A stretch of DNA of 64,000 nt from Verrucomicrobiota bacterium (GCA_016871755.1 VHCJ01000008.1:1-64000), one strand, 5' to 3'; positions 1-64,000 are shown, numbered from the stretch's first letter. The notes: a model not told the origin generated them from the sequence alone. Program-made: numbers and translations.

Positions 1-2
1 CG

Positions 3-935
3 CTGGCGGCGCAGGTGGAGTCGGCGAAGCCCGTGGCGACGAAGCGGGCCGAGGTGAACGCACCGGGGACTCCGGCGAGTGCGTCCGAGAGTGCAGCGGA
101 CTCGGCCTCGGCGGCGGCGCGATCCCCCACGGCCCTGCCGATCGGTTCCTCCGACTACACCTTCGCGAACGGGGCGGAGCCGATCCGCGTGTTCGCCTAC
201 AAGCCCGCGACCTACCGTGACGGGCCCTTGATCGTGGTGTTTCACGGGGTGGCGCGGAACGCGGAGGATTACCGCAACTTCGCGATCAACCTCGCGGAGT
301 GGTCGCGGTCGCTGGTGGTGACGCCGCTCTTTGACCGCGAGCGTTTTCCGATGGAGCGCTACCAGCGCGGCGGGATCACGCAGGCGGGGAAGCCCCAGCC
401 CCGGGAAGCGTGGACCTATGCGGTTGTGCCCCGGCTCGTCGCGGATGTTCGGGCGAAGGAAGGCCGACCGCAGCTGCCGTACTACTACCTGGGCCACTCC
501 GCCGGCGGGCAGTTCCTCGTCCGGCTCGCGGCGTTTCTCCCCGAAGGACCGGAGCGCATCATCGCGGCGAACCCTGGTTCGCACCTCTTTCCGACGCGGG
601 AGGCGGAGTTCGGCTATGGCTTCGGCGGTCTGCCCCCGCAGTGGAGTGACGACGACAGCCTGCGGCGCTACCTCGCCGCGCCCCTGACCCTTTACCTCGG
701 CACGGCGGATACGGATCCGAACGCGAAGAGCCTCGATCGCAGCGCCGCGGCCCTGCGGCAGGGAAAGAGCCGCCATGAGCGCGGCCACGCCTGCTTCGCG
801 TTCGCGCGGGCGCTCGCGACCGAGCGCGGGTGGACCTTTGGCTGGCGCCTCGTGGAGGCCGCCGGCATCGGCCACGATGCGGCGTTGATGTTCGCCGCCC
901 CCGAGGCGATGGAGGCCGTCTTCGCGCCGCGCTAG
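3..935 (+). CDS. Exported alpha/beta hydrolase (5' end outside window)
   Basis: This is a serine hydrolase of the alpha/beta-fold superfamily, probably an esterase acting outside the cytoplasm. The frame is open to the window edge and begins with residues LAAQVES, which look like the end of a signal peptide, so the true start lies upstream. A GTG at 15 is in frame but is probably internal. About 40 low-complexity Ala/Ser residues follow, then the hydrolase core: an oxyanion-type segment VVFHGVARN, the nucleophile elbow GHSAGG (Ser near residue 160 of the visible part), and a late GIGHD that would supply the catalytic His. The fold call is firm; the substrate is unknown. It could be a PHB-depolymerase-like or carbohydrate esterase. 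It is separated from the TonB receptor by a 354-base gap with hairpins. Confidence 0.8.
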   Translation: MAAQVESAKPVATKRAEVNAPGTPASASESAADSASAAARSPTALPIGSSDYTFANGAEPIRVFAYKPATYRDGPLIVVFHGVARNAEDYRNFAINLAEWSRSLVVTPLFDRERFPMERYQRGGITQAGKPQPREAWTYAVVPRLVADVRAKEGRPQLPYYYLGHSAGGQFLVRLAAFLPEGPERIIAANPGSHLFPTREAEFGYGFGGLPPQWSDDDSLRRYLAAPLTLYLGTADTDPNAKSLDRSAAALRQGKSRHERGHACFAFARALATERGWTFGWRLVEAAGIGHDAALMFAAPEAMEAVFAPR

Positions 936-985
936 GTGGGCGCGAAGCACGGATCGTGGAGATCCGGTTTGCCGGATTCCGGGAC

Positions 986-1004
986 CCGCGTGGTAGTCAC
1001 GCGG
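986..1004 (+). terminator. Hairpin downstream of hydrolase gene
   Basis: A perfect 7-bp inverted repeat (CCGCGTG/CACGCGG) with a 5-base loop lies 51 bases after the hydrolase stop, and a 6-bp hairpin sits just before it at 962-977. No T-tract follows, so intrinsic termination is only a guess. Confidence 0.25.
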
Positions 1005-1136
1005 CGAGCACACTGCGTCGTGGTGGTTACGCGCCTTTGACCGGGTTGCGGCACCGGTGTGGTTTCGGTGACGGAGCGTGGGACGGATCGGCCCGGCGGC
1101 TTGGACTTCGGGCCGAAAGGGTCTCCGCAATTTCGG

Positions 1137-1157
1137 CGTTGAACGATGTCAATGACG
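1137..1157 (+). promoter_or_regulatory. Candidate operator upstream of TonB receptor
   Basis: The 11-mer TTGAACGATGT (1139-1149) is identical to one that begins at the lacI start codon (14212-14222). Over 21 aligned bases, 16 match, and most of the differences are transitions. Here the site has TTGA/TCAA arms around a 6-base centre. Its position about 140 bases before the receptor start suits a regulator-binding site for the LacI protein encoded at 13184-14212. That assignment is inference. Confidence 0.35.
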
Positions 1158-1289
1158 ACAGCGTCGCCCGTGGAAACGGGGCGCGTATGCACAGCAATCA
1201 ATCCGAGAAGAAGGTGAGGCTTCCATCCCGGCCCAGCCTTGTTTCCCCGATCCACCCCTACCCCTGTCCCCCAATCCCGACGAATCACC

Positions 1290-4280
1290 ATGAACCACAG
1301 AACCACGATACGCGCCCTTCGCGGCAGCTTGTTCGCCATGGCCCTTGCTCTCTGGGTCACCTCTATCTTCGCACAAACTCCTCCGACCAGCCCGGGTGGA
1401 CGAGCGCAAGGACTCGTCTCCGGCCGCGTGTTGAATCAAGCAACGGGGCAGTATCTCATCGGCGCCTTTATTGCGGTGGAGGGTACGAGTACGACGGCGC
1501 GCTCGACGGCGGGCGGCGAATTCACGCTGACTGCGCCCGTCGGACCGCAGACGTTGCGGGTGGAGTACGCGGGTCTGGACACACAACAGGTTTCAGTGAT
1601 GGTACCTGAAACCGGGCGGGCTACGGTCGAGGTCCAACTCACAAGTCAGATCTACAAGCTTGAGGCCTTCACCGTTGAGGGAATTCGCGAGGGCGCCGCG
1701 CTTGCCGTCCAGCGCCAGCGCGAAGCGGAGAATGCGAAGACGGTCGTCGCGGCGGATGCGCATGGCGCTCCCGCCACGAATCCCGGGGAACTGCTCAGCC
1801 GCATTCCGGGCATCGCGGTCGACAATGTCTCGGACATCGGAGCCATTTTCGTGCGCGGGCTGGGGGCGGACTTCATTTCGGTGATGGTGGATGGAAACGA
1901 CGTCGCGACCGCGAACGTCGGAGCGGGATCCAGCCGCAATCCATCGATGCGGGCTCTCTCGACGGCCAATGTCGAGTCGGTGGAGTTGGTCCGCGCACCG
2001 ACCCCGGACATGCCGGCCAACGCCATCGGCGGTCAGGTCAACATGGTCAGTCGCCGTGGTTTCGACCGCCGTGAACGCCTGACGGAGTTCACATTCGGCA
2101 GCCGCTCCATTTTCCGCCCCGGGATGGAAGGCCCCCGCTACCGGGACCAATTCGCGCTCGATCAGGTCGTGTTCCGCTATGGCGACGCCTTCAGCGTGGC
2201 CGGGGGAGAGCGGAATCTTGGGGTGGACTTCACCGTCAGCCACAACGAGTCCTTCTTTTCCTCGAACGGTCTCGCCAACAGCGCGGCCTCGTACCTCTTT
2301 CCCACCGCAGCGAATGGGCTGCCGTCGACCCTGCAGCACAGCTTTGCCGTGCAGGAGTTTGCGGATCGACCGGTTCGTCTCCGGACCGTGGGCCTGAATC
2401 TCGACTACCGGCTGAGTGATCGCACGTCGGTCTACTGGCGCAACACCCTGAATGAGAATGGTCACACCGGAGTGGCGGGCAACGTGACATGGACCATGTC
2501 CACCGCCGCTTCGCCAGCGAGCTTTGCGCCTGGAAGCACGTACGATCAGCAGACGGCCCTCCCGCTCGCATCGTCGCGGAGCAGGTTGCTGTCCTCCCGC
2601 AGCGAGCGTCTCGACTCAAGCTATGCCACCTCCGCTGGCATCAGCCACCGCCTCTTCAACGACGAGTCCGGCCTGCTTGAGGCGGATGTGAACTTCTCAA
2701 ATATTGAGTCCGACGGCCGCATTGGCTCGAACGTCTCCGCAGAGGCCACCGGAGTGGGTTGGTCGCTGGACCGGCGCGGCGCGCCGGGCTGGTTTCCCCG
2801 CATCGCGCAGACAGCAGGGCCCTCGATCAACGATCCGGCGAGTTATCGCCTCACCACCCGATTCGACACGGACAACGTGGTGGAGTCGGAGCGGAGCGGC
2901 GCGCGAGTCAACTTCCGCAAGGACCTGAACCTAGCGGTTCCGGCCTACATCAAGGCTGGCCTGCGTTACGACGTGAACGAGGTCGAGGTGGACAACAACC
3001 GAGTGAACTACACCTACGTCGCCAACGGTGCTTCGGGCATCGCTTCGTTCATGGATCCGGAACGCCTCAAGTATCGGTTGACCAACGGTAACTACGGCCC
3101 ATTCCCGTTCCCCGTCCAGCCGACGACCGGCGGCAGCGGAGATCTCGCCACTCGTCCGGAGCTCTGGCGGCAGACGGCCGCGGATGCATACAACACTGTT
3201 CTGCAGTCGAAGAGTTCCGACTCCGTCTTCAACGAGACGATCGCGGCCGCTTACCTCCAATCGGGAGTGACCTTGGGTAAGCTGCGCGTGATGGGAGGAG
3301 TACGGGTGGAGCGGACTGACTCAGAGGGGCGCGCCTTTCAGACCAGTGCCTCGGCCGCCGCTGGAACGTCCTCGATTCCGACCCTGACACCCGAGGAGAA
3401 CCGGGCGCGTGCGAACAAGCGGTTCGCGGTGCCCATGCGCACGGTGGGGACGGATTACGTCGACGTGTTTCCTGGGATCCACCTGGTCTACGAGCCGAAC
3501 CGGCGCCTGCAGGTGCGCGCGAGCTACAACCGCTCGATCTCGCGTCCGCCGATCGGCTCGGTGCTGCCCAACAACACGGTCAGTGAGGACACCCAGGTGG
3601 TTACGGCCGGCAACCCGGACTTGCAGCCGTTTGCCGCCGACAACTTCGAGGTCGCAGTGCAGCGCTATTTCGAGCCCATCGGCCTCCTTGAGTTCAGCGT
3701 CTTTCACAAGGACATCACCGATTACTTCCGCACCATCGAGTCCACGATTGGCTCCGGACCCGACAACGGCTTCGACGGAAACTATGTGGGGTACATCCTC
3801 CGCCAGCCCGTCAACACGGGTGACGCGCGGATTCGCGGTTTTGAAATCGCGTACCAGCAGCAGTTCTCCTGGCTCCCGGGCGTCTGGCGCGGACTCGGGG
3901 CGTTCGCGAACTTCACCTACACCCAGGCGGAGGGTAACTTCGGCACGACGCTCTTCCAGAAGCAGCTGGCCAACCAGCGTCCGCGGACGGTGAACGCCGG
4001 CGTGTCCTATGTCGCCTACGGCTGGCAGCTGCGGCTTCTCGGCAACTGGGACGACCGCTTCTATCGGTCGGGGGCCGGAGCATCGTCCACCTATGCCGAC
4101 CCCCGGTTCATCCTCGATTTCAAGGGCCAGTACCGGATCAGCCAGCGTTACGAGCTGTTCTTCGAAGCCATGAACCTGACCAATGAGTTCGTCCGCACCT
4201 TCGTGCTGGAGAACGACATCAAGGCGAACTCGCTGCGGAAGGGCATCTTCGTGACCGCGGGCGTGAAGGTGTCGTTCTGA
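1290..4280 (+). CDS. TonB-dependent receptor with N-terminal regulatory-like domain
   Basis: This is an outer-membrane active transporter, 996 residues long, that uses TonB energy to import a large solute, probably a glycan fragment or glycoside. The ATG at 1290 was chosen because it starts directly on a signal peptide ending SIFAQ; a TTG at 1239 would add an unlikely prefix. Next come a carboxypeptidase-like regulatory domain (about residues 30-115, GRVLNQATGQYLIGAFIAVEG), a TonB-box-like LEAFTVEG near 130, a plug domain (LLSRIPGIAVDNV, FVRGLGADF) and a long beta barrel ending in the aromatic-terminal VKVSF. This architecture is typical of the numerous receptors in Opitutaceae. It lies 209 bases upstream of the thiolase operon on the same strand and probably supplies its substrate. 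No Shine-Dalgarno sequence is evident. Confidence 0.93.
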   Translation: MNHRTTIRALRGSLFAMALALWVTSIFAQTPPTSPGGRAQGLVSGRVLNQATGQYLIGAFIAVEGTSTTARSTAGGEFTLTAPVGPQTLRVEYAGLDTQQVSVMVPETGRATVEVQLTSQIYKLEAFTVEGIREGAALAVQRQREAENAKTVVAADAHGAPATNPGELLSRIPGIAVDNVSDIGAIFVRGLGADFISVMVDGNDVATANVGAGSSRNPSMRALSTANVESVELVRAPTPDMPANAIGGQVNMVSRRGFDRRERLTEFTFGSRSIFRPGMEGPRYRDQFALDQVVFRYGDAFSVAGGERNLGVDFTVSHNESFFSSNGLANSAASYLFPTAANGLPSTLQHSFAVQEFADRPVRLRTVGLNLDYRLSDRTSVYWRNTLNENGHTGVAGNVTWTMSTAASPASFAPGSTYDQQTALPLASSRSRLLSSRSERLDSSYATSAGISHRLFNDESGLLEADVNFSNIESDGRIGSNVSAEATGVGWSLDRRGAPGWFPRIAQTAGPSINDPASYRLTTRFDTDNVVESERSGARVNFRKDLNLAVPAYIKAGLRYDVNEVEVDNNRVNYTYVANGASGIASFMDPERLKYRLTNGNYGPFPFPVQPTTGGSGDLATRPELWRQTAADAYNTVLQSKSSDSVFNETIAAAYLQSGVTLGKLRVMGGVRVERTDSEGRAFQTSASAAAGTSSIPTLTPEENRARANKRFAVPMRTVGTDYVDVFPGIHLVYEPNRRLQVRASYNRSISRPPIGSVLPNNTVSEDTQVVTAGNPDLQPFAADNFEVAVQRYFEPIGLLEFSVFHKDITDYFRTIESTIGSGPDNGFDGNYVGYILRQPVNTGDARIRGFEIAYQQQFSWLPGVWRGLGAFANFTYTQAEGNFGTTLFQKQLANQRPRTVNAGVSYVAYGWQLRLLGNWDDRFYRSGAGASSTYADPRFILDFKGQYRISQRYELFFEAMNLTNEFVRTFVLENDIKANSLRKGIFVTAGVKVSF

Positions 4281-4489
4281 GCGGAGTGCGCCGCACGCAT
4301 AAAGGTACTCGTGGCTGTCCAGACCAACAATGACGCGATTGGCGGGCGGTGCGCTGAACGCCCGGCCGGCAAGACGCGAGACGGTCTGCGCGGACGAAAC
4401 ATCGTCGCAGGTCGGGATGCGATGCGGGAGCGGCTGTGGGTTGGGTTCGGTCGACGGGAAGCATCCGGGCGAATGAACCGTGGTCCGAC

Positions 4490-5674
4490 ATGAGTCTCAA
4501 GGGCCGTAGCGCAATCATCGGTTTCGGTGAGACCACCTTCGCCAAGGGAAGGCAATCGGGCGGCCGCTCGCACCTGAAGGAGCAGTGCACGGCCGCCCGG
4601 TTGGCGATTCAGGACGCTGGCATTGCGAAGGACGAGATCGACGGGCTCGTCGCCATCGGACCGCTCGACCACGGCTCGAGCTGGTCGATGGATCTCGCCG
4701 AGTACCTCCAGCTGCGGCCCACGTTCCTCGACACCCCTTACTTCGGAGGCGCGGCGGGCAACGCGGGGATCCTGCACGCGGCGGCGGCAATTCAAGCGGG
4801 GCTTTGCCGCACGGTGTTGCTCGTCGGAGGATCGGTCTCCCAGCCCGGCCCGCCCGCACCGTATGGCGTCGAGGATTCGGTGTCGTTCGAGCGTGACTTC
4901 GATACGCCCTTCGGCCCGATGGGCGACAATTCCGCCTATGCGCTGATCAAGCGGCGTTACCAGCATGAGTTCGGCGCGGGTGAGGAGGGCTTCGCCCAGG
5001 TGGTGGTGAATGCGCGGCGGCACGCGGGCCGTTTCGACAATGCGTTGCTGCGAGCCCCCGTGACGGTCGACGACGTGCTTCACTCCCGCTTGATCTGCGA
5101 TCCGCTCCGGATGTTCGAGATCGTGATGCCCTGCACGGGGGCGGTGGCCCTGGTCTTGACATCCGCGGAGCGCGCGCGGGACGCGCGCCAGAAGCCCGTG
5201 TACCTGCTGGGGGGCGGTCAGGCCATCGACCGCGGGATGTGGACTCCGGCTTACGGGCGGGACCCATCGCTGACCACGTCTCCGATCCGGCGCTCCGCCA
5301 GCGCGGCCTTTGCCATGGCGGGGGTCACCATCGCCGACATCGACTGCCTGCAGCTCTACGATTGCTACACGATCACGGTCATCATCGCCCTGGAGGACGT
5401 GGGCTGCTGTGCGAAAGGCGAGGGTGCTGCACTGGTGGCCGGAACGGACCTGACCGTGGGAGGCGACTTGCCGGTCAATACTGATGGGGGGCAGCTCGGT
5501 CGCGGCCAGCCTTATGGTGCGTGTCACTTCATGCCGGTCATCGAGACGGCGCGGCAGTTGATGGGCCGGGCGGGCCCGCTGCAGGTCGCGGGTGCCCGCT
5601 TCGGACTGGCCCACGGCAACGGCGGGGCGATGGCCAACCAGTGCACGTTGATCCTCGGCAACGAAATCCCGTGA
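4490..5674 (+). CDS. Thiolase-like protein (lipid-transfer/Ltp2 type, no nucleophilic Cys)
   Basis: This is a thiolase-superfamily protein of 394 residues in the SCP-x/lipid-transfer branch. The ATG at 4490 begins directly on the first strand, MSLKGRSAIIGFGETTF. Where biosynthetic and degradative thiolases carry the acyl-accepting Cys, this protein reads FGGAAGNAGILHA, so there is no nucleophile there. The second half has QLYDCYTIT, GGQLGRGQPYG and HGNGG, all typical of this branch. Relatives lacking the Cys, such as the steroid enzyme Ltp2, are retro-aldol lyases on beta-hydroxyacyl-CoA and work as a complex with a DUF35 protein. A DUF35 gene follows 36 bases later, so a CoA-thioester aldol lyase is the best guess. 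It is the first gene of a seven-gene operon. A true thiolase activity is unlikely. Confidence 0.85.
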   Translation: MSLKGRSAIIGFGETTFAKGRQSGGRSHLKEQCTAARLAIQDAGIAKDEIDGLVAIGPLDHGSSWSMDLAEYLQLRPTFLDTPYFGGAAGNAGILHAAAAIQAGLCRTVLLVGGSVSQPGPPAPYGVEDSVSFERDFDTPFGPMGDNSAYALIKRRYQHEFGAGEEGFAQVVVNARRHAGRFDNALLRAPVTVDDVLHSRLICDPLRMFEIVMPCTGAVALVLTSAERARDARQKPVYLLGGGQAIDRGMWTPAYGRDPSLTTSPIRRSASAAFAMAGVTIADIDCLQLYDCYTITVIIALEDVGCCAKGEGAALVAGTDLTVGGDLPVNTDGGQLGRGQPYGACHFMPVIETARQLMGRAGPLQVAGARFGLAHGNGGAMANQCTLILGNEIP

Positions 5675-5710
5675 AGCACTTCGCTTCACCAAACCGTCGA
5701 TGAACCCGCG

Positions 5711-6127
5711 ATGAGTGCGGACACACCTTGCGCCAAGCCCCTTCCGCAGATCCTTCCGGAGACGGCCGGATTCTGGGAGGCCGCGCGCCGCCACCGGTTC
5801 GTCGTGCAGCGTTGCACCGGCTGTGGTCGACGGCAGTACTTTCCGCGCGCGGTGTGTCACCACTGCCTCTCGGAGGCGCTGGCATGGGAGGAAGTCAGCG
5901 GGCGCGGCGTCATCCACAGCTTCACGATCATCCGTCAGGTCCAGCACGCGGGCTTCTCGTCGGATGTGCCCTACGTCTACGCCGTCATCGATCTGGACGA
6001 AGGATTTCGGATGATCGCGAACATTATCCGGACGCCCCCGGAGTGCGTCCGCGTCGGGCTTGCCGTGAAGGTTGCCTTTGCGGACGTGACGCCGGAGCTG
6101 ACGCTTCTTCAGTTCGAATCTGCATGA
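5711..6127 (+). CDS. DUF35 / OB-fold zinc-ribbon acyl-CoA partner protein
   Basis: This 138-residue protein has a rubredoxin-like zinc ribbon with cysteines 35, 38, 49 and 52 (CTGC then CHHC), followed by an OB-fold (GRGVIHSFTIIRQV onward). DUF35 proteins bind acyl-CoA and form complexes with thiolase-like enzymes: with archaeal HMG-CoA synthase/acetoacetyl-CoA thiolase, and with actinobacterial Ltp2, where the pair is the active aldolase. The gene lies directly after the thiolase-like gene, and its stop overlaps the start of the CoA ligase in an ATGA, so the three are very likely co-translated. All four zinc-ligand cysteines are intact. Confidence 0.9.
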   Translation: MSADTPCAKPLPQILPETAGFWEAARRHRFVVQRCTGCGRRQYFPRAVCHHCLSEALAWEEVSGRGVIHSFTIIRQVQHAGFSSDVPYVYAVIDLDEGFRMIANIIRTPPECVRVGLAVKVAFADVTPELTLLQFESA

Positions 6128-8313
6128 TGCCAACCCCAGAGATCACGTCCCAGTCGCAACGTTCGGCCGGTGGAAACCCGGCCGGATCCAACGCCGACCC
6201 GGAGCAGCTCATCTCGAACCTGCACCGCCTGTTGAATCCGCGCTCGGTGGCGATCATCGGCGTGTCACGCAACCCGGACAGCTTCGGATACCAATTCCTC
6301 GAGATCACGCAGCGCTGCGGCTACGTCGGGGACCTTTACCTCGTGAATCCGAAGGCGGACTCGATCCTCGGACTGAAGTGCCACGCCAGCGTGGGAGCGA
6401 TTCCGGGAGAGGTCGATGCGGCCGTGATCATGACGGCGCGCAGGTACGTGGGTGAGGCGATGGAGGACTGCATCCGGAAGGGTGTGAAAGGGATCGTGGT
6501 CTTCAGCGCCGGGTTTGCGGAGCAGGGGGACGAAGGGCGGCGGGAGCAGGACGTCCTCGTCGCCCGGGCGCGGGCGGCCGGCATCCGAATCATTGGCCCG
6601 AACACCCTCGGTTACTTCAGCGCTCCGGTGAGCCTGGACCTGATCATGACTGGGTTCATCCGCCCCGGCACAACGGCGTTGGTCACACAGAGCGGCAACC
6701 TGACCCAGTCACTCACCTTCCCTGGTGCGCAGCGGGGCCTTGGCTTCCGCTACGTCATTGGGTTGGGCAACCAAGCGGAGGTCGAGGTCCACGACCTCAT
6801 CCGTTATTGGCGGACCGACCCAGACACGACCGCCATTGCCGTCCACATCGAAGGGCTGAGGAATGGGAGGAAATTTCTTGAGGAGGTTCGAGCGACTGTA
6901 CCCAGCAAGCCGGTCGTGGTGGTGAAGACCGGGCGCACCGCCGCCGGTGCCCGCGCCGCCTCGAGTCACACGGCGTCGATCGCCGGTGACGACCAGATCT
7001 ACCAGGCTGCGCTGAGGCAGTGCGGGGCGATTGTCGTCGAGGAGTTCTCAAGGCTCACCTCGGTGCTGCTCGCTTTTCAGCAGGGCAAGAGGGCCCGCGG
7101 GCGGCGGGTGTGCATCATCTCGGAAGGGGGCGGCGACTGCGCGTTGGCGAGCGACGAATGCGTGCGGCAGGGCTTGGAAATTCCCACCTTCTCCCGCGCC
7201 CTACAGGAGAAACTCAGGGGGTTCCTGCCGGCGAACGCCGTGGTGACGAACCCGATTGACCTCGCGGGCTGGGAGGGGTTCGCCGAAGCGGCGGCGGCCG
7301 TGCTCGAGGACGATGCGGTGGATGGGGTGATCCTGGTCGGGGGCTTCGCGGGAAACTTCAACATCAATCCCCGGGACTGGGCCAAGGAGCAGGGCCATGT
7401 CGAGCGCATGTGCGACCTGATCAGTCGCTCGAGCAAGCCGGTGTTGATCTACACGTACTCGGGTTACAAGCCGAGTCCCTTCACCGAGACCTTGATCGCC
7501 CGCGGCGTGCCGCTTTTTCTCGATCACCACGATGCGATTCGCGCGATGGCGGTCTTGGCGCGGTACGAGGAAGTTCGTTGGCGGCTGGTGGGCCGCGGAT
7601 TCGCAGCCGGCCGGTCGCCGAGCGCGGAGTCCCAGAACCCTCATCCGGGCGACCCAGCCCCGCACGCATGGCTGGAGCCGGCCGCCAAGGAGTTGCTGCT
7701 GCGGCGCGGGCTGCCGTGTCCCCCGGAGTCCCTGACCGCCTCAGCTGACGAGGCGGTTGCTTGGGCGCAGGCCACGGGCTATCCGGTGGTGCTGAAGATC
7801 GTCTCGCCGGACATCCTGCACAAGTCCGAGGCGGGAGGCGTGAAGCTCGGCCTCCGGAGCGCCGCCGAAGTCCATGCCGCCTACCATACCATCATCGAAA
7901 ACGCGCGCCGCCACTGTCCGGCGGCGGCCATCACCGGCGTACTGGTGGCTCGGATGGACACGGATGACGGCGTCGAGGTCATCCTTGGCGGCGTGCGCGA
8001 CCCGGTCTTCGGCCCCGTGATCATGTTCGGCCTCGGCGGCATTTTCGTCGAGGTCCTCCGCGACGTGGCCTTCCGGGTCTGCCCGATCGACGTGGTGGAT
8101 GCGGACGAGATGATCCGCGAGATCCGTGGCTACGAGGTCTTGGCGGGTGCCCGAGGCGGCCCGCCGGTTGACTTCGCCGCGATCCGCGACGCGCTGCTGA
8201 AGCTTTCGCAACTCCTCATTGACCATCCCCAGATCGTCGAGATCGACCTCAACCCGGTTAAGGCGAAGGCCAACGGGCTGGCCGTTCTGGATGCTCGCAT
8301 CCTCGCCCGGTGA
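6124..8313 (+). CDS. NDP-forming acyl-CoA synthetase, fused alpha-beta subunits
   Basis: This 729-residue enzyme joins an organic acid to CoA with NTP hydrolysed to NDP and phosphate, or runs in reverse to make ATP. The start ATG overlaps the DUF35 stop (ATGA). Domains in order are a CoA-binding Rossmann domain (about 35-135, RSVAIIGVSRNPDSFGY), a succinyl-CoA-ligase-like domain (about 165-470) with the phospho-accepting His at 282 in SSHTASIAG, and an ATP-grasp domain (about 515-729, VVLKIVSPDILHKSEAGGV). The first 30 residues are a low-complexity lead-in. In this operon it probably loads a carboxylic acid onto CoA for the thiolase-like/DUF35 lyase. The acid is unknown, and the direction could be either way. 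Confidence 0.9.
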   Translation: MMPTPEITSQSQRSAGGNPAGSNADPEQLISNLHRLLNPRSVAIIGVSRNPDSFGYQFLEITQRCGYVGDLYLVNPKADSILGLKCHASVGAIPGEVDAAVIMTARRYVGEAMEDCIRKGVKGIVVFSAGFAEQGDEGRREQDVLVARARAAGIRIIGPNTLGYFSAPVSLDLIMTGFIRPGTTALVTQSGNLTQSLTFPGAQRGLGFRYVIGLGNQAEVEVHDLIRYWRTDPDTTAIAVHIEGLRNGRKFLEEVRATVPSKPVVVVKTGRTAAGARAASSHTASIAGDDQIYQAALRQCGAIVVEEFSRLTSVLLAFQQGKRARGRRVCIISEGGGDCALASDECVRQGLEIPTFSRALQEKLRGFLPANAVVTNPIDLAGWEGFAEAAAAVLEDDAVDGVILVGGFAGNFNINPRDWAKEQGHVERMCDLISRSSKPVLIYTYSGYKPSPFTETLIARGVPLFLDHHDAIRAMAVLARYEEVRWRLVGRGFAAGRSPSAESQNPHPGDPAPHAWLEPAAKELLLRRGLPCPPESLTASADEAVAWAQATGYPVVLKIVSPDILHKSEAGGVKLGLRSAAEVHAAYHTIIENARRHCPAAAITGVLVARMDTDDGVEVILGGVRDPVFGPVIMFGLGGIFVEVLRDVAFRVCPIDVVDADEMIREIRGYEVLAGARGGPPVDFAAIRDALLKLSQLLIDHPQIVEIDLNPVKAKANGLAVLDARILAR

Positions 8314-8328
8314 TCCACCCTCACTGCC

Positions 8329-9366
8329 ATGAAGACCATCGGACTTTACGGACGGAAGTACCTGGAGATCGAAGAGCGGGAGATGGAGGTGCGGTCCCCG
8401 GGCCACGAGGAGGTCATCGTCCGGGTGCTTGCCTGCGGCATCTGCGGCACCGACCTGAATTTTGTCCGGCAGTGGACGGGTCCGGCCATGGCGCTCGGCC
8501 ACGAGTTGGCGGGTGAAGTCGTCGAGGTCGGCCCTGGGGTCAGGACGGTCTCCGTCGGTGATCAGGTGATCGTGGAGGATTGCACCCTGTGCGGCACCTG
8601 TGCCGCGTGCAAGGGAGGCCGGCCTGATTTGTGCCGCACGATGTTCGGGCTGGAAGGTCAGTCCGGGATGGGACAGTACCTGTGTCTTCGGCACAACAGC
8701 CTGATCAAGTATGAAGGCCTCGAAGCCACGCACGCGTGCCTCACGGAGCCGCTGGCGGTTTGCCTCAACGCGGTGCTGGCGGCCCGCATCCCGTTCCAGG
8801 GCAGTGTGGCGGTCCTCGGCAGCGGCCCCCTTGGACTCATGACGGCGCGCGTCGCCAAGCTTCAGGGTGCGGGATTCGTCGCCTTGACCGGGGTCAATAC
8901 CCGGACCCCGCTGGGCCGGGCGCGCTTGGCGCGGGCGGAGCGACTGGGCTTGGACCGGGTCATAGACGCCGGTGAGTCGGGTTGGGAGAATGCGATCCGG
9001 GACGTCTGTCCTGGCGGGGTGGACCGCGTGATCGTGAGCTCGCCACCGGAGAGCATTAACGATGCGTTGAAGATCGTCGGCTACGGTGGCACGATCACGT
9101 TCTTCGGGCTGCACTTCGGCGGTCGGAACACGATCAACGTCGACATCAACGACCTCATCTTCCGCAAGGTCACGCTGCAGCCCTTCTTCGCGGAGCCTGC
9201 CATCAACTTCCACGGCGCGCTGGATCTGTTGAAGAAGGGGCTTGTCCCGGCGGCAGAGATAGTGAGCCACGTGCGCGGCGTGAAGGAGGCGCGCCGAACG
9301 CTGGCCGGCATCGTCGAGGGTGCTGAGCCGGTGATCAAGGCCGTCCTGCTTCCGCAGGACCACTGA
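8329..9366 (+). CDS. Zinc-dependent alcohol dehydrogenase (MDR family)
   Basis: This 345-residue medium-chain dehydrogenase oxidises an alcohol or polyol with NAD(P). The catalytic zinc site is visible: Cys37 in CGICGTD and the GHELAGEVVEVGPGV signature. A four-cysteine structural zinc lobe (CTLCGTCAACKGGRPDLC) follows. The nucleotide fold starts at VLGSGPLGLM near residue 165. It resembles the threonine/sorbitol dehydrogenase branch, but the substrate cannot be read from sequence. The gene starts 15 bases after the CoA-synthetase stop and 12 bases separate it from the amidohydrolase, so it is a mid-operon gene. Confidence 0.9.
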   Translation: MKTIGLYGRKYLEIEEREMEVRSPGHEEVIVRVLACGICGTDLNFVRQWTGPAMALGHELAGEVVEVGPGVRTVSVGDQVIVEDCTLCGTCAACKGGRPDLCRTMFGLEGQSGMGQYLCLRHNSLIKYEGLEATHACLTEPLAVCLNAVLAARIPFQGSVAVLGSGPLGLMTARVAKLQGAGFVALTGVNTRTPLGRARLARAERLGLDRVIDAGESGWENAIRDVCPGGVDRVIVSSPPESINDALKIVGYGGTITFFGLHFGGRNTINVDINDLIFRKVTLQPFFAEPAINFHGALDLLKKGLVPAAEIVSHVRGVKEARRTLAGIVEGAEPVIKAVLLPQDH

Positions 9367-9378
9367 GACGATCTTCGC

Positions 9379-10422
9379 ATGACGACAGAACCGTCCCGAC
9401 CCATGAGCCCGCGTTCCCTGCCGCCGGGCGCCCGGATTGATTGCCACACCCATATTGGCTTCGATGCGCTTTTCTACCTCCAAGGTTGGTCCCCGTACTG
9501 CCTCGACATTCCGCGGCTGTTCCTCGAGGCCGAGCAGGCCGCGATGGACGCGCTGATCGTCTTTCCGTTCATCTCGTACCTTGGCTTGGATCAGGAGGCG
9601 TTGCTCCGCAACCGCATCGAATTGCCGGAGTCGTCGCGCGTCACGCCCTACGAGTTCGAGAACCGCCGGCTCTGCGAGGAAATCCAGCAGCAATCGCCTG
9701 AGCAGCGCCGCCGACTCTGGCCGTTCCTGATCGCAGATCCGGGCCGCCGGCAGGCGCGCCAAGTCGAGTCGTGGCGGAGACTCCCCGCGGATTACGTCGT
9801 GCATGGGATCAAGATTCAGGGCACGATCATCCAGTCGAAGGTGATCCGGCTTCTGGATGAGGGGTCGTGCATCCTCGACTACGCGGAGGAGCATGACCTG
9901 CCGCTGCTGATTCACTCGAGCATCAAGCCGAGTGATGAGTGGTCGCAGTGTGTCGACCTGCTGCGCGTCGCGGAGGCCCGGCCGCGAGTCCGGTTCATTC
10001 TTGCGCACTCCTGCCGTTTCCACCTGCCCAGTCTCCGGCGGGTGGCGGAGCTTCCCAACGCCTGGTTCGACTGCTCCGCGCACGTCATTCACTGCGAGTG
10101 CGCGGCGTCGAACCTGCCGGCAGTGGCCGTGCCGGCGGAGCGGTTCCCGACCGACTACTCATCTCCCGAGCGGGTTCTCCACGACCTTGCCGAGGCGTTT
10201 CCGGACAAGCTCGTCTGGGGCAGCGACGCCCCGTATCACTCGATTCACTACGAGCACGTGAAGCTCAAGAGTTCCTACCGCCGCGAGGTGGAGTGCCTCG
10301 ATGCGCTGCCGGCCGACCTGCGGGACCGGGTTTGTCGCCGCAACACGCTGGCGTGGCTGGGCCGCGCTGACCGGTTGCCGGGCGTTGAAGCCCCGGCGCT
10401 GTCCCCGGAGGCTGCGCCATGA
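9379..10422 (+). CDS. Amidohydrolase family protein (amidohydrolase 2 type)
   Basis: This 347-residue TIM-barrel metal-dependent hydrolase or decarboxylase has the first metal-binding pair in CHTHIG near residue 23. Further candidate ligands are in LLIHSS and ILAHSCRFH, and a catalytic Asp lies in VWGSDAPYHS. Members of PF04909 include lactonases, decarboxylases and hydro-lyases acting on hydroxy or aromatic acids; few cleave amides. In this operon it may open a lactone or ring before CoA activation. Its stop overlaps the symporter start (ATGA at 10419-10422), which indicates translational coupling. The exact reaction is unknown. Confidence 0.85.
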   Translation: MTTEPSRPMSPRSLPPGARIDCHTHIGFDALFYLQGWSPYCLDIPRLFLEAEQAAMDALIVFPFISYLGLDQEALLRNRIELPESSRVTPYEFENRRLCEEIQQQSPEQRRRLWPFLIADPGRRQARQVESWRRLPADYVVHGIKIQGTIIQSKVIRLLDEGSCILDYAEEHDLPLLIHSSIKPSDEWSQCVDLLRVAEARPRVRFILAHSCRFHLPSLRRVAELPNAWFDCSAHVIHCECAASNLPAVAVPAERFPTDYSSPERVLHDLAEAFPDKLVWGSDAPYHSIHYEHVKLKSSYRREVECLDALPADLRDRVCRRNTLAWLGRADRLPGVEAPALSPEAAP

Positions 10423-12221
10423 GCATGGCACCGCTGGACTGGTCGATTGTCGTCCTTTCCCTGGCGATCTGCTTCCTGCCGGCCCTGCGCTTTGGACGAC
10501 AGGCGGGCTCAAGCACCGCGGAGTTCTTCGTCTCGGGCCGGTCAGTGCCGTGGTGGCTGGCCGGTCTTTCGATGGTGGCCACGACGTTTTCCACGGGCAC
10601 GCCCCTGCTGGTCACGGACATGGTGCGTCGGCAGGGCGTCGCCAGCAACTGGGCGCTGCTCGCGTTTGCGCTCACCGGGGTGGTCACGATCTTCTTCTTC
10701 GCCCGCCTGTGGCGACGTTCCGGGGTGATGACCGATCTCGAGTTCTACGAACTTCGGTACTCGGGTCGTGCGGCGGGTGCCGTGCGCGGTTTCCGGGCGG
10801 TCTACCTCGGACTGTTCTTCAATGTTCTGGTCATGGCTTCGGTCAACCTTGCCGCCTGCAAGATGGGGGCCTTGCTCTTTGGCTTCACCATGTGGGAGAC
10901 GCTCGCGGTGTCGGGCCTGCTCAGCGTGATTTTCGCGGCCTACTCCGGCCTGTGGGGCGTTCTGGTGATCGACCTGATCCAGTTGGTCTTCATGATGGCG
11001 GCAGTCACCGCAGGCGCCTATTTCGCCCTGCAGGCTCCCGGGGTCGGGGGCCTGTCCGGCATGGTGGAGAAGCTTTCCGCCAGCAGCGCGGCGGGAGGGA
11101 TCGACTACCTCGCGTTCCTGCCCGACTTCTCGAATCACTGGGACATCGCGGTGGCGGTGTTCATCATGCCTCTGGCGGTCCAATGGTGGGCCGTGTGGTA
11201 TCCTGGCGCGGAACCGGGCGGGGGAAGCTTCATCGCGCAACGCATGCTCGCGTCAAAGTCGGAGAGGGACTCGATCGGCGCGGTCCTCCTGTTCAACTTC
11301 GGACACTACGTCTTGCGTCCCTGGCCGTGGATCATCACGGCACTGGCCTCGTTGATCGTGTTTCCGACGCTGGCGGACATCCAGCGTGAGTTTCCCCACG
11401 TGGAGGCGAGGCTGGTGCATCACGACATTGCCTACGTGGCGATGTGGAAGTTCCTGCCGGCCGGCTTCCTTGGTCTTATGGTCGCGGGCATGATCGCTGC
11501 ACATTCCAGCACCATCACGACCCTGCTGAACTGGGGCGGCAGCTATCTGGTGCATGACTGCTACCGACGCTTCGTCCGTCCCGTTGCTTCGGAGAGGCAC
11601 TATGTGTTCGTCGGCCGGCTGATGACGCTCTTGCTGTTCCTCCTCTCCTGCCTGCTCACCGCCGTTCTGGAGTCCGCCAAGGGCAACTTCGAGATCATGC
11701 TGCAGATCGGGGCCGGCACGGGCCTCCTGTACCTGCTCCGCTGGTATTGGTGGCGGATCACGGCTTGGTGCGAAATCGTCGCGATGGTGAGTTCGTTCGC
11801 GATCTCGCTCGTGCTCTTCGTCCTTGAGCGGCAAGGAGTGGTGGGGTTCTCCACCCACCAAAAGCTTCTGATCACGGTCGCCGTGACCACGGCCTGCTGG
11901 GTGGCGACGGCCTATCTGGGCCCGCAGACCGATCGGGCGGCGCTGATTGAGTTCTGTCGGCGGGTCCGGCCGCGGGGGCCGGGTTGGGGAGCGATCCGCC
12001 GCGAGGCCGGGATCGATGAATCCGGCTCGGGCGACAGCCTGCCCCTCGCGCTGCTGGGTTGCTCCCTCGGCTGCGCGACGATCTGGGCCGCGATGTTTGC
12101 GATCGGCAGTCTCTGCTACGGCCGGATCGGCCTCGCCGCGGGCCTCACCGCGATCACCGTTGCGGCGGGTGCGGGACTGGTGGGGGTGGTGCGGCGGGTG
12201 ATGGACGCCTCGCCGCGGTAG
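10419..12221 (+). CDS. Sodium/solute symporter (SSS family)
   Basis: This inner-membrane transporter of 600 residues has many hydrophobic helices and couples Na+ entry to uptake of a sugar, polyol or organic solute. The N-terminal helices with [15 protein letters not shown] and [13 protein letters not shown] match the SSS signature region. A second in-frame ATG lies two codons downstream. It is coupled to the amidohydrolase by an ATGA overlap and followed 17 bases later by the NagB-like gene, so it is probably the inner-membrane partner of the TonB receptor at 1290-4280. A run of histidines or long tail is absent; the C-terminus ends in extra helices (from about residue 540). Confidence 0.92.
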
Positions 12222-12238
12222 AGGAAGCCCGACTTTCT

Positions 12239-13174
12239 ATGGCACGCAAACTCAGTTCGATCGCACCTGATTGGTGGGATTACACCACGCTCGACCGAGC
12301 CTTGCTGGAGGAGGCGGCGCGGCTCACGCCGGGCGACATGGCCGGCCTCTCTCGCGAGGGATTCGAAGTCGTGTTCTACGACACGCTGGAAGAGTTCTAC
12401 CTGGCCGAGGCGCTGGAGTACATCGAAGCATGGAGGCAGTCCACCCCCGATAATCCAGCCGGCATCTGCGGCCCCATTGGGCCGACCGAGCAATTACCGC
12501 TCGTCGCTCGTCTTGTGAACGAGCTCGGTCTGTCGCTCCGTGATGCGCACTTCTGGGGAATGGACGAGTGGTTCGACGTTGCGACGGGGCGCGAGGTTCC
12601 CGTCACCCATCCGCTGTCCTTCGAGCGGGCGGACCGCGAACTGTGCTTCAACCGAATTAGACCCGAGCTGGCGATCCGGGAGCAGAACCTTCACTTCCCG
12701 AAGGCGGACCTCGCCGCCTACCGGCAGAGCTGGCAGGGCGTGCGGTGCGTGGTGATGCAGGGCGGGCAGGGCGACATCAAGCACTGGGCCTTCAACGATC
12801 CGGTCAGGCGCGAAGGACCCTACCGTGACGCGCCGCCCACGTCAGCGGAATTCCGACGTCTGGCCACCCGGATCGTCGATCTGCACCCCGTGACCCTCTC
12901 GCAAAACGCGCGGACCTCCGGTGGGGGCAACATATCGTTGGTACCCACCAAAGCGATCACGGTCGGCCCCGCCGAGACATGGCTCGCTGAAAGGGTCTCG
13001 ATCTGGCAGGCGGGAATGCACGACAGCCCGTTCGGGCAGCGCCTGACGACCCTGATGATCAGCAAGGGAATTGCCGACAGCGCCGTGCCCATGTCGCTGC
13101 TCGCCGAGCACCCCAACGTTCGTTTCAACTTCTACCGCGGCGGCATCGGGACGTGTCAGGTGGAGATGCATTGA
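12239..13174 (+). CDS. NagB-like glucosamine-6-phosphate isomerase/deaminase homologue
   Basis: This 311-residue protein resembles glucosamine-6-phosphate deaminase/6-phosphogluconolactonase-fold proteins. The ATG at 12239 has a good ribosome site, GAGGAA, 12 bases upstream, overlapping the symporter stop. NagB landmarks are present but altered: [10 protein letters not shown] (Asp109, Glu110) for the usual NMDEY, and [11 protein letters not shown] (Asp179, His182, Asp187) for DGHIAFNEP, which inserts one residue between Asp and His and swaps Glu for Asp. [12 protein letters not shown] matches the later conserved segment. It may deaminate or isomerise a different aminosugar or keto-sugar phosphate. 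It is the last gene of the operon, and lacI faces it 9 bases away. Confidence 0.78.
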
Positions 13175-13183
13175 GACGGCGGG

Positions 13184-14212
13184 TCATTTGCCAACACCGC
13201 GTGGTGTCGCCTCAGGCAGGAGTTCGTCATGGCTCCACAGGCCCTCGATCAGCAGGGTTCGTGGCCGCTTGGGCACGCCGCGCTGATTGTGCTGCAGCAG
13301 CGAGACGACGCGGTCCACCGCTGCCTCGCCGATCACCTCGAAGTCTCGGCTCACTCCCGGCATCGGATGCGGAGCCTCGTCCACGTTGAGGCTCACGGCT
13401 GGCAACGACTGTGGAATCCTTCCCAGTTCCTCCAGACGCCAAGGATCGAGGCAGATGAGACAGTCGGGGCGCTCCCGGCGAAGCCATGGGGTCAGCGAGG
13501 GATCATCCGGATCCTCAACCAGCAGGGGTTCGATTGCATCGGCGCCCCGTGTCGATCGTTGCTCGGCCAGATAGGCCGCGTACCAAAGGTCGAACGTCAC
13601 CGAACTCACGTTGCGGTCGAGAAAGAGCCCGATCCGCCGGTACCCCTTCTCGCGGCAGCGGGCCAGCGCCAGCTTCATGCCGTGAAAGTAGTCGTGCGAG
13701 ATGCGATCGAGGTCGGGTCGCCGCACCGAGTAGCCCACCGAGACGACGCTGAAGCCCTGCCAGTCGAAGACCGGAAGAACCGCATCCTTGATCGGCATCG
13801 GTGCCACGATGATGCCGAGGATGCCCCGCGCCTCGAGAATCTGTTTCAGCCGCCCCGCCTTGAGCTGCGGCTCGTGCATCCAGAACGGCTCCAGGGCGTA
13901 GCCGATCTCGCGGGCGCGGGCGCGGGCGCCGTCGAAGAGGTCTCCATACGCGGGGGTAAACCGGCGCCAGCCATCCCGAGTGGGATGTCCGGTGAGGAAC
14001 GCCAAGGTCGCCTGGAAGCGGCTCCGTCCCCGCCGCCGGGTCGCCATCAGCGCAGCCACCAGGGGGTTGGAAACGTAGCCAAGTCGGGCCGCCACGGCGC
14101 GGACACGCTCCCGCGTCTCACTGGGAATGCCCGGGCGCGACCGCAGGGCGAGCGAGACAGTCGCGCGGCTCACCCCGGCTGCACGCGCCACGTCGTTCAT
14201 GGTGATTTTCAT
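13184..14212 (-). CDS. LacI-family transcriptional regulator
   Basis: This 342-residue repressor or activator has an N-terminal helix-turn-helix (residues 3-50: TMNDVARAAGVSRATVSLAL, then the hinge-proximal LGYVSNPLVAALM) and a periplasmic-binding-protein-like sensor domain to the end. It lies between two convergent or divergent groups: the uptake/CoA operon on one side (9-base gap, tail to tail) and the exported oxidoreductase group on the other (126 bases, head to head). Its start codon abuts a motif also found upstream of the TonB receptor, so it probably autoregulates and controls both groups. The inducer is likely a sugar or sugar phosphate, which is inference. Confidence 0.93.
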   Translation of the reverse strand: MKITMNDVARAAGVSRATVSLALRSRPGIPSETRERVRAVAARLGYVSNPLVAALMATRRRGRSRFQATLAFLTGHPTRDGWRRFTPAYGDLFDGARARAREIGYALEPFWMHEPQLKAGRLKQILEARGILGIIVAPMPIKDAVLPVFDWQGFSVVSVGYSVRRPDLDRISHDYFHGMKLALARCREKGYRRIGLFLDRNVSSVTFDLWYAAYLAEQRSTRGADAIEPLLVEDPDDPSLTPWLRRERPDCLICLDPWRLEELGRIPQSLPAVSLNVDEAPHPMPGVSRDFEVIGEAAVDRVVSLLQHNQRGVPKRPRTLLIEGLWSHDELLPEATPRGVGK

Positions 14213-14230
14213 TGAACGATGTTAGTAAAG
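14210..14230. promoter_or_regulatory. Candidate LacI operator in divergent lacI / oxidoreductase promoter
   Basis: TTGAACGATGT occupies 14212-14222, overlapping the first base of the lacI start codon, and GTAAAGCG follows at 14225-14232, a half-site form common for LacI-family proteins. The same 11-mer occurs at 1139-1149 before the TonB receptor. Binding here would block lacI translation or transcription initiation and could also affect the gene at 14339. This is inference from position and repetition only. Confidence 0.35.
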
Positions 14231-14338
14231 CGGCGCTGGCCCCCGAATCAAGGGTGAGAATGCTGACGGGTGCTTTCGACTGCGGTCCCGCTCCCTCCGA
14301 GGTTCGCGATGATCTCCTTCTGATGATTCGGCATTTTC

Positions 14339-15796
14339 ATGAGGCCCCACTCTGACCCCGGACGACGGCGGTTCTGCACCACCACTGCCTGGGCGGGCGT
14401 GGCCGGCCTCGCCGCGCCGCTCCTGCGGCCCTCAGGGTCGTTCGCGGCCGCCGCGGGGCCCGGGGCCAATGGTCGGCTGCAGCTTGGGTTGATCGGCTGC
14501 GGCAAGCAGGGTCCGCTTGTGCTCGCTCGTGCCGCCCTGCACCCGGACGTCGTCGTCACGGCCGCATGCGACGTCTACCCCGAGCGGGCGAAGGCGGTCG
14601 TGGGGATCCACCCGCGAACTTGCCGGGCTTTTGCCGACTATCGTGCGTTGCTGGCTTCGCCGGCGGTCGACGGGGTGATCATTGCCACGCCGCCCCATTG
14701 GCACGCGCTGATGGCCATCGATGCCATGGAGGCGGGCAAGGATGTCTATCTGGAGAAGCCGATGACGTTGTATCCCGCCGAGGATCTTGCGCTTCGGAAT
14801 GCGGCGCGCCGCACCGGTCGCATCTGCCAGATTGGCACCCAGTTCCACGCGTCCGACAACTACCGGCGCGCTGTCGAGACGGTGCGGGCGGGTTTCCTGG
14901 GCGACATCGCCACCGTGCGCTCGTTCCACGTCCTCAACCGCGGCCGCGCGGGGGTCGGTCGGCAGGATCCCTCGACGCGCGCCCCGGCTGGAGTCGACTG
15001 GAATCTCTGGTGCGGTCCAGGACCGCTCGTTCCCTTCAACCGCATCTTGGCCGACGGTTCGGGAAACGGCAACTCGTGGGTCTCCTACAGCGGGGGATGG
15101 ACGATGGGAATGGGCTCCCACGTGCTGGATCTCCCAGTCTGGGCGCTTGAACTCGGCTACCCTTCCGAGGTCTCCTCCTGCGGCGGGCGCTTCATCGTCG
15201 AAGACGACGGTGACGCCTATGACAACCACGAGGTGCTCCTTCGCTACCCAAAGCGGTTGGTCTCGTGGAAGACATCCCTCACCAACAGCTACGGTTTCGA
15301 CCTGCACGGGCGCCCGGTCCGGAACCGGCGCCTTGGAACATACTTCCACGGCACCCGGGGCACCATGTGGTGCGACTACTACGCCAACCGCATCGTGCCG
15401 GAGGGTGATGCGATGGACGACTGCATCAAACCCGAGGTCGCAGCGGTAAAGCAGGCGCCGGGCTACCCGCATCGAGTCGTCTACAGCGCCGCGGATCTCA
15501 AGCCCGTCTCCGCGAGGATCCCGTCGTCACCCGGTCACGAGTTTGAGTGGATCGAATGCATGAAGACGCGGCGGGAGCCGAGTTGCTCGCCGGAATACCA
15601 CAGCCGCATCAATCTGCCGCTCGTCCTGAGCCTGCTCTCGCTGAAGCTGGGGCGTTCGCTGCGACTTGACCCCGAGACACAGCAGATCATCGGCGATCCC
15701 GAGGCTACGCGGCTTTCCGTCCCGGAGTACCGCGCACCGTGGAGGTTTCCCGATCACTCGCTCGCGTCCGCAATCCACCCTCCCGCCCGCTCATGA
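14339..15796 (+). CDS. Tat-exported Gfo/Idh/MocA oxidoreductase
   Basis: This 485-residue NAD(P)-dependent oxidoreductase is probably exported folded through the Tat system: the N-terminus carries GRRRFCTTTAWAG followed by a hydrophobic stretch. The Rossmann domain starts at LQLGLIGCGKQG, and the family signature Glu-Lys-Pro is present in YLEKPMT near residue 140. The C-terminal alpha/beta domain runs to the end. Such proteins in Verrucomicrobia oxidise sugars or cyclic polyols in the periplasm with tightly held cofactor. It is the first gene of the group divergent from lacI, and its stop overlaps the next start (ATGA). Confidence 0.9.
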   Translation: MRPHSDPGRRRFCTTTAWAGVAGLAAPLLRPSGSFAAAAGPGANGRLQLGLIGCGKQGPLVLARAALHPDVVVTAACDVYPERAKAVVGIHPRTCRAFADYRALLASPAVDGVIIATPPHWHALMAIDAMEAGKDVYLEKPMTLYPAEDLALRNAARRTGRICQIGTQFHASDNYRRAVETVRAGFLGDIATVRSFHVLNRGRAGVGRQDPSTRAPAGVDWNLWCGPGPLVPFNRILADGSGNGNSWVSYSGGWTMGMGSHVLDLPVWALELGYPSEVSSCGGRFIVEDDGDAYDNHEVLLRYPKRLVSWKTSLTNSYGFDLHGRPVRNRRLGTYFHGTRGTMWCDYYANRIVPEGDAMDDCIKPEVAAVKQAPGYPHRVVYSAADLKPVSARIPSSPGHEFEWIECMKTRREPSCSPEYHSRINLPLVLSLLSLKLGRSLRLDPETQQIIGDPEATRLSVPEYRAPWRFPDHSLASAIHPPARS

Positions 15797-16701
15797 AACG
15801 AGATCCAGAGTCCACGGTTTTCTCCCGACGCCGCTTTCTTCACCACGCTGGCGTCGCCGCCGCCGGAGCCACGGTTGCCGCCTTTGCCCGGGCAGCCGCT
15901 CCGCGTCCGACCTATCAGATCGGTGCCTACACCCGCGCATGGGGAATGCGTGACTACCGGGTGGCGCTCGATGGAATGGTCGCAACCGGCTACCGGCACG
16001 TCGGTCTCAGTGTTCATGGCCCGCAGGGCAAAATGGCGCGGGTGATTGACCGCAACAGCGCCGATGAGCAGGCCGACGCGGTGGGGCGGGAGGTGAAGTC
16101 GCGCGGTCTCGGTCTCGTCGTGCTTTCGGGGGGCGAGTTCGAGATCAACAAGCCCATTCAGGAGGGGGCCGCGCAGCTGCGTCGCGTCGTCGATCTCGCC
16201 GTGATCTGCGGTGCACCTTGCGTGCAGGTCAACGAACCGTCGAAGACCGAGGCCGACCCCGTTTTCTACCGCGTGATGGCCGATTGCGCGGACTACGCCG
16301 CCGAGAGGCAGGTTGTCCTCACGGTTCATCCGCATGGGTTCTCGGGCGCTCACATCCGGCGGCAGCTGCGGATGGTCGGCGATCCGAACATTCGGATCAT
16401 GTACGATCCAGGGAACGTGGGGTTCTACTCGCATGGCGGCATCGACCTCGTGGACGACTCCGCGGCTTTGGACGGCGTCGTGCATGGCATGTCCGTGAAG
16501 GACTTTCGTCTTGAGCCGAGGGATGTGATGATCACGCCGGGAACCGGCCAGGTCGACTTCGCGCGCGTGCTCGCCCGCCTGCGGGCGGGGGGGTTCACCA
16601 AGGGCCCTCTTTCCGTCGAGTGTCTGCAGCCCGGCACTCTTGAGCAGGTGAACGAGGAAGCGCGCCGCGCGCGCCGCCTCGTCGAGGAACTCGTCGCTTG
16701 A
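15793..16701 (+). CDS. Tat-exported sugar isomerase/epimerase (TIM barrel)
   Basis: This 302-residue protein is of the xylose-isomerase-like TIM-barrel family (AP-endonuclease-2 fold). The ATG at 15793 overlaps the previous stop (ATGA) and starts directly on a Tat signal, FSRRRFLHHAGVAAAGA. Conserved segments include VQVNEPSK, LTVHPHGF, IMYDPGNVGFY and LSVECLQPG, which carry probable metal ligands (Glu, His, Asp, Glu). It probably interconverts a keto- and an aldo-sugar or epimerises an oxidised sugar made by the flanking oxidoreductases. Substrate unknown. Confidence 0.88.
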   Translation: MKRDPESTVFSRRRFLHHAGVAAAGATVAAFARAAAPRPTYQIGAYTRAWGMRDYRVALDGMVATGYRHVGLSVHGPQGKMARVIDRNSADEQADAVGREVKSRGLGLVVLSGGEFEINKPIQEGAAQLRRVVDLAVICGAPCVQVNEPSKTEADPVFYRVMADCADYAAERQVVLTVHPHGFSGAHIRRQLRMVGDPNIRIMYDPGNVGFYSHGGIDLVDDSAALDGVVHGMSVKDFRLEPRDVMITPGTGQVDFARVLARLRAGGFTKGPLSVECLQPGTLEQVNEEARRARRLVEELVA

Positions 16702-16747
16702 GCCTTCCACCCGCCCTCGTTTCCTCCGCCCCCGCTTCTCTTCCCCC

Positions 16748-18169
16748 ATGAAAACCAACCGTCGCCAGTTCCTCAAGACCACGGGCCTCGCTGGCCTTGG
16801 CATCACCGCCGTTCCCGCCGCTGCGCACGCGTCCTCCGGCGTCACCGCCAAAGCGCCCTTCAAGCAGGCCCAGCCGCAGCGCTTCAACATGCACGGCTAT
16901 GCCGCGCCCAAGCTCCCGATCGTCAGGATCGGACTCATCGGCATCGGCGACCGGGGAGGCGCCGCCCTTCAACGCCTGATCAAGATTGAGGGAGTGCAGA
17001 TCACGGCGCTTGCGGACGTCAAACCGGAGGCGGTGAGCCGCGGCGTCGCCATCGTGAAGGCCCGCGCACACAGTCCCGCAACCTACTCGGGCGGTGCAGA
17101 GGATTGGAAGAAGCTGTGCGATCGCAGCGATGTCGACCTCGTCTACATCTGCACGCCTTGGCTTCTGCACACGACGCAGGCCGTCTATGCCATGGAGCGG
17201 GGCAAGCACGTCGCGCCGGAACTCCCCGTCGCCCTCACGATCGAGGATTGCTGGAAGCTGGTCGAGACGTCGGAAAAGACGCGCCGACACTGTATCGTTC
17301 TGGGCAACCAGTGCTTCAACTCGTTTGAGCTGCTCACGCTGAACATGGCCCGGCAGGGCTTCTTCGGAAAGCTGGTCCACGGCGACGGCGCTTACAGCCG
17401 CAACATGCTTCCGATCAAGTTCCGCAAGGAAAAGCTCTGGTTCTTCGAACGCGACATCGACCGGATCGGCGCATTGTACAACATCCACGGAATTGGTCCC
17501 ATCGCCCAAAAGATGGAGATCAACTGCGGCGACCGCATGGAGTACATGAGTTCCGTTACCGGGGACGACTTCACCATGGGTGAGAAGGTCAAGGAGATGG
17601 CCGCGCAGGATCCCTTCTGGCAGCCGTACGTCGGACGCAGGTTCAACGGGAATATGACGACCTGCATCGTCCGCACCGCCCGGGGCCGGACCATGATGTT
17701 TCAGTACGATCACTTCTCGGCGCGTCCGGCGACGAAGGTCCATCTCATCAGCGGCACCAAGGCACTGGCCATGATGGAACCTCCTCCTTCCCGCTTCTAC
17801 ACCAACGAGAAGGATCGCTGGCTGACGGATCAGGAGTATCAGGCACTCGTCGCACAGTACACGCCCGAGATCTCAAAGCGTGTCGGAGCCATGGCGGAGA
17901 AGGTCGGCGGAGGCACCGAGTACTATCATGGCGGTATGGACACCGTCATGGACTGGCGCATGATTGATTGTCTGCGTAATGGGCTACCCGTTGAGCAAAA
18001 CGTGTACGATGCCGCCTCTTGGAGCGCGTTGATCGAGCTGACCAGTTGGTCGTCGAGCCATCGGGCGCAGTCCGTAGACGTGCCCGACTTCACCGGTGGC
18101 GCGTGGAAGACCAATCGTCCGTTGATGGACCTTGCGCTCACGACCGGCGGCACGACGCGCTTCGTCTAG
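16748..18169 (+). CDS. GH109-like Gfo/Idh/MocA protein, Tat-exported (possible NAD-dependent glycosidase)
   Basis: This 473-residue protein has a Tat signal (TNRRQFLKTTGLAG) and a Rossmann domain (VRIGLIGIGDRGG). The usual Glu-Lys-Pro is replaced: GKHVAPELPV, as in glycoside hydrolase family 109, which reads Glu-Val-Pro there. Further GH109-like stretches are CWKLVETSEKTRRHC, LNMARQGFFGKLVHGDGAY and NIHGIGPIAQ. GH109 enzymes hydrolyse alpha-N-acetylgalactosaminides by transient NAD oxidation, so this may be a periplasmic glycosidase instead of a dehydrogenase. It lies 46 bases after the isomerase. The GH109 link rests on recalled family features and needs a profile search. Confidence 0.8.
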   Translation: MKTNRRQFLKTTGLAGLGITAVPAAAHASSGVTAKAPFKQAQPQRFNMHGYAAPKLPIVRIGLIGIGDRGGAALQRLIKIEGVQITALADVKPEAVSRGVAIVKARAHSPATYSGGAEDWKKLCDRSDVDLVYICTPWLLHTTQAVYAMERGKHVAPELPVALTIEDCWKLVETSEKTRRHCIVLGNQCFNSFELLTLNMARQGFFGKLVHGDGAYSRNMLPIKFRKEKLWFFERDIDRIGALYNIHGIGPIAQKMEINCGDRMEYMSSVTGDDFTMGEKVKEMAAQDPFWQPYVGRRFNGNMTTCIVRTARGRTMMFQYDHFSARPATKVHLISGTKALAMMEPPPSRFYTNEKDRWLTDQEYQALVAQYTPEISKRVGAMAEKVGGGTEYYHGGMDTVMDWRMIDCLRNGLPVEQNVYDAASWSALIELTSWSSSHRAQSVDVPDFTGGAWKTNRPLMDLALTTGGTTRFV

Positions 18170-18287
18170 TCAAGCGCGTCAGACCGAGCATCTTTGCTCC
18201 CGAGGGATTGGCGGCGGATTTCCGTGGACGGGGTCCACCCCCGCGTGTTCCGCTGGCGATCGTCGGCCAAGCCGGATCGTGGCCCTT

Positions 18288-18311
18288 CCCCGCGCTCCGG
18301 CAAACGCGGGG
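18288..18311 (+). terminator. GC-rich hairpin between oxidoreductase genes
   Basis: A perfect 7-bp inverted repeat (CCCCGCG/CGCGGGG) with a 10-base loop lies 118 bases after the GH109-like gene and 56 bases before the next start. No T-run follows. It may attenuate read-through into the gene at 18367. Confidence 0.25.
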
Positions 18312-18366
18312 AGCGACTTTCGACCGTTTCCGCGACACCGACTCCCTACCTCCTGTCCTTACCGCC

Positions 18367-19764
18367 ATGAGCCGAATCCGAACCCGACAGATGACCCACG
18401 GCGGCACCCTCCGCAGCGCCGGCGACCGCACCCTGAGCCGCCGCGGTTTTCTCGGCCGGCTGGGAGCTGCGGCCGCGCTCGCTCCGCTCATCCTGCCGGT
18501 CCGCGCCCGCGGGACCGTGGCCGCGGGCAACCGCATCAACGTCGCGTTCATCGGCACCGGCCGGCAGGTGGCCTACGCCAACCTCCCCATGTTCCTCGCT
18601 TCGGCCGAGGTGCAGGTGGTGGCGGTGTGCGACGTGGACCGCTGGCGCGCCGAACAGGCCCGGCAGCGGGTCGAGGCCGCCTACGCGCACGTCGCTCCAA
18701 GCGGCACCTACCGGGGCTGCGCGGTGTATGAGGATTTCCGTGACGTGCTGGCCCGGCCCGACATCGACGCGGTCATGATCTCGACGCCCGATCACTGGCA
18801 CGCCGCCATGGCGGTCGCCGCCGCCCGCGCCGGCAAGGACGTCGCCCTCGAGAAGCCCATCTCGCTCTCGGTCGCCGAGGGCCGCGCGATCACGAACGCG
18901 ATGCAGCGCCACGGCCGCGTCTTCCGCACCGACACCGAGGTCCGCAGCCAGCCGTACTTCCACCGTCTCTGCCAGATCGTGCGCAACGGTCGCATCGGCC
19001 AGGTGCGCCGGCTCGTCGTCACCGTGCCGCGGAGCCCGGAGCCGATTCCGGGGTTTCCCGCGCCGATGCCGGTGCCCGCCGACCTCAACTACGATCTTTG
19101 GCAGGGACCCGCCCCGGAGCAGCCCTACACGCAGGCGCGGGTCCACCATCCGCGCGGCGGGCTGGCCTACATCGCGGCCGAAAGTCCGGGCTGGTTCCAG
19201 ATCTCCGATTACAACCTCGGCAACATCAACAACTGGGGCGGTCACATGCTCGACATCGCGCAGTGGGCGCTGGGTACCGAACGCACGGGACCGGTCGAGG
19301 TCTCCGGCCGCGCCGAGTTTCCCACCGACTCGCTCTGGGATGTCCCGCGCAACTTCGTCGTCCGCTACCGCTACGCCAACGGCGTCGAGATCGACTACAC
19401 GGACTCCGACCGCGCCTCGGTCCGTGTCGAGGGCAGCGAAGGCTGGATTGAGAACACGTGGTTCCGCTCCGACGGCTTCAAGGCGCTCGACCCCGCGTTG
19501 CTGAAGTGGAAGCCGGGGCCGACTGACCTCGCGCTGCCGTTCGCCGACGAGAAGGACGACTTCATCGCCTGCGTGAAGTCCCGCCGCGAGACCATCATTC
19601 CCGCGGAGGTGGGGCACCGCGCCGCCTCAATGGCGCAGATCGCCCACATCGCCGCCCGCCTCGACACGACGCTCCGGTGGGATCCGGTGACCGAAACCTT
19701 CCCCGGCCGCCCCGACGCCAACGCCCTTCTGACCCGCCCGGCCCGCGCCCCCTGGGCCGTCTGA
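18367..19764 (+). CDS. Tat-exported Gfo/Idh/MocA oxidoreductase
   Basis: This 465-residue periplasmic-type oxidoreductase was started at the ATG at 18367, which is followed within 25 residues by the Tat motif LSRRGFLGRLGAA; earlier in-frame starts would add a long basic prefix. The Rossmann fold begins at INVAFIGTGRQ, and the Glu-Lys-Pro signature is in DVALEKPISL. A typical segment, NINNWGGHMLDIAQWAL, carries the family's catalytic-region His. It is separated from the GH109-like gene by 197 bases with a hairpin, so it may be a separate transcript or the attenuated end of the same one. The substrate is presumably a sugar or cyclitol. Confidence 0.9.
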   Translation: MSRIRTRQMTHGGTLRSAGDRTLSRRGFLGRLGAAAALAPLILPVRARGTVAAGNRINVAFIGTGRQVAYANLPMFLASAEVQVVAVCDVDRWRAEQARQRVEAAYAHVAPSGTYRGCAVYEDFRDVLARPDIDAVMISTPDHWHAAMAVAAARAGKDVALEKPISLSVAEGRAITNAMQRHGRVFRTDTEVRSQPYFHRLCQIVRNGRIGQVRRLVVTVPRSPEPIPGFPAPMPVPADLNYDLWQGPAPEQPYTQARVHHPRGGLAYIAAESPGWFQISDYNLGNINNWGGHMLDIAQWALGTERTGPVEVSGRAEFPTDSLWDVPRNFVVRYRYANGVEIDYTDSDRASVRVEGSEGWIENTWFRSDGFKALDPALLKWKPGPTDLALPFADEKDDFIACVKSRRETIIPAEVGHRAASMAQIAHIAARLDTTLRWDPVTETFPGRPDANALLTRPARAPWAV

Positions 19765-19996
19765 GCGCGACCCCGAGACTGGTGGGCCCCCGAATGGACG
19801 CTCGCCGGCGGCGGGAGACACCGGCGTCCGGAAGCGGGTCGGCGGATCGGGGCCGGAGGAGGCAAGAAGGTTCGAATGGGCCCAAACCCTCTTCCGGGCC
19901 ATCAAACGGGTGGACTCGCGCGCTAGGCTAACGTCCGCTACAAGTTCCGGAGTGCCTGCGGCGGCTGATAGTCGGCCAACGGCTTGACCTCTGATA

Positions 19997-20010
19997 TTAG
20001 CTAAGCTTAG
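19997..20010. promoter_or_regulatory. Overlapping palindromes before toxin-antitoxin start
   Basis: TTAGCTAA (19997-20004) and CTAAGCTTAG (20001-20010) are perfect overlapping palindromes 10 bases before the antitoxin ATG. The local sequence is far richer in A+T than its surroundings. A TTGACC at 19984-19989 could be a -35 element. Antitoxins of this type bind such sites to repress their own operon. Confidence 0.45.
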
Positions 20011-20020
20011 TCTAGTGACG

Positions 20021-20260
20021 ATGAAGACGATTAAGGTCAATATGCATCAGGCGAAGACGTCGCTTTCCCAACTCGTTCAAGCGGTGGAGGAACGGGGAGA
20101 GACCGTGGTGGTGTGTCGGAATGGCCGTCCCGTTGCCCGACTGGTCCCCCACACGGGCGAGTCGACAGACCATTTTCGGTGCGACCGACGCCTTGCCGGC
20201 GTGCTGATGGAAGATCCCTCCGCTCCTTTGCCGCCCGAGGCTTGGCCTGAAGCGCGATGA
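20021..20260 (+). CDS. Phd/YefM-type antitoxin
   Basis: This 79-residue DNA-binding antitoxin has an N-terminal Phd/YefM domain (MKTIKVNMHQAKTSLSQLV then VVVCRNGRPVARLVP) and a short acidic/Pro-rich tail that would wrap around the toxin. The ATG at 20021 fits the domain start better than the in-frame GTG at 20015. No ribosome site is visible, so the message may be nearly leaderless. Its stop overlaps the toxin start (ATGA). Palindromes just upstream suggest autorepression with the toxin as co-repressor. Confidence 0.9.
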   Translation: MKTIKVNMHQAKTSLSQLVQAVEERGETVVVCRNGRPVARLVPHTGESTDHFRCDRRLAGVLMEDPSAPLPPEAWPEAR

Positions 20261-20643
20261 TCCTGCTGGATACCTGCACCTTGCTTTGGCTCGCCATCGA
20301 GCCGACGCGCCTGAGCGGTGCCGCCCGCGAGGCGATCGTAGGCGCGGGTGAGGACGCGTTTGTCTCGGCCTTCTCCGCTTGGGAAATCGCTTGGAAGCAC
20401 CGCAACGGCGGTCTGCGCCTCGATCTTGAGCCGGAGCGTTGGTTTCCACTCGCGCTCGAGATTCATGCGCTCCGTGAACTCCCCCTGAGCGGTGCCATCG
20501 CGCTCCGCATGGCCGCTTTGCCTCAGATTCATCGCGATCCCGCCGATCGATTCCTGATCGCCACCGCCCAGGAGCACCGGCTGTGCCTCGTGACTCCTGA
20601 TCCGCTGATCCGTCAGTATCCCGACCTCATCACTGTGTGGTAA
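20257..20643 (+). CDS. PIN-domain toxin, VapC family
   Basis: This 128-residue ribonuclease toxin of a type II toxin-antitoxin pair has the PIN-domain acidic residues in the expected order: Asp5 (ILLDTC), Glu43 (SAWEIAWKH), Asp94 and Asp97 (HRDPADRFLIATA) and Asp115 (LVTPDPLI). Such toxins cleave RNA, often tRNA, when the antitoxin is degraded. The start overlaps the antitoxin stop by ATGA. The pair is intact. The neighbouring DNA up to 21202 holds a broken ATPase gene, which suggests a mobile or decaying locus. Confidence 0.92.
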   Translation: MILLDTCTLLWLAIEPTRLSGAAREAIVGAGEDAFVSAFSAWEIAWKHRNGGLRLDLEPERWFPLALEIHALRELPLSGAIALRMAALPQIHRDPADRFLIATAQEHRLCLVTPDPLIRQYPDLITVW

Positions 20644-20647
20644 GGTG

Positions 20648-20684
20648 CTCGGATCTGTGATCGGGATCGTTGCCGGGATCCGAG
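20648..20684 (+). terminator. Inverted repeat after vapC-like gene
   Basis: An 8-bp perfect inverted repeat (CTCGGATC/GATCCGAG) with a 21-base loop starts 5 bases after the toxin stop. It is a plausible terminator for the toxin-antitoxin operon, although no T-run follows. Confidence 0.4.
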
Positions 20685-20825
20685 AGCGCGGCTTGAGACT
20701 TTCTTCGGCCCCCCGCAGCGGCATGCGCGCAGGGATAAGCCATAGGTCCAGCCACGGTTTGCTGTGACCGGATCTTGTCGCAGCGACTTCCGAGGTCCGC
20801 CCGCAGGGGGGTGGGAGGCGCGGAC

Positions 20826-20854
20826 ACCGTCATCCGGCGGAAGCGCATGACGGT
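20826..20854. other. Inverted repeat in gene-poor stretch
   Basis: ACCGTCAT/ATGACGGT forms a perfect 8-bp stem with a 13-base loop, followed by an A+T-rich stretch (20855-20895). It could be a terminator for leftward transcription from the peptidase gene, or the edge of a lost element. Apart from this, the hairpin at 20648 and the pseudogene, nothing else is recognised in 20644-21202. Confidence 0.3.
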
Positions 20855-20974
20855 AAAATCATCTAGAGCAACGATTTAAAAAGAGATGTGCAAAACCGGC
20901 GTTAGCCTCCATAAATGCAAGGATATGCCGGCGGAGCATCAACGATGACCCGATCCGTGGGTGCGACGTCTTCC

Positions 20975-21179
20975 GTCTGGCATCACAACGCCGGCCAGCG
21001 AATCATCAAATCTAGTACGGTCTTCATCCGCGACAGCGCGCGCACCCCAGCGTTTCGTCGTCCATCCCGGAACGGAACGCTACCCGTTGAGCGGGGGTGT
21101 GGAGGCGATCAGCCTCACCGACCTGACCCAGACTCTCCGGAGCGGGGAGCCCCGCGAGAGCGAGGTCGGAGCCCGGTGA
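20975..21179 (+). pseudogene. Remnant of a DUF4143 (AAA+) ATPase
   Basis: Two blocks in different frames recall the C-terminal half of the DUF4143 ATPases often found with toxin-like genes. The first (20975-21037) reads VWHHNAGQRIIKSSTVFIRD, like the family's conserved 'KSPKVYxRDSG' segment. The second (21048-21179, other frame) reads RFVVHPGTERYPLSGGVEAI, like the family's last strand and tail, and ends at a stop. About 100 residues that normally lie between the blocks are missing, as is the whole ATPase half upstream. It is therefore a decayed gene with a frameshift and internal deletion. The match is from memory of the family pattern. Confidence 0.5.
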
Positions 21180-21202
21180 ACCCAACGTCGTCGCGGCTTG
21201 GG

Positions 21203-23221
21203 TCAGGCCGACTGCAGCACCTTCAATCCCTCCGCGGCATCCCGCGCCAGCGGGGCGGGGGAGACGGGTGAACCGACGGCCTTCCGCATCCAGAGGTCGG
21301 GCGTCAGGCAGCCGAGGCTCGTGATGCGCTTTGTCTCGGCGGCAAGGTCCTTGCCGCGCAGGCACGAGCGGATCTGGTGGCTCATCATGTGGCCGAGCGT
21401 GTAGTCGGGCAGGTACAGCGGGTACGCGATCATGTGCTGGTACGCGGCGAGGAGGCGGTACGGATCCGGGCCGAAGTCGCGTTCGAAGTACGCCTGCCAG
21501 AGTTCATCCGCGATGCGCAGCACTTCGGCGCGGAGCTCGGCGGCGGTCGCCTGCGGATTCGCGTAGAGCCAGCGCCACACGCGGAGCTCGAGGAGCGAGG
21601 GGCCGGCGATCTGGCAGGCGGAGAGCATCGTCGCCACGGAATCGACGGCGAACTGGCGATCGGCCTCGGCCGCGCTCTCGACGCCGATCACGCGTTTCGC
21701 GAGCGATTGGTAGAGAAACGCGAATGCCTCGGTGCACGCCGTGTTTGGCACGCCGCGCAGTGCCGGGCGCGAGACGAAGTAGGTCGAGCACAGCTGCTCC
21801 AGATTGTGGCCAAGCTCGTGCATCGCGGTGTCAAAGCCGTCCCAACCGATCTCCTTCTCCAGGCTCGACGTGCGCAGCCACGCGGCGTAGCCCGTGAGCT
21901 CGGGCCGCATCGCGTGGCCCGCACCCTTGCTGAACTCGACGCGGATGTGTGTGCCGAGGAAGTCCGCGTCCTCCGCGCTGAAGCCGAGCTCGCGCAGCAC
22001 CGTGGGGAGCTTCCGTTCGAAATCCTTCAAGTTGGCGAAGCGGGCCTTCACCGCCGCGTTCATCTCCGTCGCGGGTTTCGCCTCCACGATGTCATCGAAG
22101 TAGATGTCGAATGGCTCCAGCGCGCGGCCGAGCTTCCGCGTCATGAACGCGGCGATGTCCCGCCGCACCGGCGACTCGAGGAGGTCGATCATCAGCCGCT
22201 CGACCTCCGTCTCGGGCATCTCGCGCTCGAGCGCGAACTTGCGCGCGATCGCGGTCGGCTCGTCGGGGTGGAGCAGGTCGAACTCCTGCGCCATGCGGAA
22301 ATTCCGGATCCAGTGTTCGTAGCGTACGAGCCCGAGCAATTCGCCCGGGTCACCGCCTGCGACCGTGTTCGTCTCGGGGTTCCAGTCCCGTGTCTCCTCA
22401 CCCTTCATCACGCGGGTGGGGATCGTGCCGTCGATGTGGCGCGCCATCACCCAGGAAAGCGCCCGCTGCTTGTGAACGCCGTCCGCGTCGCCGTAGCCGG
22501 CCTTGATCTCCTCGCGCACGAGCCAGTGCGCGATCAGTCGGCGGCCGTCCGCGAACCAGCGCTTGCCGTTTGCGTCGACCACGCCGCCCACCGGGACGTG
22601 AAAGTCCGAGACGAACTTGCCCGACTCGAACGCGTTCTTGCGCGCGCGGTCGGCGAGTTCCGCCGGGATGCGCGGACCGAAGTGGTGCGCCACCCGCGTG
22701 GCCGCCCATTGCTCGGACGACCACGACGGACCGTCGCGGAGCCTCTCGTCGAGGGTCGGGCGCGCAAAGTTCAGGAGCGCGAGGTGCGCGATCTTCTGGC
22801 GGTAGAGCTGCTCCGAGAGATCGGGCGCCGGATCGAACTGCGCGAGAATGTCATCGACGCCCTCAAACTCGTCCCCGCGCAGGTCGTGATGGCGGCGCAG
22901 CGTGCGGCGCATCTCGTAGAGGTGGCCGCTGATCTGCTCCAGCGCGCCCTCGAGGCGGGCGAGCAGGCGCGTCCGCTCGGCCGGATCGGCGACGAAATGC
23001 CCGGTGCAGAAAGCCGCGAACCCGTCGGCGTCGCCGTCGGCCGTGCTCCAGCGGGCGGCGACGCGGTCGACGCCCGCCTCGATCATGGCGCGACGGGCCT
23101 CACCGTGCTTCGCAACGAGTGCAGTCACCACGCGCGGCGACACCTCGCGCAGCGCGGGGGTCGGCGGATTCAGCGTCGGCACTGAGCAGGATGTGGGCGA
23201 TTCGAGGGTGGCGGAGGTCAT
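21203..23221 (-). CDS. Zinc metallopeptidase, M3-like (gluzincin)
   Basis: This 672-residue peptidase has the zinc motif HELGH at residues 468-472 and a probable third ligand, Glu498, 26 residues later (TACTEAFAF), the spacing of the thimet-oligopeptidase clan. The long alpha-helical N-terminal part (residues 25-440) fits the M3-like architecture. No signal peptide is visible, so it probably acts on peptides in the cytoplasm. The ATG at 23221 is the only good start. It is transcribed divergently from the M16 peptidase gene. Assignment to M3 or a sister family is uncertain. Confidence 0.8.
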   Translation of the reverse strand: MTSATLESPTSCSVPTLNPPTPALREVSPRVVTALVAKHGEARRAMIEAGVDRVAARWSTADGDADGFAAFCTGHFVADPAERTRLLARLEGALEQISGHLYEMRRTLRRHHDLRGDEFEGVDDILAQFDPAPDLSEQLYRQKIAHLALLNFARPTLDERLRDGPSWSSEQWAATRVAHHFGPRIPAELADRARKNAFESGKFVSDFHVPVGGVVDANGKRWFADGRRLIAHWLVREEIKAGYGDADGVHKQRALSWVMARHIDGTIPTRVMKGEETRDWNPETNTVAGGDPGELLGLVRYEHWIRNFRMAQEFDLLHPDEPTAIARKFALEREMPETEVERLMIDLLESPVRRDIAAFMTRKLGRALEPFDIYFDDIVEAKPATEMNAAVKARFANLKDFERKLPTVLRELGFSAEDADFLGTHIRVEFSKGAGHAMRPELTGYAAWLRTSSLEKEIGWDGFDTAMHELGHNLEQLCSTYFVSRPALRGVPNTACTEAFAFLYQSLAKRVIGVESAAEADRQFAVDSVATMLSACQIAGPSLLELRVWRWLYANPQATAAELRAEVLRIADELWQAYFERDFGPDPYRLLAAYQHMIAYPLYLPDYTLGHMMSHQIRSCLRGKDLAAETKRITSLGCLTPDLWMRKAVGSPVSPAPLARDAAEGLKVLQSA

Positions 23222-23535
23222 GAGGGCGAAGGTGGGGCGGCGAGGGGAATGAGCGGCGAGAGAGGTTTACCCGCCCGGCCCCCGCAGGGTGCCCGCCGGG
23301 GCGGCTGGGGAAGTCGGTGGGGCGAGGGGCGAGGGGCGAGGGGTGAGGCGGGAGGTTAAAACAAAGGGTCCGAAAGGCGCGACGAATCCAGTCGAAAGTG
23401 ACGGCGCGCAGGGCGGGTGCCGGGTCTCCAGCGCGGGGACGGATGCGGCTGCCCGCGTCGCCGCTGAACCTCGTGCGGGGCCGCATGCGCCGACCGCGCT
23501 TGGCAGACAGCCGGGGCGTGATTACGCTTCGCGCC
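23222..23535. other. Divergent promoter region with 7-base tandem repeat
   Basis: This 314-base gap separates the divergent peptidase genes and holds no convincing gene. Its main feature is the run of 7-base repeats at 23321-23348. The short A+T-rich stretch at 23356-23366 just after the repeats is the only obvious place for a promoter. Confidence 0.4.
23321..23348. repeat. Tandem 7-base repeat, GGCGAGG x4
   Basis: Three exact copies of GGCGAGG are followed by GGTGAGG, then a degenerate CGGGAGG. The period is 7 bases. Located between divergent genes, it may vary in copy number and alter promoter spacing. Confidence 0.7.
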
Positions 23536-26406
23536 ATGAGACTTCGTTTGGGTCCGTGCCTTCGGCTATCCCTGTGCCTCTCCCTGCTGGCGTGCGTCCG
23601 CTCCGCGGGCGGAGCGGCGGGCGCATCGCCGACCGGTCCGGGCGCGTTGCCGGAGCTGCCGCCCCGGGTGAAGGCGTCGACCGATACGGCGGAGTTCCGT
23701 CACTTTGTGCTGGAGAACGGACTGCGCGTGCTGCTCGTGTCCGACCCGAAGTTCAACAAGTCCGGAGCGGCGCTCGCGGTGAGCGTCGGCCAGATCGACG
23801 ATCCGGCGGACCGCGAGGGCATGGCGCACTTCCTCGAGCACATGCTCTTCCTTGGCACCGAGAAGTATCCGGATGTCTCGAGCTACGACAATTTCATCGG
23901 CACGAACGGTGGCTACAGCAACGCCTACACCGCGTCGGACCACACGAACTACCAGTTCGAGGTCCGGCACGAGGCGTTCGGGGAGGCCCTCGACCGCTTC
24001 GCCCAGTTCTTCATCGCGCCCCGCTTCAGTCCGGAATTCACCGCGCGCGAAATCTTCGCGGTGCACAATGAAGCGATGCGGCACATGCAGAACGACATGC
24101 GCCGCATGATGAATGTGTCGCGGGAGCTCTACGCTCCCGGCTCCGGCGAAAGCAAGTTCTCCGCCGGCAACAAGGACACCTTGCAGGGCGCCACGCCCGA
24201 GCAGGTGCGCGCGTTCTACGAGAAGCACTACTCCTCCGACCGCATGGCGCTCGCCCTCTCCGGCAAGGCCTCGCTGGATGACTTGGAGAAGCTGGCGCGC
24301 GAGAAGTTCGCCGCCGTGCCGCGGCGAAACCTGCCGACGGTGGAGCGGCTGCCCGTGTTTCTGCCCCGCGTCTCCGCGCTGCGCCTCGCCCAGATCGAAC
24401 CGGTGAAGGAGCAGCGCCTGCTCGTCCTCGAATTCGCGGTGCCGTCGGTGCGCCCGCAGTTCGCGTCGCGTTCCGACCAGCTCCTCTCCCAGCTGCTCTC
24501 GTACCCCGGCGAGGGCGGCCTCGTTGCCCAGCTCAAGCGCGACGGACTCGCCAACTCGGTCTCGGGCGACCTCTGGGACCGCACGCCGACCTATGGATCC
24601 GTCTTCGTCCAGATCTCGCTGACGCCGCAAGGGCAGGCCGACTACCAGCGGGTGCTGGGCTCGGTCTTCGCGTACCTGCAGCACCTGCGGACCGCGCCGT
24701 TCCCGCACGACTTCTACCGCGACCGGGCCCGGATCGCGGCCTTGAACGAGACCTACCAGAACCGCGGCGAAGGCGCCGAGCTGGCGACCCGCCTTGCGAA
24801 TCAGGCCCTGTTCTTCCCCCTCGAAGTCGCCGAGCGGGCCGGCGACGTGTGGGGAGCACCCGACGAAGCCTCGTACCGGCGGCTGCTCGCGGCGCTCGTG
24901 CCGGATAACCTCCTCGTCTCGCTGATGGCGAAGGGAGTCCCGACCGACCGTCAGGAGCGCATCTATGGGACGGCGTACAGCTACCGCGAGGAAACCGGGG
25001 CGGCATTCGCCTCCCTGACCACGCCGTCCGCCGGGGTCGGCTTCGCCCTCCCGTCCGCGAACCGCTTCCTGCCCGGCGCGACGACGCTGCTGACGGAGCG
25101 CCCGCTCCAGCTCGTGAACGAGAAAGGCCTCTCCGTCTTCTACGCGCCCGACACGGAATTCCAGCGCCCGCAGGCCTCGCTCATCTATCGCTTTGTCCCG
25201 ACGCGCGCGGTCGGCTCCGCCGACTCCGCTGCGCTCCTGCGGCTCTTCGATGCGTGCCTGCGCGACCACCTTGAGGCTGCCGGCAGCGAAGCGGAACTCG
25301 CGGGCCTCGACCTCTCGCTTGAGAGCACGCTGGAGGGATTCAAGCTCTCGGTGACCGGCTTCGGTGACTCGCCGCAGCGCTTCGCGGAGTACGTCGCGGA
25401 GCAGATCCGCACGTTCCAACCGACGCCGGACCGTTACGCCGCGCTGAAGGAGACCACCCTGCGCGGTCTCCGCAGTTACGCGCAGACGGAGGCCTACATG
25501 CTGGCCCGCGACCACCGCGACGCGCTCACCCGCGAGATCCACTTCCTCGCCAGCGAAGAACTCGCGCGGGCCGAGACGGCGACCTGGGCGGACGTGCAGG
25601 CGTTCGCCGCGACCTACTTCGGCCGCGGCAAGCTGGAGGCGATTCTCCACGGCCATGTCGCGCCCGAGGTGGCGGTGGGCGCGGCGCGCGCCTTCGCCGC
25701 CAAGCTCGGCAGCGCGGCGGCGGAGCCCGGCGAGCTCCTTCGCCGCCGCCACGTCGGCATCGCGGCCGGCGAGACCATCCTCGATGTCGCTCCCACGCCG
25801 GGCGTGAACTCCGCCTACCTTAGCGACTACCTGCTGCCTCCGGATTCCCCGAAGGTGCGGGTCGCCGCGATGGTGATGTCGAACTTCATCGGTGATCTTT
25901 TCTACAGCGAACTCCGGACCAAGCAGCAGCTTGGGTATATCGTCGGCTCCGGCGCGGGCGGCTCGGGACGCCAGCGCTTTCTCTCGTTCGTCATCCAGTC
26001 GAGCGGCTACGCGGCCGACGACCTGCGGCGCCGGGCCGAGACCTTCATCGCGACCCTGCCGGCTCAGCTGCAGGCGGTCACCGACGAACAGTGGGCGACG
26101 CTGTTGGCCGGCGTGCGCGCGTCTCTGGAGGAGAAGCCGAAGGGACTGAAGGAAAAGGCCGACCAGTTCTTCACGCTGGCCTTCGTGCAGGGTGAGGATT
26201 GGGAGCGCCGCGTCGCCTCGCTCGCGGCGTTGGACCGCCTCACCCGTGCGGACGTGGTGGCGTTGCTCGCCCGCTCCCTCGATCCGGCCACGGCGCAGCG
26301 CCGGACGATTCTCCTCACCACCGCCGGGCATCCGCCGACCGAGACGCTGACGGCCTCCTTCGCGGACCGCGCGGCGTGGAAGCGGCAGCGGGCGCTCGCG
26401 GACTGA
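23536..26406 (+). CDS. Insulinase-family (M16) metallopeptidase lipoprotein
   Basis: This 956-residue enzyme is of the pitrilysin/insulysin type. The ATG at 23536 begins on a lipoprotein signal ending LSLLAC (Cys20 in a lipobox), so it is probably anchored in the membrane facing the periplasm. The inverted zinc motif HFLEH occupies residues 98-102, with Glu179 (VHNEAMRHM) as third ligand at the expected distance. The four-domain M16 layout follows: a second inactive half, with SELRTKQQLGYIVGS near residue 795 as the conserved substrate-binding segment. Length and order match E. coli protease III. It would degrade peptides taken into the periplasm. The upstream ATGs in frame lack a signal peptide. 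Confidence 0.92.
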   Translation: MRLRLGPCLRLSLCLSLLACVRSAGGAAGASPTGPGALPELPPRVKASTDTAEFRHFVLENGLRVLLVSDPKFNKSGAALAVSVGQIDDPADREGMAHFLEHMLFLGTEKYPDVSSYDNFIGTNGGYSNAYTASDHTNYQFEVRHEAFGEALDRFAQFFIAPRFSPEFTAREIFAVHNEAMRHMQNDMRRMMNVSRELYAPGSGESKFSAGNKDTLQGATPEQVRAFYEKHYSSDRMALALSGKASLDDLEKLAREKFAAVPRRNLPTVERLPVFLPRVSALRLAQIEPVKEQRLLVLEFAVPSVRPQFASRSDQLLSQLLSYPGEGGLVAQLKRDGLANSVSGDLWDRTPTYGSVFVQISLTPQGQADYQRVLGSVFAYLQHLRTAPFPHDFYRDRARIAALNETYQNRGEGAELATRLANQALFFPLEVAERAGDVWGAPDEASYRRLLAALVPDNLLVSLMAKGVPTDRQERIYGTAYSYREETGAAFASLTTPSAGVGFALPSANRFLPGATTLLTERPLQLVNEKGLSVFYAPDTEFQRPQASLIYRFVPTRAVGSADSAALLRLFDACLRDHLEAAGSEAELAGLDLSLESTLEGFKLSVTGFGDSPQRFAEYVAEQIRTFQPTPDRYAALKETTLRGLRSYAQTEAYMLARDHRDALTREIHFLASEELARAETATWADVQAFAATYFGRGKLEAILHGHVAPEVAVGAARAFAAKLGSAAAEPGELLRRRHVGIAAGETILDVAPTPGVNSAYLSDYLLPPDSPKVRVAAMVMSNFIGDLFYSELRTKQQLGYIVGSGAGGSGRQRFLSFVIQSSGYAADDLRRRAETFIATLPAQLQAVTDEQWATLLAGVRASLEEKPKGLKEKADQFFTLAFVQGEDWERRVASLAALDRLTRADVVALLARSLDPATAQRRTILLTTAGHPPTETLTASFADRAAWKRQRALAD

Positions 26407-26724
26407 TGCAGCCATGACGGGTTCGCCCGCGCTCCGGGCGAACCGGCGCGCGGCGCCTGTCGAAGCGCGCGGACGGCCGACCGAGATACCGACGGTTCAG
26501 TTCGCAGAGCGGGCGGCGTGCGCCGCGCCTGCGGTTTCAGTGGGGTCAGCGTTGTCAGCGGCGTGGCGTGACGATGCACCGATACAGCGGTACTGCGATA
26601 CAGCGGTACACCGACGCACCGGTACAGCGGCGCAGCGGCGCGCCAGCGGCGGTCGGCTCCGGGAAGCCGATCCGTGGAGCGACCAGCAGGCCTGCGGCGG
26701 ATGCTTCCGCCCGCGCAGGCTCGT
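26407..26724. other. Gap between convergent genes with short tandem repeats
   Basis: This 318-base gap lies between two genes that end facing each other. No gene is supported. It holds the 16-base-period repeats at 26580-26630 and otherwise only G+C-rich sequence. No clear terminator with a T-run is seen on either strand. Confidence 0.4.
26580..26630. repeat. 16-base-period tandem repeats
   Basis: CGATACAGCGGTAC occurs at 26580-26593 and 26596-26609, and a degraded copy (CCGGTACAGCGG) at 26619-26630. The repeats are close to self-complementary around GGTAC and sit between convergent genes, where they may fold or bind a protein. Confidence 0.55.
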
Positions 26725-29478
26725 TCAATTCAGGTAGACCGCCTCGTTGCTCTGGAAGAGAGCGTGGGCGAGGCGGGTCCACGGATCCACTGGGCCGCGG
26801 TTCTCGACCATGAAGCCCGCGGCGCGGTTCGCGGCGGCGCGGGGATTGACCCGTTCCCGTGGAGCCGGCTTGCCGCGTTTGTCCGTTGGCTGACCCCCGG
26901 CCGGCGCACCGTGGACGTAGTCGAGGGTGATGCGAAGCTCGGCCGCGGTGGGATCGCGTTGGAAGATCGCGTGGTAGAGGAAGGTCACCCGCGACTCGTC
27001 ATCCGGCAGCGTGCGGAACGGGTCGCGTCGCGTGAGCTCGCGGGCGGTCTCGATGACCAGCGGACTGTTCATGAGGAAGAGCGCCTGCTGCGGCACGGTC
27101 GTGACGTAGCGCCGTCCGGAGGGCACATCGGGATTCGGATAATCCCACTGGGTGAAGAGCTCCGGTGGATTGCGCCGGTCGATGAAGAGGTACAGCGCCC
27201 TGCGCCGCTGGCGCACGTCGCCGGTGGGAATGATCGAACGGCCACCGAGGGTCGGATCGAGGGTGCCCGAGATTGCGAGCAGCGAGTCGTGCATCTGCTC
27301 GAACGAAAGGCGCCGCAGCGGGGCGTGCCAGAGCAGGCGATTCTCCGGATCCGCGGCGGCGCCAGCGGGGTTGGCGGCGCCGGACTGCTGATAGGTGCTC
27401 GTGAGCAGGATCGTGCGGTGCAGCTCCTTGATCGACCCACCGTGGGCGAGGAACTCGGTGGCGAGCCAGTCGAGCAGTTCGGGGTGCGTGGGCGCGCCGC
27501 CCATCCGCCCAAGATCATCTGGCGTATCGACGAAACTGCGGCCGAAGTGCTGCTGCCAGATGCGATTGACGAGGACCCGGGCGGTCAGCGGATTGCGGGG
27601 ATCGGCGATGGCCTCCGCGAGTTCGCGGCGCCCGGAACCGCGTCGCCAGGTCGGACGCTTTGCTGGGTCGGGTGAAAGGGCGGCGAGGAAGCGACGCGGC
27701 ACGGTGTCGCCGGTGTTGCCGGCTTCCCCGCGCACCAAGATCGGGTAGTCCCGCGGGCGGGGCGCATCGGAGAGGGCGGCCGCGCGGGGTGGAGCTCCTG
27801 CATGGGTCAGCTCCAGCTGCGCGATCTCCCGCTGGATCGCGCCCTCGCGGCGGACGAGCTCGCGCCGCCGTTCGGGAGTCAGCTGGCGACGGCGCCGCAG
27901 GTCCGCGAACTCGTCGCGAAGCTCGGCGCCGCGCCGCGCCAGCTCCTTGGCTTGCGCGAAGTAGTCCTGCAATTCCGGCGTGTCCGGGATCCGGGCCTGC
28001 AGCGCCGGGGCCGTCAGCGGTGACGCCGGCTCGACGGTGTTGGCGAGGACGCCATGGAGGGAGTAGTAATCCGCCGTGGGGATGGGGTCGAACTTGTGAT
28101 CGTGGCACCGGGCGCAGGCGACCGTGAGGCCGAGGAACGACTTGGAAATCACATCGATGCGATCGTCGATGATGTCGTTGCGCCGCCCGTCGTGCTGGTT
28201 CCCGAGCGTGAGGAATCCCAACGCCGCAAGGCGGGAGTGATCATCCGAGGGAGTCCGTCCCGCTGCCTTCGCGGCGCGGGCGTCGGCTTCGATCAGAAGA
28301 TCGGCGGCGATCTGCTCGCGGATGAAGTCGGCGTAGGGCCGGTCCTCATTGAAGGCCTTGATCAGGTAGTCGCGGTAGGTCCACGCATGCGGGAAGCGCG
28401 GATCGTCGCGGCGCACTGGGTCACCCTTGGTGTCGGAGAACCGCGCGATGTCCATCCACAGCCGGGCCATGCGCTCGCCGTAATGAGGCGAAGCGAGCAG
28501 CCGATCCACGACGCGGGCGAAGGCATCCGGACGCGCGTCCGAGAGAAACGCGGCGACCTCCGCGTCGGTCGGTGGCAGGCCGGTGAGATCAAACGTCACC
28601 CGCCGCAGCAGCGTCCGACGGTCGGCCGCGGCGTTGGGTGAGAGGCGGACCGCCTGCAGGCGCTGAAGAATGAACGCATCGACGGGGGTTTGAACCCAGG
28701 GATCCGGGGTGGACGGAACCGCCGGGCGCAGCAGCGGCTGGAACGCCCAGTGTGGCGCGTTCGGCGAAGCGGCGACGTCGCTGTAGGTTCCGGACCCCTT
28801 CGGCATCGGAGCGCCCCCCGCGACCCAGGCGGTCAGATCCGCGATGGCTTGGTCCGGCAGCTTCCCACCGTGGTCATCGGGCGGCATCTGCAGGTCGGGA
28901 TCCTCGTAACGGATGGCTTGAATGAGCAGGCTCTGGGCCGCATCGCCGGCGACGAGGGCCGGACCGGATGAGCCGCCGTGCAGCAGACCGGAGCGGCTGT
29001 CGAGGACGAGGCCGCCGCGGATGCGCTCTGCCGAGTGGCTGTGGCAGGCGTGGCAGTGCTCGCGGAGCACCGGCTCGACCCGGTCGTGGAAATAGGCGTC
29101 GTCGATCGGGCCCGAAGGCGTTGTCGCGGCTGGACGCATTGCCGCCGGACCGGCGCTCCAGTCTGCAGCGGGAGTGGTGGCGGAAGCGGGCGAGGACGCG
29201 GAGGCCGAGGCAGAGACAGAAGCGGTGGACAAGGAGAGCGCCCCGGTGGGCGAGTGTTCGGAGCCCGCGCCCGCCGGCTCGGTGACGGTCACGGGCTTGG
29301 ATGAGGCGCGGGTGGTCGCGGTTGCGGCGGCGGCGCTGCCGACCGTAGAACACAGGGCCAGGAGCACCCCGAAAAACCGTATCCGGAAAAGCGATGCATC
29401 GCGGAAACCCTTCCCGTTCGCGGACACGCGGGGCGGTAATCGCCGGCGAGCAGGAGAAGCGGTGACGGGAGGCGGCAC
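26725..29478 (-). CDS. DUF1549/DUF1553 protein with planctomycete-type cytochrome c domain
   Basis: This 917-residue exported protein belongs to a family abundant in Planctomycetes and Verrucomicrobia. After a signal-like hydrophobic stretch (about 33-50, ending STVGSAAAA) comes an Ala/Ser/Thr-rich linker. Next is a cytochrome c-like domain with the haem motif CHACH near residue 142, then DUF1549 (from about 250, [24 protein letters not shown] with a second CxxCH) and DUF1553 (from about 640, [19 protein letters not shown]). The GTG at 29478 is used; a later GTG at about 29427 would shorten the leader. It is read 17 bases after the DUF1501 gene. The family is suspected to oxidise polysaccharides or sulfated sugars, but this is not established. 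Confidence 0.88.
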
Positions 29479-29495
29479 GGGATGACGCTGCGGCG

Positions 29496-30944
29496 TCAGG
29501 CGAGGACGGGACGCACCACCTGACCGGCGACGTCGGTGAGCCGGAAGTCGCGCCCATTGTGGCGGTAGGTGAGACGGCGGTGGTCGAAGCCGAGGCAGTG
29601 GAGCAAGGTCGCGTGCAGGTCGTGGATGTGGACCCGGTCGGTGACGGCGGCCGCGCCGAACTCGTCGGTCGCGCCGTGCACGAGACCGCCCTTGATGCCG
29701 CCGCCGGCGAGCCAGAGGGAGAAGGCCTTGGCGTTGTGGTCACGGCCCGGGTTGTCGCCACCGTTGCGGTCGCGGGTCGGCTTGCGGCCGAACTCCCCGC
29801 CCCAGATGACGAGGGTGGAGTCGAGCAGTCCGCGGAGCTTGAGATCGGTCAGCAGGGCGGCGAGCGGCTGGTCGATTTCGCGGGCCTTGGCGGTGATGCG
29901 ATCCTCGAGATCCTGATGGTGATCCCAGCCGTCGTGCCAGACCTGGACGAAGCGGACGCCGCGTTCGACGAGGCGGCGGGCGAGGAGCATCTGCCGGCCT
30001 TGGGCGGTGTCGCCGAAGGCGGCGCGCGTATCGGCGGATTCGCGGGACAAGTCGAAGGCGTCGGTGGCCTCGGCCTGCATGCGGAAGGCGATCTCGTAGG
30101 TTTCGAGCCGTGCCTCGAGCGCGTCCTCGCGGGCGAGGTTCGCGGCGTGGAGTTCGTTGAGCGCGAGGACGAGGTCGAGCTGGCGGCGCTGTTCGGCCTT
30201 GGAGGCGTAGCTGTTGCGGATGTTCTGGATCATCTGCTGCACCGTGGCTGCAGCGGTGTTGATGCTGGTGCCTTGGTAGACGCCGGGAAGGAAGGCGGAG
30301 CCGTAGGAATTCGTGCCTCCGGCGGGGAGCCGGTTGCCGCGCAGCGAAATGAAACCGGGGAGATTCTGGTTTTCCGTGCCGAGTCCGTAGACGGTCCAGG
30401 CGCCGAAGCTGGGCTTGGTGATGCGCAGGGACCCGGTGTTCATGAACACCGTCGCCACATCGTGGGCCGGGATGTCGGTGTACATCGAGCGGATCACCGC
30501 CAGGTCATCCACGTGCGCGGCGGTCTTGGCGAAGAGGTCGCTGACCTCGATTCCGGACTTCCCGTGACGTTTGAAGGCGAAGGGCGAAGCCATGGCGACG
30601 CCGCCGTCCTTGCCGATGCTTCGCCCATCGTAGCGGGCGAGGGCGGGCTTCGGGTCCCAGGTGTCCACGTGCGAGGGCGCCCCCTGCGCGAAGATCTGGA
30701 TCACCGCCCGCGCCTTCGCCGGGAAGTGCGGGGCCCGCGGGGCGAGCGGGTCCTTGCCGGTGACCGGAGCGGCCTCGGCGTTCGAATCCAGCAGCGTCGC
30801 CAGCCCCAAGGCGCCCAGACCCATGCCCGTCCGGCTCAGGAACTGCCGCCGCGTCAGGAACCGATCCGCCCACGCCTGGGAAACGCCGGTGCACGGTCCG
30901 GTGGAGACCTCAGGCAAGTGGGAATCGGGGTGGTCTCCGGGCAT
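29496..30944 (-). CDS. DUF1501 protein, Tat-exported
   Basis: This 482-residue protein has a Tat signal (LTRRQFLSRTGMGLG, residues 32-46) and a sulfatase/alkaline-phosphatase-like fold: AVIQIFAQGAPSHVDTWDPK near the start of the mature part, and LVIWGGEFGRKP plus GRDHNAKAFSLWLAGGG later, which carry likely metal ligands. DUF1501 genes nearly always accompany a DUF1549/DUF1553 gene, as here, and the two products probably act together in the periplasm. It is read second in a group of three after the DUF1080 gene. Confidence 0.92.
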   Translation of the reverse strand: MPGDHPDSHLPEVSTGPCTGVSQAWADRFLTRRQFLSRTGMGLGALGLATLLDSNAEAAPVTGKDPLAPRAPHFPAKARAVIQIFAQGAPSHVDTWDPKPALARYDGRSIGKDGGVAMASPFAFKRHGKSGIEVSDLFAKTAAHVDDLAVIRSMYTDIPAHDVATVFMNTGSLRITKPSFGAWTVYGLGTENQNLPGFISLRGNRLPAGGTNSYGSAFLPGVYQGTSINTAAATVQQMIQNIRNSYASKAEQRRQLDLVLALNELHAANLAREDALEARLETYEIAFRMQAEATDAFDLSRESADTRAAFGDTAQGRQMLLARRLVERGVRFVQVWHDGWDHHQDLEDRITAKAREIDQPLAALLTDLKLRGLLDSTLVIWGGEFGRKPTRDRNGGDNPGRDHNAKAFSLWLAGGGIKGGLVHGATDEFGAAAVTDRVHIHDLHATLLHCLGFDHRRLTYRHNGRDFRLTDVAGQVVRPVLA

Positions 30945-31035
30945 GGTGAGGATCGCTCGCCCTTGAGACGCCCGGGAGGGCCCGGAGGTTTCGCGCGGTG
31001 GGAGAATCGACGCGAAACGGGAGACCAGGCGCCGC

Positions 31036-32106
31036 TTACTTCAGCACGGGCCGGAGCACGAAATTCCGGTAGGCGATGCTGCCGTGGTCGCCCTGCAGGT
31101 AGATCGGACCCGGCCGCGTGGGATCGGACCCCATTGCGCCGCCGGTGCAGCCGAGCACGGGCTGGTTGTCGATGATCCGCTGGCCATTGAGAATTACGGT
31201 GATGTGGCGATCGACGAGGGTCATGTCCAAGGTCTGCCATTCCCCGGCGGGCTTCTCCGCGGAGACGGTCGGCGTGATGCGGCTGTAGACCGCGCCCATG
31301 TGGTGGGAGTCGCGTGGCTTGCCGTAGGAATCGAAGACCTGGACCTCGTAGATGCCGCGGAGGTAGACGCCGCTGTTGCCGCCTGGCGGCACGCGGACCT
31401 CGACGGTCAGGCGGAAGTCCTCGAATTCCCGGTCCGTCCGCAGATTGGCGTAGCGACGCTTGGGCTGGCCCGGGGCGGGCTCCTCGGGCGCATTGAGCAG
31501 CAGGCCGTCGCGGAAGACCCAGCCATTGGGGGCGTTGGCCTCGAGCGGCCGCCAGCCGCTGAGGTCGCGGCCGTTGACGAGCGCGATCGGCTCGCCGAAG
31601 CGCACGCGGGAAAGATCGGGGCGCGGCGGCATGGGCGGCGTCCGGCGCCCGCTGAAATCGGCGCGGTCGAAGCCCGTGCCGTCGAGCCGCGGCACGATGC
31701 GGGTGAGGCGCAGCACGTTGCCGGAGGCCTGGGCGGTGATGACCTCGGTGAACTGCTGCTTGCGCACGACGTTGCCGGAGGCGTCCTTGCGCTCGACCTC
31801 GCGGAGGCGGGTGAGCGTGGCGGTCTCGCCGTCGATCACGACGCTCGCCAGCGGGACGACGCTGCCGCCGCCCCAGAGAATCGAGCCGTCGATCCACCCC
31901 TGCTCCTGTTTCAGCTCAAGCCAGCCCGCGGAGCCGTTGGGGAGTGTGAGCTCCCAGCGGTCGAGGAGGCCGGACGGTGCCGCAGCGGCAGCCGGCGCTG
32001 GTGCGGCGGCCGCGGCGCGGCCCGCCGTGGGCAGGCTGACGAGGCCGGCGAGCGCGAAGAGCGATCCGGCGAACAAGGAACGAGACAAGAGGAGGAACGA
32101 AGCCAT
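31036..32106 (-). CDS. DUF1080 protein (3-keto-glycoside hydrolase-like), exported
   Basis: This 356-residue exported protein has a concanavalin-like jelly-roll domain. The ATG at 32106 starts on a signal peptide (MASFLLLSRSLFAGSLFALA). The C-terminal DUF1080 domain (about 165-356) shows IALVNGRDLSGWRP, VPPGGNSGVYLRG and GEWQTLDMTLVDRHI, all standard. Some family members hydrolyse 3-keto-glucosides that Gfo/Idh/MocA oxidoreductases make, so it may act with the oxidoreductases elsewhere in the window. It is the first gene of a three-gene minus-strand set and is divergent from the esterase at 32247 across 140 bases. Confidence 0.88.
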   Translation of the reverse strand: MASFLLLSRSLFAGSLFALAGLVSLPTAGRAAAAAPAPAAAAAPSGLLDRWELTLPNGSAGWLELKQEQGWIDGSILWGGGSVVPLASVVIDGETATLTRLREVERKDASGNVVRKQQFTEVITAQASGNVLRLTRIVPRLDGTGFDRADFSGRRTPPMPPRPDLSRVRFGEPIALVNGRDLSGWRPLEANAPNGWVFRDGLLLNAPEEPAPGQPKRRYANLRTDREFEDFRLTVEVRVPPGGNSGVYLRGIYEVQVFDSYGKPRDSHHMGAVYSRITPTVSAEKPAGEWQTLDMTLVDRHITVILNGQRIIDNQPVLGCTGGAMGSDPTRPGPIYLQGDHGSIAYRNFVLRPVLK

Positions 32107-32246
32107 GGTGATCAGGGCGCGGGGATGAGGAAGCGGAACGTCTCCAGCAAAGACGGCGCGACTGGCGGGGAAACGAAAAAAGCGTGGAAACCGCGTGGGG
32201 GCGGGCGGCGTCACTTCCCGCGGTCGCTCTGAGGTCATCCCAAAAC

Positions 32247-33200
32247 ATGCGTGCAATCCCCACCTCCCCCTTCGCGCGGCGCTGGCAACGGATCGCCGCC
32301 GCACCGCGGCGAACGCCCAGGGCGTGGTCCGCGCGCGCATGGGTGGGATCGCTGGTGGAGCTGCTGGTCCTGGCGGGGGGTGGCGGAGCGGTGAGGGCGG
32401 CGGAGGTGGCACCGTCGCTCGCTCCGCAGACGTTCGCCTACGGGACCGATCCCCTGCAGGCGCTCGACTTCTGGCGGTCGCAGGGCGTCTCGGGCGGCGC
32501 GCCGCTCATCGTCTTCGTCCATGGCGGCGGGTGGCAGGCGGGCGACAAGCGGGGCAGCGCGCGCTCAGGCCAAAGGGCGCACTTCCAAGCGAACGGCTAC
32601 GCGTTCGCCTCCTTGAATTATCGTCTCGTGTCCGCGGTCGATGTCGAGACGCAGGCGGTCGATGTCGCGATGGCCCTGAAGTACCTTCGGGATCAGGCGC
32701 CGCCGCTCGGCGTCGATCCGCGCCGCATCGTGCTGATGGGACACAGCGCCGGCGCGCATCTCGCGGCACTGGTGGGCACGGATGGGCGGTACTTGGAGAA
32801 AGCGGGCGTTCAGGTCGGTGACCTCGCGGGGATCGTGCTGCTCGACGGCGCGGGCTACGACGTGGCCGCGCAGCTCGAGGATGCCGGACCACGGCTGAAG
32901 CGTCTGTACCGCGCCGCCTTCGGGACGGACGTCTCGCGGCAGCGCGCCCTGTCGCCCACCGCGCACGCGGCGGTGCCGAACGCGCCTGCCTTCCTCATCC
33001 TCCACGTCGAGCGCCCGGACTCCGCGCGTCAGTCACGCGCCCTCGGCGCGGCGCTCCGTGCGGCGGGCACGCGGGTGGAGGTTCACGGCCTTCCCGGCCG
33101 GGGCCTCGCAGGGCACCTTGAGATCAACGTCGAACTCGGTGATCCGGACTACGCGGGCACGGCGATCGTCGACCGCTGGCTCGGCACGCTATGGCGATGA
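32247..33200 (+). CDS. Exported alpha/beta hydrolase, BD-FAE-like esterase
   Basis: This 317-residue serine esterase resembles bacterial feruloyl/acetyl esterases that deacylate plant polysaccharides. The ATG at 32247 precedes a basic stretch and a hydrophobic segment ending AVRAAEV, a likely signal or anchor. The oxyanion motif is VFVHGGGWQAGDK and the nucleophile elbow GHSAGAH (Ser near 175). The expected His is in LAGHLEIN near the end. Its stop overlaps the start of the next esterase gene, so the two are co-translated. Confidence 0.87.
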   Translation: MRAIPTSPFARRWQRIAAAPRRTPRAWSARAWVGSLVELLVLAGGGGAVRAAEVAPSLAPQTFAYGTDPLQALDFWRSQGVSGGAPLIVFVHGGGWQAGDKRGSARSGQRAHFQANGYAFASLNYRLVSAVDVETQAVDVAMALKYLRDQAPPLGVDPRRIVLMGHSAGAHLAALVGTDGRYLEKAGVQVGDLAGIVLLDGAGYDVAAQLEDAGPRLKRLYRAAFGTDVSRQRALSPTAHAAVPNAPAFLILHVERPDSARQSRALGAALRAAGTRVEVHGLPGRGLAGHLEINVELGDPDYAGTAIVDRWLGTLWR

Positions 33201-34120
33201 ACCTAAGTCTCCGGCCTCGGCAGTGGGCGATCTTTCTCACGTTCGCCGCAGGATTTCTCTGCGCGCAAGGCGCCGTCGATCGGAGCCTGGATTGGGTCAC
33301 GCCTGCGATGACGGCCCCGCGCGTCGTCCATGAGACGTTTCGCAGCGCGTCGGCCGAGGGACCCGTCAGTTATCATCTCTACATTCCGCCGGCGTATCGG
33401 GACGATCCCCCGCGCCGGTTTCCCGTGGTCTACTGGCTGCATGGCTCGGGCGGCGGGCTGCCCGGTATCGCGCCGCTGGCGCGGCAATTCGACGCGGCCA
33501 TCGCGGCGGGCAAGGTGCCGCCGTGTCTGGTGGTGTTCGTCAACGGGCTGAAGAGCGGGATGTACGTCGACTGGAAGGACGGATCGGCTCCGGTGGAGAC
33601 CGTCATCGTCCGGGACCTCATTTCTCATCTCGATGCCACCTATCGCACGATCGCCACGCGGGAGGGTCGGCTGATCGATGGCTTCAGCATGGGCGGGTAT
33701 GGCGCGGCCCGGCTGGGCTTCAAGTTTCCCGAGGTGTTCGGCAGCGTCTCGCTGATGGGTGCGGGCCCGCTGCAACCCGACATTCGCGCGGATGCGCCGA
33801 GGGCCGGCAAGGCGCGCGTCGCGGATCTCATGAAGCGCGTCTATGGCGGAGACCCGGACTACTTCGGCCGCGTGAGTCCGCGCGCGCTGGCCGCGCTCAA
33901 CGCCCCGCGGCTCACCGCTGCGACGCGCATCCGCATGGTCGTCGGCACGGCCGATGAGACCTATGCGAATAACGTCGCGTTCCACGCCCACCTGCAGGGC
34001 CTCGGCATCCCGCACGAATGGATCGTGCTCGATGGCGTGGATCACGATCCCTTGAAGACGCTGCGGGCGCTCGGCGACCGTCACTGGGCGTTCTACCGCG
34101 AGGCCTTCACGACACCGTGA
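33197..34120 (+). CDS. Exported esterase, PF00756 (esterase D-like)
   Basis: This 307-residue secreted esterase has a signal peptide ending GFLCAQG, then the alpha/beta-hydrolase core: YWLHGSGGG (oxyanion), GFSMGGYGAARLGFKFPEVF (nucleophile Ser, residue near 160) and LDGVDHDPLK (catalytic His). The family includes feruloyl esterases and mycolyltransferase-like proteins. ATG at 33197 overlaps the previous stop as ATGA; an ATG two codons earlier (33191) is also possible. With the preceding gene it forms a two-esterase operon, probably for polysaccharide de-esterification. Confidence 0.88.
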   Translation: MNLSLRPRQWAIFLTFAAGFLCAQGAVDRSLDWVTPAMTAPRVVHETFRSASAEGPVSYHLYIPPAYRDDPPRRFPVVYWLHGSGGGLPGIAPLARQFDAAIAAGKVPPCLVVFVNGLKSGMYVDWKDGSAPVETVIVRDLISHLDATYRTIATREGRLIDGFSMGGYGAARLGFKFPEVFGSVSLMGAGPLQPDIRADAPRAGKARVADLMKRVYGGDPDYFGRVSPRALAALNAPRLTAATRIRMVVGTADETYANNVAFHAHLQGLGIPHEWIVLDGVDHDPLKTLRALGDRHWAFYREAFTTP

Positions 34121-34366
34121 GGTCGGGGCCCGGCGATGCGCGGCCGTGGAGAGCGCCGCGCCCGCGCCCGCGCTCGCGCGGCTGTCTGCGGTGCGGGCGT
34201 CGCTCCGTCGCCCACGTGCCCCGCATCCGGGTGAGGGATGTGCCCGCGCCCTGATGTCCCCGGTCGCGCCGGGGTGGCCGTGACCGCCGCCGGCGCGTGG
34301 ATTTCGCGGAACCCGGGAGAAAGGTTGGGTCTCTCAAAGTGATGCCGAGCGTGGCGTCGCGTTGCG

Positions 34367-35623
34367 ATGTCGGTAGTGTCTCCCATGGCCGCTCCCCTGC
34401 CGACCCGTCAGGCGGGTCTGAACCGCCTCGAAGAATTTCTTCCCCTCGTGCCCGCGTATGCACGCGAGCGGGGCTACGATCGGCCGAGCCGCCCCACCGT
34501 CTCCGGGCTTTCCCCGTGGCTCCAGCGCCGCCTGATCAGCGAGGAGGAGGTCTGTGCCGCCGTCCTCCGGCGGCATTCGTGGGCGGACGCCGAGAAGTTC
34601 GTCCAGGAGGTCTGCTGGCGAACCTACTGGAAGGGCTGGCTGGAGCAGCACCCGGAGGCGTGGACGCGCTACCAGGCGTCGGTCACACGCCTGCGCGCGG
34701 CGCCCCCGCCGGAGGGCTACGAGCGGGCGGTGGCCGGACGGACCGGCATTCCGGGGTTTGATGACTGGGCCCGGCAGCTGGTCGAGACCGGCTGGCTGCA
34801 CAACCACGCGCGCATGTGGTTCGCGAGCATCTGGGTCTTCACCCTGCGTCTTCCCTGGGAGCTCGGCGCCGACTTCTTCCTCCGCCACCTGCTGGATGGC
34901 GATCCGGCATCCAACACACTGTCGTGGCGGTGGGTCGCCGGTCTTCACACCGCCGGCAAGACCTATCTCGCCCAGGCGGGGAACATCGCCACGTATTCGG
35001 AGGGTCGATACAATCCGGACGGATGGATCGCCAACGAGGCGACGCCCCTGACGGAGTCCTCGCCGCCGCCGCTGCAGCCGCTCTGGACCCCGGCGCCGGC
35101 GGAGCCGGAGCGGGACTCCGGGGAGGGCGCGGAGCGTGCGGGTCGGGTCGGGCTCTGGCTCCATCCGGACGATCTCTCGGTGGAGCAAGTCGATCCGGAG
35201 GGCCTGCGCCCGGAGAGCATCTGGGCGGCGTGGCCCGCCTCGGTGGATCACCGGATGCGGTGGAGTGAGCCGGTGACGCGGTTTTCGCGGGCGGCGCTGG
35301 CGGATGGAGCCGCGCGGGGAGCGGCGCGCTGGGATGCGGGGGTGCACGCCGGACGGATGGACGACGGCATCGGGGCCGCCGCCGTGGCGTGGACCCGTGC
35401 CGAACGCCTTGGCACCGTGGTGGCGGAGCGCCCCGCGGTCGGCCCGTGGCTGGACGTCGCGGGCGAGATCGAACGCGCCCTCGTCGCCGCCGGCGTCCGG
35501 GTGGTGTGGCGGCGCCGTGCGTGGGACCAGCGGTACTTCCCGCTGGCCCGTCGCGGCTTCTTCAGCTTCTGGTCGGAGGTCGCGCCCGGCCTGCGCGCCC
35601 GCGCGGTCAGTCGAGCCCCGTGA
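34367..35623 (+). CDS. Photolyase/cryptochrome-family protein with permuted domain order
   Basis: This 418-residue protein begins with the FAD-binding helical domain that normally forms the C-terminal half of photolyases: SGLSPWLQRRLISEEEV, FVQEVCWRTYWKGWL, GWLHNHARMWFASIWV, LSWRWVAGLHTAGKTYLAQ and NIATYSEGRYNP (residues about 25-230). The usual N-terminal alpha/beta antenna domain is absent there; instead a C-terminal alpha/beta part starts VGLWLHPDDLS near 260, recalling the photolyase first strand, and ends RRGFFSFWSEVAPGL, recalling the 'FTPFW' segment. A second ATG at 34385 is possible. The role is probably light-dependent DNA repair or blue-light sensing. Its 3' end overlaps the MuiA-like gene by 17 bases. 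Confidence 0.85.
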   Translation: MSVVSPMAAPLPTRQAGLNRLEEFLPLVPAYARERGYDRPSRPTVSGLSPWLQRRLISEEEVCAAVLRRHSWADAEKFVQEVCWRTYWKGWLEQHPEAWTRYQASVTRLRAAPPPEGYERAVAGRTGIPGFDDWARQLVETGWLHNHARMWFASIWVFTLRLPWELGADFFLRHLLDGDPASNTLSWRWVAGLHTAGKTYLAQAGNIATYSEGRYNPDGWIANEATPLTESSPPPLQPLWTPAPAEPERDSGEGAERAGRVGLWLHPDDLSVEQVDPEGLRPESIWAAWPASVDHRMRWSEPVTRFSRAALADGAARGAARWDAGVHAGRMDDGIGAAAVAWTRAERLGTVVAERPAVGPWLDVAGEIERALVAAGVRVVWRRRAWDQRYFPLARRGFFSFWSEVAPGLRARAVSRAP

Positions 35624-37370
35624 CGTTCAGGTCCGCCGGGTGCTCGATCGTAAGCTTGATCGGCACCTCGCGCTTCTCGCCCGGTTTCAGGTCGATCCGC
35701 CAGACGAGGATCCCATCGGGCTCGCGCATGACCTCCTTCGGCGCGGTGGCCGAGCCGATGTCGCGTTCGGCGGGGGTGATGACCTTGACCACGATCTTCT
35801 CGTCGCGGGACACCGGCGTCGGTTCGCGGAGCACGATGCGCTCGGCGGTCTTCTTGTTGTTGGTGAGCGTGACGACGTATTCGTGGGTGATCCGGCGACC
35901 GCTGTTGGTCAGACCCGTGTCCTCGGTGAAGCGCTTGACGATGCGGCGCTTGACGGCGATGCCGTCGTCGACGCCGAGCGAAAGCGCGAACGATTCGCCC
36001 GGCATGAGCGCACGCAGCGCGCCGGGGCCCGCGGAGGCCGCGCCCGGTGAGACGGCGCGCAGGGTGCTGGTGGCGATGAAGGTGTCACCGAGGAAGGCGT
36101 TGACCGGGCCGGCCAGCCACGGGAAGTCGCTGCGGTTGGTGCCGGAGGCGCTGAGGTAAGCGGCCTCGATCAGCTTCGGGGCGGTCTCGTAGCGCAGGTC
36201 GGCGGGGCAATTCAGCGTGGTGATGACGACCTTCTGGGTGCTGCGGTCGCTGGGCAGGGTGAGGGGAGCGTCGATGCGGAAGGTGGCGCTGGAAAGACCC
36301 GTCTCGACGGATGCCTCGGCGACGACGGCGTCGGACTCCGCGGCGGTTGCGCCGGCGGTTGCCGGAGCCGCCGCCTCTGGCAGGGCGTTCGCGCTGCGTC
36401 GCATGGCCTTGAATTCGCCGCTGCTGACGCTTTGGGCGAGGTAGCCCATCTGGACTGGCCGGAGCGGCTCGACGATCCACGGACTCAGAGCGGGTGCGCC
36501 GCCGCCGAGGCCGGGGCGGGCGGTGGAGAGCGTCAGGGCGACGCCGTTCCAGTCCTCGCCAGTGCCGTTGCGGAGGACGCCGTAGTAGGTGACGTCGATG
36601 GCGCGGGTCTCGGCGCGGAGGCGGGCATCGTAGGCCGGGCTCCAGGACGCGCCCGGGGTGGCGTAGGCGATGACAAGGTCGAGGGTGCCGGCGCGCGAGG
36701 CCGAGACGCGCACGGCGGCGGCCCTCTGGCTGCGGCGCGGCGGCATGCGGCCCTTGAGGTCATTGAGCTGGGCCTCGACGGCGGCGATCTTGGCGGCGAG
36801 GGCGGTGCGCTGCTGCTGGAGGGATTGCTGGTCGCCGGCGAGGCGCGAGAGATTCTCGGCCTGGAAGACGAGGAGGAGCTGCCATTCCTCGAGCGAAGGC
36901 CGGGCACCCGGGGAGTCCTTGGACGGCGGTGCGGTCAGGGCGTTTTCGATCCGCTGCAGCAGCGCGCGCTGCTGGTCGATCTGGCCGAGCCGGGCTTCCA
37001 GGGCGGCGTACTCGCGTTGCAGACCCGCGAGTTCCTCCTCCAGGGTGCGCAGGCGCGGGTCGGGTGATGCCTCGAGGAACGTGCGGCGGAGATTGACGTC
37101 GAGGATCGTCGCGGCGGCCGTGCCCCGGCCGGAGACTTGGAGGGACTCGTCGACGAGCGCGGCCGGCAGGCCGTCGATCACGAGTTCGGATTCGCCCGGC
37201 GGCAGCTCCACGCGGGCCTGCCGGGTGAGCACGGCGCGGTCCGGATAGACGGCAACGGCGGTGATGCGGGACGAGACGGGCACGGCGGCAGCGGTGCCGT
37301 GGGACGGCGCGAGGAGAGCGCCGACGATGAAGGCAAGCGTCAGCAGCGACGCGAGGAGACGGGAGGGCAT
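35607..37370 (-). CDS. MuiA-like protein (DUF4140/DUF4139)
   Basis: This 587-residue exported protein has a signal peptide (ending SHGTAAA), a DUF4140 domain (SSRITAVAVYPDRAVLTRQA, then a coiled coil at about 95-205 rich in Leu, Glu and Gln) and a DUF4139 domain to the end (YDARLRAETRAIDVTYYGVLRNGTGEDW, GEKREVPIKLTIEHP). The family is called mucoidy inhibitor A in Actinobacteria-related annotations, but its role is not established. It sits downstream of a ROK kinase on the same strand (87-base gap), and its end overlaps the convergent photolyase gene. Confidence 0.88.
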   Translation of the reverse strand: MPSRLLASLLTLAFIVGALLAPSHGTAAAVPVSSRITAVAVYPDRAVLTRQARVELPPGESELVIDGLPAALVDESLQVSGRGTAAATILDVNLRRTFLEASPDPRLRTLEEELAGLQREYAALEARLGQIDQQRALLQRIENALTAPPSKDSPGARPSLEEWQLLLVFQAENLSRLAGDQQSLQQQRTALAAKIAAVEAQLNDLKGRMPPRRSQRAAAVRVSASRAGTLDLVIAYATPGASWSPAYDARLRAETRAIDVTYYGVLRNGTGEDWNGVALTLSTARPGLGGGAPALSPWIVEPLRPVQMGYLAQSVSSGEFKAMRRSANALPEAAAPATAGATAAESDAVVAEASVETGLSSATFRIDAPLTLPSDRSTQKVVITTLNCPADLRYETAPKLIEAAYLSASGTNRSDFPWLAGPVNAFLGDTFIATSTLRAVSPGAASAGPGALRALMPGESFALSLGVDDGIAVKRRIVKRFTEDTGLTNSGRRITHEYVVTLTNNKKTAERIVLREPTPVSRDEKIVVKVITPAERDIGSATAPKEVMREPDGILVWRIDLKPGEKREVPIKLTIEHPADLNVTGLD

Positions 37371-37457
37371 GGGAGCAGCGGGGGTGGACCTTGCGAAGTG
37401 CGCGGGCAGGGAAGCGCGGCGGGTGGCGCGACCCGCCTCCCTGCTCCGGGAGAGCGG

Positions 37458-38507
37458 TCAGGCGCTCCGGAGCCGTTCCGTATAGAGGGAGACGAGGGCG
37501 GCGCCGATGGCCTGGGAGAGCTCGCCGAGCGTGGCGGGGACGATCTTGATGTGGGCGCGCTGCCCTGGGAACAGGTAGGGGCGCGCCGTCGAGCGGATGA
37601 GCCCGAGGTAGCGTTCGCGGAACTCCGGGGTGGTGGCCTCCGGGTCGATCAGGCCGCCACCGATGACGAAGAATTCGGGATCCAGCGCGACGGCGAGGGA
37701 GGCCACGTGCAGCCCGAGCGCCTTGGCCTGCAGGTCGAAGATCTCCAGCGCGAGCGGGTCGCCCTTCTGGGCGCGGGACCGCAGCGAGAGGACCTTCTCC
37801 TTCTCGGTGCCGGTCGCCGTGGCCAGTTCGTGACCGGGATGCCGCTTGAGCACGTCCGCCAGCAGCTGTGGCAGGCCGGAGATCGTCGTGTAGGCCTCGA
37901 TGCAGCCCCAGTCGCGACCGCACCCGCAGCGGTAGGCCGGAAGGCCGAGGAGGTGCACGGCGGCCGGCATGTGGCCCGCCTCCATCCCGGCGAAGTTGTC
38001 TCCGTCGAGCGGCAGCCCGTTCGGGTCGATGTACGCGCAGCCCAGTCCGGAGCCGGGCGCGAGCATGACCACGCCGGCCCTGCGCTCGCCGCGCACCCGG
38101 GCGGCCTCGGCGACGCCGCCGTAGTTGCCGTCGTTGCCCGCCACCAGCGGGATCGGGCGCCCCGCGCGCTCAGCGAGGGCGCGGCTGTACTCGGCGTGGA
38201 AATTCCAGCCGGCGAAGGCGGGCGGCAGGTTCGCCGAGCGATCCAGCACGCCGTAGCTCTGGTAAGGGCCGGGAATGGCCAGACCCACCCCGCGCACCTG
38301 GTCCCAGCTCAGACCGTTGTCCTTCAGGAATCCCTCGGCGCCCTCCACCCAGCCGCGGATCACCGCCGCGGTGCCCGCCGCCGAGTTCGTCGAGCTCTGA
38401 CGGAGCTGCGTCGAGATGAGGGAGCCGTCGGCGCGCACGCCGCCGGTCTTCGACGTCGTGGCGCCGCTGTCGGTGCCGATGTAGACGCCGGAAAGGGAGG
38501 AACTCAT
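37458..38507 (-). CDS. ROK-family sugar kinase
   Basis: This 349-residue kinase starts at the ATG at 38507, just before the phosphate-binding YIGTDSGATTSKTGG. The catalytic Asp lies in AGNDGNYGG, and the zinc-binding ROK motif is CGCGRDWGCIE preceded by GMEAGHM. No DNA-binding domain is present, so it is an enzyme, not a ROK repressor. It would phosphorylate glucose, N-acetylglucosamine, fructose or a similar sugar in the cytoplasm. It lies 79 bases downstream of the TonB receptor gene on the same strand, possibly in one operon. Confidence 0.9.
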   Translation of the reverse strand: MSSSLSGVYIGTDSGATTSKTGGVRADGSLISTQLRQSSTNSAAGTAAVIRGWVEGAEGFLKDNGLSWDQVRGVGLAIPGPYQSYGVLDRSANLPPAFAGWNFHAEYSRALAERAGRPIPLVAGNDGNYGGVAEAARVRGERRAGVVMLAPGSGLGCAYIDPNGLPLDGDNFAGMEAGHMPAAVHLLGLPAYRCGCGRDWGCIEAYTTISGLPQLLADVLKRHPGHELATATGTEKEKVLSLRSRAQKGDPLALEIFDLQAKALGLHVASLAVALDPEFFVIGGGLIDPEATTPEFRERYLGLIRSTARPYLFPGQRAHIKIVPATLGELSQAIGAALVSLYTERLRSA

Positions 38508-38586
38508 GGTGAGGGAATCTCGCGGAAGGCGAGGGCGGTCAGCGTGGTCCGGGGCAAGGGCTTCGTCAACGCGCCAACCGCCGCTT

Positions 38587-40851
38587 CTACCACTGCGAAC
38601 GCAGTCCAAGCCGGAAGCGGCGCGGGGCGTCGAGCGAGATCAGACCGTCGACCGTGCGACCGGTCTGGAGGGAGGATTGGGTCGCGTTCTCCACCGTGAT
38701 GAACCCCTCCAGCCAGCGCGCGAGGGATCGACTCCACTGGACATCGACCGAGGTCGCTGGTTCCAGCGGCAGCAGGTTCTCGTCGTCCTCGTACTGGACC
38801 GACGAGTGCCGGAGCCGGACATCCAGCGTCCCAAGGCGGGCGTCGCGCCACGTCATCCCCGCCGTGCCGACGAAGCGAGGCACCTGCGCGAGGCGCCGTC
38901 CCGCCAGGGCGGGCTGGGCGGCGGCCGTGCGGACGGTGGCATCGCTGAACAGGACGTCCACGCGCCCGGACCACCGGGGCGAGGGTGCCCACTGGAAGCC
39001 GGCCTCGAGGCCGTCGACCCGCACGGCTTCGAGGTTGCGCCGCTGCCGGCTGACCAGCGTCGGCGTGCGCGAGAGGGTGACGTTCGCCACCGCGTCGCGC
39101 AGGTCCTGGCGGAACGCGGTCACGGACATCCGCCCCGCGCCCAGCGGCAGGTCGAGGCCTGTCTCGAAGCCGGTCAGACGCTCCGGCGCGAGCAGCGGGT
39201 TGGCCTCGGTGTTGACGTTCCCGACGCGGAACGGCCGGTGGAATTCATTCAGCGTCGGCAGGCGGAAGGCCTGGTAGGCGGCGGCGCGGAGACGCGCGGG
39301 GGCGCTCTCCGGCGCACCGGCGGTGCTGACCGGGCGGGCGCCGCCGAGCGGGAGCGTGACTCCAATCCGTGGATTCAGGGACGTCCCGGAGCGGTCGGCG
39401 AAGCGATCGTCGCGCGTGGACGCGGCGGTCGCGGAGTCCCACTCACGTCGATGGCCATCGGTGTTGGCCCAGCGGTCGAGCCGCAGCGCGGCCGATGCAC
39501 GCAGACGTTCGCCGATGGTGCGTTCATGGCTGGCGAAGAGGCCGACGAAGCGTTGCGTGCCCCCGGCGAAACGGCGGCGGGTGAAGCGCGTTCCCGACCA
39601 GAGAAAGTCCTCGCGGGTTTCGCCGCGGACCACCCGGACATCCGCGCCGACGGCGGAGGAGGCGCGCGCCGCGCCGGGGTGGCGGAGCGCAACGGTGACA
39701 TTCGCGCCGCCGGCGTTGCTGGGCACCGCGAATTGATCATTCGCCGGGGTCTCGAGCCGCCGCGCCGCGTCGACTGAGGTGAACACGCTGCTGAACTCCT
39801 GCCGCTGGGCGTAGAGGTTGGCCGTCCACGCGAGCGCGGACGAGGGATGACCGGAAAGGGCGACCGAGGTGAACTGCTCGCTGGAGGCATTGCGCTGCAG
39901 GGTGGTCCCGTTGCCCCGGTCCTCGTCGAAGGCCCGCAGCGTGACGGCCAGAGCGACGGGCGTGGCGGAGCCCAGTCGCTGGCGCCACGTGCCCTGCAGC
40001 AGGCGCTGGCGGAGATCGAGGCGGCGATCGACGGTGCCGCGCTGCGCCGGCGCGAGCGTGAAGTCGCCGCGGGCGGTGAGCGCGGAGACACTGGTGTGGA
40101 TGACCGCCGTCTGGCCGACGGGGGTCCGCGCGTACGCCTCCCCCTCGACCGTGCCGGCGGAGCCGCCGGAGAGGCGGAGACGACCTGCGGATGCTGCGGC
40201 GGTCGCGCCCGAGTCTCCCTCCGCGGAGAACGTCGGTTCGGTGAAGAGTGCGATCGTGCCCCCGAGAGCCGCGTTGCCCCATTCGGCCGAGCCCCCGCCG
40301 CGCAGGATCTCCGCGCCGGCGAGCGCGAGGGTCGGCACCTTGCCCCAAGCGACCCAGCCACCGAACGGATCGTTGAGCGGCACGCCGTCGAGCAGCACGA
40401 GCGAACGGCTCGCGCCGCTTGGTCCCACGCCGCGCAGCGAAACGCCCTGCGCCGTGGGATTGGCGACGAGGCTGCCGCTCCGGCGGAAGAGACTGAAGGC
40501 GGGCGACTCGCGCAGCACTGCATCCACCGGGCGTCCCGGCGACGCCTGCAGGCGCGCCGGAGAGAAGAGGTCCACCGCGACGGCGAGCTCCGCGACCGGA
40601 ACGGGGGCCCGCGCGGCTGAGACGACCACCTGCGGCAGGGCCGTCACCGTCGCGGCTGCCGACCTGCCGTTACCCGACGCTGTTGCGGGCTCGACCGCCG
40701 GCTGCGCGTGGACGACCGCCGCCAGCGCGAGCAGAGCCAGCCCGGCGCGTCGGAGCGCGGCGCCGGCGGCCGCGGGGCGTCCGGACGGCGGGGCCGGGGG
40801 CGGGGAGGGCGTCGCGGCCGCTTTGCCGGACTCGGTTCGCACGATGCTCAC
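38587..40851 (-). CDS. TonB-dependent receptor (BtuB-like, no regulatory domain)
   Basis: This 754-residue outer-membrane receptor was started at the GTG at 40851 because it overlaps the stop of the upstream rsuA-like gene as GTGA. The frame stays open further up, but there it only reads antisense-free coding of rsuA. A long basic lead precedes the hydrophobic LALLALAAVVHAQ. The plug shows PQVVVSAARAPVP (TonB-box region), GVSLRGVGPSGASRSLVLLDG and EILRGGGSAEWGNAALGG; the barrel ends in LGLRSQW. Substrate unknown: candidates are a vitamin, siderophore, metal chelate or sugar. No cobalamin riboswitch is possible upstream because that DNA is coding. Confidence 0.9.
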   Translation of the reverse strand: MSIVRTESGKAAATPSPPPAPPSGRPAAAGAALRRAGLALLALAAVVHAQPAVEPATASGNGRSAAATVTALPQVVVSAARAPVPVAELAVAVDLFSPARLQASPGRPVDAVLRESPAFSLFRRSGSLVANPTAQGVSLRGVGPSGASRSLVLLDGVPLNDPFGGWVAWGKVPTLALAGAEILRGGGSAEWGNAALGGTIALFTEPTFSAEGDSGATAAASAGRLRLSGGSAGTVEGEAYARTPVGQTAVIHTSVSALTARGDFTLAPAQRGTVDRRLDLRQRLLQGTWRQRLGSATPVALAVTLRAFDEDRGNGTTLQRNASSEQFTSVALSGHPSSALAWTANLYAQRQEFSSVFTSVDAARRLETPANDQFAVPSNAGGANVTVALRHPGAARASSAVGADVRVVRGETREDFLWSGTRFTRRRFAGGTQRFVGLFASHERTIGERLRASAALRLDRWANTDGHRREWDSATAASTRDDRFADRSGTSLNPRIGVTLPLGGARPVSTAGAPESAPARLRAAAYQAFRLPTLNEFHRPFRVGNVNTEANPLLAPERLTGFETGLDLPLGAGRMSVTAFRQDLRDAVANVTLSRTPTLVSRQRRNLEAVRVDGLEAGFQWAPSPRWSGRVDVLFSDATVRTAAAQPALAGRRLAQVPRFVGTAGMTWRDARLGTLDVRLRHSSVQYEDDENLLPLEPATSVDVQWSRSLARWLEGFITVENATQSSLQTGRTVDGLISLDAPRRFRLGLRSQW

Positions 40852-41564
40852 GTCCGGGTGCTGGTTTCCGACCACGTATCCAATGGGAGGATACGCCACT
40901 GACCCGCCGTCAGGTCATCCAGTCCCCATGGACCGAAGCGGTCGCGGTGCAACGTCTGCACGGTCGCTCCGGCGGCGGCGGCGAACATGCGCCGGACCTG
41001 ATGATAGCGGCCCTCGGTGAGGGTGAGGAAGGCCTCGCGCGGCCCGAGCGCCTCGTAGCGCGCGGGGAGGCACGGAGCGTCCTCGCCCTCGAGGTGAAGC
41101 GTGCCCGCGGCGAATACCTCCCCAAGGCCCGGAGGAAGATCGCGGTCGACGGTGGCGCGGTAGCGCTTCTCGACGTGGTGGCGCGGGGAGGTCAGCCGAT
41201 GGACGAGGGCGGTCTGGTCGGTGAGGAGCAGCAGCCCGGAGGTGTCCTTGTCGAGGCGGCCGACGGACGTGATCCCCGGGTTGCGCTGCTGCCAGCGCGG
41301 CGGCAGCAGATCGTAGACGGACGGGCCCTCGCGGCGGTCGTGCGAGCAGACCAGCCCGAGTGGCTTGTGCAGCAGCAGGAGGAGCCCGTCCGGGTGATCG
41401 AGCGGCTCGCCGTCGATGCGAACGGTGGCGGCCTCGACCTTGAGGGCGGGCTGGGTCAGGCGTGCACCATCACCCCCCCGCACCCCGTGCGCGCGGAGGA
41501 AGTCACGGGCCTCGCGGCGCGAGCAGTAGCCGAGATTGGCCAGAAGCTGGTCGAGACGGCGCAT
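40848..41564 (-). CDS. RsuA-family ribosomal pseudouridine synthase
   Basis: This 238-residue enzyme isomerises a uridine in rRNA, probably the 16S site. It has an S4 RNA-binding domain (MRRLDQLLANLGYCSRREARDFL) and the catalytic domain with the key Asp in VGRLDKDTSGLLLLT, followed by KRYRATVD and LTEGRYHQVRRMF, all characteristic of RsuA/RluB/E/F. RsuA is favoured by length and the first domain, but RluE-like activity cannot be excluded. It is translationally coupled to the TonB receptor gene (GTGA), an unusual pairing. Confidence 0.9.
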   Translation of the reverse strand: MRRLDQLLANLGYCSRREARDFLRAHGVRGGDGARLTQPALKVEAATVRIDGEPLDHPDGLLLLLHKPLGLVCSHDRREGPSVYDLLPPRWQQRNPGITSVGRLDKDTSGLLLLTDQTALVHRLTSPRHHVEKRYRATVDRDLPPGLGEVFAAGTLHLEGEDAPCLPARYEALGPREAFLTLTEGRYHQVRRMFAAAAGATVQTLHRDRFGPWGLDDLTAGQWRILPLDTWSETSTRT

Positions 41565-41730
41565 GGACCAAGGGAGATCACGTCAGGGCGCGGGACGTGT
41601 CGAGCGAACTCGCCGGATGACCGGACGATCCGGCGACTGGTGCGGATGCTGGGTGCGAACCGACGTCACGTTGCGGGAACGGCGGCGGAATGGAGTTGAG
41701 CGAGTCATTGGGTAGCGTTGAAATGGAAAC

Positions 41731-42564
41731 ATGATCTCGCGAATCAAAGCCGGGATGCTGGCGTGGCTGGTCGGAGCAGGGTCGCTTGTGGCGCATGAGT
41801 TCTGGTTTGAACCTTCGAGCCACTTTGTCGTGACAGGCGGAACGATGCGTGTGGCACTCCGCTGCGGCATGGACTTTGCCGGGGACCCCCGGCCCTTGGA
41901 TACAACCCTGGTTTTGGCGGTCCGGCGGTACGACGCCCGGGGAACGATGGATTTGATGCCCCGGCTCGGGGAACCGCCGACTCCGGAAGCCCTGGCATTG
42001 GAAGCCCCGGTTGCGGGGACCGTGTTGCTCGCCCTCGACAGCGCCGCGAAGTCGCTGACTCTGCCGGGGGATCGATTCACGCACTATCTGCAGGAGGAGG
42101 GACTGGACGGCGTGATTGCGGCGCGGCGGGCGGCGGGCACGAGCGACGAGCCGGGCCGGGAGCGTTACCGCCGATGCATCAAGACGTTGATCCGGGTCGG
42201 AGAAGAAGCGGATCGAACGCTCGCGGTCAGAACGGGCCAGCGGTTGGAGATTGTGCCCTTGGTGGACCCGTTCGCGTTGAAAGTCGGCGACGCCCTCGGG
42301 ATCGAGGTGACGTTCGACGGGCAGCCCCTCGCGGGAGCGTTGGTTCGGGCCTGGCATCGGGGGCCGGGCGCGTCCCCGGATTCCACGGCGTCCGTCACCC
42401 GGCACGAAGTGCGGACGGATGCTGCCGGGCGCGCGGAAGTCCGCCTCGGCAAGACCGGCGAGTGGATGCTGAGCCTGGTGCACATGGTGCCCGTGACGGA
42501 CGATCCGGCGCACGACTGGGATAGTTACTGGGGCAATCTCACGTTCGCGCTGCCGACGCGCTGA
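41731..42564 (+). CDS. DUF4198 exported protein
   Basis: This 277-residue protein has a signal peptide ending GSLVA just before HEFWFEPSSHFVV, the typical start of DUF4198, an Ig-like periplasmic protein. The end reads VHMVPVTDDPAHDWDSYWGNLTF, also typical, with Asp, His and Trp that could bind metal. Relatives sit beside nickel or cobalt transport genes and TonB receptors. Here the TonB receptor at 38587-40851 is close but on the other strand. A role in metal handling is possible, not shown. Confidence 0.85.
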   Translation: MISRIKAGMLAWLVGAGSLVAHEFWFEPSSHFVVTGGTMRVALRCGMDFAGDPRPLDTTLVLAVRRYDARGTMDLMPRLGEPPTPEALALEAPVAGTVLLALDSAAKSLTLPGDRFTHYLQEEGLDGVIAARRAAGTSDEPGRERYRRCIKTLIRVGEEADRTLAVRTGQRLEIVPLVDPFALKVGDALGIEVTFDGQPLAGALVRAWHRGPGASPDSTASVTRHEVRTDAAGRAEVRLGKTGEWMLSLVHMVPVTDDPAHDWDSYWGNLTFALPTR

Positions 42565-42631
42565 GCCCCGGCGACCGGTGTTGGAAATGTCCGGCTAGAC
42601 TCCCGGCGGGGAGAGGAGCGAGACTGCGCGG

Positions 42632-43852
42632 GTGGATGCATCGTGGACCTTTTCGCTGCTTGCGGCGGGCCTGACCGGCCTGGCGGCGCTGACGTGGGCG
42701 CATCCGCCGACCCTGCCGGCTTGGAAGCTGGTGATCCTCGTCGGGGAATTTGGACACTTTCTTGCGGCGCTGAGTGGCGCGCTTGCGCTGGGGCTGCTGA
42801 CCACGGGTGACGCTTTGGGTTGGGAGCGCGGGATCCCACTGGCCCTGTTGCTGGTGGCGACCTTCCTTCTGCTGCGTCCCGCGTGGCTGGCGTGGCGGAT
42901 CTCGCTCCGGCTTCCGGCGCGTCTGCGCGACGTGTGGGGTGAGGCGGCGCTTCCGGCCCGCCGTCCCCTTTCGTGGGCTCGGCTCTTCTGGCCGCGACGT
43001 CGGCGGCGCGTGCCGGTGGAGACGCTGGCGGTGCCGCGTCCTGACGCTGCCGGTGCGACCGGCGGAGCCGCCGTGCTGCCGCTGGATTTCCACCGCGCGG
43101 TTGGGACGAGGCCCGGCGGGTGCGGCGCGGCACCCTGCATCGTCGTGATCCACGGCGGTGGCTGGGATGGGGGGGATCGGAGCCAGTTGGCCGCGGCGAA
43201 TCACCGCCTGGCGGCGCGCGGCTACGCGGTTGCCGCGATCAGCTACCGGCTCGCGCCGCAGCACTCGTGGCCGGCGGCGGCGGAGGACGTGGTCGCGGCC
43301 GTAGCGTTCCTGCGCTCGCGGGCGGCGGAACTCGGCATCGACCCGGATCGCGTCGTGCTGTTCGGGCGCAGTGCCGGCGGGCAGCTCGCCACCGCGGTGG
43401 GCTACCGCCCGGGCCAGCCCTTCATCCGCGGTGTCGTGGCGTATTACGCGCCGCACGACCTCCACTTCGCGTGGCGCAACACGCCCGCGGGAGGCATCCT
43501 CGACTTCTTCGCGCTCATGCGCCAGTTCCTCGGCGGCTCGCCGGATGAGGCGCCCCGCGCCTACAATGAGGCGAGCGCCTACCATGCGGTCAACCCGCAG
43601 GTCCCGCCTACCCTGCTCGTGCACGGCGGGAAAGATTCGCTCGTTTGGTTTCGTCAGAGCGAACGGCTCGCGCAGCGACTGGCGGAGGCGCGCGTGCCGC
43701 ACACCTACCTCGCGCTCCCGTGGGCGGTGCACGCGTTCGACTTCAACCCCGACGGCCCGGGCGGGCAGCTGGCCGACTATGCGATGGAGACGTTCCTCGC
43801 GGCGGTCACGGCCGGGGGTCGCGAGCGAGCGAGCGAGCGGGCAGCCCGCTAG
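42632..43852 (+). CDS. Membrane-anchored alpha/beta hydrolase (BD-FAE-like)
   Basis: This 406-residue protein carries three hydrophobic segments in the first 100 residues (about 8-25, 33-57, 67-90), then a basic linker (RPLSWARLFWPRRRRR) and a hydrolase domain. The domain shows VIHGGGWDGGDRS (oxyanion), GRSAGGQLA (nucleophile Ser near 250), LLVHGGKDSLVW (Asp) and WAVHAFDFN (His), so the triad looks complete. GTG at 42632 is preceded by a GAGAGGAG ribosome site. It resembles feruloyl/acetyl esterases fused to a membrane anchor. Its stop shares a CTAG with the convergent dehydrogenase gene. Confidence 0.86.
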   Translation: MDASWTFSLLAAGLTGLAALTWAHPPTLPAWKLVILVGEFGHFLAALSGALALGLLTTGDALGWERGIPLALLLVATFLLLRPAWLAWRISLRLPARLRDVWGEAALPARRPLSWARLFWPRRRRRVPVETLAVPRPDAAGATGGAAVLPLDFHRAVGTRPGGCGAAPCIVVIHGGGWDGGDRSQLAAANHRLAARGYAVAAISYRLAPQHSWPAAAEDVVAAVAFLRSRAAELGIDPDRVVLFGRSAGGQLATAVGYRPGQPFIRGVVAYYAPHDLHFAWRNTPAGGILDFFALMRQFLGGSPDEAPRAYNEASAYHAVNPQVPPTLLVHGGKDSLVWFRQSERLAQRLAEARVPHTYLALPWAVHAFDFNPDGPGGQLADYAMETFLAAVTAGGRERASERAAR

Positions 43853-44823
43853 GCCTCGCGCTGTGGGCAGCGCAGGACCGCGAGCAGGCCGGCGTCGCGT
43901 TGCGCGGAGAGCGCTTCGATCGAGCGGCCCCCGGCCTCCTCCAGCACGCCGGCGATGAGTCGCTCGCGCAGCTCGGGCGTGAGCTCCGGATTGCCGAGGT
44001 CCTTCCACCACGTGGTGAATGGGCCGGACAGGTGATGCATGAAGTGATGCATCCCGCCGGCCCCTCCGCCGAGGTGGAGGATGAGGTGTGGTCCCATCAG
44101 CGCCCACCGTGCGCCGGGTCCGGCCGTGACCGCGGCGTCGACGTCGGTGACGCTGGCCACGCCCTCCGCGACGAGATGGACCGCCTCGCGCCAGAGCGCG
44201 GCCTGCAGGCGGTTGGCCACGTGGCCCGGCACCTCGCGGTGGAGACGGATCGCGCGCTTGCCGAGCGAGGTGTAGAAAGCCATCGCGGCGTCGACCACCG
44301 CCGGTGAGGTGGCTTGGCCGCCGACCACCTCGACGAGCGGCAGGAGGTGCGGCGGGTTGAAGGGATGACCGATGACGCAGCGTTCCGGATGGGTGCATCC
44401 CTCCTGAAGGGCGCTCATCGTGAAGCCCGACGTGCTGGAGGCGATGATCGTGTCGGGGCGGGCTGCGGCGGTGACGGCCTGCAGCAGCGCCCGCTTGGCG
44501 GCGAGGACCTCGGGACCATTCTCCTGAATGAAGTCGGCACCGCGCACCGCGTCGGCGAGGTCCGCCGTGAAACGCAGGCGATCGCGGGAGGCGCCAGGCG
44601 TGAGTCCGAGCGTCTCAAGGGTGGGCCAGACGCGGTCGACGAAGGCCCGCAGCCGTTCCTCTGCGCCCGGGGCCGGATCGGTGGCCACGACATCGAAGCC
44701 ATGGGCCAGGAAGAAGGCGGCCCAGCTGGAGCCGATCAAGCCGGCGCCGACGATCGCCACGGTGCGGACCGGCGGCGCGCCGGGCGAGACGGATGCGGGT
44801 GCGGGCGAGGAGATCGAGGACAT
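43849..44823 (-). CDS. 3-hydroxyacyl-CoA dehydrogenase-family NAD enzyme
   Basis: This 324-residue oxidoreductase has an N-terminal Rossmann domain (VAIVGAGLIGSSWAAFF) and the conserved IASSTSGFTMS and GHPFNPPHLLPLVEVVGG of the hydroxyacyl-CoA dehydrogenase family, then the helical dimer domain. Members of this size and type include 3-hydroxybutyryl-CoA dehydrogenase, carnitine 3-dehydrogenase and gulonate 3-dehydrogenase (lambda-crystallin). The WALMGPHL segment favours the carnitine/gulonate branch, so the substrate may not be a CoA ester. It stands alone on the minus strand; its stop interlocks with the convergent esterase stop. Confidence 0.85.
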   Translation of the reverse strand: MSSISSPAPASVSPGAPPVRTVAIVGAGLIGSSWAAFFLAHGFDVVATDPAPGAEERLRAFVDRVWPTLETLGLTPGASRDRLRFTADLADAVRGADFIQENGPEVLAAKRALLQAVTAAARPDTIIASSTSGFTMSALQEGCTHPERCVIGHPFNPPHLLPLVEVVGGQATSPAVVDAAMAFYTSLGKRAIRLHREVPGHVANRLQAALWREAVHLVAEGVASVTDVDAAVTAGPGARWALMGPHLILHLGGGAGGMHHFMHHLSGPFTTWWKDLGNPELTPELRERLIAGVLEEAGGRSIEALSAQRDAGLLAVLRCPQREA

Positions 44824-45061
44824 GGGAGTAGTGAGGACCTGGGGAAGACGAAGCGGAGGATGAAACCGTGGGCGTGACGTGCAGGATGGGCGGGGCGATC
44901 GCGAGCGGGCGGTAAACGGGCGGCGAGCCTGGGTTGCGCGAGGATCGAGGAACGCGAGTAATCCCAGGAACGGGGAATCAAGGAACGGGGGGCGCGAGGA
45001 GCGGGGCGACGAAGGGCAGCGGGCGATTGCTCCCGGGAGGGATCGTCCTTAGTTCGATGAC

Positions 45062-45685
45062 ATGGGACGGCGAGTCGAGGCAGAAGCTTGGAGCGATCGT
45101 GACACGGTGGGGCACGCGTACCGCCTGCTCGGCTGCTGGCTCTGCGTGCGCGGCGTCGACGGAGCGGTCCTGCGGCGACGGATCACGGAAACGGAAGCCT
45201 ATCACGGGCCGGAGGACCGGGCTTCGCACGCCAGCCGCGGGCGCACGCCGCGCAACGCGGTGATGTTCGGACCGGGCGGCGTGTGGTACGTCTACCTCTG
45301 CTACGGCGTGCATGAGATGCTGAACCTCGTGACCGGCCCGGCGGAGTGGCCGGCGGCGGTGCTGATCCGCGGCATCGAAGGATGGAGCGGGCCGGGTCGC
45401 GTGACGCGCGTCTTGGGCGTGGACCGATCGCTAAACGGAGGCCGCGTCGATCGCGCCGAGCGGGGTCGGATCGCGGCATGGATCGAGGAGGACGAGACCG
45501 CGCGGCCGATTCCGCCCGGCGAGATTGAAGCGGGTCCGCGGATTGGCGTGGCGTACGCCGGGCCGGAGTGGGCGGCCAAGCCCTGGCGCTTCCGCTGGAT
45601 GCCCCGCTGGACTCCGCCCCGCCCGGCGTCAGTGCGCCCGCAAGGAACGGCCCGGTCGCGCGGAGCGACCGGATCCCTCGTCTAG
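45062..45685 (+). CDS. DNA-3-methyladenine glycosylase, AAG/MPG type
   Basis: This 207-residue base-excision repair enzyme removes alkylated purines from DNA. It has the signature ITETEAYHGPEDRASHA with the catalytic Glu, NAVMFGPGGVWYVYLCYGVH, and LIRGIEGWSGPGRVTRVLG, as in the human AAG family. Length fits the family. It stands alone on the plus strand, 238 bases from the upstream divergent gene, and its last four bases CTAG also encode the stop of the convergent aminotransferase gene. Confidence 0.92.
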   Translation: MGRRVEAEAWSDRDTVGHAYRLLGCWLCVRGVDGAVLRRRITETEAYHGPEDRASHASRGRTPRNAVMFGPGGVWYVYLCYGVHEMLNLVTGPAEWPAAVLIRGIEGWSGPGRVTRVLGVDRSLNGGRVDRAERGRIAAWIEEDETARPIPPGEIEAGPRIGVAYAGPEWAAKPWRFRWMPRWTPPRPASVRPQGTARSRGATGSLV

Positions 45686-46983
45686 GCCTTGGCCACGGCC
45701 GCGGCGGCGTAGCGGTCGAGCCGGTCGACCACGGCCGCGATCTCCTGCGGGAGATTGAAGAAGTGGACGGAGAGCCGGATGTCCTGCGGATGAGTGACGG
45801 GCGACAGCAGCATGCGATTTTCCTGATGCAGCGTCTCATAGGCGGCCGCGGCCTTGCAGGCGGCGGGCAACCGGAGCACGACGATGCCATTGCGGGCGTC
45901 GGCGGCGGTGGGGGAGGTCATCGTGAGATGCTTGCTTGCCTGCACGGCCTGGGTGGCGAAGCCAGCGAGCTCAACGATCCGCGCGTGGATGCGGTCCCAG
46001 CCCAGCCCCTCGAGCCAGGCGAGTGAATCCGCCAGTCCGGCGAACCCGGCGCTGTTGCGGGTGGCGAACTCGTAGCGTCGCGAATCGGGAAGCCATGTGA
46101 AGTTGCCCACTTCGTCGAAGGTGGCCTGCGCGCGGGAGCCGGTCCAGGAAACCGGCGTCGCTTCCAAGGCGTCCCGCCGCGTGAGCAGGGCCCCGGTGCC
46201 CTTGGGTCCGAGCAGCCACTTGTGTCCGCACAGGCTGTAGTAGTCGCAGCCGATCTCGTGGAAATTGACCCGCACGTTGCCGGGCCCCTGGGCGCCGTCC
46301 AGCAGCAGTCGGAAGTTGCGGGCGCGCAGTGCGGCGGCGAGCTCGCGACCCGGCACGGTCCGGCCGCTGCCGCGGGAGACGTGGCTGAGGGCGACGAGGC
46401 GGGTGGTGGGCGTGAGACGGGAGAGCACCTCCGCCACGACTCGCGTGGGATCGCCGACCGGGACCACGCGCCGCCGCACGCCGAAGCGCCGCTCGAGGTT
46501 GTAGACGGGCATGAGCATGGCGGGATGCTCTTCGTCGCCGATGAGGATCTCGTCGCCGGGCCGCCAGTCGATCGACCAGAGCACGATGTTGAGGCCGGTG
46601 GTGGTGTTGCTGGTCAGGGTGACCTCGGCCGGGTCGGCCCCGGTGAGATGGGCGATGCGGTTCCGGCAGTCATTCTCCAAGTCTGTGATCTGCGCGTTGA
46701 TCTTCGGATCGGCCGGTGCCTCGTTCTGCAGGTCCAGCGCCGCCTTCACGGCGTTCATCACCCGCCGCGGCGAGGGACCGTACCCGCCGGACTGGAAGTA
46801 AAGGCAGTTTGACAGCGCCGGAATCTGCGCGCGCGCGGCCCCGACCCAGTCGGCGGACGCGGCCGCTGCGGGGTCTGCGGTCGGCGCGGCACCGGCCCGG
46901 AGCACGGCGGCACCGGCGCCGCCGGCGAGGAGCGAACCGACGAAGCGTCGGCGGGAGAACGAACGGGGGCGGGACGAATGCAT
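45682..46983 (-). CDS. Class V aminotransferase with Tat signal
   Basis: This 433-residue PLP enzyme has a fold-type I aminotransferase domain resembling cysteine desulfurases and isopenicillin-N-epimerase-like proteins. The Schiff-base Lys lies in SLCGHKWLLGPKGTG, and LLDGAQGPGN supplies the cofactor Asp. The N-terminus reads FSRRRFVGSLLAGGAGAAVL, a strong Tat signal, so the enzyme is probably exported with PLP already bound, like the periplasmic epimerase EgtE/IpnE-like group in other Verrucomicrobia. Its substrate is unknown. It is the third gene after the acetylxylan esterase and the AGE epimerase (33-base gap). Confidence 0.88.
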   Translation of the reverse strand: MHSSRPRSFSRRRFVGSLLAGGAGAAVLRAGAAPTADPAAAASADWVGAARAQIPALSNCLYFQSGGYGPSPRRVMNAVKAALDLQNEAPADPKINAQITDLENDCRNRIAHLTGADPAEVTLTSNTTTGLNIVLWSIDWRPGDEILIGDEEHPAMLMPVYNLERRFGVRRRVVPVGDPTRVVAEVLSRLTPTTRLVALSHVSRGSGRTVPGRELAAALRARNFRLLLDGAQGPGNVRVNFHEIGCDYYSLCGHKWLLGPKGTGALLTRRDALEATPVSWTGSRAQATFDEVGNFTWLPDSRRYEFATRNSAGFAGLADSLAWLEGLGWDRIHARIVELAGFATQAVQASKHLTMTSPTAADARNGIVVLRLPAACKAAAAYETLHQENRMLLSPVTHPQDIRLSVHFFNLPQEIAAVVDRLDRYAAAAVAKA

Positions 46984-47016
46984 GGGAGGGGAGGAAGAGG
47001 CGGCCGGGGTGGCGGG

Positions 47017-48234
47017 TCAGGTGGACGGCGCGGGTGGCGCGAGCAACTCCTCGGTCAGGCGCAGGCAGTACCACTGCATGCGCGGCAGGTGGAAGCAGCC
47101 CTTCCACAGGTTGCCCTTCAGCCGCGTCGAAATCCGCCCGTCGCGGTGCGCGTAGCCGAACCACTCGCCGTGCACGGGATCGGCGAAGACGCGGTGTGAC
47201 CACGTGTGGACCTGCTCGTGCCAGGCGGCGTACTTGGCGTCGCCGGTGAGCTGGTAGGCGAGCAGCGTGGCGATTTCGGCCTCGTTGTGCGGCCACCAGA
47301 ACTTCATCTCCGCCCAGTACTCCTGCACCGGCAGTCCGCGGAGATCGGTGAAGTAGAGCAGCCCCCCGAACTCCCGGTCCCAGCCGCGCGCCCACATGCA
47401 GTCGAGGATGGCGAGGCCCAGCTGGCGCAGCCGCGCGTCGTTGCCGCGCAGTTTCGCCTCGTGCAGGATGAACCACGCGCACTCGATCGCATGGCCGGGG
47501 TTGAGCGTCCGGCCGTCGAAGTGATCGACGATTGCCCCATCCGGGGCGACCGCCTCCATCAGCGCGCCGAGGTCCGGCTTGTAGAAGTCCCGCTCGATCT
47601 CCGCGATCGACGCGTCGATCCACTCGGTGCACGTGCGGCCGCGCACCCGGACGTCGCCGAGGAGGGAGCGCACCTCCTGGGCCGTGACGATCGCGATCAT
47701 CAGCGGCGCCACGCCCTTCATCGGGCGGGTCTGCGGATCGGACTTCGGCGGCATGACGCCCGGGGTGAAGCTGTGGTGGAGGTAGGTGTCGAAGAACGCC
47801 AGCGCCTCGGCGCGCGCGGCCTCCTCACCGGTGGCGACGGCGTAGGCGGCCGCGGCGATGGTCGCGAAGCACTCGCTGTAGACGTAGCGCCGCATCCGCA
47901 GCGGGCGACCATCGCGCGTCACCGTGAAGTAGAGCTTGCCGCCGGGTCCGCGGCAGTGGTCGCGGATGAACTGGAGGCAGCTGCGCGACATCTCCAGCCA
48001 CGCCGGATTGGGACCGTGGGTGCGGTGCAGGGTCGCGAACATCCACGCCGCGCGGCCCTGGAGCCACACGGCCTTGTCGGTGTCGATCACCGTGCCGTCC
48101 TCGGACAGCGCCGTCAGGATGCCGCCGTGTTCGCGGTCGGCTCCGTGCTTCAGCCAGAAGGGGATCGTGCTCCCGAGGAGCCCGTGGCGGTAGGTTTCGC
48201 GCAGCGTTTCAAGGCGGGTACGGTCAAGGTGCAT
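47017..48234 (-). CDS. AGE-family epimerase/isomerase
   Basis: This 405-residue (alpha/alpha)6-barrel protein belongs to the N-acylglucosamine 2-epimerase family, which also includes mannose isomerase and cellobiose 2-epimerase. Landmarks are WLQGRAAWMFATL, RYVYSECFATIAAAAY, LNPGHAIECAWF, and KFWWPHNEAEIA, which carry the catalytic His residues and the sugar-ring contacts. No signal peptide is present, so it is cytoplasmic. It lies between a secreted carbohydrate esterase and the aminotransferase on the same strand. Its exact sugar is not readable from sequence. Confidence 0.9.
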   Translation of the reverse strand: MHLDRTRLETLRETYRHGLLGSTIPFWLKHGADREHGGILTALSEDGTVIDTDKAVWLQGRAAWMFATLHRTHGPNPAWLEMSRSCLQFIRDHCRGPGGKLYFTVTRDGRPLRMRRYVYSECFATIAAAAYAVATGEEAARAEALAFFDTYLHHSFTPGVMPPKSDPQTRPMKGVAPLMIAIVTAQEVRSLLGDVRVRGRTCTEWIDASIAEIERDFYKPDLGALMEAVAPDGAIVDHFDGRTLNPGHAIECAWFILHEAKLRGNDARLRQLGLAILDCMWARGWDREFGGLLYFTDLRGLPVQEYWAEMKFWWPHNEAEIATLLAYQLTGDAKYAAWHEQVHTWSHRVFADPVHGEWFGYAHRDGRISTRLKGNLWKGCFHLPRMQWYCLRLTEELLAPPAPST

Positions 48235-48280
48235 GAAGGCGGGGAAAAACGATCCGGACGAAACCCGTTCCGAGGGCGCG

Positions 48281-49645
48281 TCACTTCAAGCCAGCCAGGG
48301 CGGCCACCCACTGCTGGATGGCCTGAGTCTGCTCGGGCGTGACGTTGTGCCCGGTCTCGATGGCGAGCAGGAGATGCTTGGGGGCGGTGATGACGTTGTA
48401 GGCGGCGTAGAGCGAGGTGGGGGGGCAGGTCTCGTCGTTGTAGCCCCACGAGTAGAAGCCCGGCACGCGCAGCCGCCGGGCGAAGTTCACCGCGTCGTAG
48501 TAGGCGGTCGTCGCCCGTTTCGCCGGCGTGTCGTGGGGGGAGGGCATCCCGCCCTCCGACCGCATCATGTGCGGCCAACCGCCGGCGCGCCCGTGGAGGT
48601 AGCCGGTGACGTCGGAGTACGCGGGGTAGTTGGCGGCGAGGGCGGTGACGCGGGGGTCGAGGGCCGCGGTGGTGATGGAGAGCTGCCCGCCCTGGCTGCC
48701 GCCGATGACGATGAGCGTGCGCCGGTCCCAGGCCGGATGGGAGACGAGGTAATCATTGGCGCGCAGGCAGCCGAGGTAGACGCGCCGGTAGTAATAGCGC
48801 TCGCGTAAATCGAGGTTGTACACGTTGTAGCCATTCAGCGCGGCCGCCCCGAGCTGATCGTAAAGCTCCTGCGGCAGGTTGACCGGGATGCCGTGAATGC
48901 CGATCTGCAGGGTGATGAACCCGCGTTCAGCAAGGTCGACGAGCCCGCGGTAGGGGCGCACGCCGGCGCCGGGCACGTTCAGGAGGGCCGGGAACGGACC
49001 GGGTCCGCGGGGCACGCACAGGATGCCGTAGATCCGGCTGGTCGCGCTGCTCGTCGCGCCGACGTTCTGGAGACCGACGTGGAAGACCTCCACCTTGGCG
49101 GTGGAGAGGTCGGGCTGCGGGGTCAGCCGCGCGTCGACCGGGATTTCCGCGAGCCGGGCCTTCTGCGCGGACCAGAACGCGTCGAAATCCGCCGGCTCGG
49201 TCTGGGTCGGCTGAATCCCGCCCGGCGCAACGCCGGCGGTGGCGACGCCGCGGTAGGAGCGGCCGGCGACGGTGGCGGTGACGATGCAGCGGATGAAGCC
49301 GGGTTGGGCGAGGCTGCCGCCGGCGATCCGGAGGCCCCCGGCGGGCACCGGGGTGGTGACCGGTGCGGCGTCCAGCATTTCCGGGCCCACGCGGTAGGTG
49401 ACGGACACGCCTTCGACGGGCTGTTGGTCGGCGATGACGGAGACGAGGAACGTCACGGGTTCGCCGACGCCGTAGGTCCAGCCGGTGCGCTCGGGGACCA
49501 CCCGCACCTGCACGGCGGCGGCGCGCGCGTCGGCGGGGGCCGGGACGGTCCAGGTCGCATCGGCGCCCCCGGGCGCCGCCCGCACGAACGGGGCGATGGC
49601 GAGTACGGTGGCGGCGAAGGTGAGCGAGGCGAGGCGGCGGAGCAT
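48281..49645 (-). CDS. Exported acetylxylan esterase (CE7-like)
   Basis: This 454-residue secreted deacetylase has a signal peptide ending APFVRAAPG, an Ig-like N-terminal part (about 45-140) not found in the basic CE7 enzymes, and the CE7 hydrolase domain. The triad is visible as GGSQGG (Ser317), YNDETCPPTS (Asp) and IETGHNV (His). CE7 enzymes remove acetyl groups from xylo-oligosaccharides and cephalosporins. It is the first gene of a three-gene minus-strand operon with the AGE epimerase (46-base gap) and aminotransferase, divergent from the repeat protein at 49772. Confidence 0.9.
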   Translation of the reverse strand: MLRRLASLTFAATVLAIAPFVRAAPGGADATWTVPAPADARAAAVQVRVVPERTGWTYGVGEPVTFLVSVIADQQPVEGVSVTYRVGPEMLDAAPVTTPVPAGGLRIAGGSLAQPGFIRCIVTATVAGRSYRGVATAGVAPGGIQPTQTEPADFDAFWSAQKARLAEIPVDARLTPQPDLSTAKVEVFHVGLQNVGATSSATSRIYGILCVPRGPGPFPALLNVPGAGVRPYRGLVDLAERGFITLQIGIHGIPVNLPQELYDQLGAAALNGYNVYNLDLRERYYYRRVYLGCLRANDYLVSHPAWDRRTLIVIGGSQGGQLSITTAALDPRVTALAANYPAYSDVTGYLHGRAGGWPHMMRSEGGMPSPHDTPAKRATTAYYDAVNFARRLRVPGFYSWGYNDETCPPTSLYAAYNVITAPKHLLLAIETGHNVTPEQTQAIQQWVAALAGLK

Positions 49646-49703
49646 GGGGAAAAGGACGGAGCGGCCGAAAGGCCGGTGGGGGCGGGCTCCGGCCGACGAT
49701 TAG

Positions 49704-49719
49704 GCTCGGCAACCCGAGC
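49704..49719. other. Hairpin between divergent genes
   Basis: GCTCGG/CCGAGC with a 4-base loop lies in the 126-base divergent promoter region between the CE7 esterase and the repeat protein. It could be a regulator site or a leader hairpin. Confidence 0.3.
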
Positions 49720-49771
49720 TGCATTTGGGATGCCTTGTCGGTCAGCGGCAACAACAGACAGGAAATCCAAC

Positions 49772-51700
49772 ATGGCCCTTTGGGAATATAAGATCATCAG
49801 CAGCGGCAGGGGCGGCTTTGGCAGCCCGGCGCTTCTGGAGACGCATCTCAACCAGCTCGGCAAGGACGAGTGGGAGATCATCGCCTTTCACACGCAACCG
49901 GACAACCCGCTCGCCTTTCACGGCCTCGCGCGGCGGACCACCCAGCGCGACTGGACGCTTGAGGACGCGGCGGCGTCGGCCGCCAAGGCCGAGGCGGAGA
50001 AGCTCCGGGCCGAGTTCGCGGCCAAGTTCCAAGCCGCCCAGGCGAGTGCCTCGTCCGCCGTGGTCGAGGAGAAGCCCGCCTCGTTCGCTGGCGAGGCGGC
50101 GGCCGGAGAGGACGGCCTGCGCCGCCTCCGCGACACGGACCGCGACCAGGATCCGGAGGAACTGGCCGACGACGAGGATGACGAGTGGAAGAAGCTGGAG
50201 TCGGAGCAGGAACTGCCGAGCTTCTTTGAGTTCATCCGCCCCCACATGCGCCGCAACCAGCGCGGACCGGGCATGTCGCTCGCGGTCGACTACCTTGCGA
50301 ACAAGATCGACCTCACCCTGGGCGAGGTGGTCACGGCCCTGCGCGAGTGCGACTTCGTGATTCCGGAGCGCGAGGACGATGATCCCGTCTACCTTGAGTA
50401 CGACGGCGACCTGTACTGGGTGAACGTCAATCGTCACCACCAACTCTTCATCAACACGAAGGAGAAGCCCCGCCCGGTGTTCCGCACCGTGAAGGGGCAG
50501 CCGGTTGCGGCGCCGGAGCGCCCGGCGGACGACCGCAGTGGGCGGACGGACGAAGGCGGGCGCCGCGCCCGGACCGACGCCGCGCCCGCCGCGGCGTCCT
50601 CGGCGGCCGAGCCGACGGCGCGTCCCGTCACCGATGCTGCTCCGGCGGCTTCGGCTGAGTCCGGGGAACCCGCCGGCTCGACCCCGGCCGGCGGCGGCGA
50701 GGCCGACGACGCGCCGGACACCAACCCGGAGCCCGAGGCCACCGGTCCGGCCGCGGACCTGCTCCGCCGCCTCCGCCCGCTCATGCGCCGCAATCGCCGC
50801 AGCCCTGGTGTCTCCGGCAGCATTCCCTTCCTTTCCCGCGCCCTCCGGCAGAGCGAACCGGAGTTCACCGCCACCCTGGTGGGCGTTGGCTTCATCCTGC
50901 CGACCGGTCCGAACGACAAGCCGGCGGCGCTCGACGTGGGCAACTGGGCGTACTGGCTGAATCAGGATGGCCGTGGCGGCCTCTGGATCAATGGCCGCAA
51001 GCGCAGCGAACGCGACCGGGCGGCGGCCGCCGCCTCCGCTTCGGAGCCAGCATCAGCCCCAGCCTCCGCGTTGGGGTCGGCTTCCGTGCTCCCTTCGGAT
51101 TCCGAGCATGCGTCGACGTCTGCGCCCGCCGGGTCTGCGGCAACGTCAGCGTCAGCATCAACGGTCCCGGCGCCGCAACTCGAGTCGGCTCCGGCGGCCC
51201 CGTCACCCTCCGAACCCGCTGCCGGATCGGCCGCTGCCTCCGCAGCGCCTTCCGGGCCGGTGGCGGACTCGGCGACGGCTTTGGAGCCCGCGTCCTCGTC
51301 CGGAACCGCGTCCGTTCCGGCGTTGCCGGCCGGCGAAGGTGCGACCGGAGGGACCTTGCTTTCCGGCCTGCGCGCCCGGCTTGAGGCGAAACCGCGTGGC
51401 GGCGCCTCGGCGTCGGTCGCCGAGTTGGCGGGCGCGACCGGTGGCAGCGAGTCCGACCTGCTCGCGGCGCTGGCGGCGAACGGCCTTTCCGCGCCCGCAG
51501 CGGACGGCGACAAGTCGGAGCCGGTGGATTTGGCGGACGAGCAGCTCTGGCTGGAGAAGGGGGCCAAGGACGGTGTCCTTCGCCTTCACGCCAAGGCGAA
51601 GGCGAAGCGCAAGTCCTCGTCTGCGGAGGAGTCTGGGGCGGAGGGTGACGACTCCAAGCGCCCGGCCCGAAAATCCTCCAAGAAATCCGCGAAAAACTGA
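49772..51700 (+). CDS. Three-repeat protein with lysine-rich tail; possible DNA-binding protein
   Basis: I do not recognise this 642-residue protein as a named family. Residues 1-55 look like DUF4177 (MALWEYKIISSGRGG). Three copies of an about 85-residue unit follow at about 148-235, 329-415 and 527-605, each with a basic helix (FIRPHMRRNQRGPG; LRPLMRRNRRSPG; LRARLEAKPRGG), a helix ending in VIP, ILP or SAP, and a beta wing (LYWVNVNRHHQLFIN; AYWLNQDGRGGLWIN). This resembles a winged helix. Long Ala/Ser/Pro linkers separate them, and the last 45 residues are Lys/Ser-rich like histone H1 tails. ATG at 49772 follows AGGA. A role in nucleoid structure or gene control is inference only. Confidence 0.75.
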   Translation: MALWEYKIISSGRGGFGSPALLETHLNQLGKDEWEIIAFHTQPDNPLAFHGLARRTTQRDWTLEDAAASAAKAEAEKLRAEFAAKFQAAQASASSAVVEEKPASFAGEAAAGEDGLRRLRDTDRDQDPEELADDEDDEWKKLESEQELPSFFEFIRPHMRRNQRGPGMSLAVDYLANKIDLTLGEVVTALRECDFVIPEREDDDPVYLEYDGDLYWVNVNRHHQLFINTKEKPRPVFRTVKGQPVAAPERPADDRSGRTDEGGRRARTDAAPAAASSAAEPTARPVTDAAPAASAESGEPAGSTPAGGGEADDAPDTNPEPEATGPAADLLRRLRPLMRRNRRSPGVSGSIPFLSRALRQSEPEFTATLVGVGFILPTGPNDKPAALDVGNWAYWLNQDGRGGLWINGRKRSERDRAAAAASASEPASAPASALGSASVLPSDSEHASTSAPAGSAATSASASTVPAPQLESAPAAPSPSEPAAGSAAASAAPSGPVADSATALEPASSSGTASVPALPAGEGATGGTLLSGLRARLEAKPRGGASASVAELAGATGGSESDLLAALAANGLSAPAADGDKSEPVDLADEQLWLEKGAKDGVLRLHAKAKAKRKSSSAEESGAEGDDSKRPARKSSKKSAKN

Positions 51701-51736
51701 GTACAGTAGGGTGGTTCCCCAAGCCTGCGCTACCCC

Positions 51737-52420
51737 GTGCTGACGATCACCGATCTCCGGAAGTCCTTTCCCTCGCCTGAGGCGGGTGGGCAGCCGGTGG
51801 AGATCGTGCGGGTGGCCCGGTTCGAGCTGGCGGCCGGCCAGCAACTCGCCCTGCGGGGCGAGAGCGGGTCGGGGAAGACCACCTTCCTGCATCTCATCGC
51901 GGGCCTGCTCGCGGCGGATGCGGGGCGGATCGACTTCGAGGGTGTGGACGTGGCGGCGCTGGGCGAGGCCGCGCGGGATCGGCTGCGCGCGGAGCGGATC
52001 GGCTACATCTTCCAGACCTTCAACCTCCTGCAGGGCTACACCGTGCTGGAGAACGTGTTGCTCGGAATGAGCTTTGGCAGTGGGCGGATGGATCGGGGAC
52101 ACGCCCGGGCGCAGCTTGAACGCGTCGGTCTGGGGGCCCGGCTGCATCACTTTCCCCGCCAGCTCTCGACCGGCCAGCAGCAGCGGGTCGCGGTGGCCCG
52201 CGCGTTGGCCAACCGGCCCCGGCTGGTGCTCGCCGACGAACCCACGGGCAACCTCGACCGCCGCCGCGGACAGGAAGCACTCGCGCTGATCCGCGAAGCG
52301 TGCGCGGAGGCCAGGGCCGCGCTGCTGCTTGTCAGCCACGATCAGGACGTGCTGGGGCAGTTCACGTATGTCCGCGACTTTGCCGACCTGAACCGTCCCG
52401 CCGCTGCGGGGACCGCGTGA
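51737..52420 (+). CDS. ABC transporter ATP-binding protein (LolD/MacB type)
   Basis: This 227-residue ATPase has all the standard motifs: Walker [11 protein letters not shown]-loop YIFQTFNLL, signature LSTGQQQR, Walker [11 protein letters not shown] and the switch LLLVSHD. The signature LSTGQ in place of LSGGQ is a common variant in this group. GTG at 51737 is used. With the permease 13 bases downstream it forms a LolD/MacB-type exporter for lipoproteins, peptides or lipids. It follows the repeat protein by 36 bases. Confidence 0.93.
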
Positions 52421-52433
52421 GACCCCGGTTGCC

Positions 52434-53639
52434 ATGACCCTGCCGCTCATCCTCTACCGCAGCCTCCGGCAGCACGCGCTCTCGACGCTCGTGACGGCGG
52501 GCAGCATCGCGCTCGCGGTGGGGCTCCTGATGGTGGTCTGGATGGTGAAGGCGCAGTCGCAGCGTGCGTTCGTGGAGACGAGCACGGGCTTTGACGCGGT
52601 GCTCGGGGCCCGCGGCTCACGGCTGCAACTCGTGCTCAACGCGATCTTCCACCTGGAGGCATCGCCCGGTAACATCTCGTCCGCCGACTTCGAGCAGATC
52701 CGCCGCCATCCTGCGGTGAAGGCGGCGATCCCGCTGGCGGTGGGTGACAACTACCGCGGCTACCGGATCGTCGGCACGCTGGAGGACCTCTTTACGAAGG
52801 TCGAGTACTCGCCCGGACGGCGCTACGCCGTGCAGCCCGGCGGCCGCGTCTTCGCCGGCGCGGCGCATGAGGCGCTGGTGGGCTCGTTCGCGGCCGAGCG
52901 TCTCGGCTTGCGCCTGGGTGACACCTTCCAGCCCTACCACGGACTTGTCTTCGACCCCGCAAACCAACACGAAGAGACCTACACGGTGGTTGGCATCCTT
53001 GAGCCGACGAACACCCCGGCCGACCGTGTGCTGTGGATCCCGCTTGCCGGGATCCAGAACATGAAGGGACACGATCCCAAGTTCGCGACCGACCTCAGCG
53101 CCGTGCTGCTCCAGCTAAGGACGCCGCAGGCCGGATTCATGTTGGACATGATGTACAACCGTCAGGGCAACCGCCTGACATTCGCCTATCCGGTTGGAGC
53201 GATCATCGCGGACCTCTTCGGCAAGATCGGGTGGTTTGACCGCGTGCTCGCGCTCGTGGCGTACCTGGTCGCCTTCGTCGCGGCCGGCAGCGTGCTGGCG
53301 AGCATTTATGCCTCGATGAGTGCGCGGCGCCGCGACCTCGCGATCCTGCGGGCCCTTGGCGCGCGACGGCACACGATCTTCACCGCGGTGGTCGCGGAGG
53401 CCGCCGTCATCGGCGCGCTCGGCGCGCTGGCTGGCTCCATCGTTTACGGTGCGCTGCTCGCTGGCGTGGCGCGGATCATCCGGGCGCAGACCGGCGTGGC
53501 GATCGACGTGCTGGCGGTGCATCCGGTGCTGTGGATCGCGCCGTTGGCGATGATCGCGCTGTGCGCGCTCGGCGGCATCATCCCGGCCCTCAAGGCGTAC
53601 CGCGTACCCGTCGCCGAGACGCTCGCCCCGACGTCCTAG
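52434..53639 (+). CDS. ABC transporter permease (FtsX/MacB fold)
   Basis: This 401-residue membrane protein has one N-terminal helix (about 17-38), a large periplasmic MacB-type domain (40-270, starting QSQRAFVETSTGFDAVLGARGS) and three C-terminal helices with the FtsX segment SMSARRRDLAILRALGARRHTIF. It is the membrane half of the transporter with the preceding ATPase gene. The substrate is not evident; such pairs export lipids, lipoproteins or antimicrobial peptides, or transmit force without transport. Confidence 0.92.
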   Translation: MTLPLILYRSLRQHALSTLVTAGSIALAVGLLMVVWMVKAQSQRAFVETSTGFDAVLGARGSRLQLVLNAIFHLEASPGNISSADFEQIRRHPAVKAAIPLAVGDNYRGYRIVGTLEDLFTKVEYSPGRRYAVQPGGRVFAGAAHEALVGSFAAERLGLRLGDTFQPYHGLVFDPANQHEETYTVVGILEPTNTPADRVLWIPLAGIQNMKGHDPKFATDLSAVLLQLRTPQAGFMLDMMYNRQGNRLTFAYPVGAIIADLFGKIGWFDRVLALVAYLVAFVAAGSVLASIYASMSARRRDLAILRALGARRHTIFTAVVAEAAVIGALGALAGSIVYGALLAGVARIIRAQTGVAIDVLAVHPVLWIAPLAMIALCALGGIIPALKAYRVPVAETLAPTS

Positions 53640-53731
53640 CCTGACCTGACCCAGCCGCGCCGCACCCGTCGCGTCGCGTCCGACGCACGGCCGCATCCGC
53701 CTTCCTCCCGCAGTCTCATCCCCGAAACGCC

Positions 53732-54997
53732 ATGAACATCCCCGAAGATACCTCGCTCACCCGTCGATCGTTTGTCCGCCTGTCCGCGCTCACCGCCGGT
53801 GCCGGCATCCTCGCGACCCATGCCGTGCCCCGTGCGTTCGGCGCCACGACCGGATCGGACCGCATCCGGGTCGGGCTCATCGGCTGCGGTGGCCGCGGTG
53901 CGGGTGCGGCGAAGAACTGCCTCGATGCCGCCCCCGGCGTCGAGATCGTCGCCCTCGCCGACCTCTTTCCCCGGCAGACCGAGCGCCTCCGCGAGCGCTT
54001 CAAGGTGCCGGCGGAGAAATGCTTCCACGGCTTCGACAACTACCAGAAGCTGCTCGCGACCGATGTGGATCTCGTGATCCTTGCGGCGCCGCCCGGATTC
54101 CGCCCGAGCCACTTAGCCGCCGCAGTCGCCGCAGGCAAGCACGTGTTCATGGAGAAGCCCGTGGCCGTCGACCCCGTCGGAGCCCGCGCCGTGATCGAGG
54201 CCTCGAGGCTGGCCAAGCAGAAGAACCTTGGCGTCGGAGTCGGCACGCAGCGCCGCCACCAGGCTAGCTACCAGGAGGTCATGAAGCGCATCCACGACGG
54301 TGACCTCGGGGAGCTGGTCGGCGGACAGTGCTACTGGAACAGCGAGAACATTTGGTTCCGCGAGAAGAAGGACTGGCTGGCGGACCTGACGGACTTCGAG
54401 TGGCAGTGCTGGAACTGGTACCACTGGGACTGGCTGTGCGGCGACCAGATCGTCGAGCAGCACATTCACAACATCGACGTGATGAACTGGGCCTACGGCG
54501 GCCCCCCGGTGAAGTTCTCCGGCATGGGCGGCCGCCAGAACCGCGGCAGCATTCCCGGCAACATCTGGGATCACTTCGCCGTCGAGCTCGAGTACGCCAA
54601 CGGCTCCCGTGTCACGAGCTTCTGCCGCCATGCCCCGAAGACGATGGGCCGGGTCGGCGAGCGCGTCGTGGGCACGAAGGGCACGTCGGATCCGAGCCGC
54701 TGGATCAAGGGTGCGAAGCCCTACGAGTACACTGGCGCGGCGGGTGACCCGATGGTGCAGGAGCACACGGACCTGATCACGAGCATCCGGGCCAACGCTC
54801 CGATCAACGACGGCATCCGCATCGCGGAGAGCACGCTGACCGCGATCGGGGGCCGCATGGCGGCGTACACGGGTCGGGAGATTTCGTGGAGCTGGCTGCT
54901 CAACGGCTCGAAGCTGGACATCTTCCCGAAGAACCCCGCGCCCGGTCCGGGCGTCTTCGGTCCCGTGCCGGTTCCCGGCGAGACACCCCTCGTCTAG
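53732..54997 (+). CDS. Tat-exported Gfo/Idh/MocA oxidoreductase
   Basis: This 421-residue NAD(P)-dependent enzyme has a Tat signal (LTRRSFVRLSALTAG), a Rossmann domain (IRVGLIGCGGRG) and the Glu-Lys-Pro signature in VFMEKPVAVD near residue 145. The C-terminal domain carries DWLCGDQIVEQHIHNIDVMNWA, a segment typical of the verrucomicrobial/planctomycete branch. It would oxidise or reduce a sugar in the periplasm. It stands 92 bases after the ABC permease, and its stop shares a CTAG with the convergent phosphoesterase gene. Confidence 0.92.
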   Translation: MNIPEDTSLTRRSFVRLSALTAGAGILATHAVPRAFGATTGSDRIRVGLIGCGGRGAGAAKNCLDAAPGVEIVALADLFPRQTERLRERFKVPAEKCFHGFDNYQKLLATDVDLVILAAPPGFRPSHLAAAVAAGKHVFMEKPVAVDPVGARAVIEASRLAKQKNLGVGVGTQRRHQASYQEVMKRIHDGDLGELVGGQCYWNSENIWFREKKDWLADLTDFEWQCWNWYHWDWLCGDQIVEQHIHNIDVMNWAYGGPPVKFSGMGGRQNRGSIPGNIWDHFAVELEYANGSRVTSFCRHAPKTMGRVGERVVGTKGTSDPSRWIKGAKPYEYTGAAGDPMVQEHTDLITSIRANAPINDGIRIAESTLTAIGGRMAAYTGREISWSWLLNGSKLDIFPKNPAPGPGVFGPVPVPGETPLV

Positions 54998-55980
54998 GCG
55001 CCGGCCGCGCCCGGCGGCTGCCGGTAGTGCACCAGGCGGTTGCCGACCGAGCCGTCGTCGTGGAAATCGACGACGGCGTAGGCCGGTCCGAACTCCTGGT
55101 ACAAGCCCTTCCACCAGCCGCCGGCGACCGCGCCGTTGCAGAAGTACCGGACCCCGAGGTAGGACACCTCGTCGACGAGGTGGATGTGCCCCGAGAGGCA
55201 CGCCTTCACGTTCGGATGCTGGCGGAAGAGCGTCTTCAGCTTTCGCGCGTCGAGGTGCATCCACTGCCCGGGCACCTGCCAGTTCCCGGTCTTCTCGTTT
55301 TCGCCGTCGAAGAACGTGGAGGCGGAAAGGATGGGAATGTGGGACAGCACGCAGACCGGCAGGGCGGCGGGCGTGGCGGCGAGGTCGCGGACCAGCCACT
55401 CGAACTGCACGTCGTCGAGGCGGGCCGTGTATCCGATTTTTGGATCCTCGACCCGCTGCATCGAATCCAGCACGATGAAGTGCCAGCCCGCCTGATTGAA
55501 GGAGTAGTAGCGGCCGCGCAGCGCGAGGCGTTCCATGGCGAGCGCCTTGCCGAAGAGCGGGTCTGTCGCGGCGGCGACCCCGGCGGCGTCGCGCAGCTTC
55601 CACCCCCAGACGTCGTGATTGCCGAGGCAGGTGTGGTGCGGCGTGCGCAACTCGGCCGTGATGACCCGGTCCCACAGCGCCCACTGGGCGAGGGTGCCGT
55701 CCTTGTCCTTGCCGAGGGCGTCCATGATCAGATCGCCGCCGAAGAAGATGAAGTCCGGCTTGGCCGCCTGCGCATGGCGCAGCGCCTCGGTCAGCCCGGC
55801 CTCGGCGCCGCGCTCGCCGAAGACGTGCGTGTCCGTGAGGTGCGCGACCCGGAGGACGCGGTGGCGCGGGCGGACCGGCGGCGGGGCGCTGGCGGCGAGC
55901 AGGGGCGAGGCGGAGGTGCCGAGGGAGGCGCCAAGGGTGGCGCCGGCGGCGAGCTGGCCGAGGAAGCGGCGGCGTTGCAT
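54994..55980 (-). CDS. Tat-exported metallophosphoesterase
   Basis: This 328-residue calcineurin-like phosphoesterase starts at the ATG at 55980 directly on a Tat signal (QRRRFLGQLAAGATLG). The five metal motifs are present in order: LTDTHVFG (Asp50, His52), FGGDLIMD, LGNHDVWG, LSHIPIL and SGHIHLVD. It probably removes phosphate from a nucleotide, sugar or lipid in the periplasm. It is convergent with the oxidoreductase gene and divergent from the choice-of-anchor gene across 130 bases. Confidence 0.9.
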   Translation of the reverse strand: MQRRRFLGQLAAGATLGASLGTSASPLLAASAPPPVRPRHRVLRVAHLTDTHVFGERGAEAGLTEALRHAQAAKPDFIFFGGDLIMDALGKDKDGTLAQWALWDRVITAELRTPHHTCLGNHDVWGWKLRDAAGVAAATDPLFGKALAMERLALRGRYYSFNQAGWHFIVLDSMQRVEDPKIGYTARLDDVQFEWLVRDLAATPAALPVCVLSHIPILSASTFFDGENEKTGNWQVPGQWMHLDARKLKTLFRQHPNVKACLSGHIHLVDEVSYLGVRYFCNGAVAGGWWKGLYQEFGPAYAVVDFHDDGSVGNRLVHYRQPPGAAGA

Positions 55981-56110
55981 GGGATCAGAGAAACAGGAGT
56001 CCGGGCCGGGGTCGGCTAAATTCACAAAAGAGGCGCGAGCGTGACATCGTCGCGGGGAATTCACAATCTCGGTCGTGCAACGAGCGTGTGACCGCATTGA
56101 ACCTCATCGC

Positions 56111-58519
56111 ATGAACACCGCGCCCCGCCTGCTCACCTTCGCTCTCCTTCTCACGCTGCTCTGCTCGGTTCCTGTGCGGGCCGAGCTCTCGCTGCTGTCC
56201 GGCGTCTCGATTCCCGGGGGCGGCGAGGTGGTGGCCCACTACAACGTCGCGTCGGGACCGGATCGCATCCTCGTCACGAACTCGCTGGCCCGGACCTCGG
56301 GCGTGAGCCACCGGGTCGACATCTACTCCCTGGGTGCCTCCGGCGCGCTGGCGCTGGAGGCGGTCGCGGACTTCGATGCGATCTTTGGCGCCAGTGCCAC
56401 GCTCTCGGTCAGCAGCGTCGCGGCGGATCCGCAGCGTCGCGGGTTCGGCGTGGCCAGCATCATCCCGAAGGACAACACCACGGTTCTGGGGAAGGTGGCG
56501 TTCTTCGACGTGCTCACGGGTGCGATCCTCCGCGTGGTCGACGTCGGCTTTCATCCCGATGCCGTGCGTTTCACGTTGGATGGCCGCCGCCTGATCGTTG
56601 CGAACGAAGGCGAGTTCACGGCGGGTGCGGCTCAGGCCCCCGGCTCGATCAGCATCGTCAACCTCACCGGCTTCAACGCGCTCACCGATCTCCAGCTGCG
56701 TGCGCCGTTGGTGGCGACCGTGGACTTCCGGGATGGCCTTGCTCCGGGCGTGACGCTCGACGGCCTGCGTTTCAACGTGGCCGGCATCCCGGCGGCCGAG
56801 CGCTACCTCTATGTCGAGCCGGAGTTCTCGGCGACCACGAACGAACGTGCCTACGTCACGCTGCAGGAGAACAACGCGGTGGCGGTGGTGGAGTTGGAGG
56901 GCGGCGGGGCACCGCGCATCTCGGCGATCCTGCCCCTCGGGACGATCACCCAGCGCATCGACGCCTCGGACCGGGACCCGGCGAACGGCGGCCTTGCGGC
57001 GATCAACATCAACGACGTCGTGCCCGGCCTGCCGATGCCCGACACGATCGCGACCTTCATGCATGGCGGGCGGCGACTCCTTGCCACGGCCAACGAGGGT
57101 GATGCCCGCACGGACGACGGCGATGTGGCGCGGGCCGGCGCGGCGAACGTGGTGGATACGGTGTCCGGCGGCGCCGATGACCGGATCTTCAGCGGCAGCC
57201 TGAGCGACTCGGCCGGGATCGGCCGCCTCACGATTTCGCGGTTCGACGGCAACCTCGACAGCGACAGCCTTGTGGAGGTGCCGACGATGATTGGCACGCG
57301 CAGCTTCACGCTCTGGGACGAGGACGGCCGGCTCGTGTTCGACAGTGGCTCGATGATCGAGGAATTCGTGCGGGCCAACGCGCCGCTGACGTTCAACATG
57401 AACAACGGCGCCACGACCGCGATCGACACACGGTCGGACGACAAGGGTCCGGAGCCCGAGGCCCTCGCCTACGGCCAGATTGACGGCCGCCATTACGTGT
57501 TCGTGGGCGCGGAGCGGCAGAACGGGATCTTCCAGTTCGACATCACCGACCTCTCCCGGGTCTCCATCGTCGGCTACTTCAACATCGTCGACGGCGTGAA
57601 GGTCGTGACCGGGACGCAGTATGTCTCGCCGGAGACGATCGTCTTCGTCTCCGCGGCCGACAGCCCGACCGGCAAGCCCTTGCTGCTCGTGGGCTACGAA
57701 GGCGTGGAGCCGTCCATCAGCGGGTCGCTGGCGGTGCTGGAGGTCCAACCGACGACCACGCGGGTGGTCAACGGTTCGGTGCGGGCGACGGTGGCGGCGG
57801 GTCAGGCCATGATCGTGGGTTTTTCGGCGACCGGAGCGAACTCGGTCCTGATGCGTGCGGTCGGGCCGGGTCTCGGCCAATTCGGCGTGGGCGGCACGCT
57901 CGCTGATCCGCTGCTCTTCCTGTATTCGTCGACCCGTTTGCTCGAATCCAACGAGGACTGGGTTTCGACGCCGGAGCTGTTGGCGACGACGGCCTCGGTG
58001 GGCGCGTTCGCGCTGCCGGCCGGCAGCCGCGACTCCGTCATCCTGCGTCCGCTGACGGGCGCGCACTCCCTGAACGTCGCGGCCCGTTCCTCCGGTGATG
58101 TGGTGGTGGAGGTGTATGGTGCCGGCCTGGGCGCGAGTCTGCGCAATCTCTCGACGCGCGGCCGCGTGGGCGGCGCGGGAGACCGGCTCATCGCTGGCTT
58201 CGTGGTCCTGGGTCAGGGCGCCCATCCCGTCCTGATCCGTGCGGTCGGCCCCAGACTTTCCGCCTTCGGCATCACGGGTGCCGCCGCGGATCCGCGCCTC
58301 GAGGTCTACCGGAACGGCCTCAAGGCGGCGGACAACGACGACTGGATGCAGGCCGTCTCGGCGGCCGATCTGGCGGCGGCCGGAGCCTTCCCCCTGGAGG
58401 GCGACAGCAAGTCGGCCGCGGTCCGGCTCAGCCTTACTGGCGGCGCCGCCTACATCATCCAAGTGTTCGGCGCCGGCACGGTCGGCGAGGCCCTGCTCGA
58501 GGTCTACGACGCCCGCTGA
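56111..58519 (+). CDS. Choice-of-anchor I family exported protein
   Basis: This 802-residue secreted protein has a signal peptide ending VPVRAELS, then a beta-propeller-like choice-of-anchor I domain (about 20-555) with DAVRFTLDGRRLIVANEGE, MHGGRRLLATANEGDAR and SDDKGPEPEALAYG, typical of alkaline-phosphatase-associated or surface proteins. Two tandem copies of a C-terminal unit (about 560-680 and 685-802) follow, marked by VLMRAVGPGLGQFGV and VLIRAVGPRLSAFGI, a repeat frequent in Opitutaceae secreted proteins. ATG at 56111 was chosen because it begins the signal peptide. It may be a surface adhesin or phosphatase accessory. Confidence 0.88.
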   Translation: MNTAPRLLTFALLLTLLCSVPVRAELSLLSGVSIPGGGEVVAHYNVASGPDRILVTNSLARTSGVSHRVDIYSLGASGALALEAVADFDAIFGASATLSVSSVAADPQRRGFGVASIIPKDNTTVLGKVAFFDVLTGAILRVVDVGFHPDAVRFTLDGRRLIVANEGEFTAGAAQAPGSISIVNLTGFNALTDLQLRAPLVATVDFRDGLAPGVTLDGLRFNVAGIPAAERYLYVEPEFSATTNERAYVTLQENNAVAVVELEGGGAPRISAILPLGTITQRIDASDRDPANGGLAAININDVVPGLPMPDTIATFMHGGRRLLATANEGDARTDDGDVARAGAANVVDTVSGGADDRIFSGSLSDSAGIGRLTISRFDGNLDSDSLVEVPTMIGTRSFTLWDEDGRLVFDSGSMIEEFVRANAPLTFNMNNGATTAIDTRSDDKGPEPEALAYGQIDGRHYVFVGAERQNGIFQFDITDLSRVSIVGYFNIVDGVKVVTGTQYVSPETIVFVSAADSPTGKPLLLVGYEGVEPSISGSLAVLEVQPTTTRVVNGSVRATVAAGQAMIVGFSATGANSVLMRAVGPGLGQFGVGGTLADPLLFLYSSTRLLESNEDWVSTPELLATTASVGAFALPAGSRDSVILRPLTGAHSLNVAARSSGDVVVEVYGAGLGASLRNLSTRGRVGGAGDRLIAGFVVLGQGAHPVLIRAVGPRLSAFGITGAAADPRLEVYRNGLKAADNDDWMQAVSAADLAAAGAFPLEGDSKSAAVRLSLTGGAAYIIQVFGAGTVGEALLEVYDAR

Positions 58520-58876
58520 GGCGTCGCGGAACGCGGCGAGGATCATTCCGGACCTCGCCGACGAGATCGGGGCTGATGGCGATGCGGCTGACGCTGGCAC
58601 CGCCGTCGACCTCGCCCATCGCTTCGTCGGTGAGGCCGCCTGATTGCGGGCTCCTCCGCTTCGGCGCTCACGGGGATGATGCCGGAGGCTTTTGGCGCGC
58701 AGCAATGGACAAACGCCGCGCAGCGGCGGCTGGGAATCGGAGTATCGTGGAGCCGTTCCCGCGGGGGAGGTGTCTGGATCTTCGGATTTGCCCAGCGGGG
58801 TGAGAGGCCCCCGACTGAGTCCGAAGAGAAACGACACCGCCGTCTTGGCGGTGAACACGCAGGGAAAGGAAACACC
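58520..58876. other. Intergenic leader before cytochrome c gene
   Basis: No gene is supported in this 357-base stretch. It holds the hairpin CACCGCC/GGCGGTG at 58835-58853 just upstream of the cytochrome c ribosome site. A minus-strand frame in the middle reads like protein for about 60 residues, but no family is recognised. Confidence 0.4.
58835..58853 (+). other. 5' leader hairpin upstream of cytochrome c gene
   Basis: A perfect 7-bp stem (CACCGCC/GGCGGTG) with a 5-base loop ends 23 bases before the start codon and just upstream of the ribosome site AGGGAAAGGA (58861-58870). It may modulate translation or stabilise the message. Confidence 0.35.
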
Positions 58877-59350
58877 ATGAATGCGACCATGCGCAGAGTG
58901 ATGGGGTTGGGACTCGGAATCGTCGCCTTGCTGGCGACTGGCTGTGATCGGGGACCGAAGTCGATGCGGGGTTTCGTGCTGCCGGAGGGCAGCGCCCAGC
59001 GCGGAGAACAGGTGTTCGTGGCGATGAAGTGCACCGCCTGCCACCGCGTGGATGGCCTGCCGGCGCTGCCGGCGCCGACCGCTGCGGCGGACCGGGTGGT
59101 GGTCATCGGCGGCGAGGTGGCGCGGGTGAAGACCTACGGCCAGCTCCTCACCGCGATCGTGCACCCGTCGTTCGAGCTGTCGCCGAAGATGCCCCGCGAA
59201 CGCGCGGAGAAGGCGACCGTCTCGCCGATGCCGTCGGTGAACGACAAGCTCACGGTGATGCACTTGATCGACCTCGTGACCTTCCTCCAGCCGCACTACC
59301 GGAAGCTCGAACCACTGTACGAGCCCTACTACTCGGCGCCGGGAATGTAG
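58877..59350 (+). CDS. Cytochrome c lipoprotein
   Basis: This 157-residue electron carrier has a lipoprotein signal ending LLATGC (Cys near 23) and a single haem motif CTACH near residue 55 (VFVAMKCTACHRVDG). The distal Met is likely in KMPRERAEK or SPMPSVND. ATG at 58877 has a strong purine-rich ribosome site. It would sit on the periplasmic face and pass electrons to a terminal oxidase. The neighbouring SolA-type oxidase does not obviously need it. It resembles single-haem cytochromes associated with sulfite or thiosulfate oxidation, but this is weak. Confidence 0.9.
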   Translation: MNATMRRVMGLGLGIVALLATGCDRGPKSMRGFVLPEGSAQRGEQVFVAMKCTACHRVDGLPALPAPTAAADRVVVIGGEVARVKTYGQLLTAIVHPSFELSPKMPRERAEKATVSPMPSVNDKLTVMHLIDLVTFLQPHYRKLEPLYEPYYSAPGM

Positions 59351-59428
59351 GCGTTGACGCGGTCCGGCGTGGACAGCGGGTCTGCGCCGGCCTAGGGATG
59401 GCGCGCGGCCGCCACGCGGCCGTGCGCC

Positions 59429-60577
59429 ATGCGAACCGACGTCATCGTTCTCGGCTTGGGAGGAATGGGCAGCGCGGCGGCGTGCCATCTGGCGCGCCGT
59501 GGACGCCGCGTACTCGGATTGGAGCGTTACACCGCGCCGCACGACCGGGGGGCGAGCCATGGCCGGACGCGGGTGATCCGGCAGAGCTACTACGAGGATC
59601 CTGCCTACGTACCCCTGCTGCTGCGCGCCTACGAACTCTGGCGCGAGCTGTCGCGGGAGACGGGCGTCGACCTCCTGCACGAGGTGGGCGGCCTGATGAT
59701 GGGCCAGCCCTCCAGCGCCGTGGTGACGGGCAGTCTACGCAGCGCGCGGTTGCACGGGCTCCCGCACGAGGAGCTCACGGCGGCGGACATCCGGCGCCGC
59801 TTCCCGGCCTTCCATCCGCCGGCGGGCACCGTGGCGCTGTACGAGCGGGCGGCGGGTTTTGTGCGCACGGAGGCCGCGGTGCAGGCCCACCTCGACCGTG
59901 CGGCGGCGCTGGGCGCGGAGCTGCACTTCGAGGAGCCGGCGCTGGCGTGGGAAGAGACAGCGGACGGGGTGAGGGTCCGGACCGCGCGCGGCACCTACGA
60001 GGCGGAGCGCCTCGTGATTTGTCCCGGCCCCTGGGCGCCGAGCGTGCTGGCGAACCTCGGCGTGCCGCTCGAGGTGGAGCGGCAGGTCCTGTACTGGTTC
60101 CAACCCGAAGGCGGCATCGAGCCGTTCCGGTTCGGCCACTTCCCGATCTTCATCTGGGAGACCCCGGACGGAGCCTCGCCCTACGGATTCCCGGCGATCG
60201 ACGGACCATACGGCGGTGTGAAGGTGGCGTTCTACCGTGCGCCGGAGGTCGAGCCCTGCGACCCGGATTCGGTCGACCGCGTGCTGCGTCCCCGGGAGAT
60301 CGCGCTGATGCGCCAGGCGATCAAGCCCCTGCTCCCGGCGTTGCTCGGACCGCTGCTCCAGGGCGTAACCTGCCTGTACACGAACACTCCGGACAAGCAC
60401 TTCGTGATCGCACCGCATCCCGCGAGCCCGCGGGTGACGGTGGCCTGCGGGTTCTCCGGGCACGGCTTCAAGTTCTGCAGCGTCGTCGGCGAGATCCTCG
60501 CCCAGCTGGTCGTGGACGGCCGCTCACGTCTCGACATCGGCCTGTTCTCGCCGTCCCGCTTTGCGCGCGGGACGTGA
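59429..60577 (+). CDS. solA: SolA-type flavin amine oxidase (N-methyltryptophan/sarcosine oxidase)
   Basis: This 382-residue flavoenzyme oxidatively removes an N-methyl group from an amino acid, releasing formaldehyde and hydrogen peroxide. It begins with the FAD-binding VIVLGLGGMGSAAACHLARRG, then RGASHGRTRVIRQSYYEDPAYVPL, a classic segment of monomeric sarcosine oxidase and SolA. The covalent-FAD Cys is conserved in GVTCLYTNTPDKHFVI, and CGFSGHGFK closes the site. Length matches SolA. It stands 78 bases after the cytochrome gene. Substrate (sarcosine, N-methyltryptophan or another) cannot be fixed from sequence. Confidence 0.92.
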   Translation: MRTDVIVLGLGGMGSAAACHLARRGRRVLGLERYTAPHDRGASHGRTRVIRQSYYEDPAYVPLLLRAYELWRELSRETGVDLLHEVGGLMMGQPSSAVVTGSLRSARLHGLPHEELTAADIRRRFPAFHPPAGTVALYERAAGFVRTEAAVQAHLDRAAALGAELHFEEPALAWEETADGVRVRTARGTYEAERLVICPGPWAPSVLANLGVPLEVERQVLYWFQPEGGIEPFRFGHFPIFIWETPDGASPYGFPAIDGPYGGVKVAFYRAPEVEPCDPDSVDRVLRPREIALMRQAIKPLLPALLGPLLQGVTCLYTNTPDKHFVIAPHPASPRVTVACGFSGHGFKFCSVVGEILAQLVVDGRSRLDIGLFSPSRFARGT

Positions 60578-60600
60578 GTTGAGTTGTCCGGGGCCGTGCC

Positions 60601-62799
60601 CTACCGCGCGGCCAGCCACTCGGCCGCGGCGAGCGCCTCATCTCCGGCTGCGCCGCGGAACACCTGCAGCTGTCGCGGGTTTTCCGAAAGGCGATAGACG
60701 TCGCCGAGAAGCGATGGACCGCTGGCCTCGCCGGCGAGCCAGAGGGGCTGCGGAACCGCGAGCGCGAGGAGCCCGGGCAGATCGAGGTACTTCGCGCCGC
60801 CGGGCAGGAAGCGGGGATCGCGGAAATCCCGCAGCTGCGCGAACCGGAATCCGCCGGTCGAGAGCGCGGCGCGGGCAATCTGTGGCCCCGCCAGCGCGCG
60901 GGCCGCCGCGGCGACCGGGGCGAGCGAACCGAAGGCGGCGACGTCCACCGGCTGGCCTTCCGCGCGCGCCGCGGCGAGGAGCGTGAAGAGGTCATGGGTG
61001 CGCTGGGCGGCGACGGACGCATTGTAGCCGAGCGTGTAGCCGGCGAACTCCCGCGGGCTCGCGACTTTCGGGGTCTGCGTGAAGGTTTCCCCGGCGGCGA
61101 GGAATTCGCCCTGCCAGAGCAGATCGGCGCCGATCACCGCGCACCCGGCGTCGAGCAGGCGCTGCACCGCCGCGAGCAGGGTGCCATCGGCCGCGTAGAG
61201 CGACGCCTTGCCCGCATCAGCGAGCCAGAGCACGGTCCGGCGGACCGGTGTTGCGGGGCTCGGTCGCAGCCAGATCACCGGGAGTTCCTCGCCGTGGGTC
61301 AGGTTGCGCACGAGGCCGGTTGCTTCGCGGTGACCCGCCGTGTCGCGGGAGGTCTTCGGACTCCAGACGACGTCTCCCGTCTCCGCCGGGGTGCGGCCGA
61401 TCATGACCTCCACCGCCGCCCCCGCGACCTCGCGGAAGCGGTCCGGGCGCGAGAGCAGGGAGCGGAGCTGGCCTTCAGCGTCGTCCGCGAACCAGTGCAG
61501 GAGCCGGCGCTCGAAGTCGGGGTCCGCGGCCTTGGGCGCCGGGTGCCCCTCGCCCCACACGGTGAGCTGCTCGCGGGTGAGCGGTGTGTAGTCGCGCTCG
61601 ATCACCGGCTCGGTGAAGCCGAGCCCGAAGTGGCGGTTCAGCCAGGTGTAGAACGCCGAGCGCGAGACGGCGTTGTAATTGTGGGGGAAGTGCTCGCCGC
61701 GGTGCAGCATCACCGCCTCCGGCGCGCCGAGGACGCCATAGAGTTGGCGGAGCTCCGGGAATCCTTTCTTCGCCATCTCGATCGTCCAGTCGTTCGCCGT
61801 GGTCATGCCTTGCGGCTTGGGCGCGAACAGCGCCGCGAACTCGACGTTGCCGGTGCCGACGCGGAGGAGGGAGGCGTTCTCGCAGGTGCAGCCACCCTGC
61901 ATCGCCGTGCTCACCATCACGGCGGGATAGGAGAGAGCGATGCGCGGATCAATCGCGGCGAGGAGCATCGTCTGCGTGCCACCGCCGCTCGCGCCGGTGA
62001 TCGCGACGCGGGCGGGATCGACTTCCGGCAGCGTGAGCACGAAATCGAGCGAGCGGACCGCATTCCAGGTCTGCAGTCCCATCACGCTCTGCAGCCGCGC
62101 CTCGGCCGGCGGCGAGAAGAGGCCCCAGGCCGCGGGATCGTTCATCTCCGGCCGCTGGTGCTTGAAGAGGTGAATCACGTCGGCGGAGAACTGCACCGAA
62201 TCCGAGTCGCTCAGCATGTCCCACTGCCAGACCACGCAGCCCATCCGCGCCAGCTGCACGCAGAGCGACTGGAAGCGGCTCCGGCCTCCCTGCTCGAAGC
62301 GTTCCTGACCCGACGCGATCTCGGCGCGGAGCTTCGCGTCCGTCTCGAACGAGAGCCGTGCGTCCTTCCAGTGGCCGTGCGCGAAGAGCACGGCGGGCAC
62401 GCGGCCGCGCGGGGTCTTGGGACGGTAGAGGTTGCCGGTGACGAAGAAGCCCGGGGCGCTCTCGAAGTAGACCTTCTCGATCGTGTAGTCTTCGCGCTCG
62501 ATCCGACCGTGGATCACCGGCGTGAGCGGAGCGCGGGTCGGCATCGGCCAGAGGCCCTGCGACACGAGGATGCGGCGGCGCACGGCCTCGGCGCGCGTGT
62601 TCCAGGCTTCGCGGCTCGCGGGCGGTTGGAAGGGGAAGTAGCCGTCGAGGTCCTTCAGCGGCGCAAGACGCGCGTCGGCCGGCCGCTCGCCCTCCGGAAG
62701 CGCGCGGGGCGCCGGGGACGCGGCGGCGAGGGAGACGGAGAGGCCGAGGGGGAGCGAGGCCATGGACAGCGCGAGTGCGGCGACGGAGCGGAGAGGCAT
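60601..62799 (-). CDS. Double-domain alpha/beta hydrolase (acetylxylan-esterase-like), exported
   Basis: This 732-residue secreted protein has a signal peptide (ending SVSLAAASP) and two hydrolase-like domains. The first (about 85-400) has the nucleophile in ITGASGGGTQT, TTANDWTIEM (acid-residue region) and HRGEHFPHNYN (His). The second (about 490-732) keeps the fold (TVLWLADAGKASL, VIGADLLWQGEF) but has FGSLAP where a nucleophile elbow would be, so it is probably inactive. Relatives occur with acetylxylan esterases in polysaccharide-degrading Verrucomicrobia. It is convergent with the SolA gene (23-base gap). Confidence 0.85.
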   Translation of the reverse strand: MPLRSVAALALSMASLPLGLSVSLAAASPAPRALPEGERPADARLAPLKDLDGYFPFQPPASREAWNTRAEAVRRRILVSQGLWPMPTRAPLTPVIHGRIEREDYTIEKVYFESAPGFFVTGNLYRPKTPRGRVPAVLFAHGHWKDARLSFETDAKLRAEIASGQERFEQGGRSRFQSLCVQLARMGCVVWQWDMLSDSDSVQFSADVIHLFKHQRPEMNDPAAWGLFSPPAEARLQSVMGLQTWNAVRSLDFVLTLPEVDPARVAITGASGGGTQTMLLAAIDPRIALSYPAVMVSTAMQGGCTCENASLLRVGTGNVEFAALFAPKPQGMTTANDWTIEMAKKGFPELRQLYGVLGAPEAVMLHRGEHFPHNYNAVSRSAFYTWLNRHFGLGFTEPVIERDYTPLTREQLTVWGEGHPAPKAADPDFERRLLHWFADDAEGQLRSLLSRPDRFREVAGAAVEVMIGRTPAETGDVVWSPKTSRDTAGHREATGLVRNLTHGEELPVIWLRPSPATPVRRTVLWLADAGKASLYAADGTLLAAVQRLLDAGCAVIGADLLWQGEFLAAGETFTQTPKVASPREFAGYTLGYNASVAAQRTHDLFTLLAAARAEGQPVDVAAFGSLAPVAAAARALAGPQIARAALSTGGFRFAQLRDFRDPRFLPGGAKYLDLPGLLALAVPQPLWLAGEASGPSLLGDVYRLSENPRQLQVFRGAAGDEALAAAEWLAAR

Positions 62800-62951
62800 G
62801 GACGAAGGGCGTGGGGTGGCGGCGGCGGAAGCTCAGGCGGACGGAAGCCGCTCGCAAACGGCGCGGCGGCAGCCGGTCCGGCGAGCGGGGTTGGTCGCGC
62901 GGACGCCGATGACTCTCACGTGCCGTGGCGGCGGGGTCAACCGGCGAGTGG

Positions 62952-64000
62952 CTACGGCACGGGTGTTCCCTCGGGCTGCTGCGTGCGGAAGTCGCGCGGT
63001 CCGGCGGTGGCGGGATCGAAGCGCGCCGTCTGGCGGTCCACGACGCGGCGGAGCGTGACGTCCACGTAGCACGTGCTGTTGGGCGCGAGGTAGCGGTCCG
63101 GCGGCTCGTCGCCGAGCCGGAATTCCGCCGGTTCGTGGCGGGCGAAGCCGGAACTGGGGCGCGCCACGACGCGGAAGCCGAAGCGGGCGCCGCGCTTGGC
63201 GCATACCGCGTCGAAGTCGAGGTAGAACGTGATTGTCTGGGGGGAGCGCCGGTTCACCTGCTTGTCGATGACGAAGCCGCGGGGAAACGCCTCCGGATCA
63301 TAGCGGGTCCCGGCCAGCAGGATCAGATCGAAGTCGGTCACCGCTGTGCCGCGGTCATCCGCCACGCGGACGATGAGTTGGAAGAAACGCCGCTTCCGTC
63401 CACTTCCCGCCTGCCTCGCCTCGTTCTCGCTCGCCCACGCCGTCGTCAGGGTGGTGTAGGCGCGTGGCGAGGCACCGAGTGAGAGGGCGGTGAGGATGGC
63501 GGCGACGACTGGCTTCTGGCCGGCGTTGTCGGGGGTCGGGCTCTCGAGGATGCCCTTGGTCGAGCCCGAATGGGCTGCGTCCGCGACGATGAGGAACGCC
63601 CCGCGTGGCGAGAGGCGCAGCGGACCGGTGGACTCCAGCAGGCGGGCCTCGCCGGTGGCGCCGCACATGGGTACCTTGGCGTCCGACTGCCGCAACTCGA
63701 TCCAACGGTGATCGAGGCTCGCACTGGCGAGCCGGACCACGCCGTCGGAGCCGGCCTCGGCGGTGTAGCTGTTGAGGTAATCGTACAGCTTCGAATCGAT
63801 CGTCTCGCCGCTGAGCACGAAGGTCCGGAATGGCACGGCCGCGTCGGGTGCCGGATAGTCGAGCCAGGCGCGGTTGAGGAGGCGCGCCTCGTCGCTTCCC
63901 AGTTCCAGCCACCGCAGCACGCCGTCACCCGGCTCCACGCCCTGGAACCACGAGCGCAGGCGGCTGATGCGCCCGCTGCCGAGGAGCGCGAGCGCTGAGC
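62952..64000 (-). CDS. Lipase-like alpha/beta hydrolase (5' end outside window)
   Basis: Only the C-terminal part, about 349 residues, is inside the window; the frame stays open to 64000, so the GTG at 63938 is not the start. The sequence has RTFVLSGETIDSKLYDYLN and EAGSDGVVRLASASLDHRWI, where GSDGVV supplies a catalytic Asp typical of lecithin-acyltransferase/lipase-type hydrolases. It then has a beta-rich C-terminal extension (RVADDRGTAVTDFDLILLAG, PQTITFYLDFDAV) of unknown role. The nucleophile lies upstream of the window. It is transcribed toward the double-domain esterase gene, 152 bases away. Confidence 0.7.
   Translation of the reverse strand, partial: SALALLGSGRISRLRSWFQGVEPGDGVLRWLELGSDEARLLNRAWLDYPAPDAAVPFRTFVLSGETIDSKLYDYLNSYTAEAGSDGVVRLASASLDHRWIELRQSDAKVPMCGATGEARLLESTGPLRLSPRGAFLIVADAAHSGSTKGILESPTPDNAGQKPVVAAILTALSLGASPRAYTTLTTAWASENEARQAGSGRKRRFFQLIVRVADDRGTAVTDFDLILLAGTRYDPEAFPRGFVIDKQVNRRSPQTITFYLDFDAVCAKRGARFGFRVVARPSSGFARHEPAEFRLGDEPPDRYLAPNSTCYVDVTLRRVVDRQTARFDPATAGPRDFRTQQPEGTPVP

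Follow-up and report, generated by a model that had tools for sequence, protein, structure and literature searches.

To our knowledge, the aldolases Sal and Ltp2 have been described from the degradation of steroid side chains. The closest solved representative is the CtSal-CtShy complex of Comamonas testosteroni (PDB 9MYR), a bile-acid retro-aldolase with a DUF35 subunit, in which Tyr302 and Cys304 of CtSal form the catalytic pair, a supporting role has been proposed for Gln347 and Gln352, and a glycine takes the place of the thiolase nucleophile (PMC12329534). The 3-hydroxypropionate-CoA and 4-hydroxybutyrate-CoA ligases of Nitrosopumilus have also been described (PMC11494057). Here we report a computational analysis of a gene run that combines predicted relatives of these enzymes in a Verrucomicrobiota bacterium (GCA_016871755.1, VHCJ01000008.1:1-64000); the whole stretch of 64,000 nucleotides is referred to as the window. 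We tentatively read the run as a two-module, substrate-specific catabolic route, in which a 3-hydroxy acid would be activated with CoA and cleaved to an aldehyde and an acyl-CoA.

The seven open reading frames of the run occupy positions 4490-13174 on the plus strand, as previously noted, and are separated by intergenic distances of 36, -4, 15, 12, -4, and 17 bases (Table 1). Both negative distances are ATGA overlaps, one between the DUF35 and CoA ligase genes and the other between the amidohydrolase and SSS symporter genes, and the coordinates thus bear out the tight packing described in the sequence-only reading, with gaps of 12-36 bases or ATGA overlaps throughout. The gene names given there match Pfam and NCBIfam for six of the seven genes (Pfam only for the amidohydrolase). 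Scans, which provide weak evidence in this respect, showed neither a consensus promoter at the operon nor a terminator-like site between the seven genes. The window starts at base 1 of its contig, where the upstream view ends; the upstream ORF at 15-935 has an esterase-like look and no Pfam match. Downstream, the LacI-type gene is read towards the operon and away from the plus-strand gene at 14339, and its product may act on the downstream cluster instead of the seven-gene operon. This downstream cluster is probably a neighbouring sugar cluster.

Table 1. Predicted genes of the operon and its flanks, with positions counted from the first base of the window
Feature	Position	Strand	Domains and motifs
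TonB-dependent receptor	1239..4280, probable start 1290	+	Plug + beta-barrel + CarbopepD_reg domains
Thiolase-like protein, predicted Sal-type retro-aldolase	4490..5674	+	PF22691 (Thiolase_C_1)
DUF35/ChsH2-type Zn-ribbon OB-fold partner	5711..6127	+	PF12172 + PF01796 (zf-ChsH2 + OB_ChsH2_C)
ADP-forming acyl-CoA synthetase, single chain	6124..8313	+	PF13380/PF13607/PF13549 (CoA_binding/Succ_CoA_lig/ATP-grasp_5)
Zn-dependent MDR dehydrogenase, threonine/polyol dehydrogenase-like	8329..9366	+	ADH_N + ADH_zinc_N
Amidohydrolase-2 (AH2) family metal hydrolase, lactonase/decarboxylase fold	9379..10422	+	PF04909 (Amidohydro_2)
SSS family Na+/solute symporter	10419..12221	+	PF00474 (SSF); TIGR00813 below its cut-off
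NagB-like protein, class-wide orthologue	12239..13174	+	MDE + KHWAFNDP motifs; no Pfam family
LacI-type regulator	13184..14212	-	PF00356
Gfo/Idh/MocA, xylose-isomerase-like TIM barrel, GH109-type, Gfo/Idh/MocA cluster	14339..19764	+	PF01408, PF01261, PF21252

The best solved relative of the thiolase-like protein is CtSal, chain A of 9MYR (E 1e-67, 36% identity over the aligned length). The residues of the window protein in the alignment table are G87, Y150, R200, Y290-D291-C292-Y293, Q335, and Q340. Thus, the YDCY motif is present, with Y290 and C292 aligned with Tyr302 and Cys304 of CtSal, Q335 and Q340 align with Gln347 and Gln352, and G87 is located at the position of the thiolase nucleophile. 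Based on these catalytic residues, the protein is predicted to be a Sal-type CoA retro-aldolase. An identity as SCP-2 thiolase was considered and rejected, as the nucleophilic cysteine is absent and Gly87 stands there instead. The earlier description of the protein as lacking the cysteine applies to the nucleophile position and not to the active site as a whole, where Cys292 corresponds to Cys304, which is essential in Sal. The comparison with Ltp2 made at the same time was not borne out: TcLtp2 has YDHF and Tyr344 where the window protein has YDCY and Gln340, and the label Sal is therefore used instead. The oxyanion-hole residue Gln161 of CtSal is replaced with Asp146 in the window protein; this position is Ala in the plasmid-encoded Sal-type relatives (L125, L126, and L128), so Gln161 is not a strict mark of the Sal family. 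The beta4-alpha4 segment, which in CtSal holds the steroid-contacting loop, is 13 residues shorter in the window protein (30 versus 43 residues), making a steroid fit unlikely. In the maximum-likelihood tree, the window protein and those of two other PVC contigs (L074 and L075) form one clade with 100/100 support, which is placed as the sister of CtSal and four plasmid homologues with support of 89/87, a value not above the strict line of the tree tool. At the catalytic motif, the remaining verrucomicrobial relatives in the residue table show HDAF/HDCF, as in thiolases, or other sequences.

The DUF35 protein has its best solved match in chain B of 9MYR (E 4.6e-24), and the best solved matches of both subunits are therefore the two chains of one Sal-DUF35 complex. 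Its zinc motif is of the C4 type (C35-x2-C38-x10-C49-x2-C52). The ligase combines CoA-binding, flavodoxin-like ligase, and ATP-grasp domains with the histidine of the SHT motif (SHTASIAG from residue 281, His282 kept), which places it among the ADP-forming acyl-CoA synthetases. Among solved structures, it is nearest to the ADP-forming 4-hydroxybutyrate-CoA and 3-hydroxypropionate-CoA ligases, and it scores far under the NCBIfam cut-offs for the equivalogs of these two enzymes. Together, the Sal residues, the likeness of the DUF35 protein, and the relatives of the ligase argue for the previously suggested CoA activation followed by retro-aldol cleavage, as a predicted function.

No match to the acyl-CoA dehydrogenase family PF02771 was detected in the genome of the window, which is 97.4% complete, and of 14 control genomes given the same family search, 10 returned acyl-CoA dehydrogenases. 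One enoyl-CoA hydratase (ECH) and one MaoC are encoded in the host genome, both on other contigs and outside the operon. The lack of an acyl-CoA dehydrogenase match makes a steroid or fatty-acid beta-oxidation-type route unlikely, and the simplest source of a 3-hydroxyacyl-CoA would be the direct activation of an acid already bearing the hydroxyl. In the proposed route, a compound would be imported via the TonB receptor and the symporter, and the MDR dehydrogenase and AH2 hydrolase would free or form a carboxylic acid with a C3 hydroxyl. The ligase would then convert this hydroxy acid to its CoA thioester, turning ATP into ADP, and the aldolase/DUF35 complex would break the C2-C3 bond, with Tyr290 as the base and Cys292 as the acid, releasing an aldehyde and a short acyl-CoA. 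Such a route requires no dehydrogenation or hydration step, in keeping with a host in which no acyl-CoA dehydrogenase was detected. The NagB-like protein would probably act on amino-sugar-like material from the same diet; alternatively, it may be a recruited extra.

The seven-gene run splits into module A, comprising the thiolase-like, DUF35, and ligase genes, and module B, comprising the MDR, AH2, and symporter genes with or without a NagB-like gene, each of which recurs apart from the other. Module A was found on two other PVC contigs. On L074, the end of a TonB receptor gene is followed by a DUF4838 gene, which appears frameshifted, and by the thiolase, DUF35, and ligase genes, with identities to the window of 85% for the C-terminal part of the receptor, 87% for the thiolase, 67% for DUF35, and 76% for the ligase. 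The corresponding proteins of L075, which belongs to another PVC MAG, are 56% (ligase), 68% (thiolase), and 50% (DUF35) identical to those of the window, and in a Rhodospirillales locus (L083) the genes for the thiolase, DUF35, and ADP-forming ligase, with products 32-34% identical to those of the window, follow one another as they do in the window. The genome-contig scan, based on short exact-type patterns that pick up close relatives only, returned three contigs with the thiolase: L073 (99.93% identical as a contig), L074, and L075. Among 388 genomes of the phylum and 273 of the order, no species but that of the window clearly held this thiolase type, and the genome of L075 was the sole clear holder in the genome sample drawn around it. 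Neighbourhood genes in fetched loci were called by a simple script, identities derive from local or multiple alignments, and absences hold for the genome samples searched. The assignment of L073 and L074 to a sister strain was rejected, as the ECH region of their MAG is only 71% identical to the window genome at the DNA level, yet L073 is 99.93% identical; misbinning is the probable explanation for L073 and a possible one for L074.

A search between the TonB receptor and thiolase genes of the window revealed no remnant of a DUF4838 gene, and a DUF4838 candidate in L075 was considered and dropped, having no Pfam match. The presence of an 85%-identical TonB receptor at the paralogous triad locus of L074, with DUF4838 in between, supports the earlier link of the operon to outer-membrane uptake, and the TonB receptor of the window likely takes up the substrate of the operon. 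In Sulfitobacter and Shinella, Sal-type relatives adjoin genes for a sugar ABC transporter, an SDR, and a class II aldolase. As Sal-type aldolases thus occur beside sugar genes on plasmids, the steroid link is one of the characterised proteins and not of the gene neighbourhoods.

In module B, the nearest solved relatives of the MDR dehydrogenase are L-threonine 3-dehydrogenases. The AH2 protein keeps the metal ligands HxH, H, H, and D in the alignment, and a sequence search of solved structures with it gave no match. Its AlphaFold2 model (pLDDT 84.8) was aligned by VIA-align with COG3618 amidohydrolases and PDC hydrolases at Z about 21-22 and with aromatic decarboxylases at Z about 20, so that a lactonase function is a lead suggested by the model. 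AH2 relatives with 34-63% identity are present in many genomes of the phylum, and of 20 fetched stretches with AH2, 15 had a member of a short-chain dehydrogenase family, six one of a symporter family, and five one of a NagB-like family. A locus in the window's own family (L119) encodes an FGGY kinase, a DeoC/LacD aldolase, NagB-like, AH2, SSS, and Gfo/Idh proteins and no CoA enzyme; the NagB-like protein encoded there shares only 26% identity with that of the window, which falls into another orthologue group.

The NagB-like protein of the window has no Pfam or NCBIfam family match. It contains the motifs MDE and KHWAFNDP, which were compared with MDE and H-x-AFN[DE]P of solved glucosamine-6-phosphate (GlcN6P) deaminases. 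A profile built from its close orthologues alone reached GlcN6P deaminases only remotely (E 9e-4), and the profile with distant NagB-like members added reached E 4e-18; the structure model is poor (pLDDT 57). Some match to the orthologue was found in 71 of 208 class genomes, many at 65-83% identity. In 12 of the 20 loci sampled, a PIG-L de-N-acetylase gene adjoins it; its neighbours in the class-sample loci included no counterpart of the six other genes of the run. Hence its place in a conserved set, as formerly suggested, was not upheld: the orthologue is class-wide, with PIG-L and without the CoA genes of the window. The tie between the CoA route and NagB is weak. Nor do the seven genes behave as one conserved pathway, since the genome of L075 has no SSS match and a marginal AH2 match only. 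Of the recurrence that the sequence-only reading proposed as a check, module A does recur behind a TonB receptor, on L074, but the complete set of seven was found nowhere else among the genomes sampled, the contigs of the nearest relatives (L073, L074, and L075) all being shorter than 6 kb, so that this absence is provisional.

These distributions bear directly on two alternatives. In a mosaic operon, two or three functionally unrelated modules would have been joined by gene gain, with nothing in common beyond a promoter and a broad inducer. Modules A and B and the NagB-like gene do differ in distribution and partners, and the genome of L075 has module A without the symporter or a clear AH2 match; however, ATGA overlaps and gaps of 12-36 bases extend across the module border, and the TonB receptor was co-inherited with module A. 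We regard this explanation as unlikely while giving it real weight. The earlier full pathway, in which the cell takes up an acylated aminosugar or glycoside and one evolved pathway directs its acyl part through the ligase and aldolase and its amino sugar through NagB, is a doubtful proposition. It is consistent with the single tight run, the TonB receptor in common with the paralogous triad locus, the GH109-type protein downstream, and the family's sugar operon of AH2, NagB-like, and symporter genes (L119), and the usual PIG-L neighbour of the NagB-like orthologue makes an amino-sugar role plausible. On the other hand, no second occurrence of the whole set was found, the class sample has no locus that combines the NagB-like orthologue with the thiolase, and no deacetylase was found at the locus, where the esterase-like ORF is without a Pfam match; an acylated-aminosugar substrate gained no positive sign in this analysis. 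The two-module CoA route, which we prefer, has points against it as well: the assignments of all its proteins are predicted from sequence, Gln161 is replaced with Asp146, the full set occurs in this species only among the samples, the AH2 fold fits lactonases and decarboxylases nearly equally, and the sister placement to Sal does not exceed the strict support line. A specific form of it, which we consider doubtful, is a sugar-acid route: the MDR dehydrogenase would oxidise a sugar or sugar derivative to a lactone, AH2 would open it, the ligase would produce a 2,3-dihydroxyacyl-CoA or 2-deoxy-3-hydroxyacyl-CoA, and the Sal-type aldolase would release a shorter aldose and glycolyl-CoA, N-acylglycyl-CoA, or acetyl-CoA.

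Three further readings are less likely. A free or ester-bound hydroxycinnamate might be activated and hydrated before cleavage yields a benzaldehyde and acetyl-CoA, with AH2 as a decarboxylase. The similarity of the AH2 fold to aromatic decarboxylases and the clustering of proteobacterial thiolase/DUF35 relatives with Rieske dioxygenase-like genes (L080, names from sequence reading) point in this direction, but the operon lacks a hydratase, the one ECH and one MaoC of the host lie elsewhere, and the proteobacterial relatives have YDD[FY] and not YDCY, which together leave the aromatic route improbable. Degradation of a bile-acid or sterol side chain, as in the known Sal and Ltp2 systems, is very improbable despite the resemblance of the thiolase-like and DUF35 proteins to CtSal and its partner, given that the host has no acyl-CoA dehydrogenase match and the operon no ECH or MaoC, that DUF35 is unfused to a MaoC hydratase and carries a C4 zinc motif where Shy has C3H1, and that the long beta4-alpha4 loop of CtSal is missing. 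Scarcely credible is a synthase forming C-C bonds in the forward direction, of the Claisen/aldol or Friedel-Crafts type, like PhlACB in biosynthesis: the thiolase/DUF35 architecture is common to PhlC-type and HMG-synthase-type complexes, which are among the structure matches, but the operon encodes uptake genes, a retro-aldolase active-site set, and no KSIII-like third subunit.

Searches of the open-access literature for a thiolase/OB-fold pair in Verrucomicrobia, for DUF4838 in Verrucomicrobia, and for retro-aldol cleavage of a sugar-acid CoA returned no description, and a paper on a piperine amidohydrolase makes no mention of thiolase, DUF35, or aldolase. The kinds of enzymes are known; the open-access literature searched describes neither their combination nor the probable class of substrate. 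The occurrence of this gene set in a host without an acyl-CoA dehydrogenase match hints at an undescribed use of the Sal-type family in sugar-type catabolism. If true, the family would extend to non-steroid, possibly carbohydrate-derived, substrates, and in the case of the sugar-acid route retro-aldol cleavage would take place on a CoA thioester and not on a phosphorylated keto-acid. The signature to seek in other phyla comprises YDCY, the Gln pair, the short loop, and an adjoining ADP-forming ligase.

Among the known systems, CtSal-CtShy has in common with the window the Tyr/Cys dyad, the Gln pair, the glycine at the nucleophile site, and the DUF35 partner, whereas the DUF35 protein of the window stands alone, has a C4 motif, and lacks the MaoC hydratase of the C3H1-type Shy, and the surroundings are of the TonB/sugar type in a host without an acyl-CoA dehydrogenase match. 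The actinobacterial aldolase for the sterol C3 side chain, TcLtp2-ChsH2(DUF35) (PDB 6OK1), is alike in its thiolase fold, DUF35 subunit, and catalytic tyrosine and differs in the active-site motif and in Tyr344, which is Gln340 in the window. The 3-hydroxypropionate-CoA and 4-hydroxybutyrate-CoA ligases (PDB 9Y43 and 8WZU) belong with the window ligase to the ADP-forming superfamily with its phosphohistidine chemistry. The plasmid clusters of Sulfitobacter and Shinella (L125 and L128) encode a YDCY Sal-type aldolase with 40-42% identity, with DUF35 and a CoA ligase near sugar genes; unlike in the window, their ligase is annotated as acetoacetate-CoA ligase, a MaoC hydratase is present, and no TonB receptor is listed. 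Finally, the Opitutaceae-type AH2 sugar operon (L119) has adjacent AH2, SSS, and NagB-like genes as in the window, but without the thiolase, DUF35, and CoA ligase that accompany them here.

The NagB-like protein of the window belongs to a highly conserved orthologue group that is spread class-wide (loci L053-L072), for which no matching Pfam family was found. A PIG-L de-N-acetylase is encoded near the NagB-like orthologue in 12 of these 20 loci, and the group probably represents an undescribed amino-sugar step.

In the Opitutaceae loci around relatives of the window's Amidohydrolase-2 family protein (L105-L124), IclR, class III aminotransferase, MlrC-like, RidA-like, short-chain dehydrogenase (SDR), and DSD1/threonine-aldolase-like genes are recurrent, where all neighbour family names except SDR and SSS (Na+/solute symporter) were assigned by sequence reading. 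This recurrent set is a predicted catabolic cluster, as yet unnamed.

Features of the operon and its flanks
Feature	Position	Location
NagB-like protein	12239-13174	operon
GH109-type protein (PF21252 + GFO_IDH_MocA)	16748-18169	cluster downstream of operon
ORF, alpha/beta-hydrolase-like look	15-935	start of contig, upstream of TonB receptor

The GH109-type protein is neighboured by two Gfo/Idh/MocA proteins and one xylose-isomerase-like protein. The ORF upstream of the TonB receptor, which gave no match in the Pfam search, might encode an esterase.

The contig of L073 (VHCY01000169.1) is probably misbinned, because it is 99.93% identical to window positions 1-5684, whereas the ECH-region DNA of its MAG is just 71% identical to the window's genome. 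In the related contig L074, a DUF4838 gene (410-2460) is placed between the TonB receptor and the thiolase, and appears from its ORFs (410-994 and 823-2460) to be frameshifted.

On Sulfitobacter and Shinella plasmids (L125, L128), a Sal-type aldolase is grouped with OB-fold, MaoC, and acetoacetate-CoA ligase genes, and this set is adjoined by genes for sugar ABC transporters, SDRs, and aldolases of the fuculose-phosphate type.
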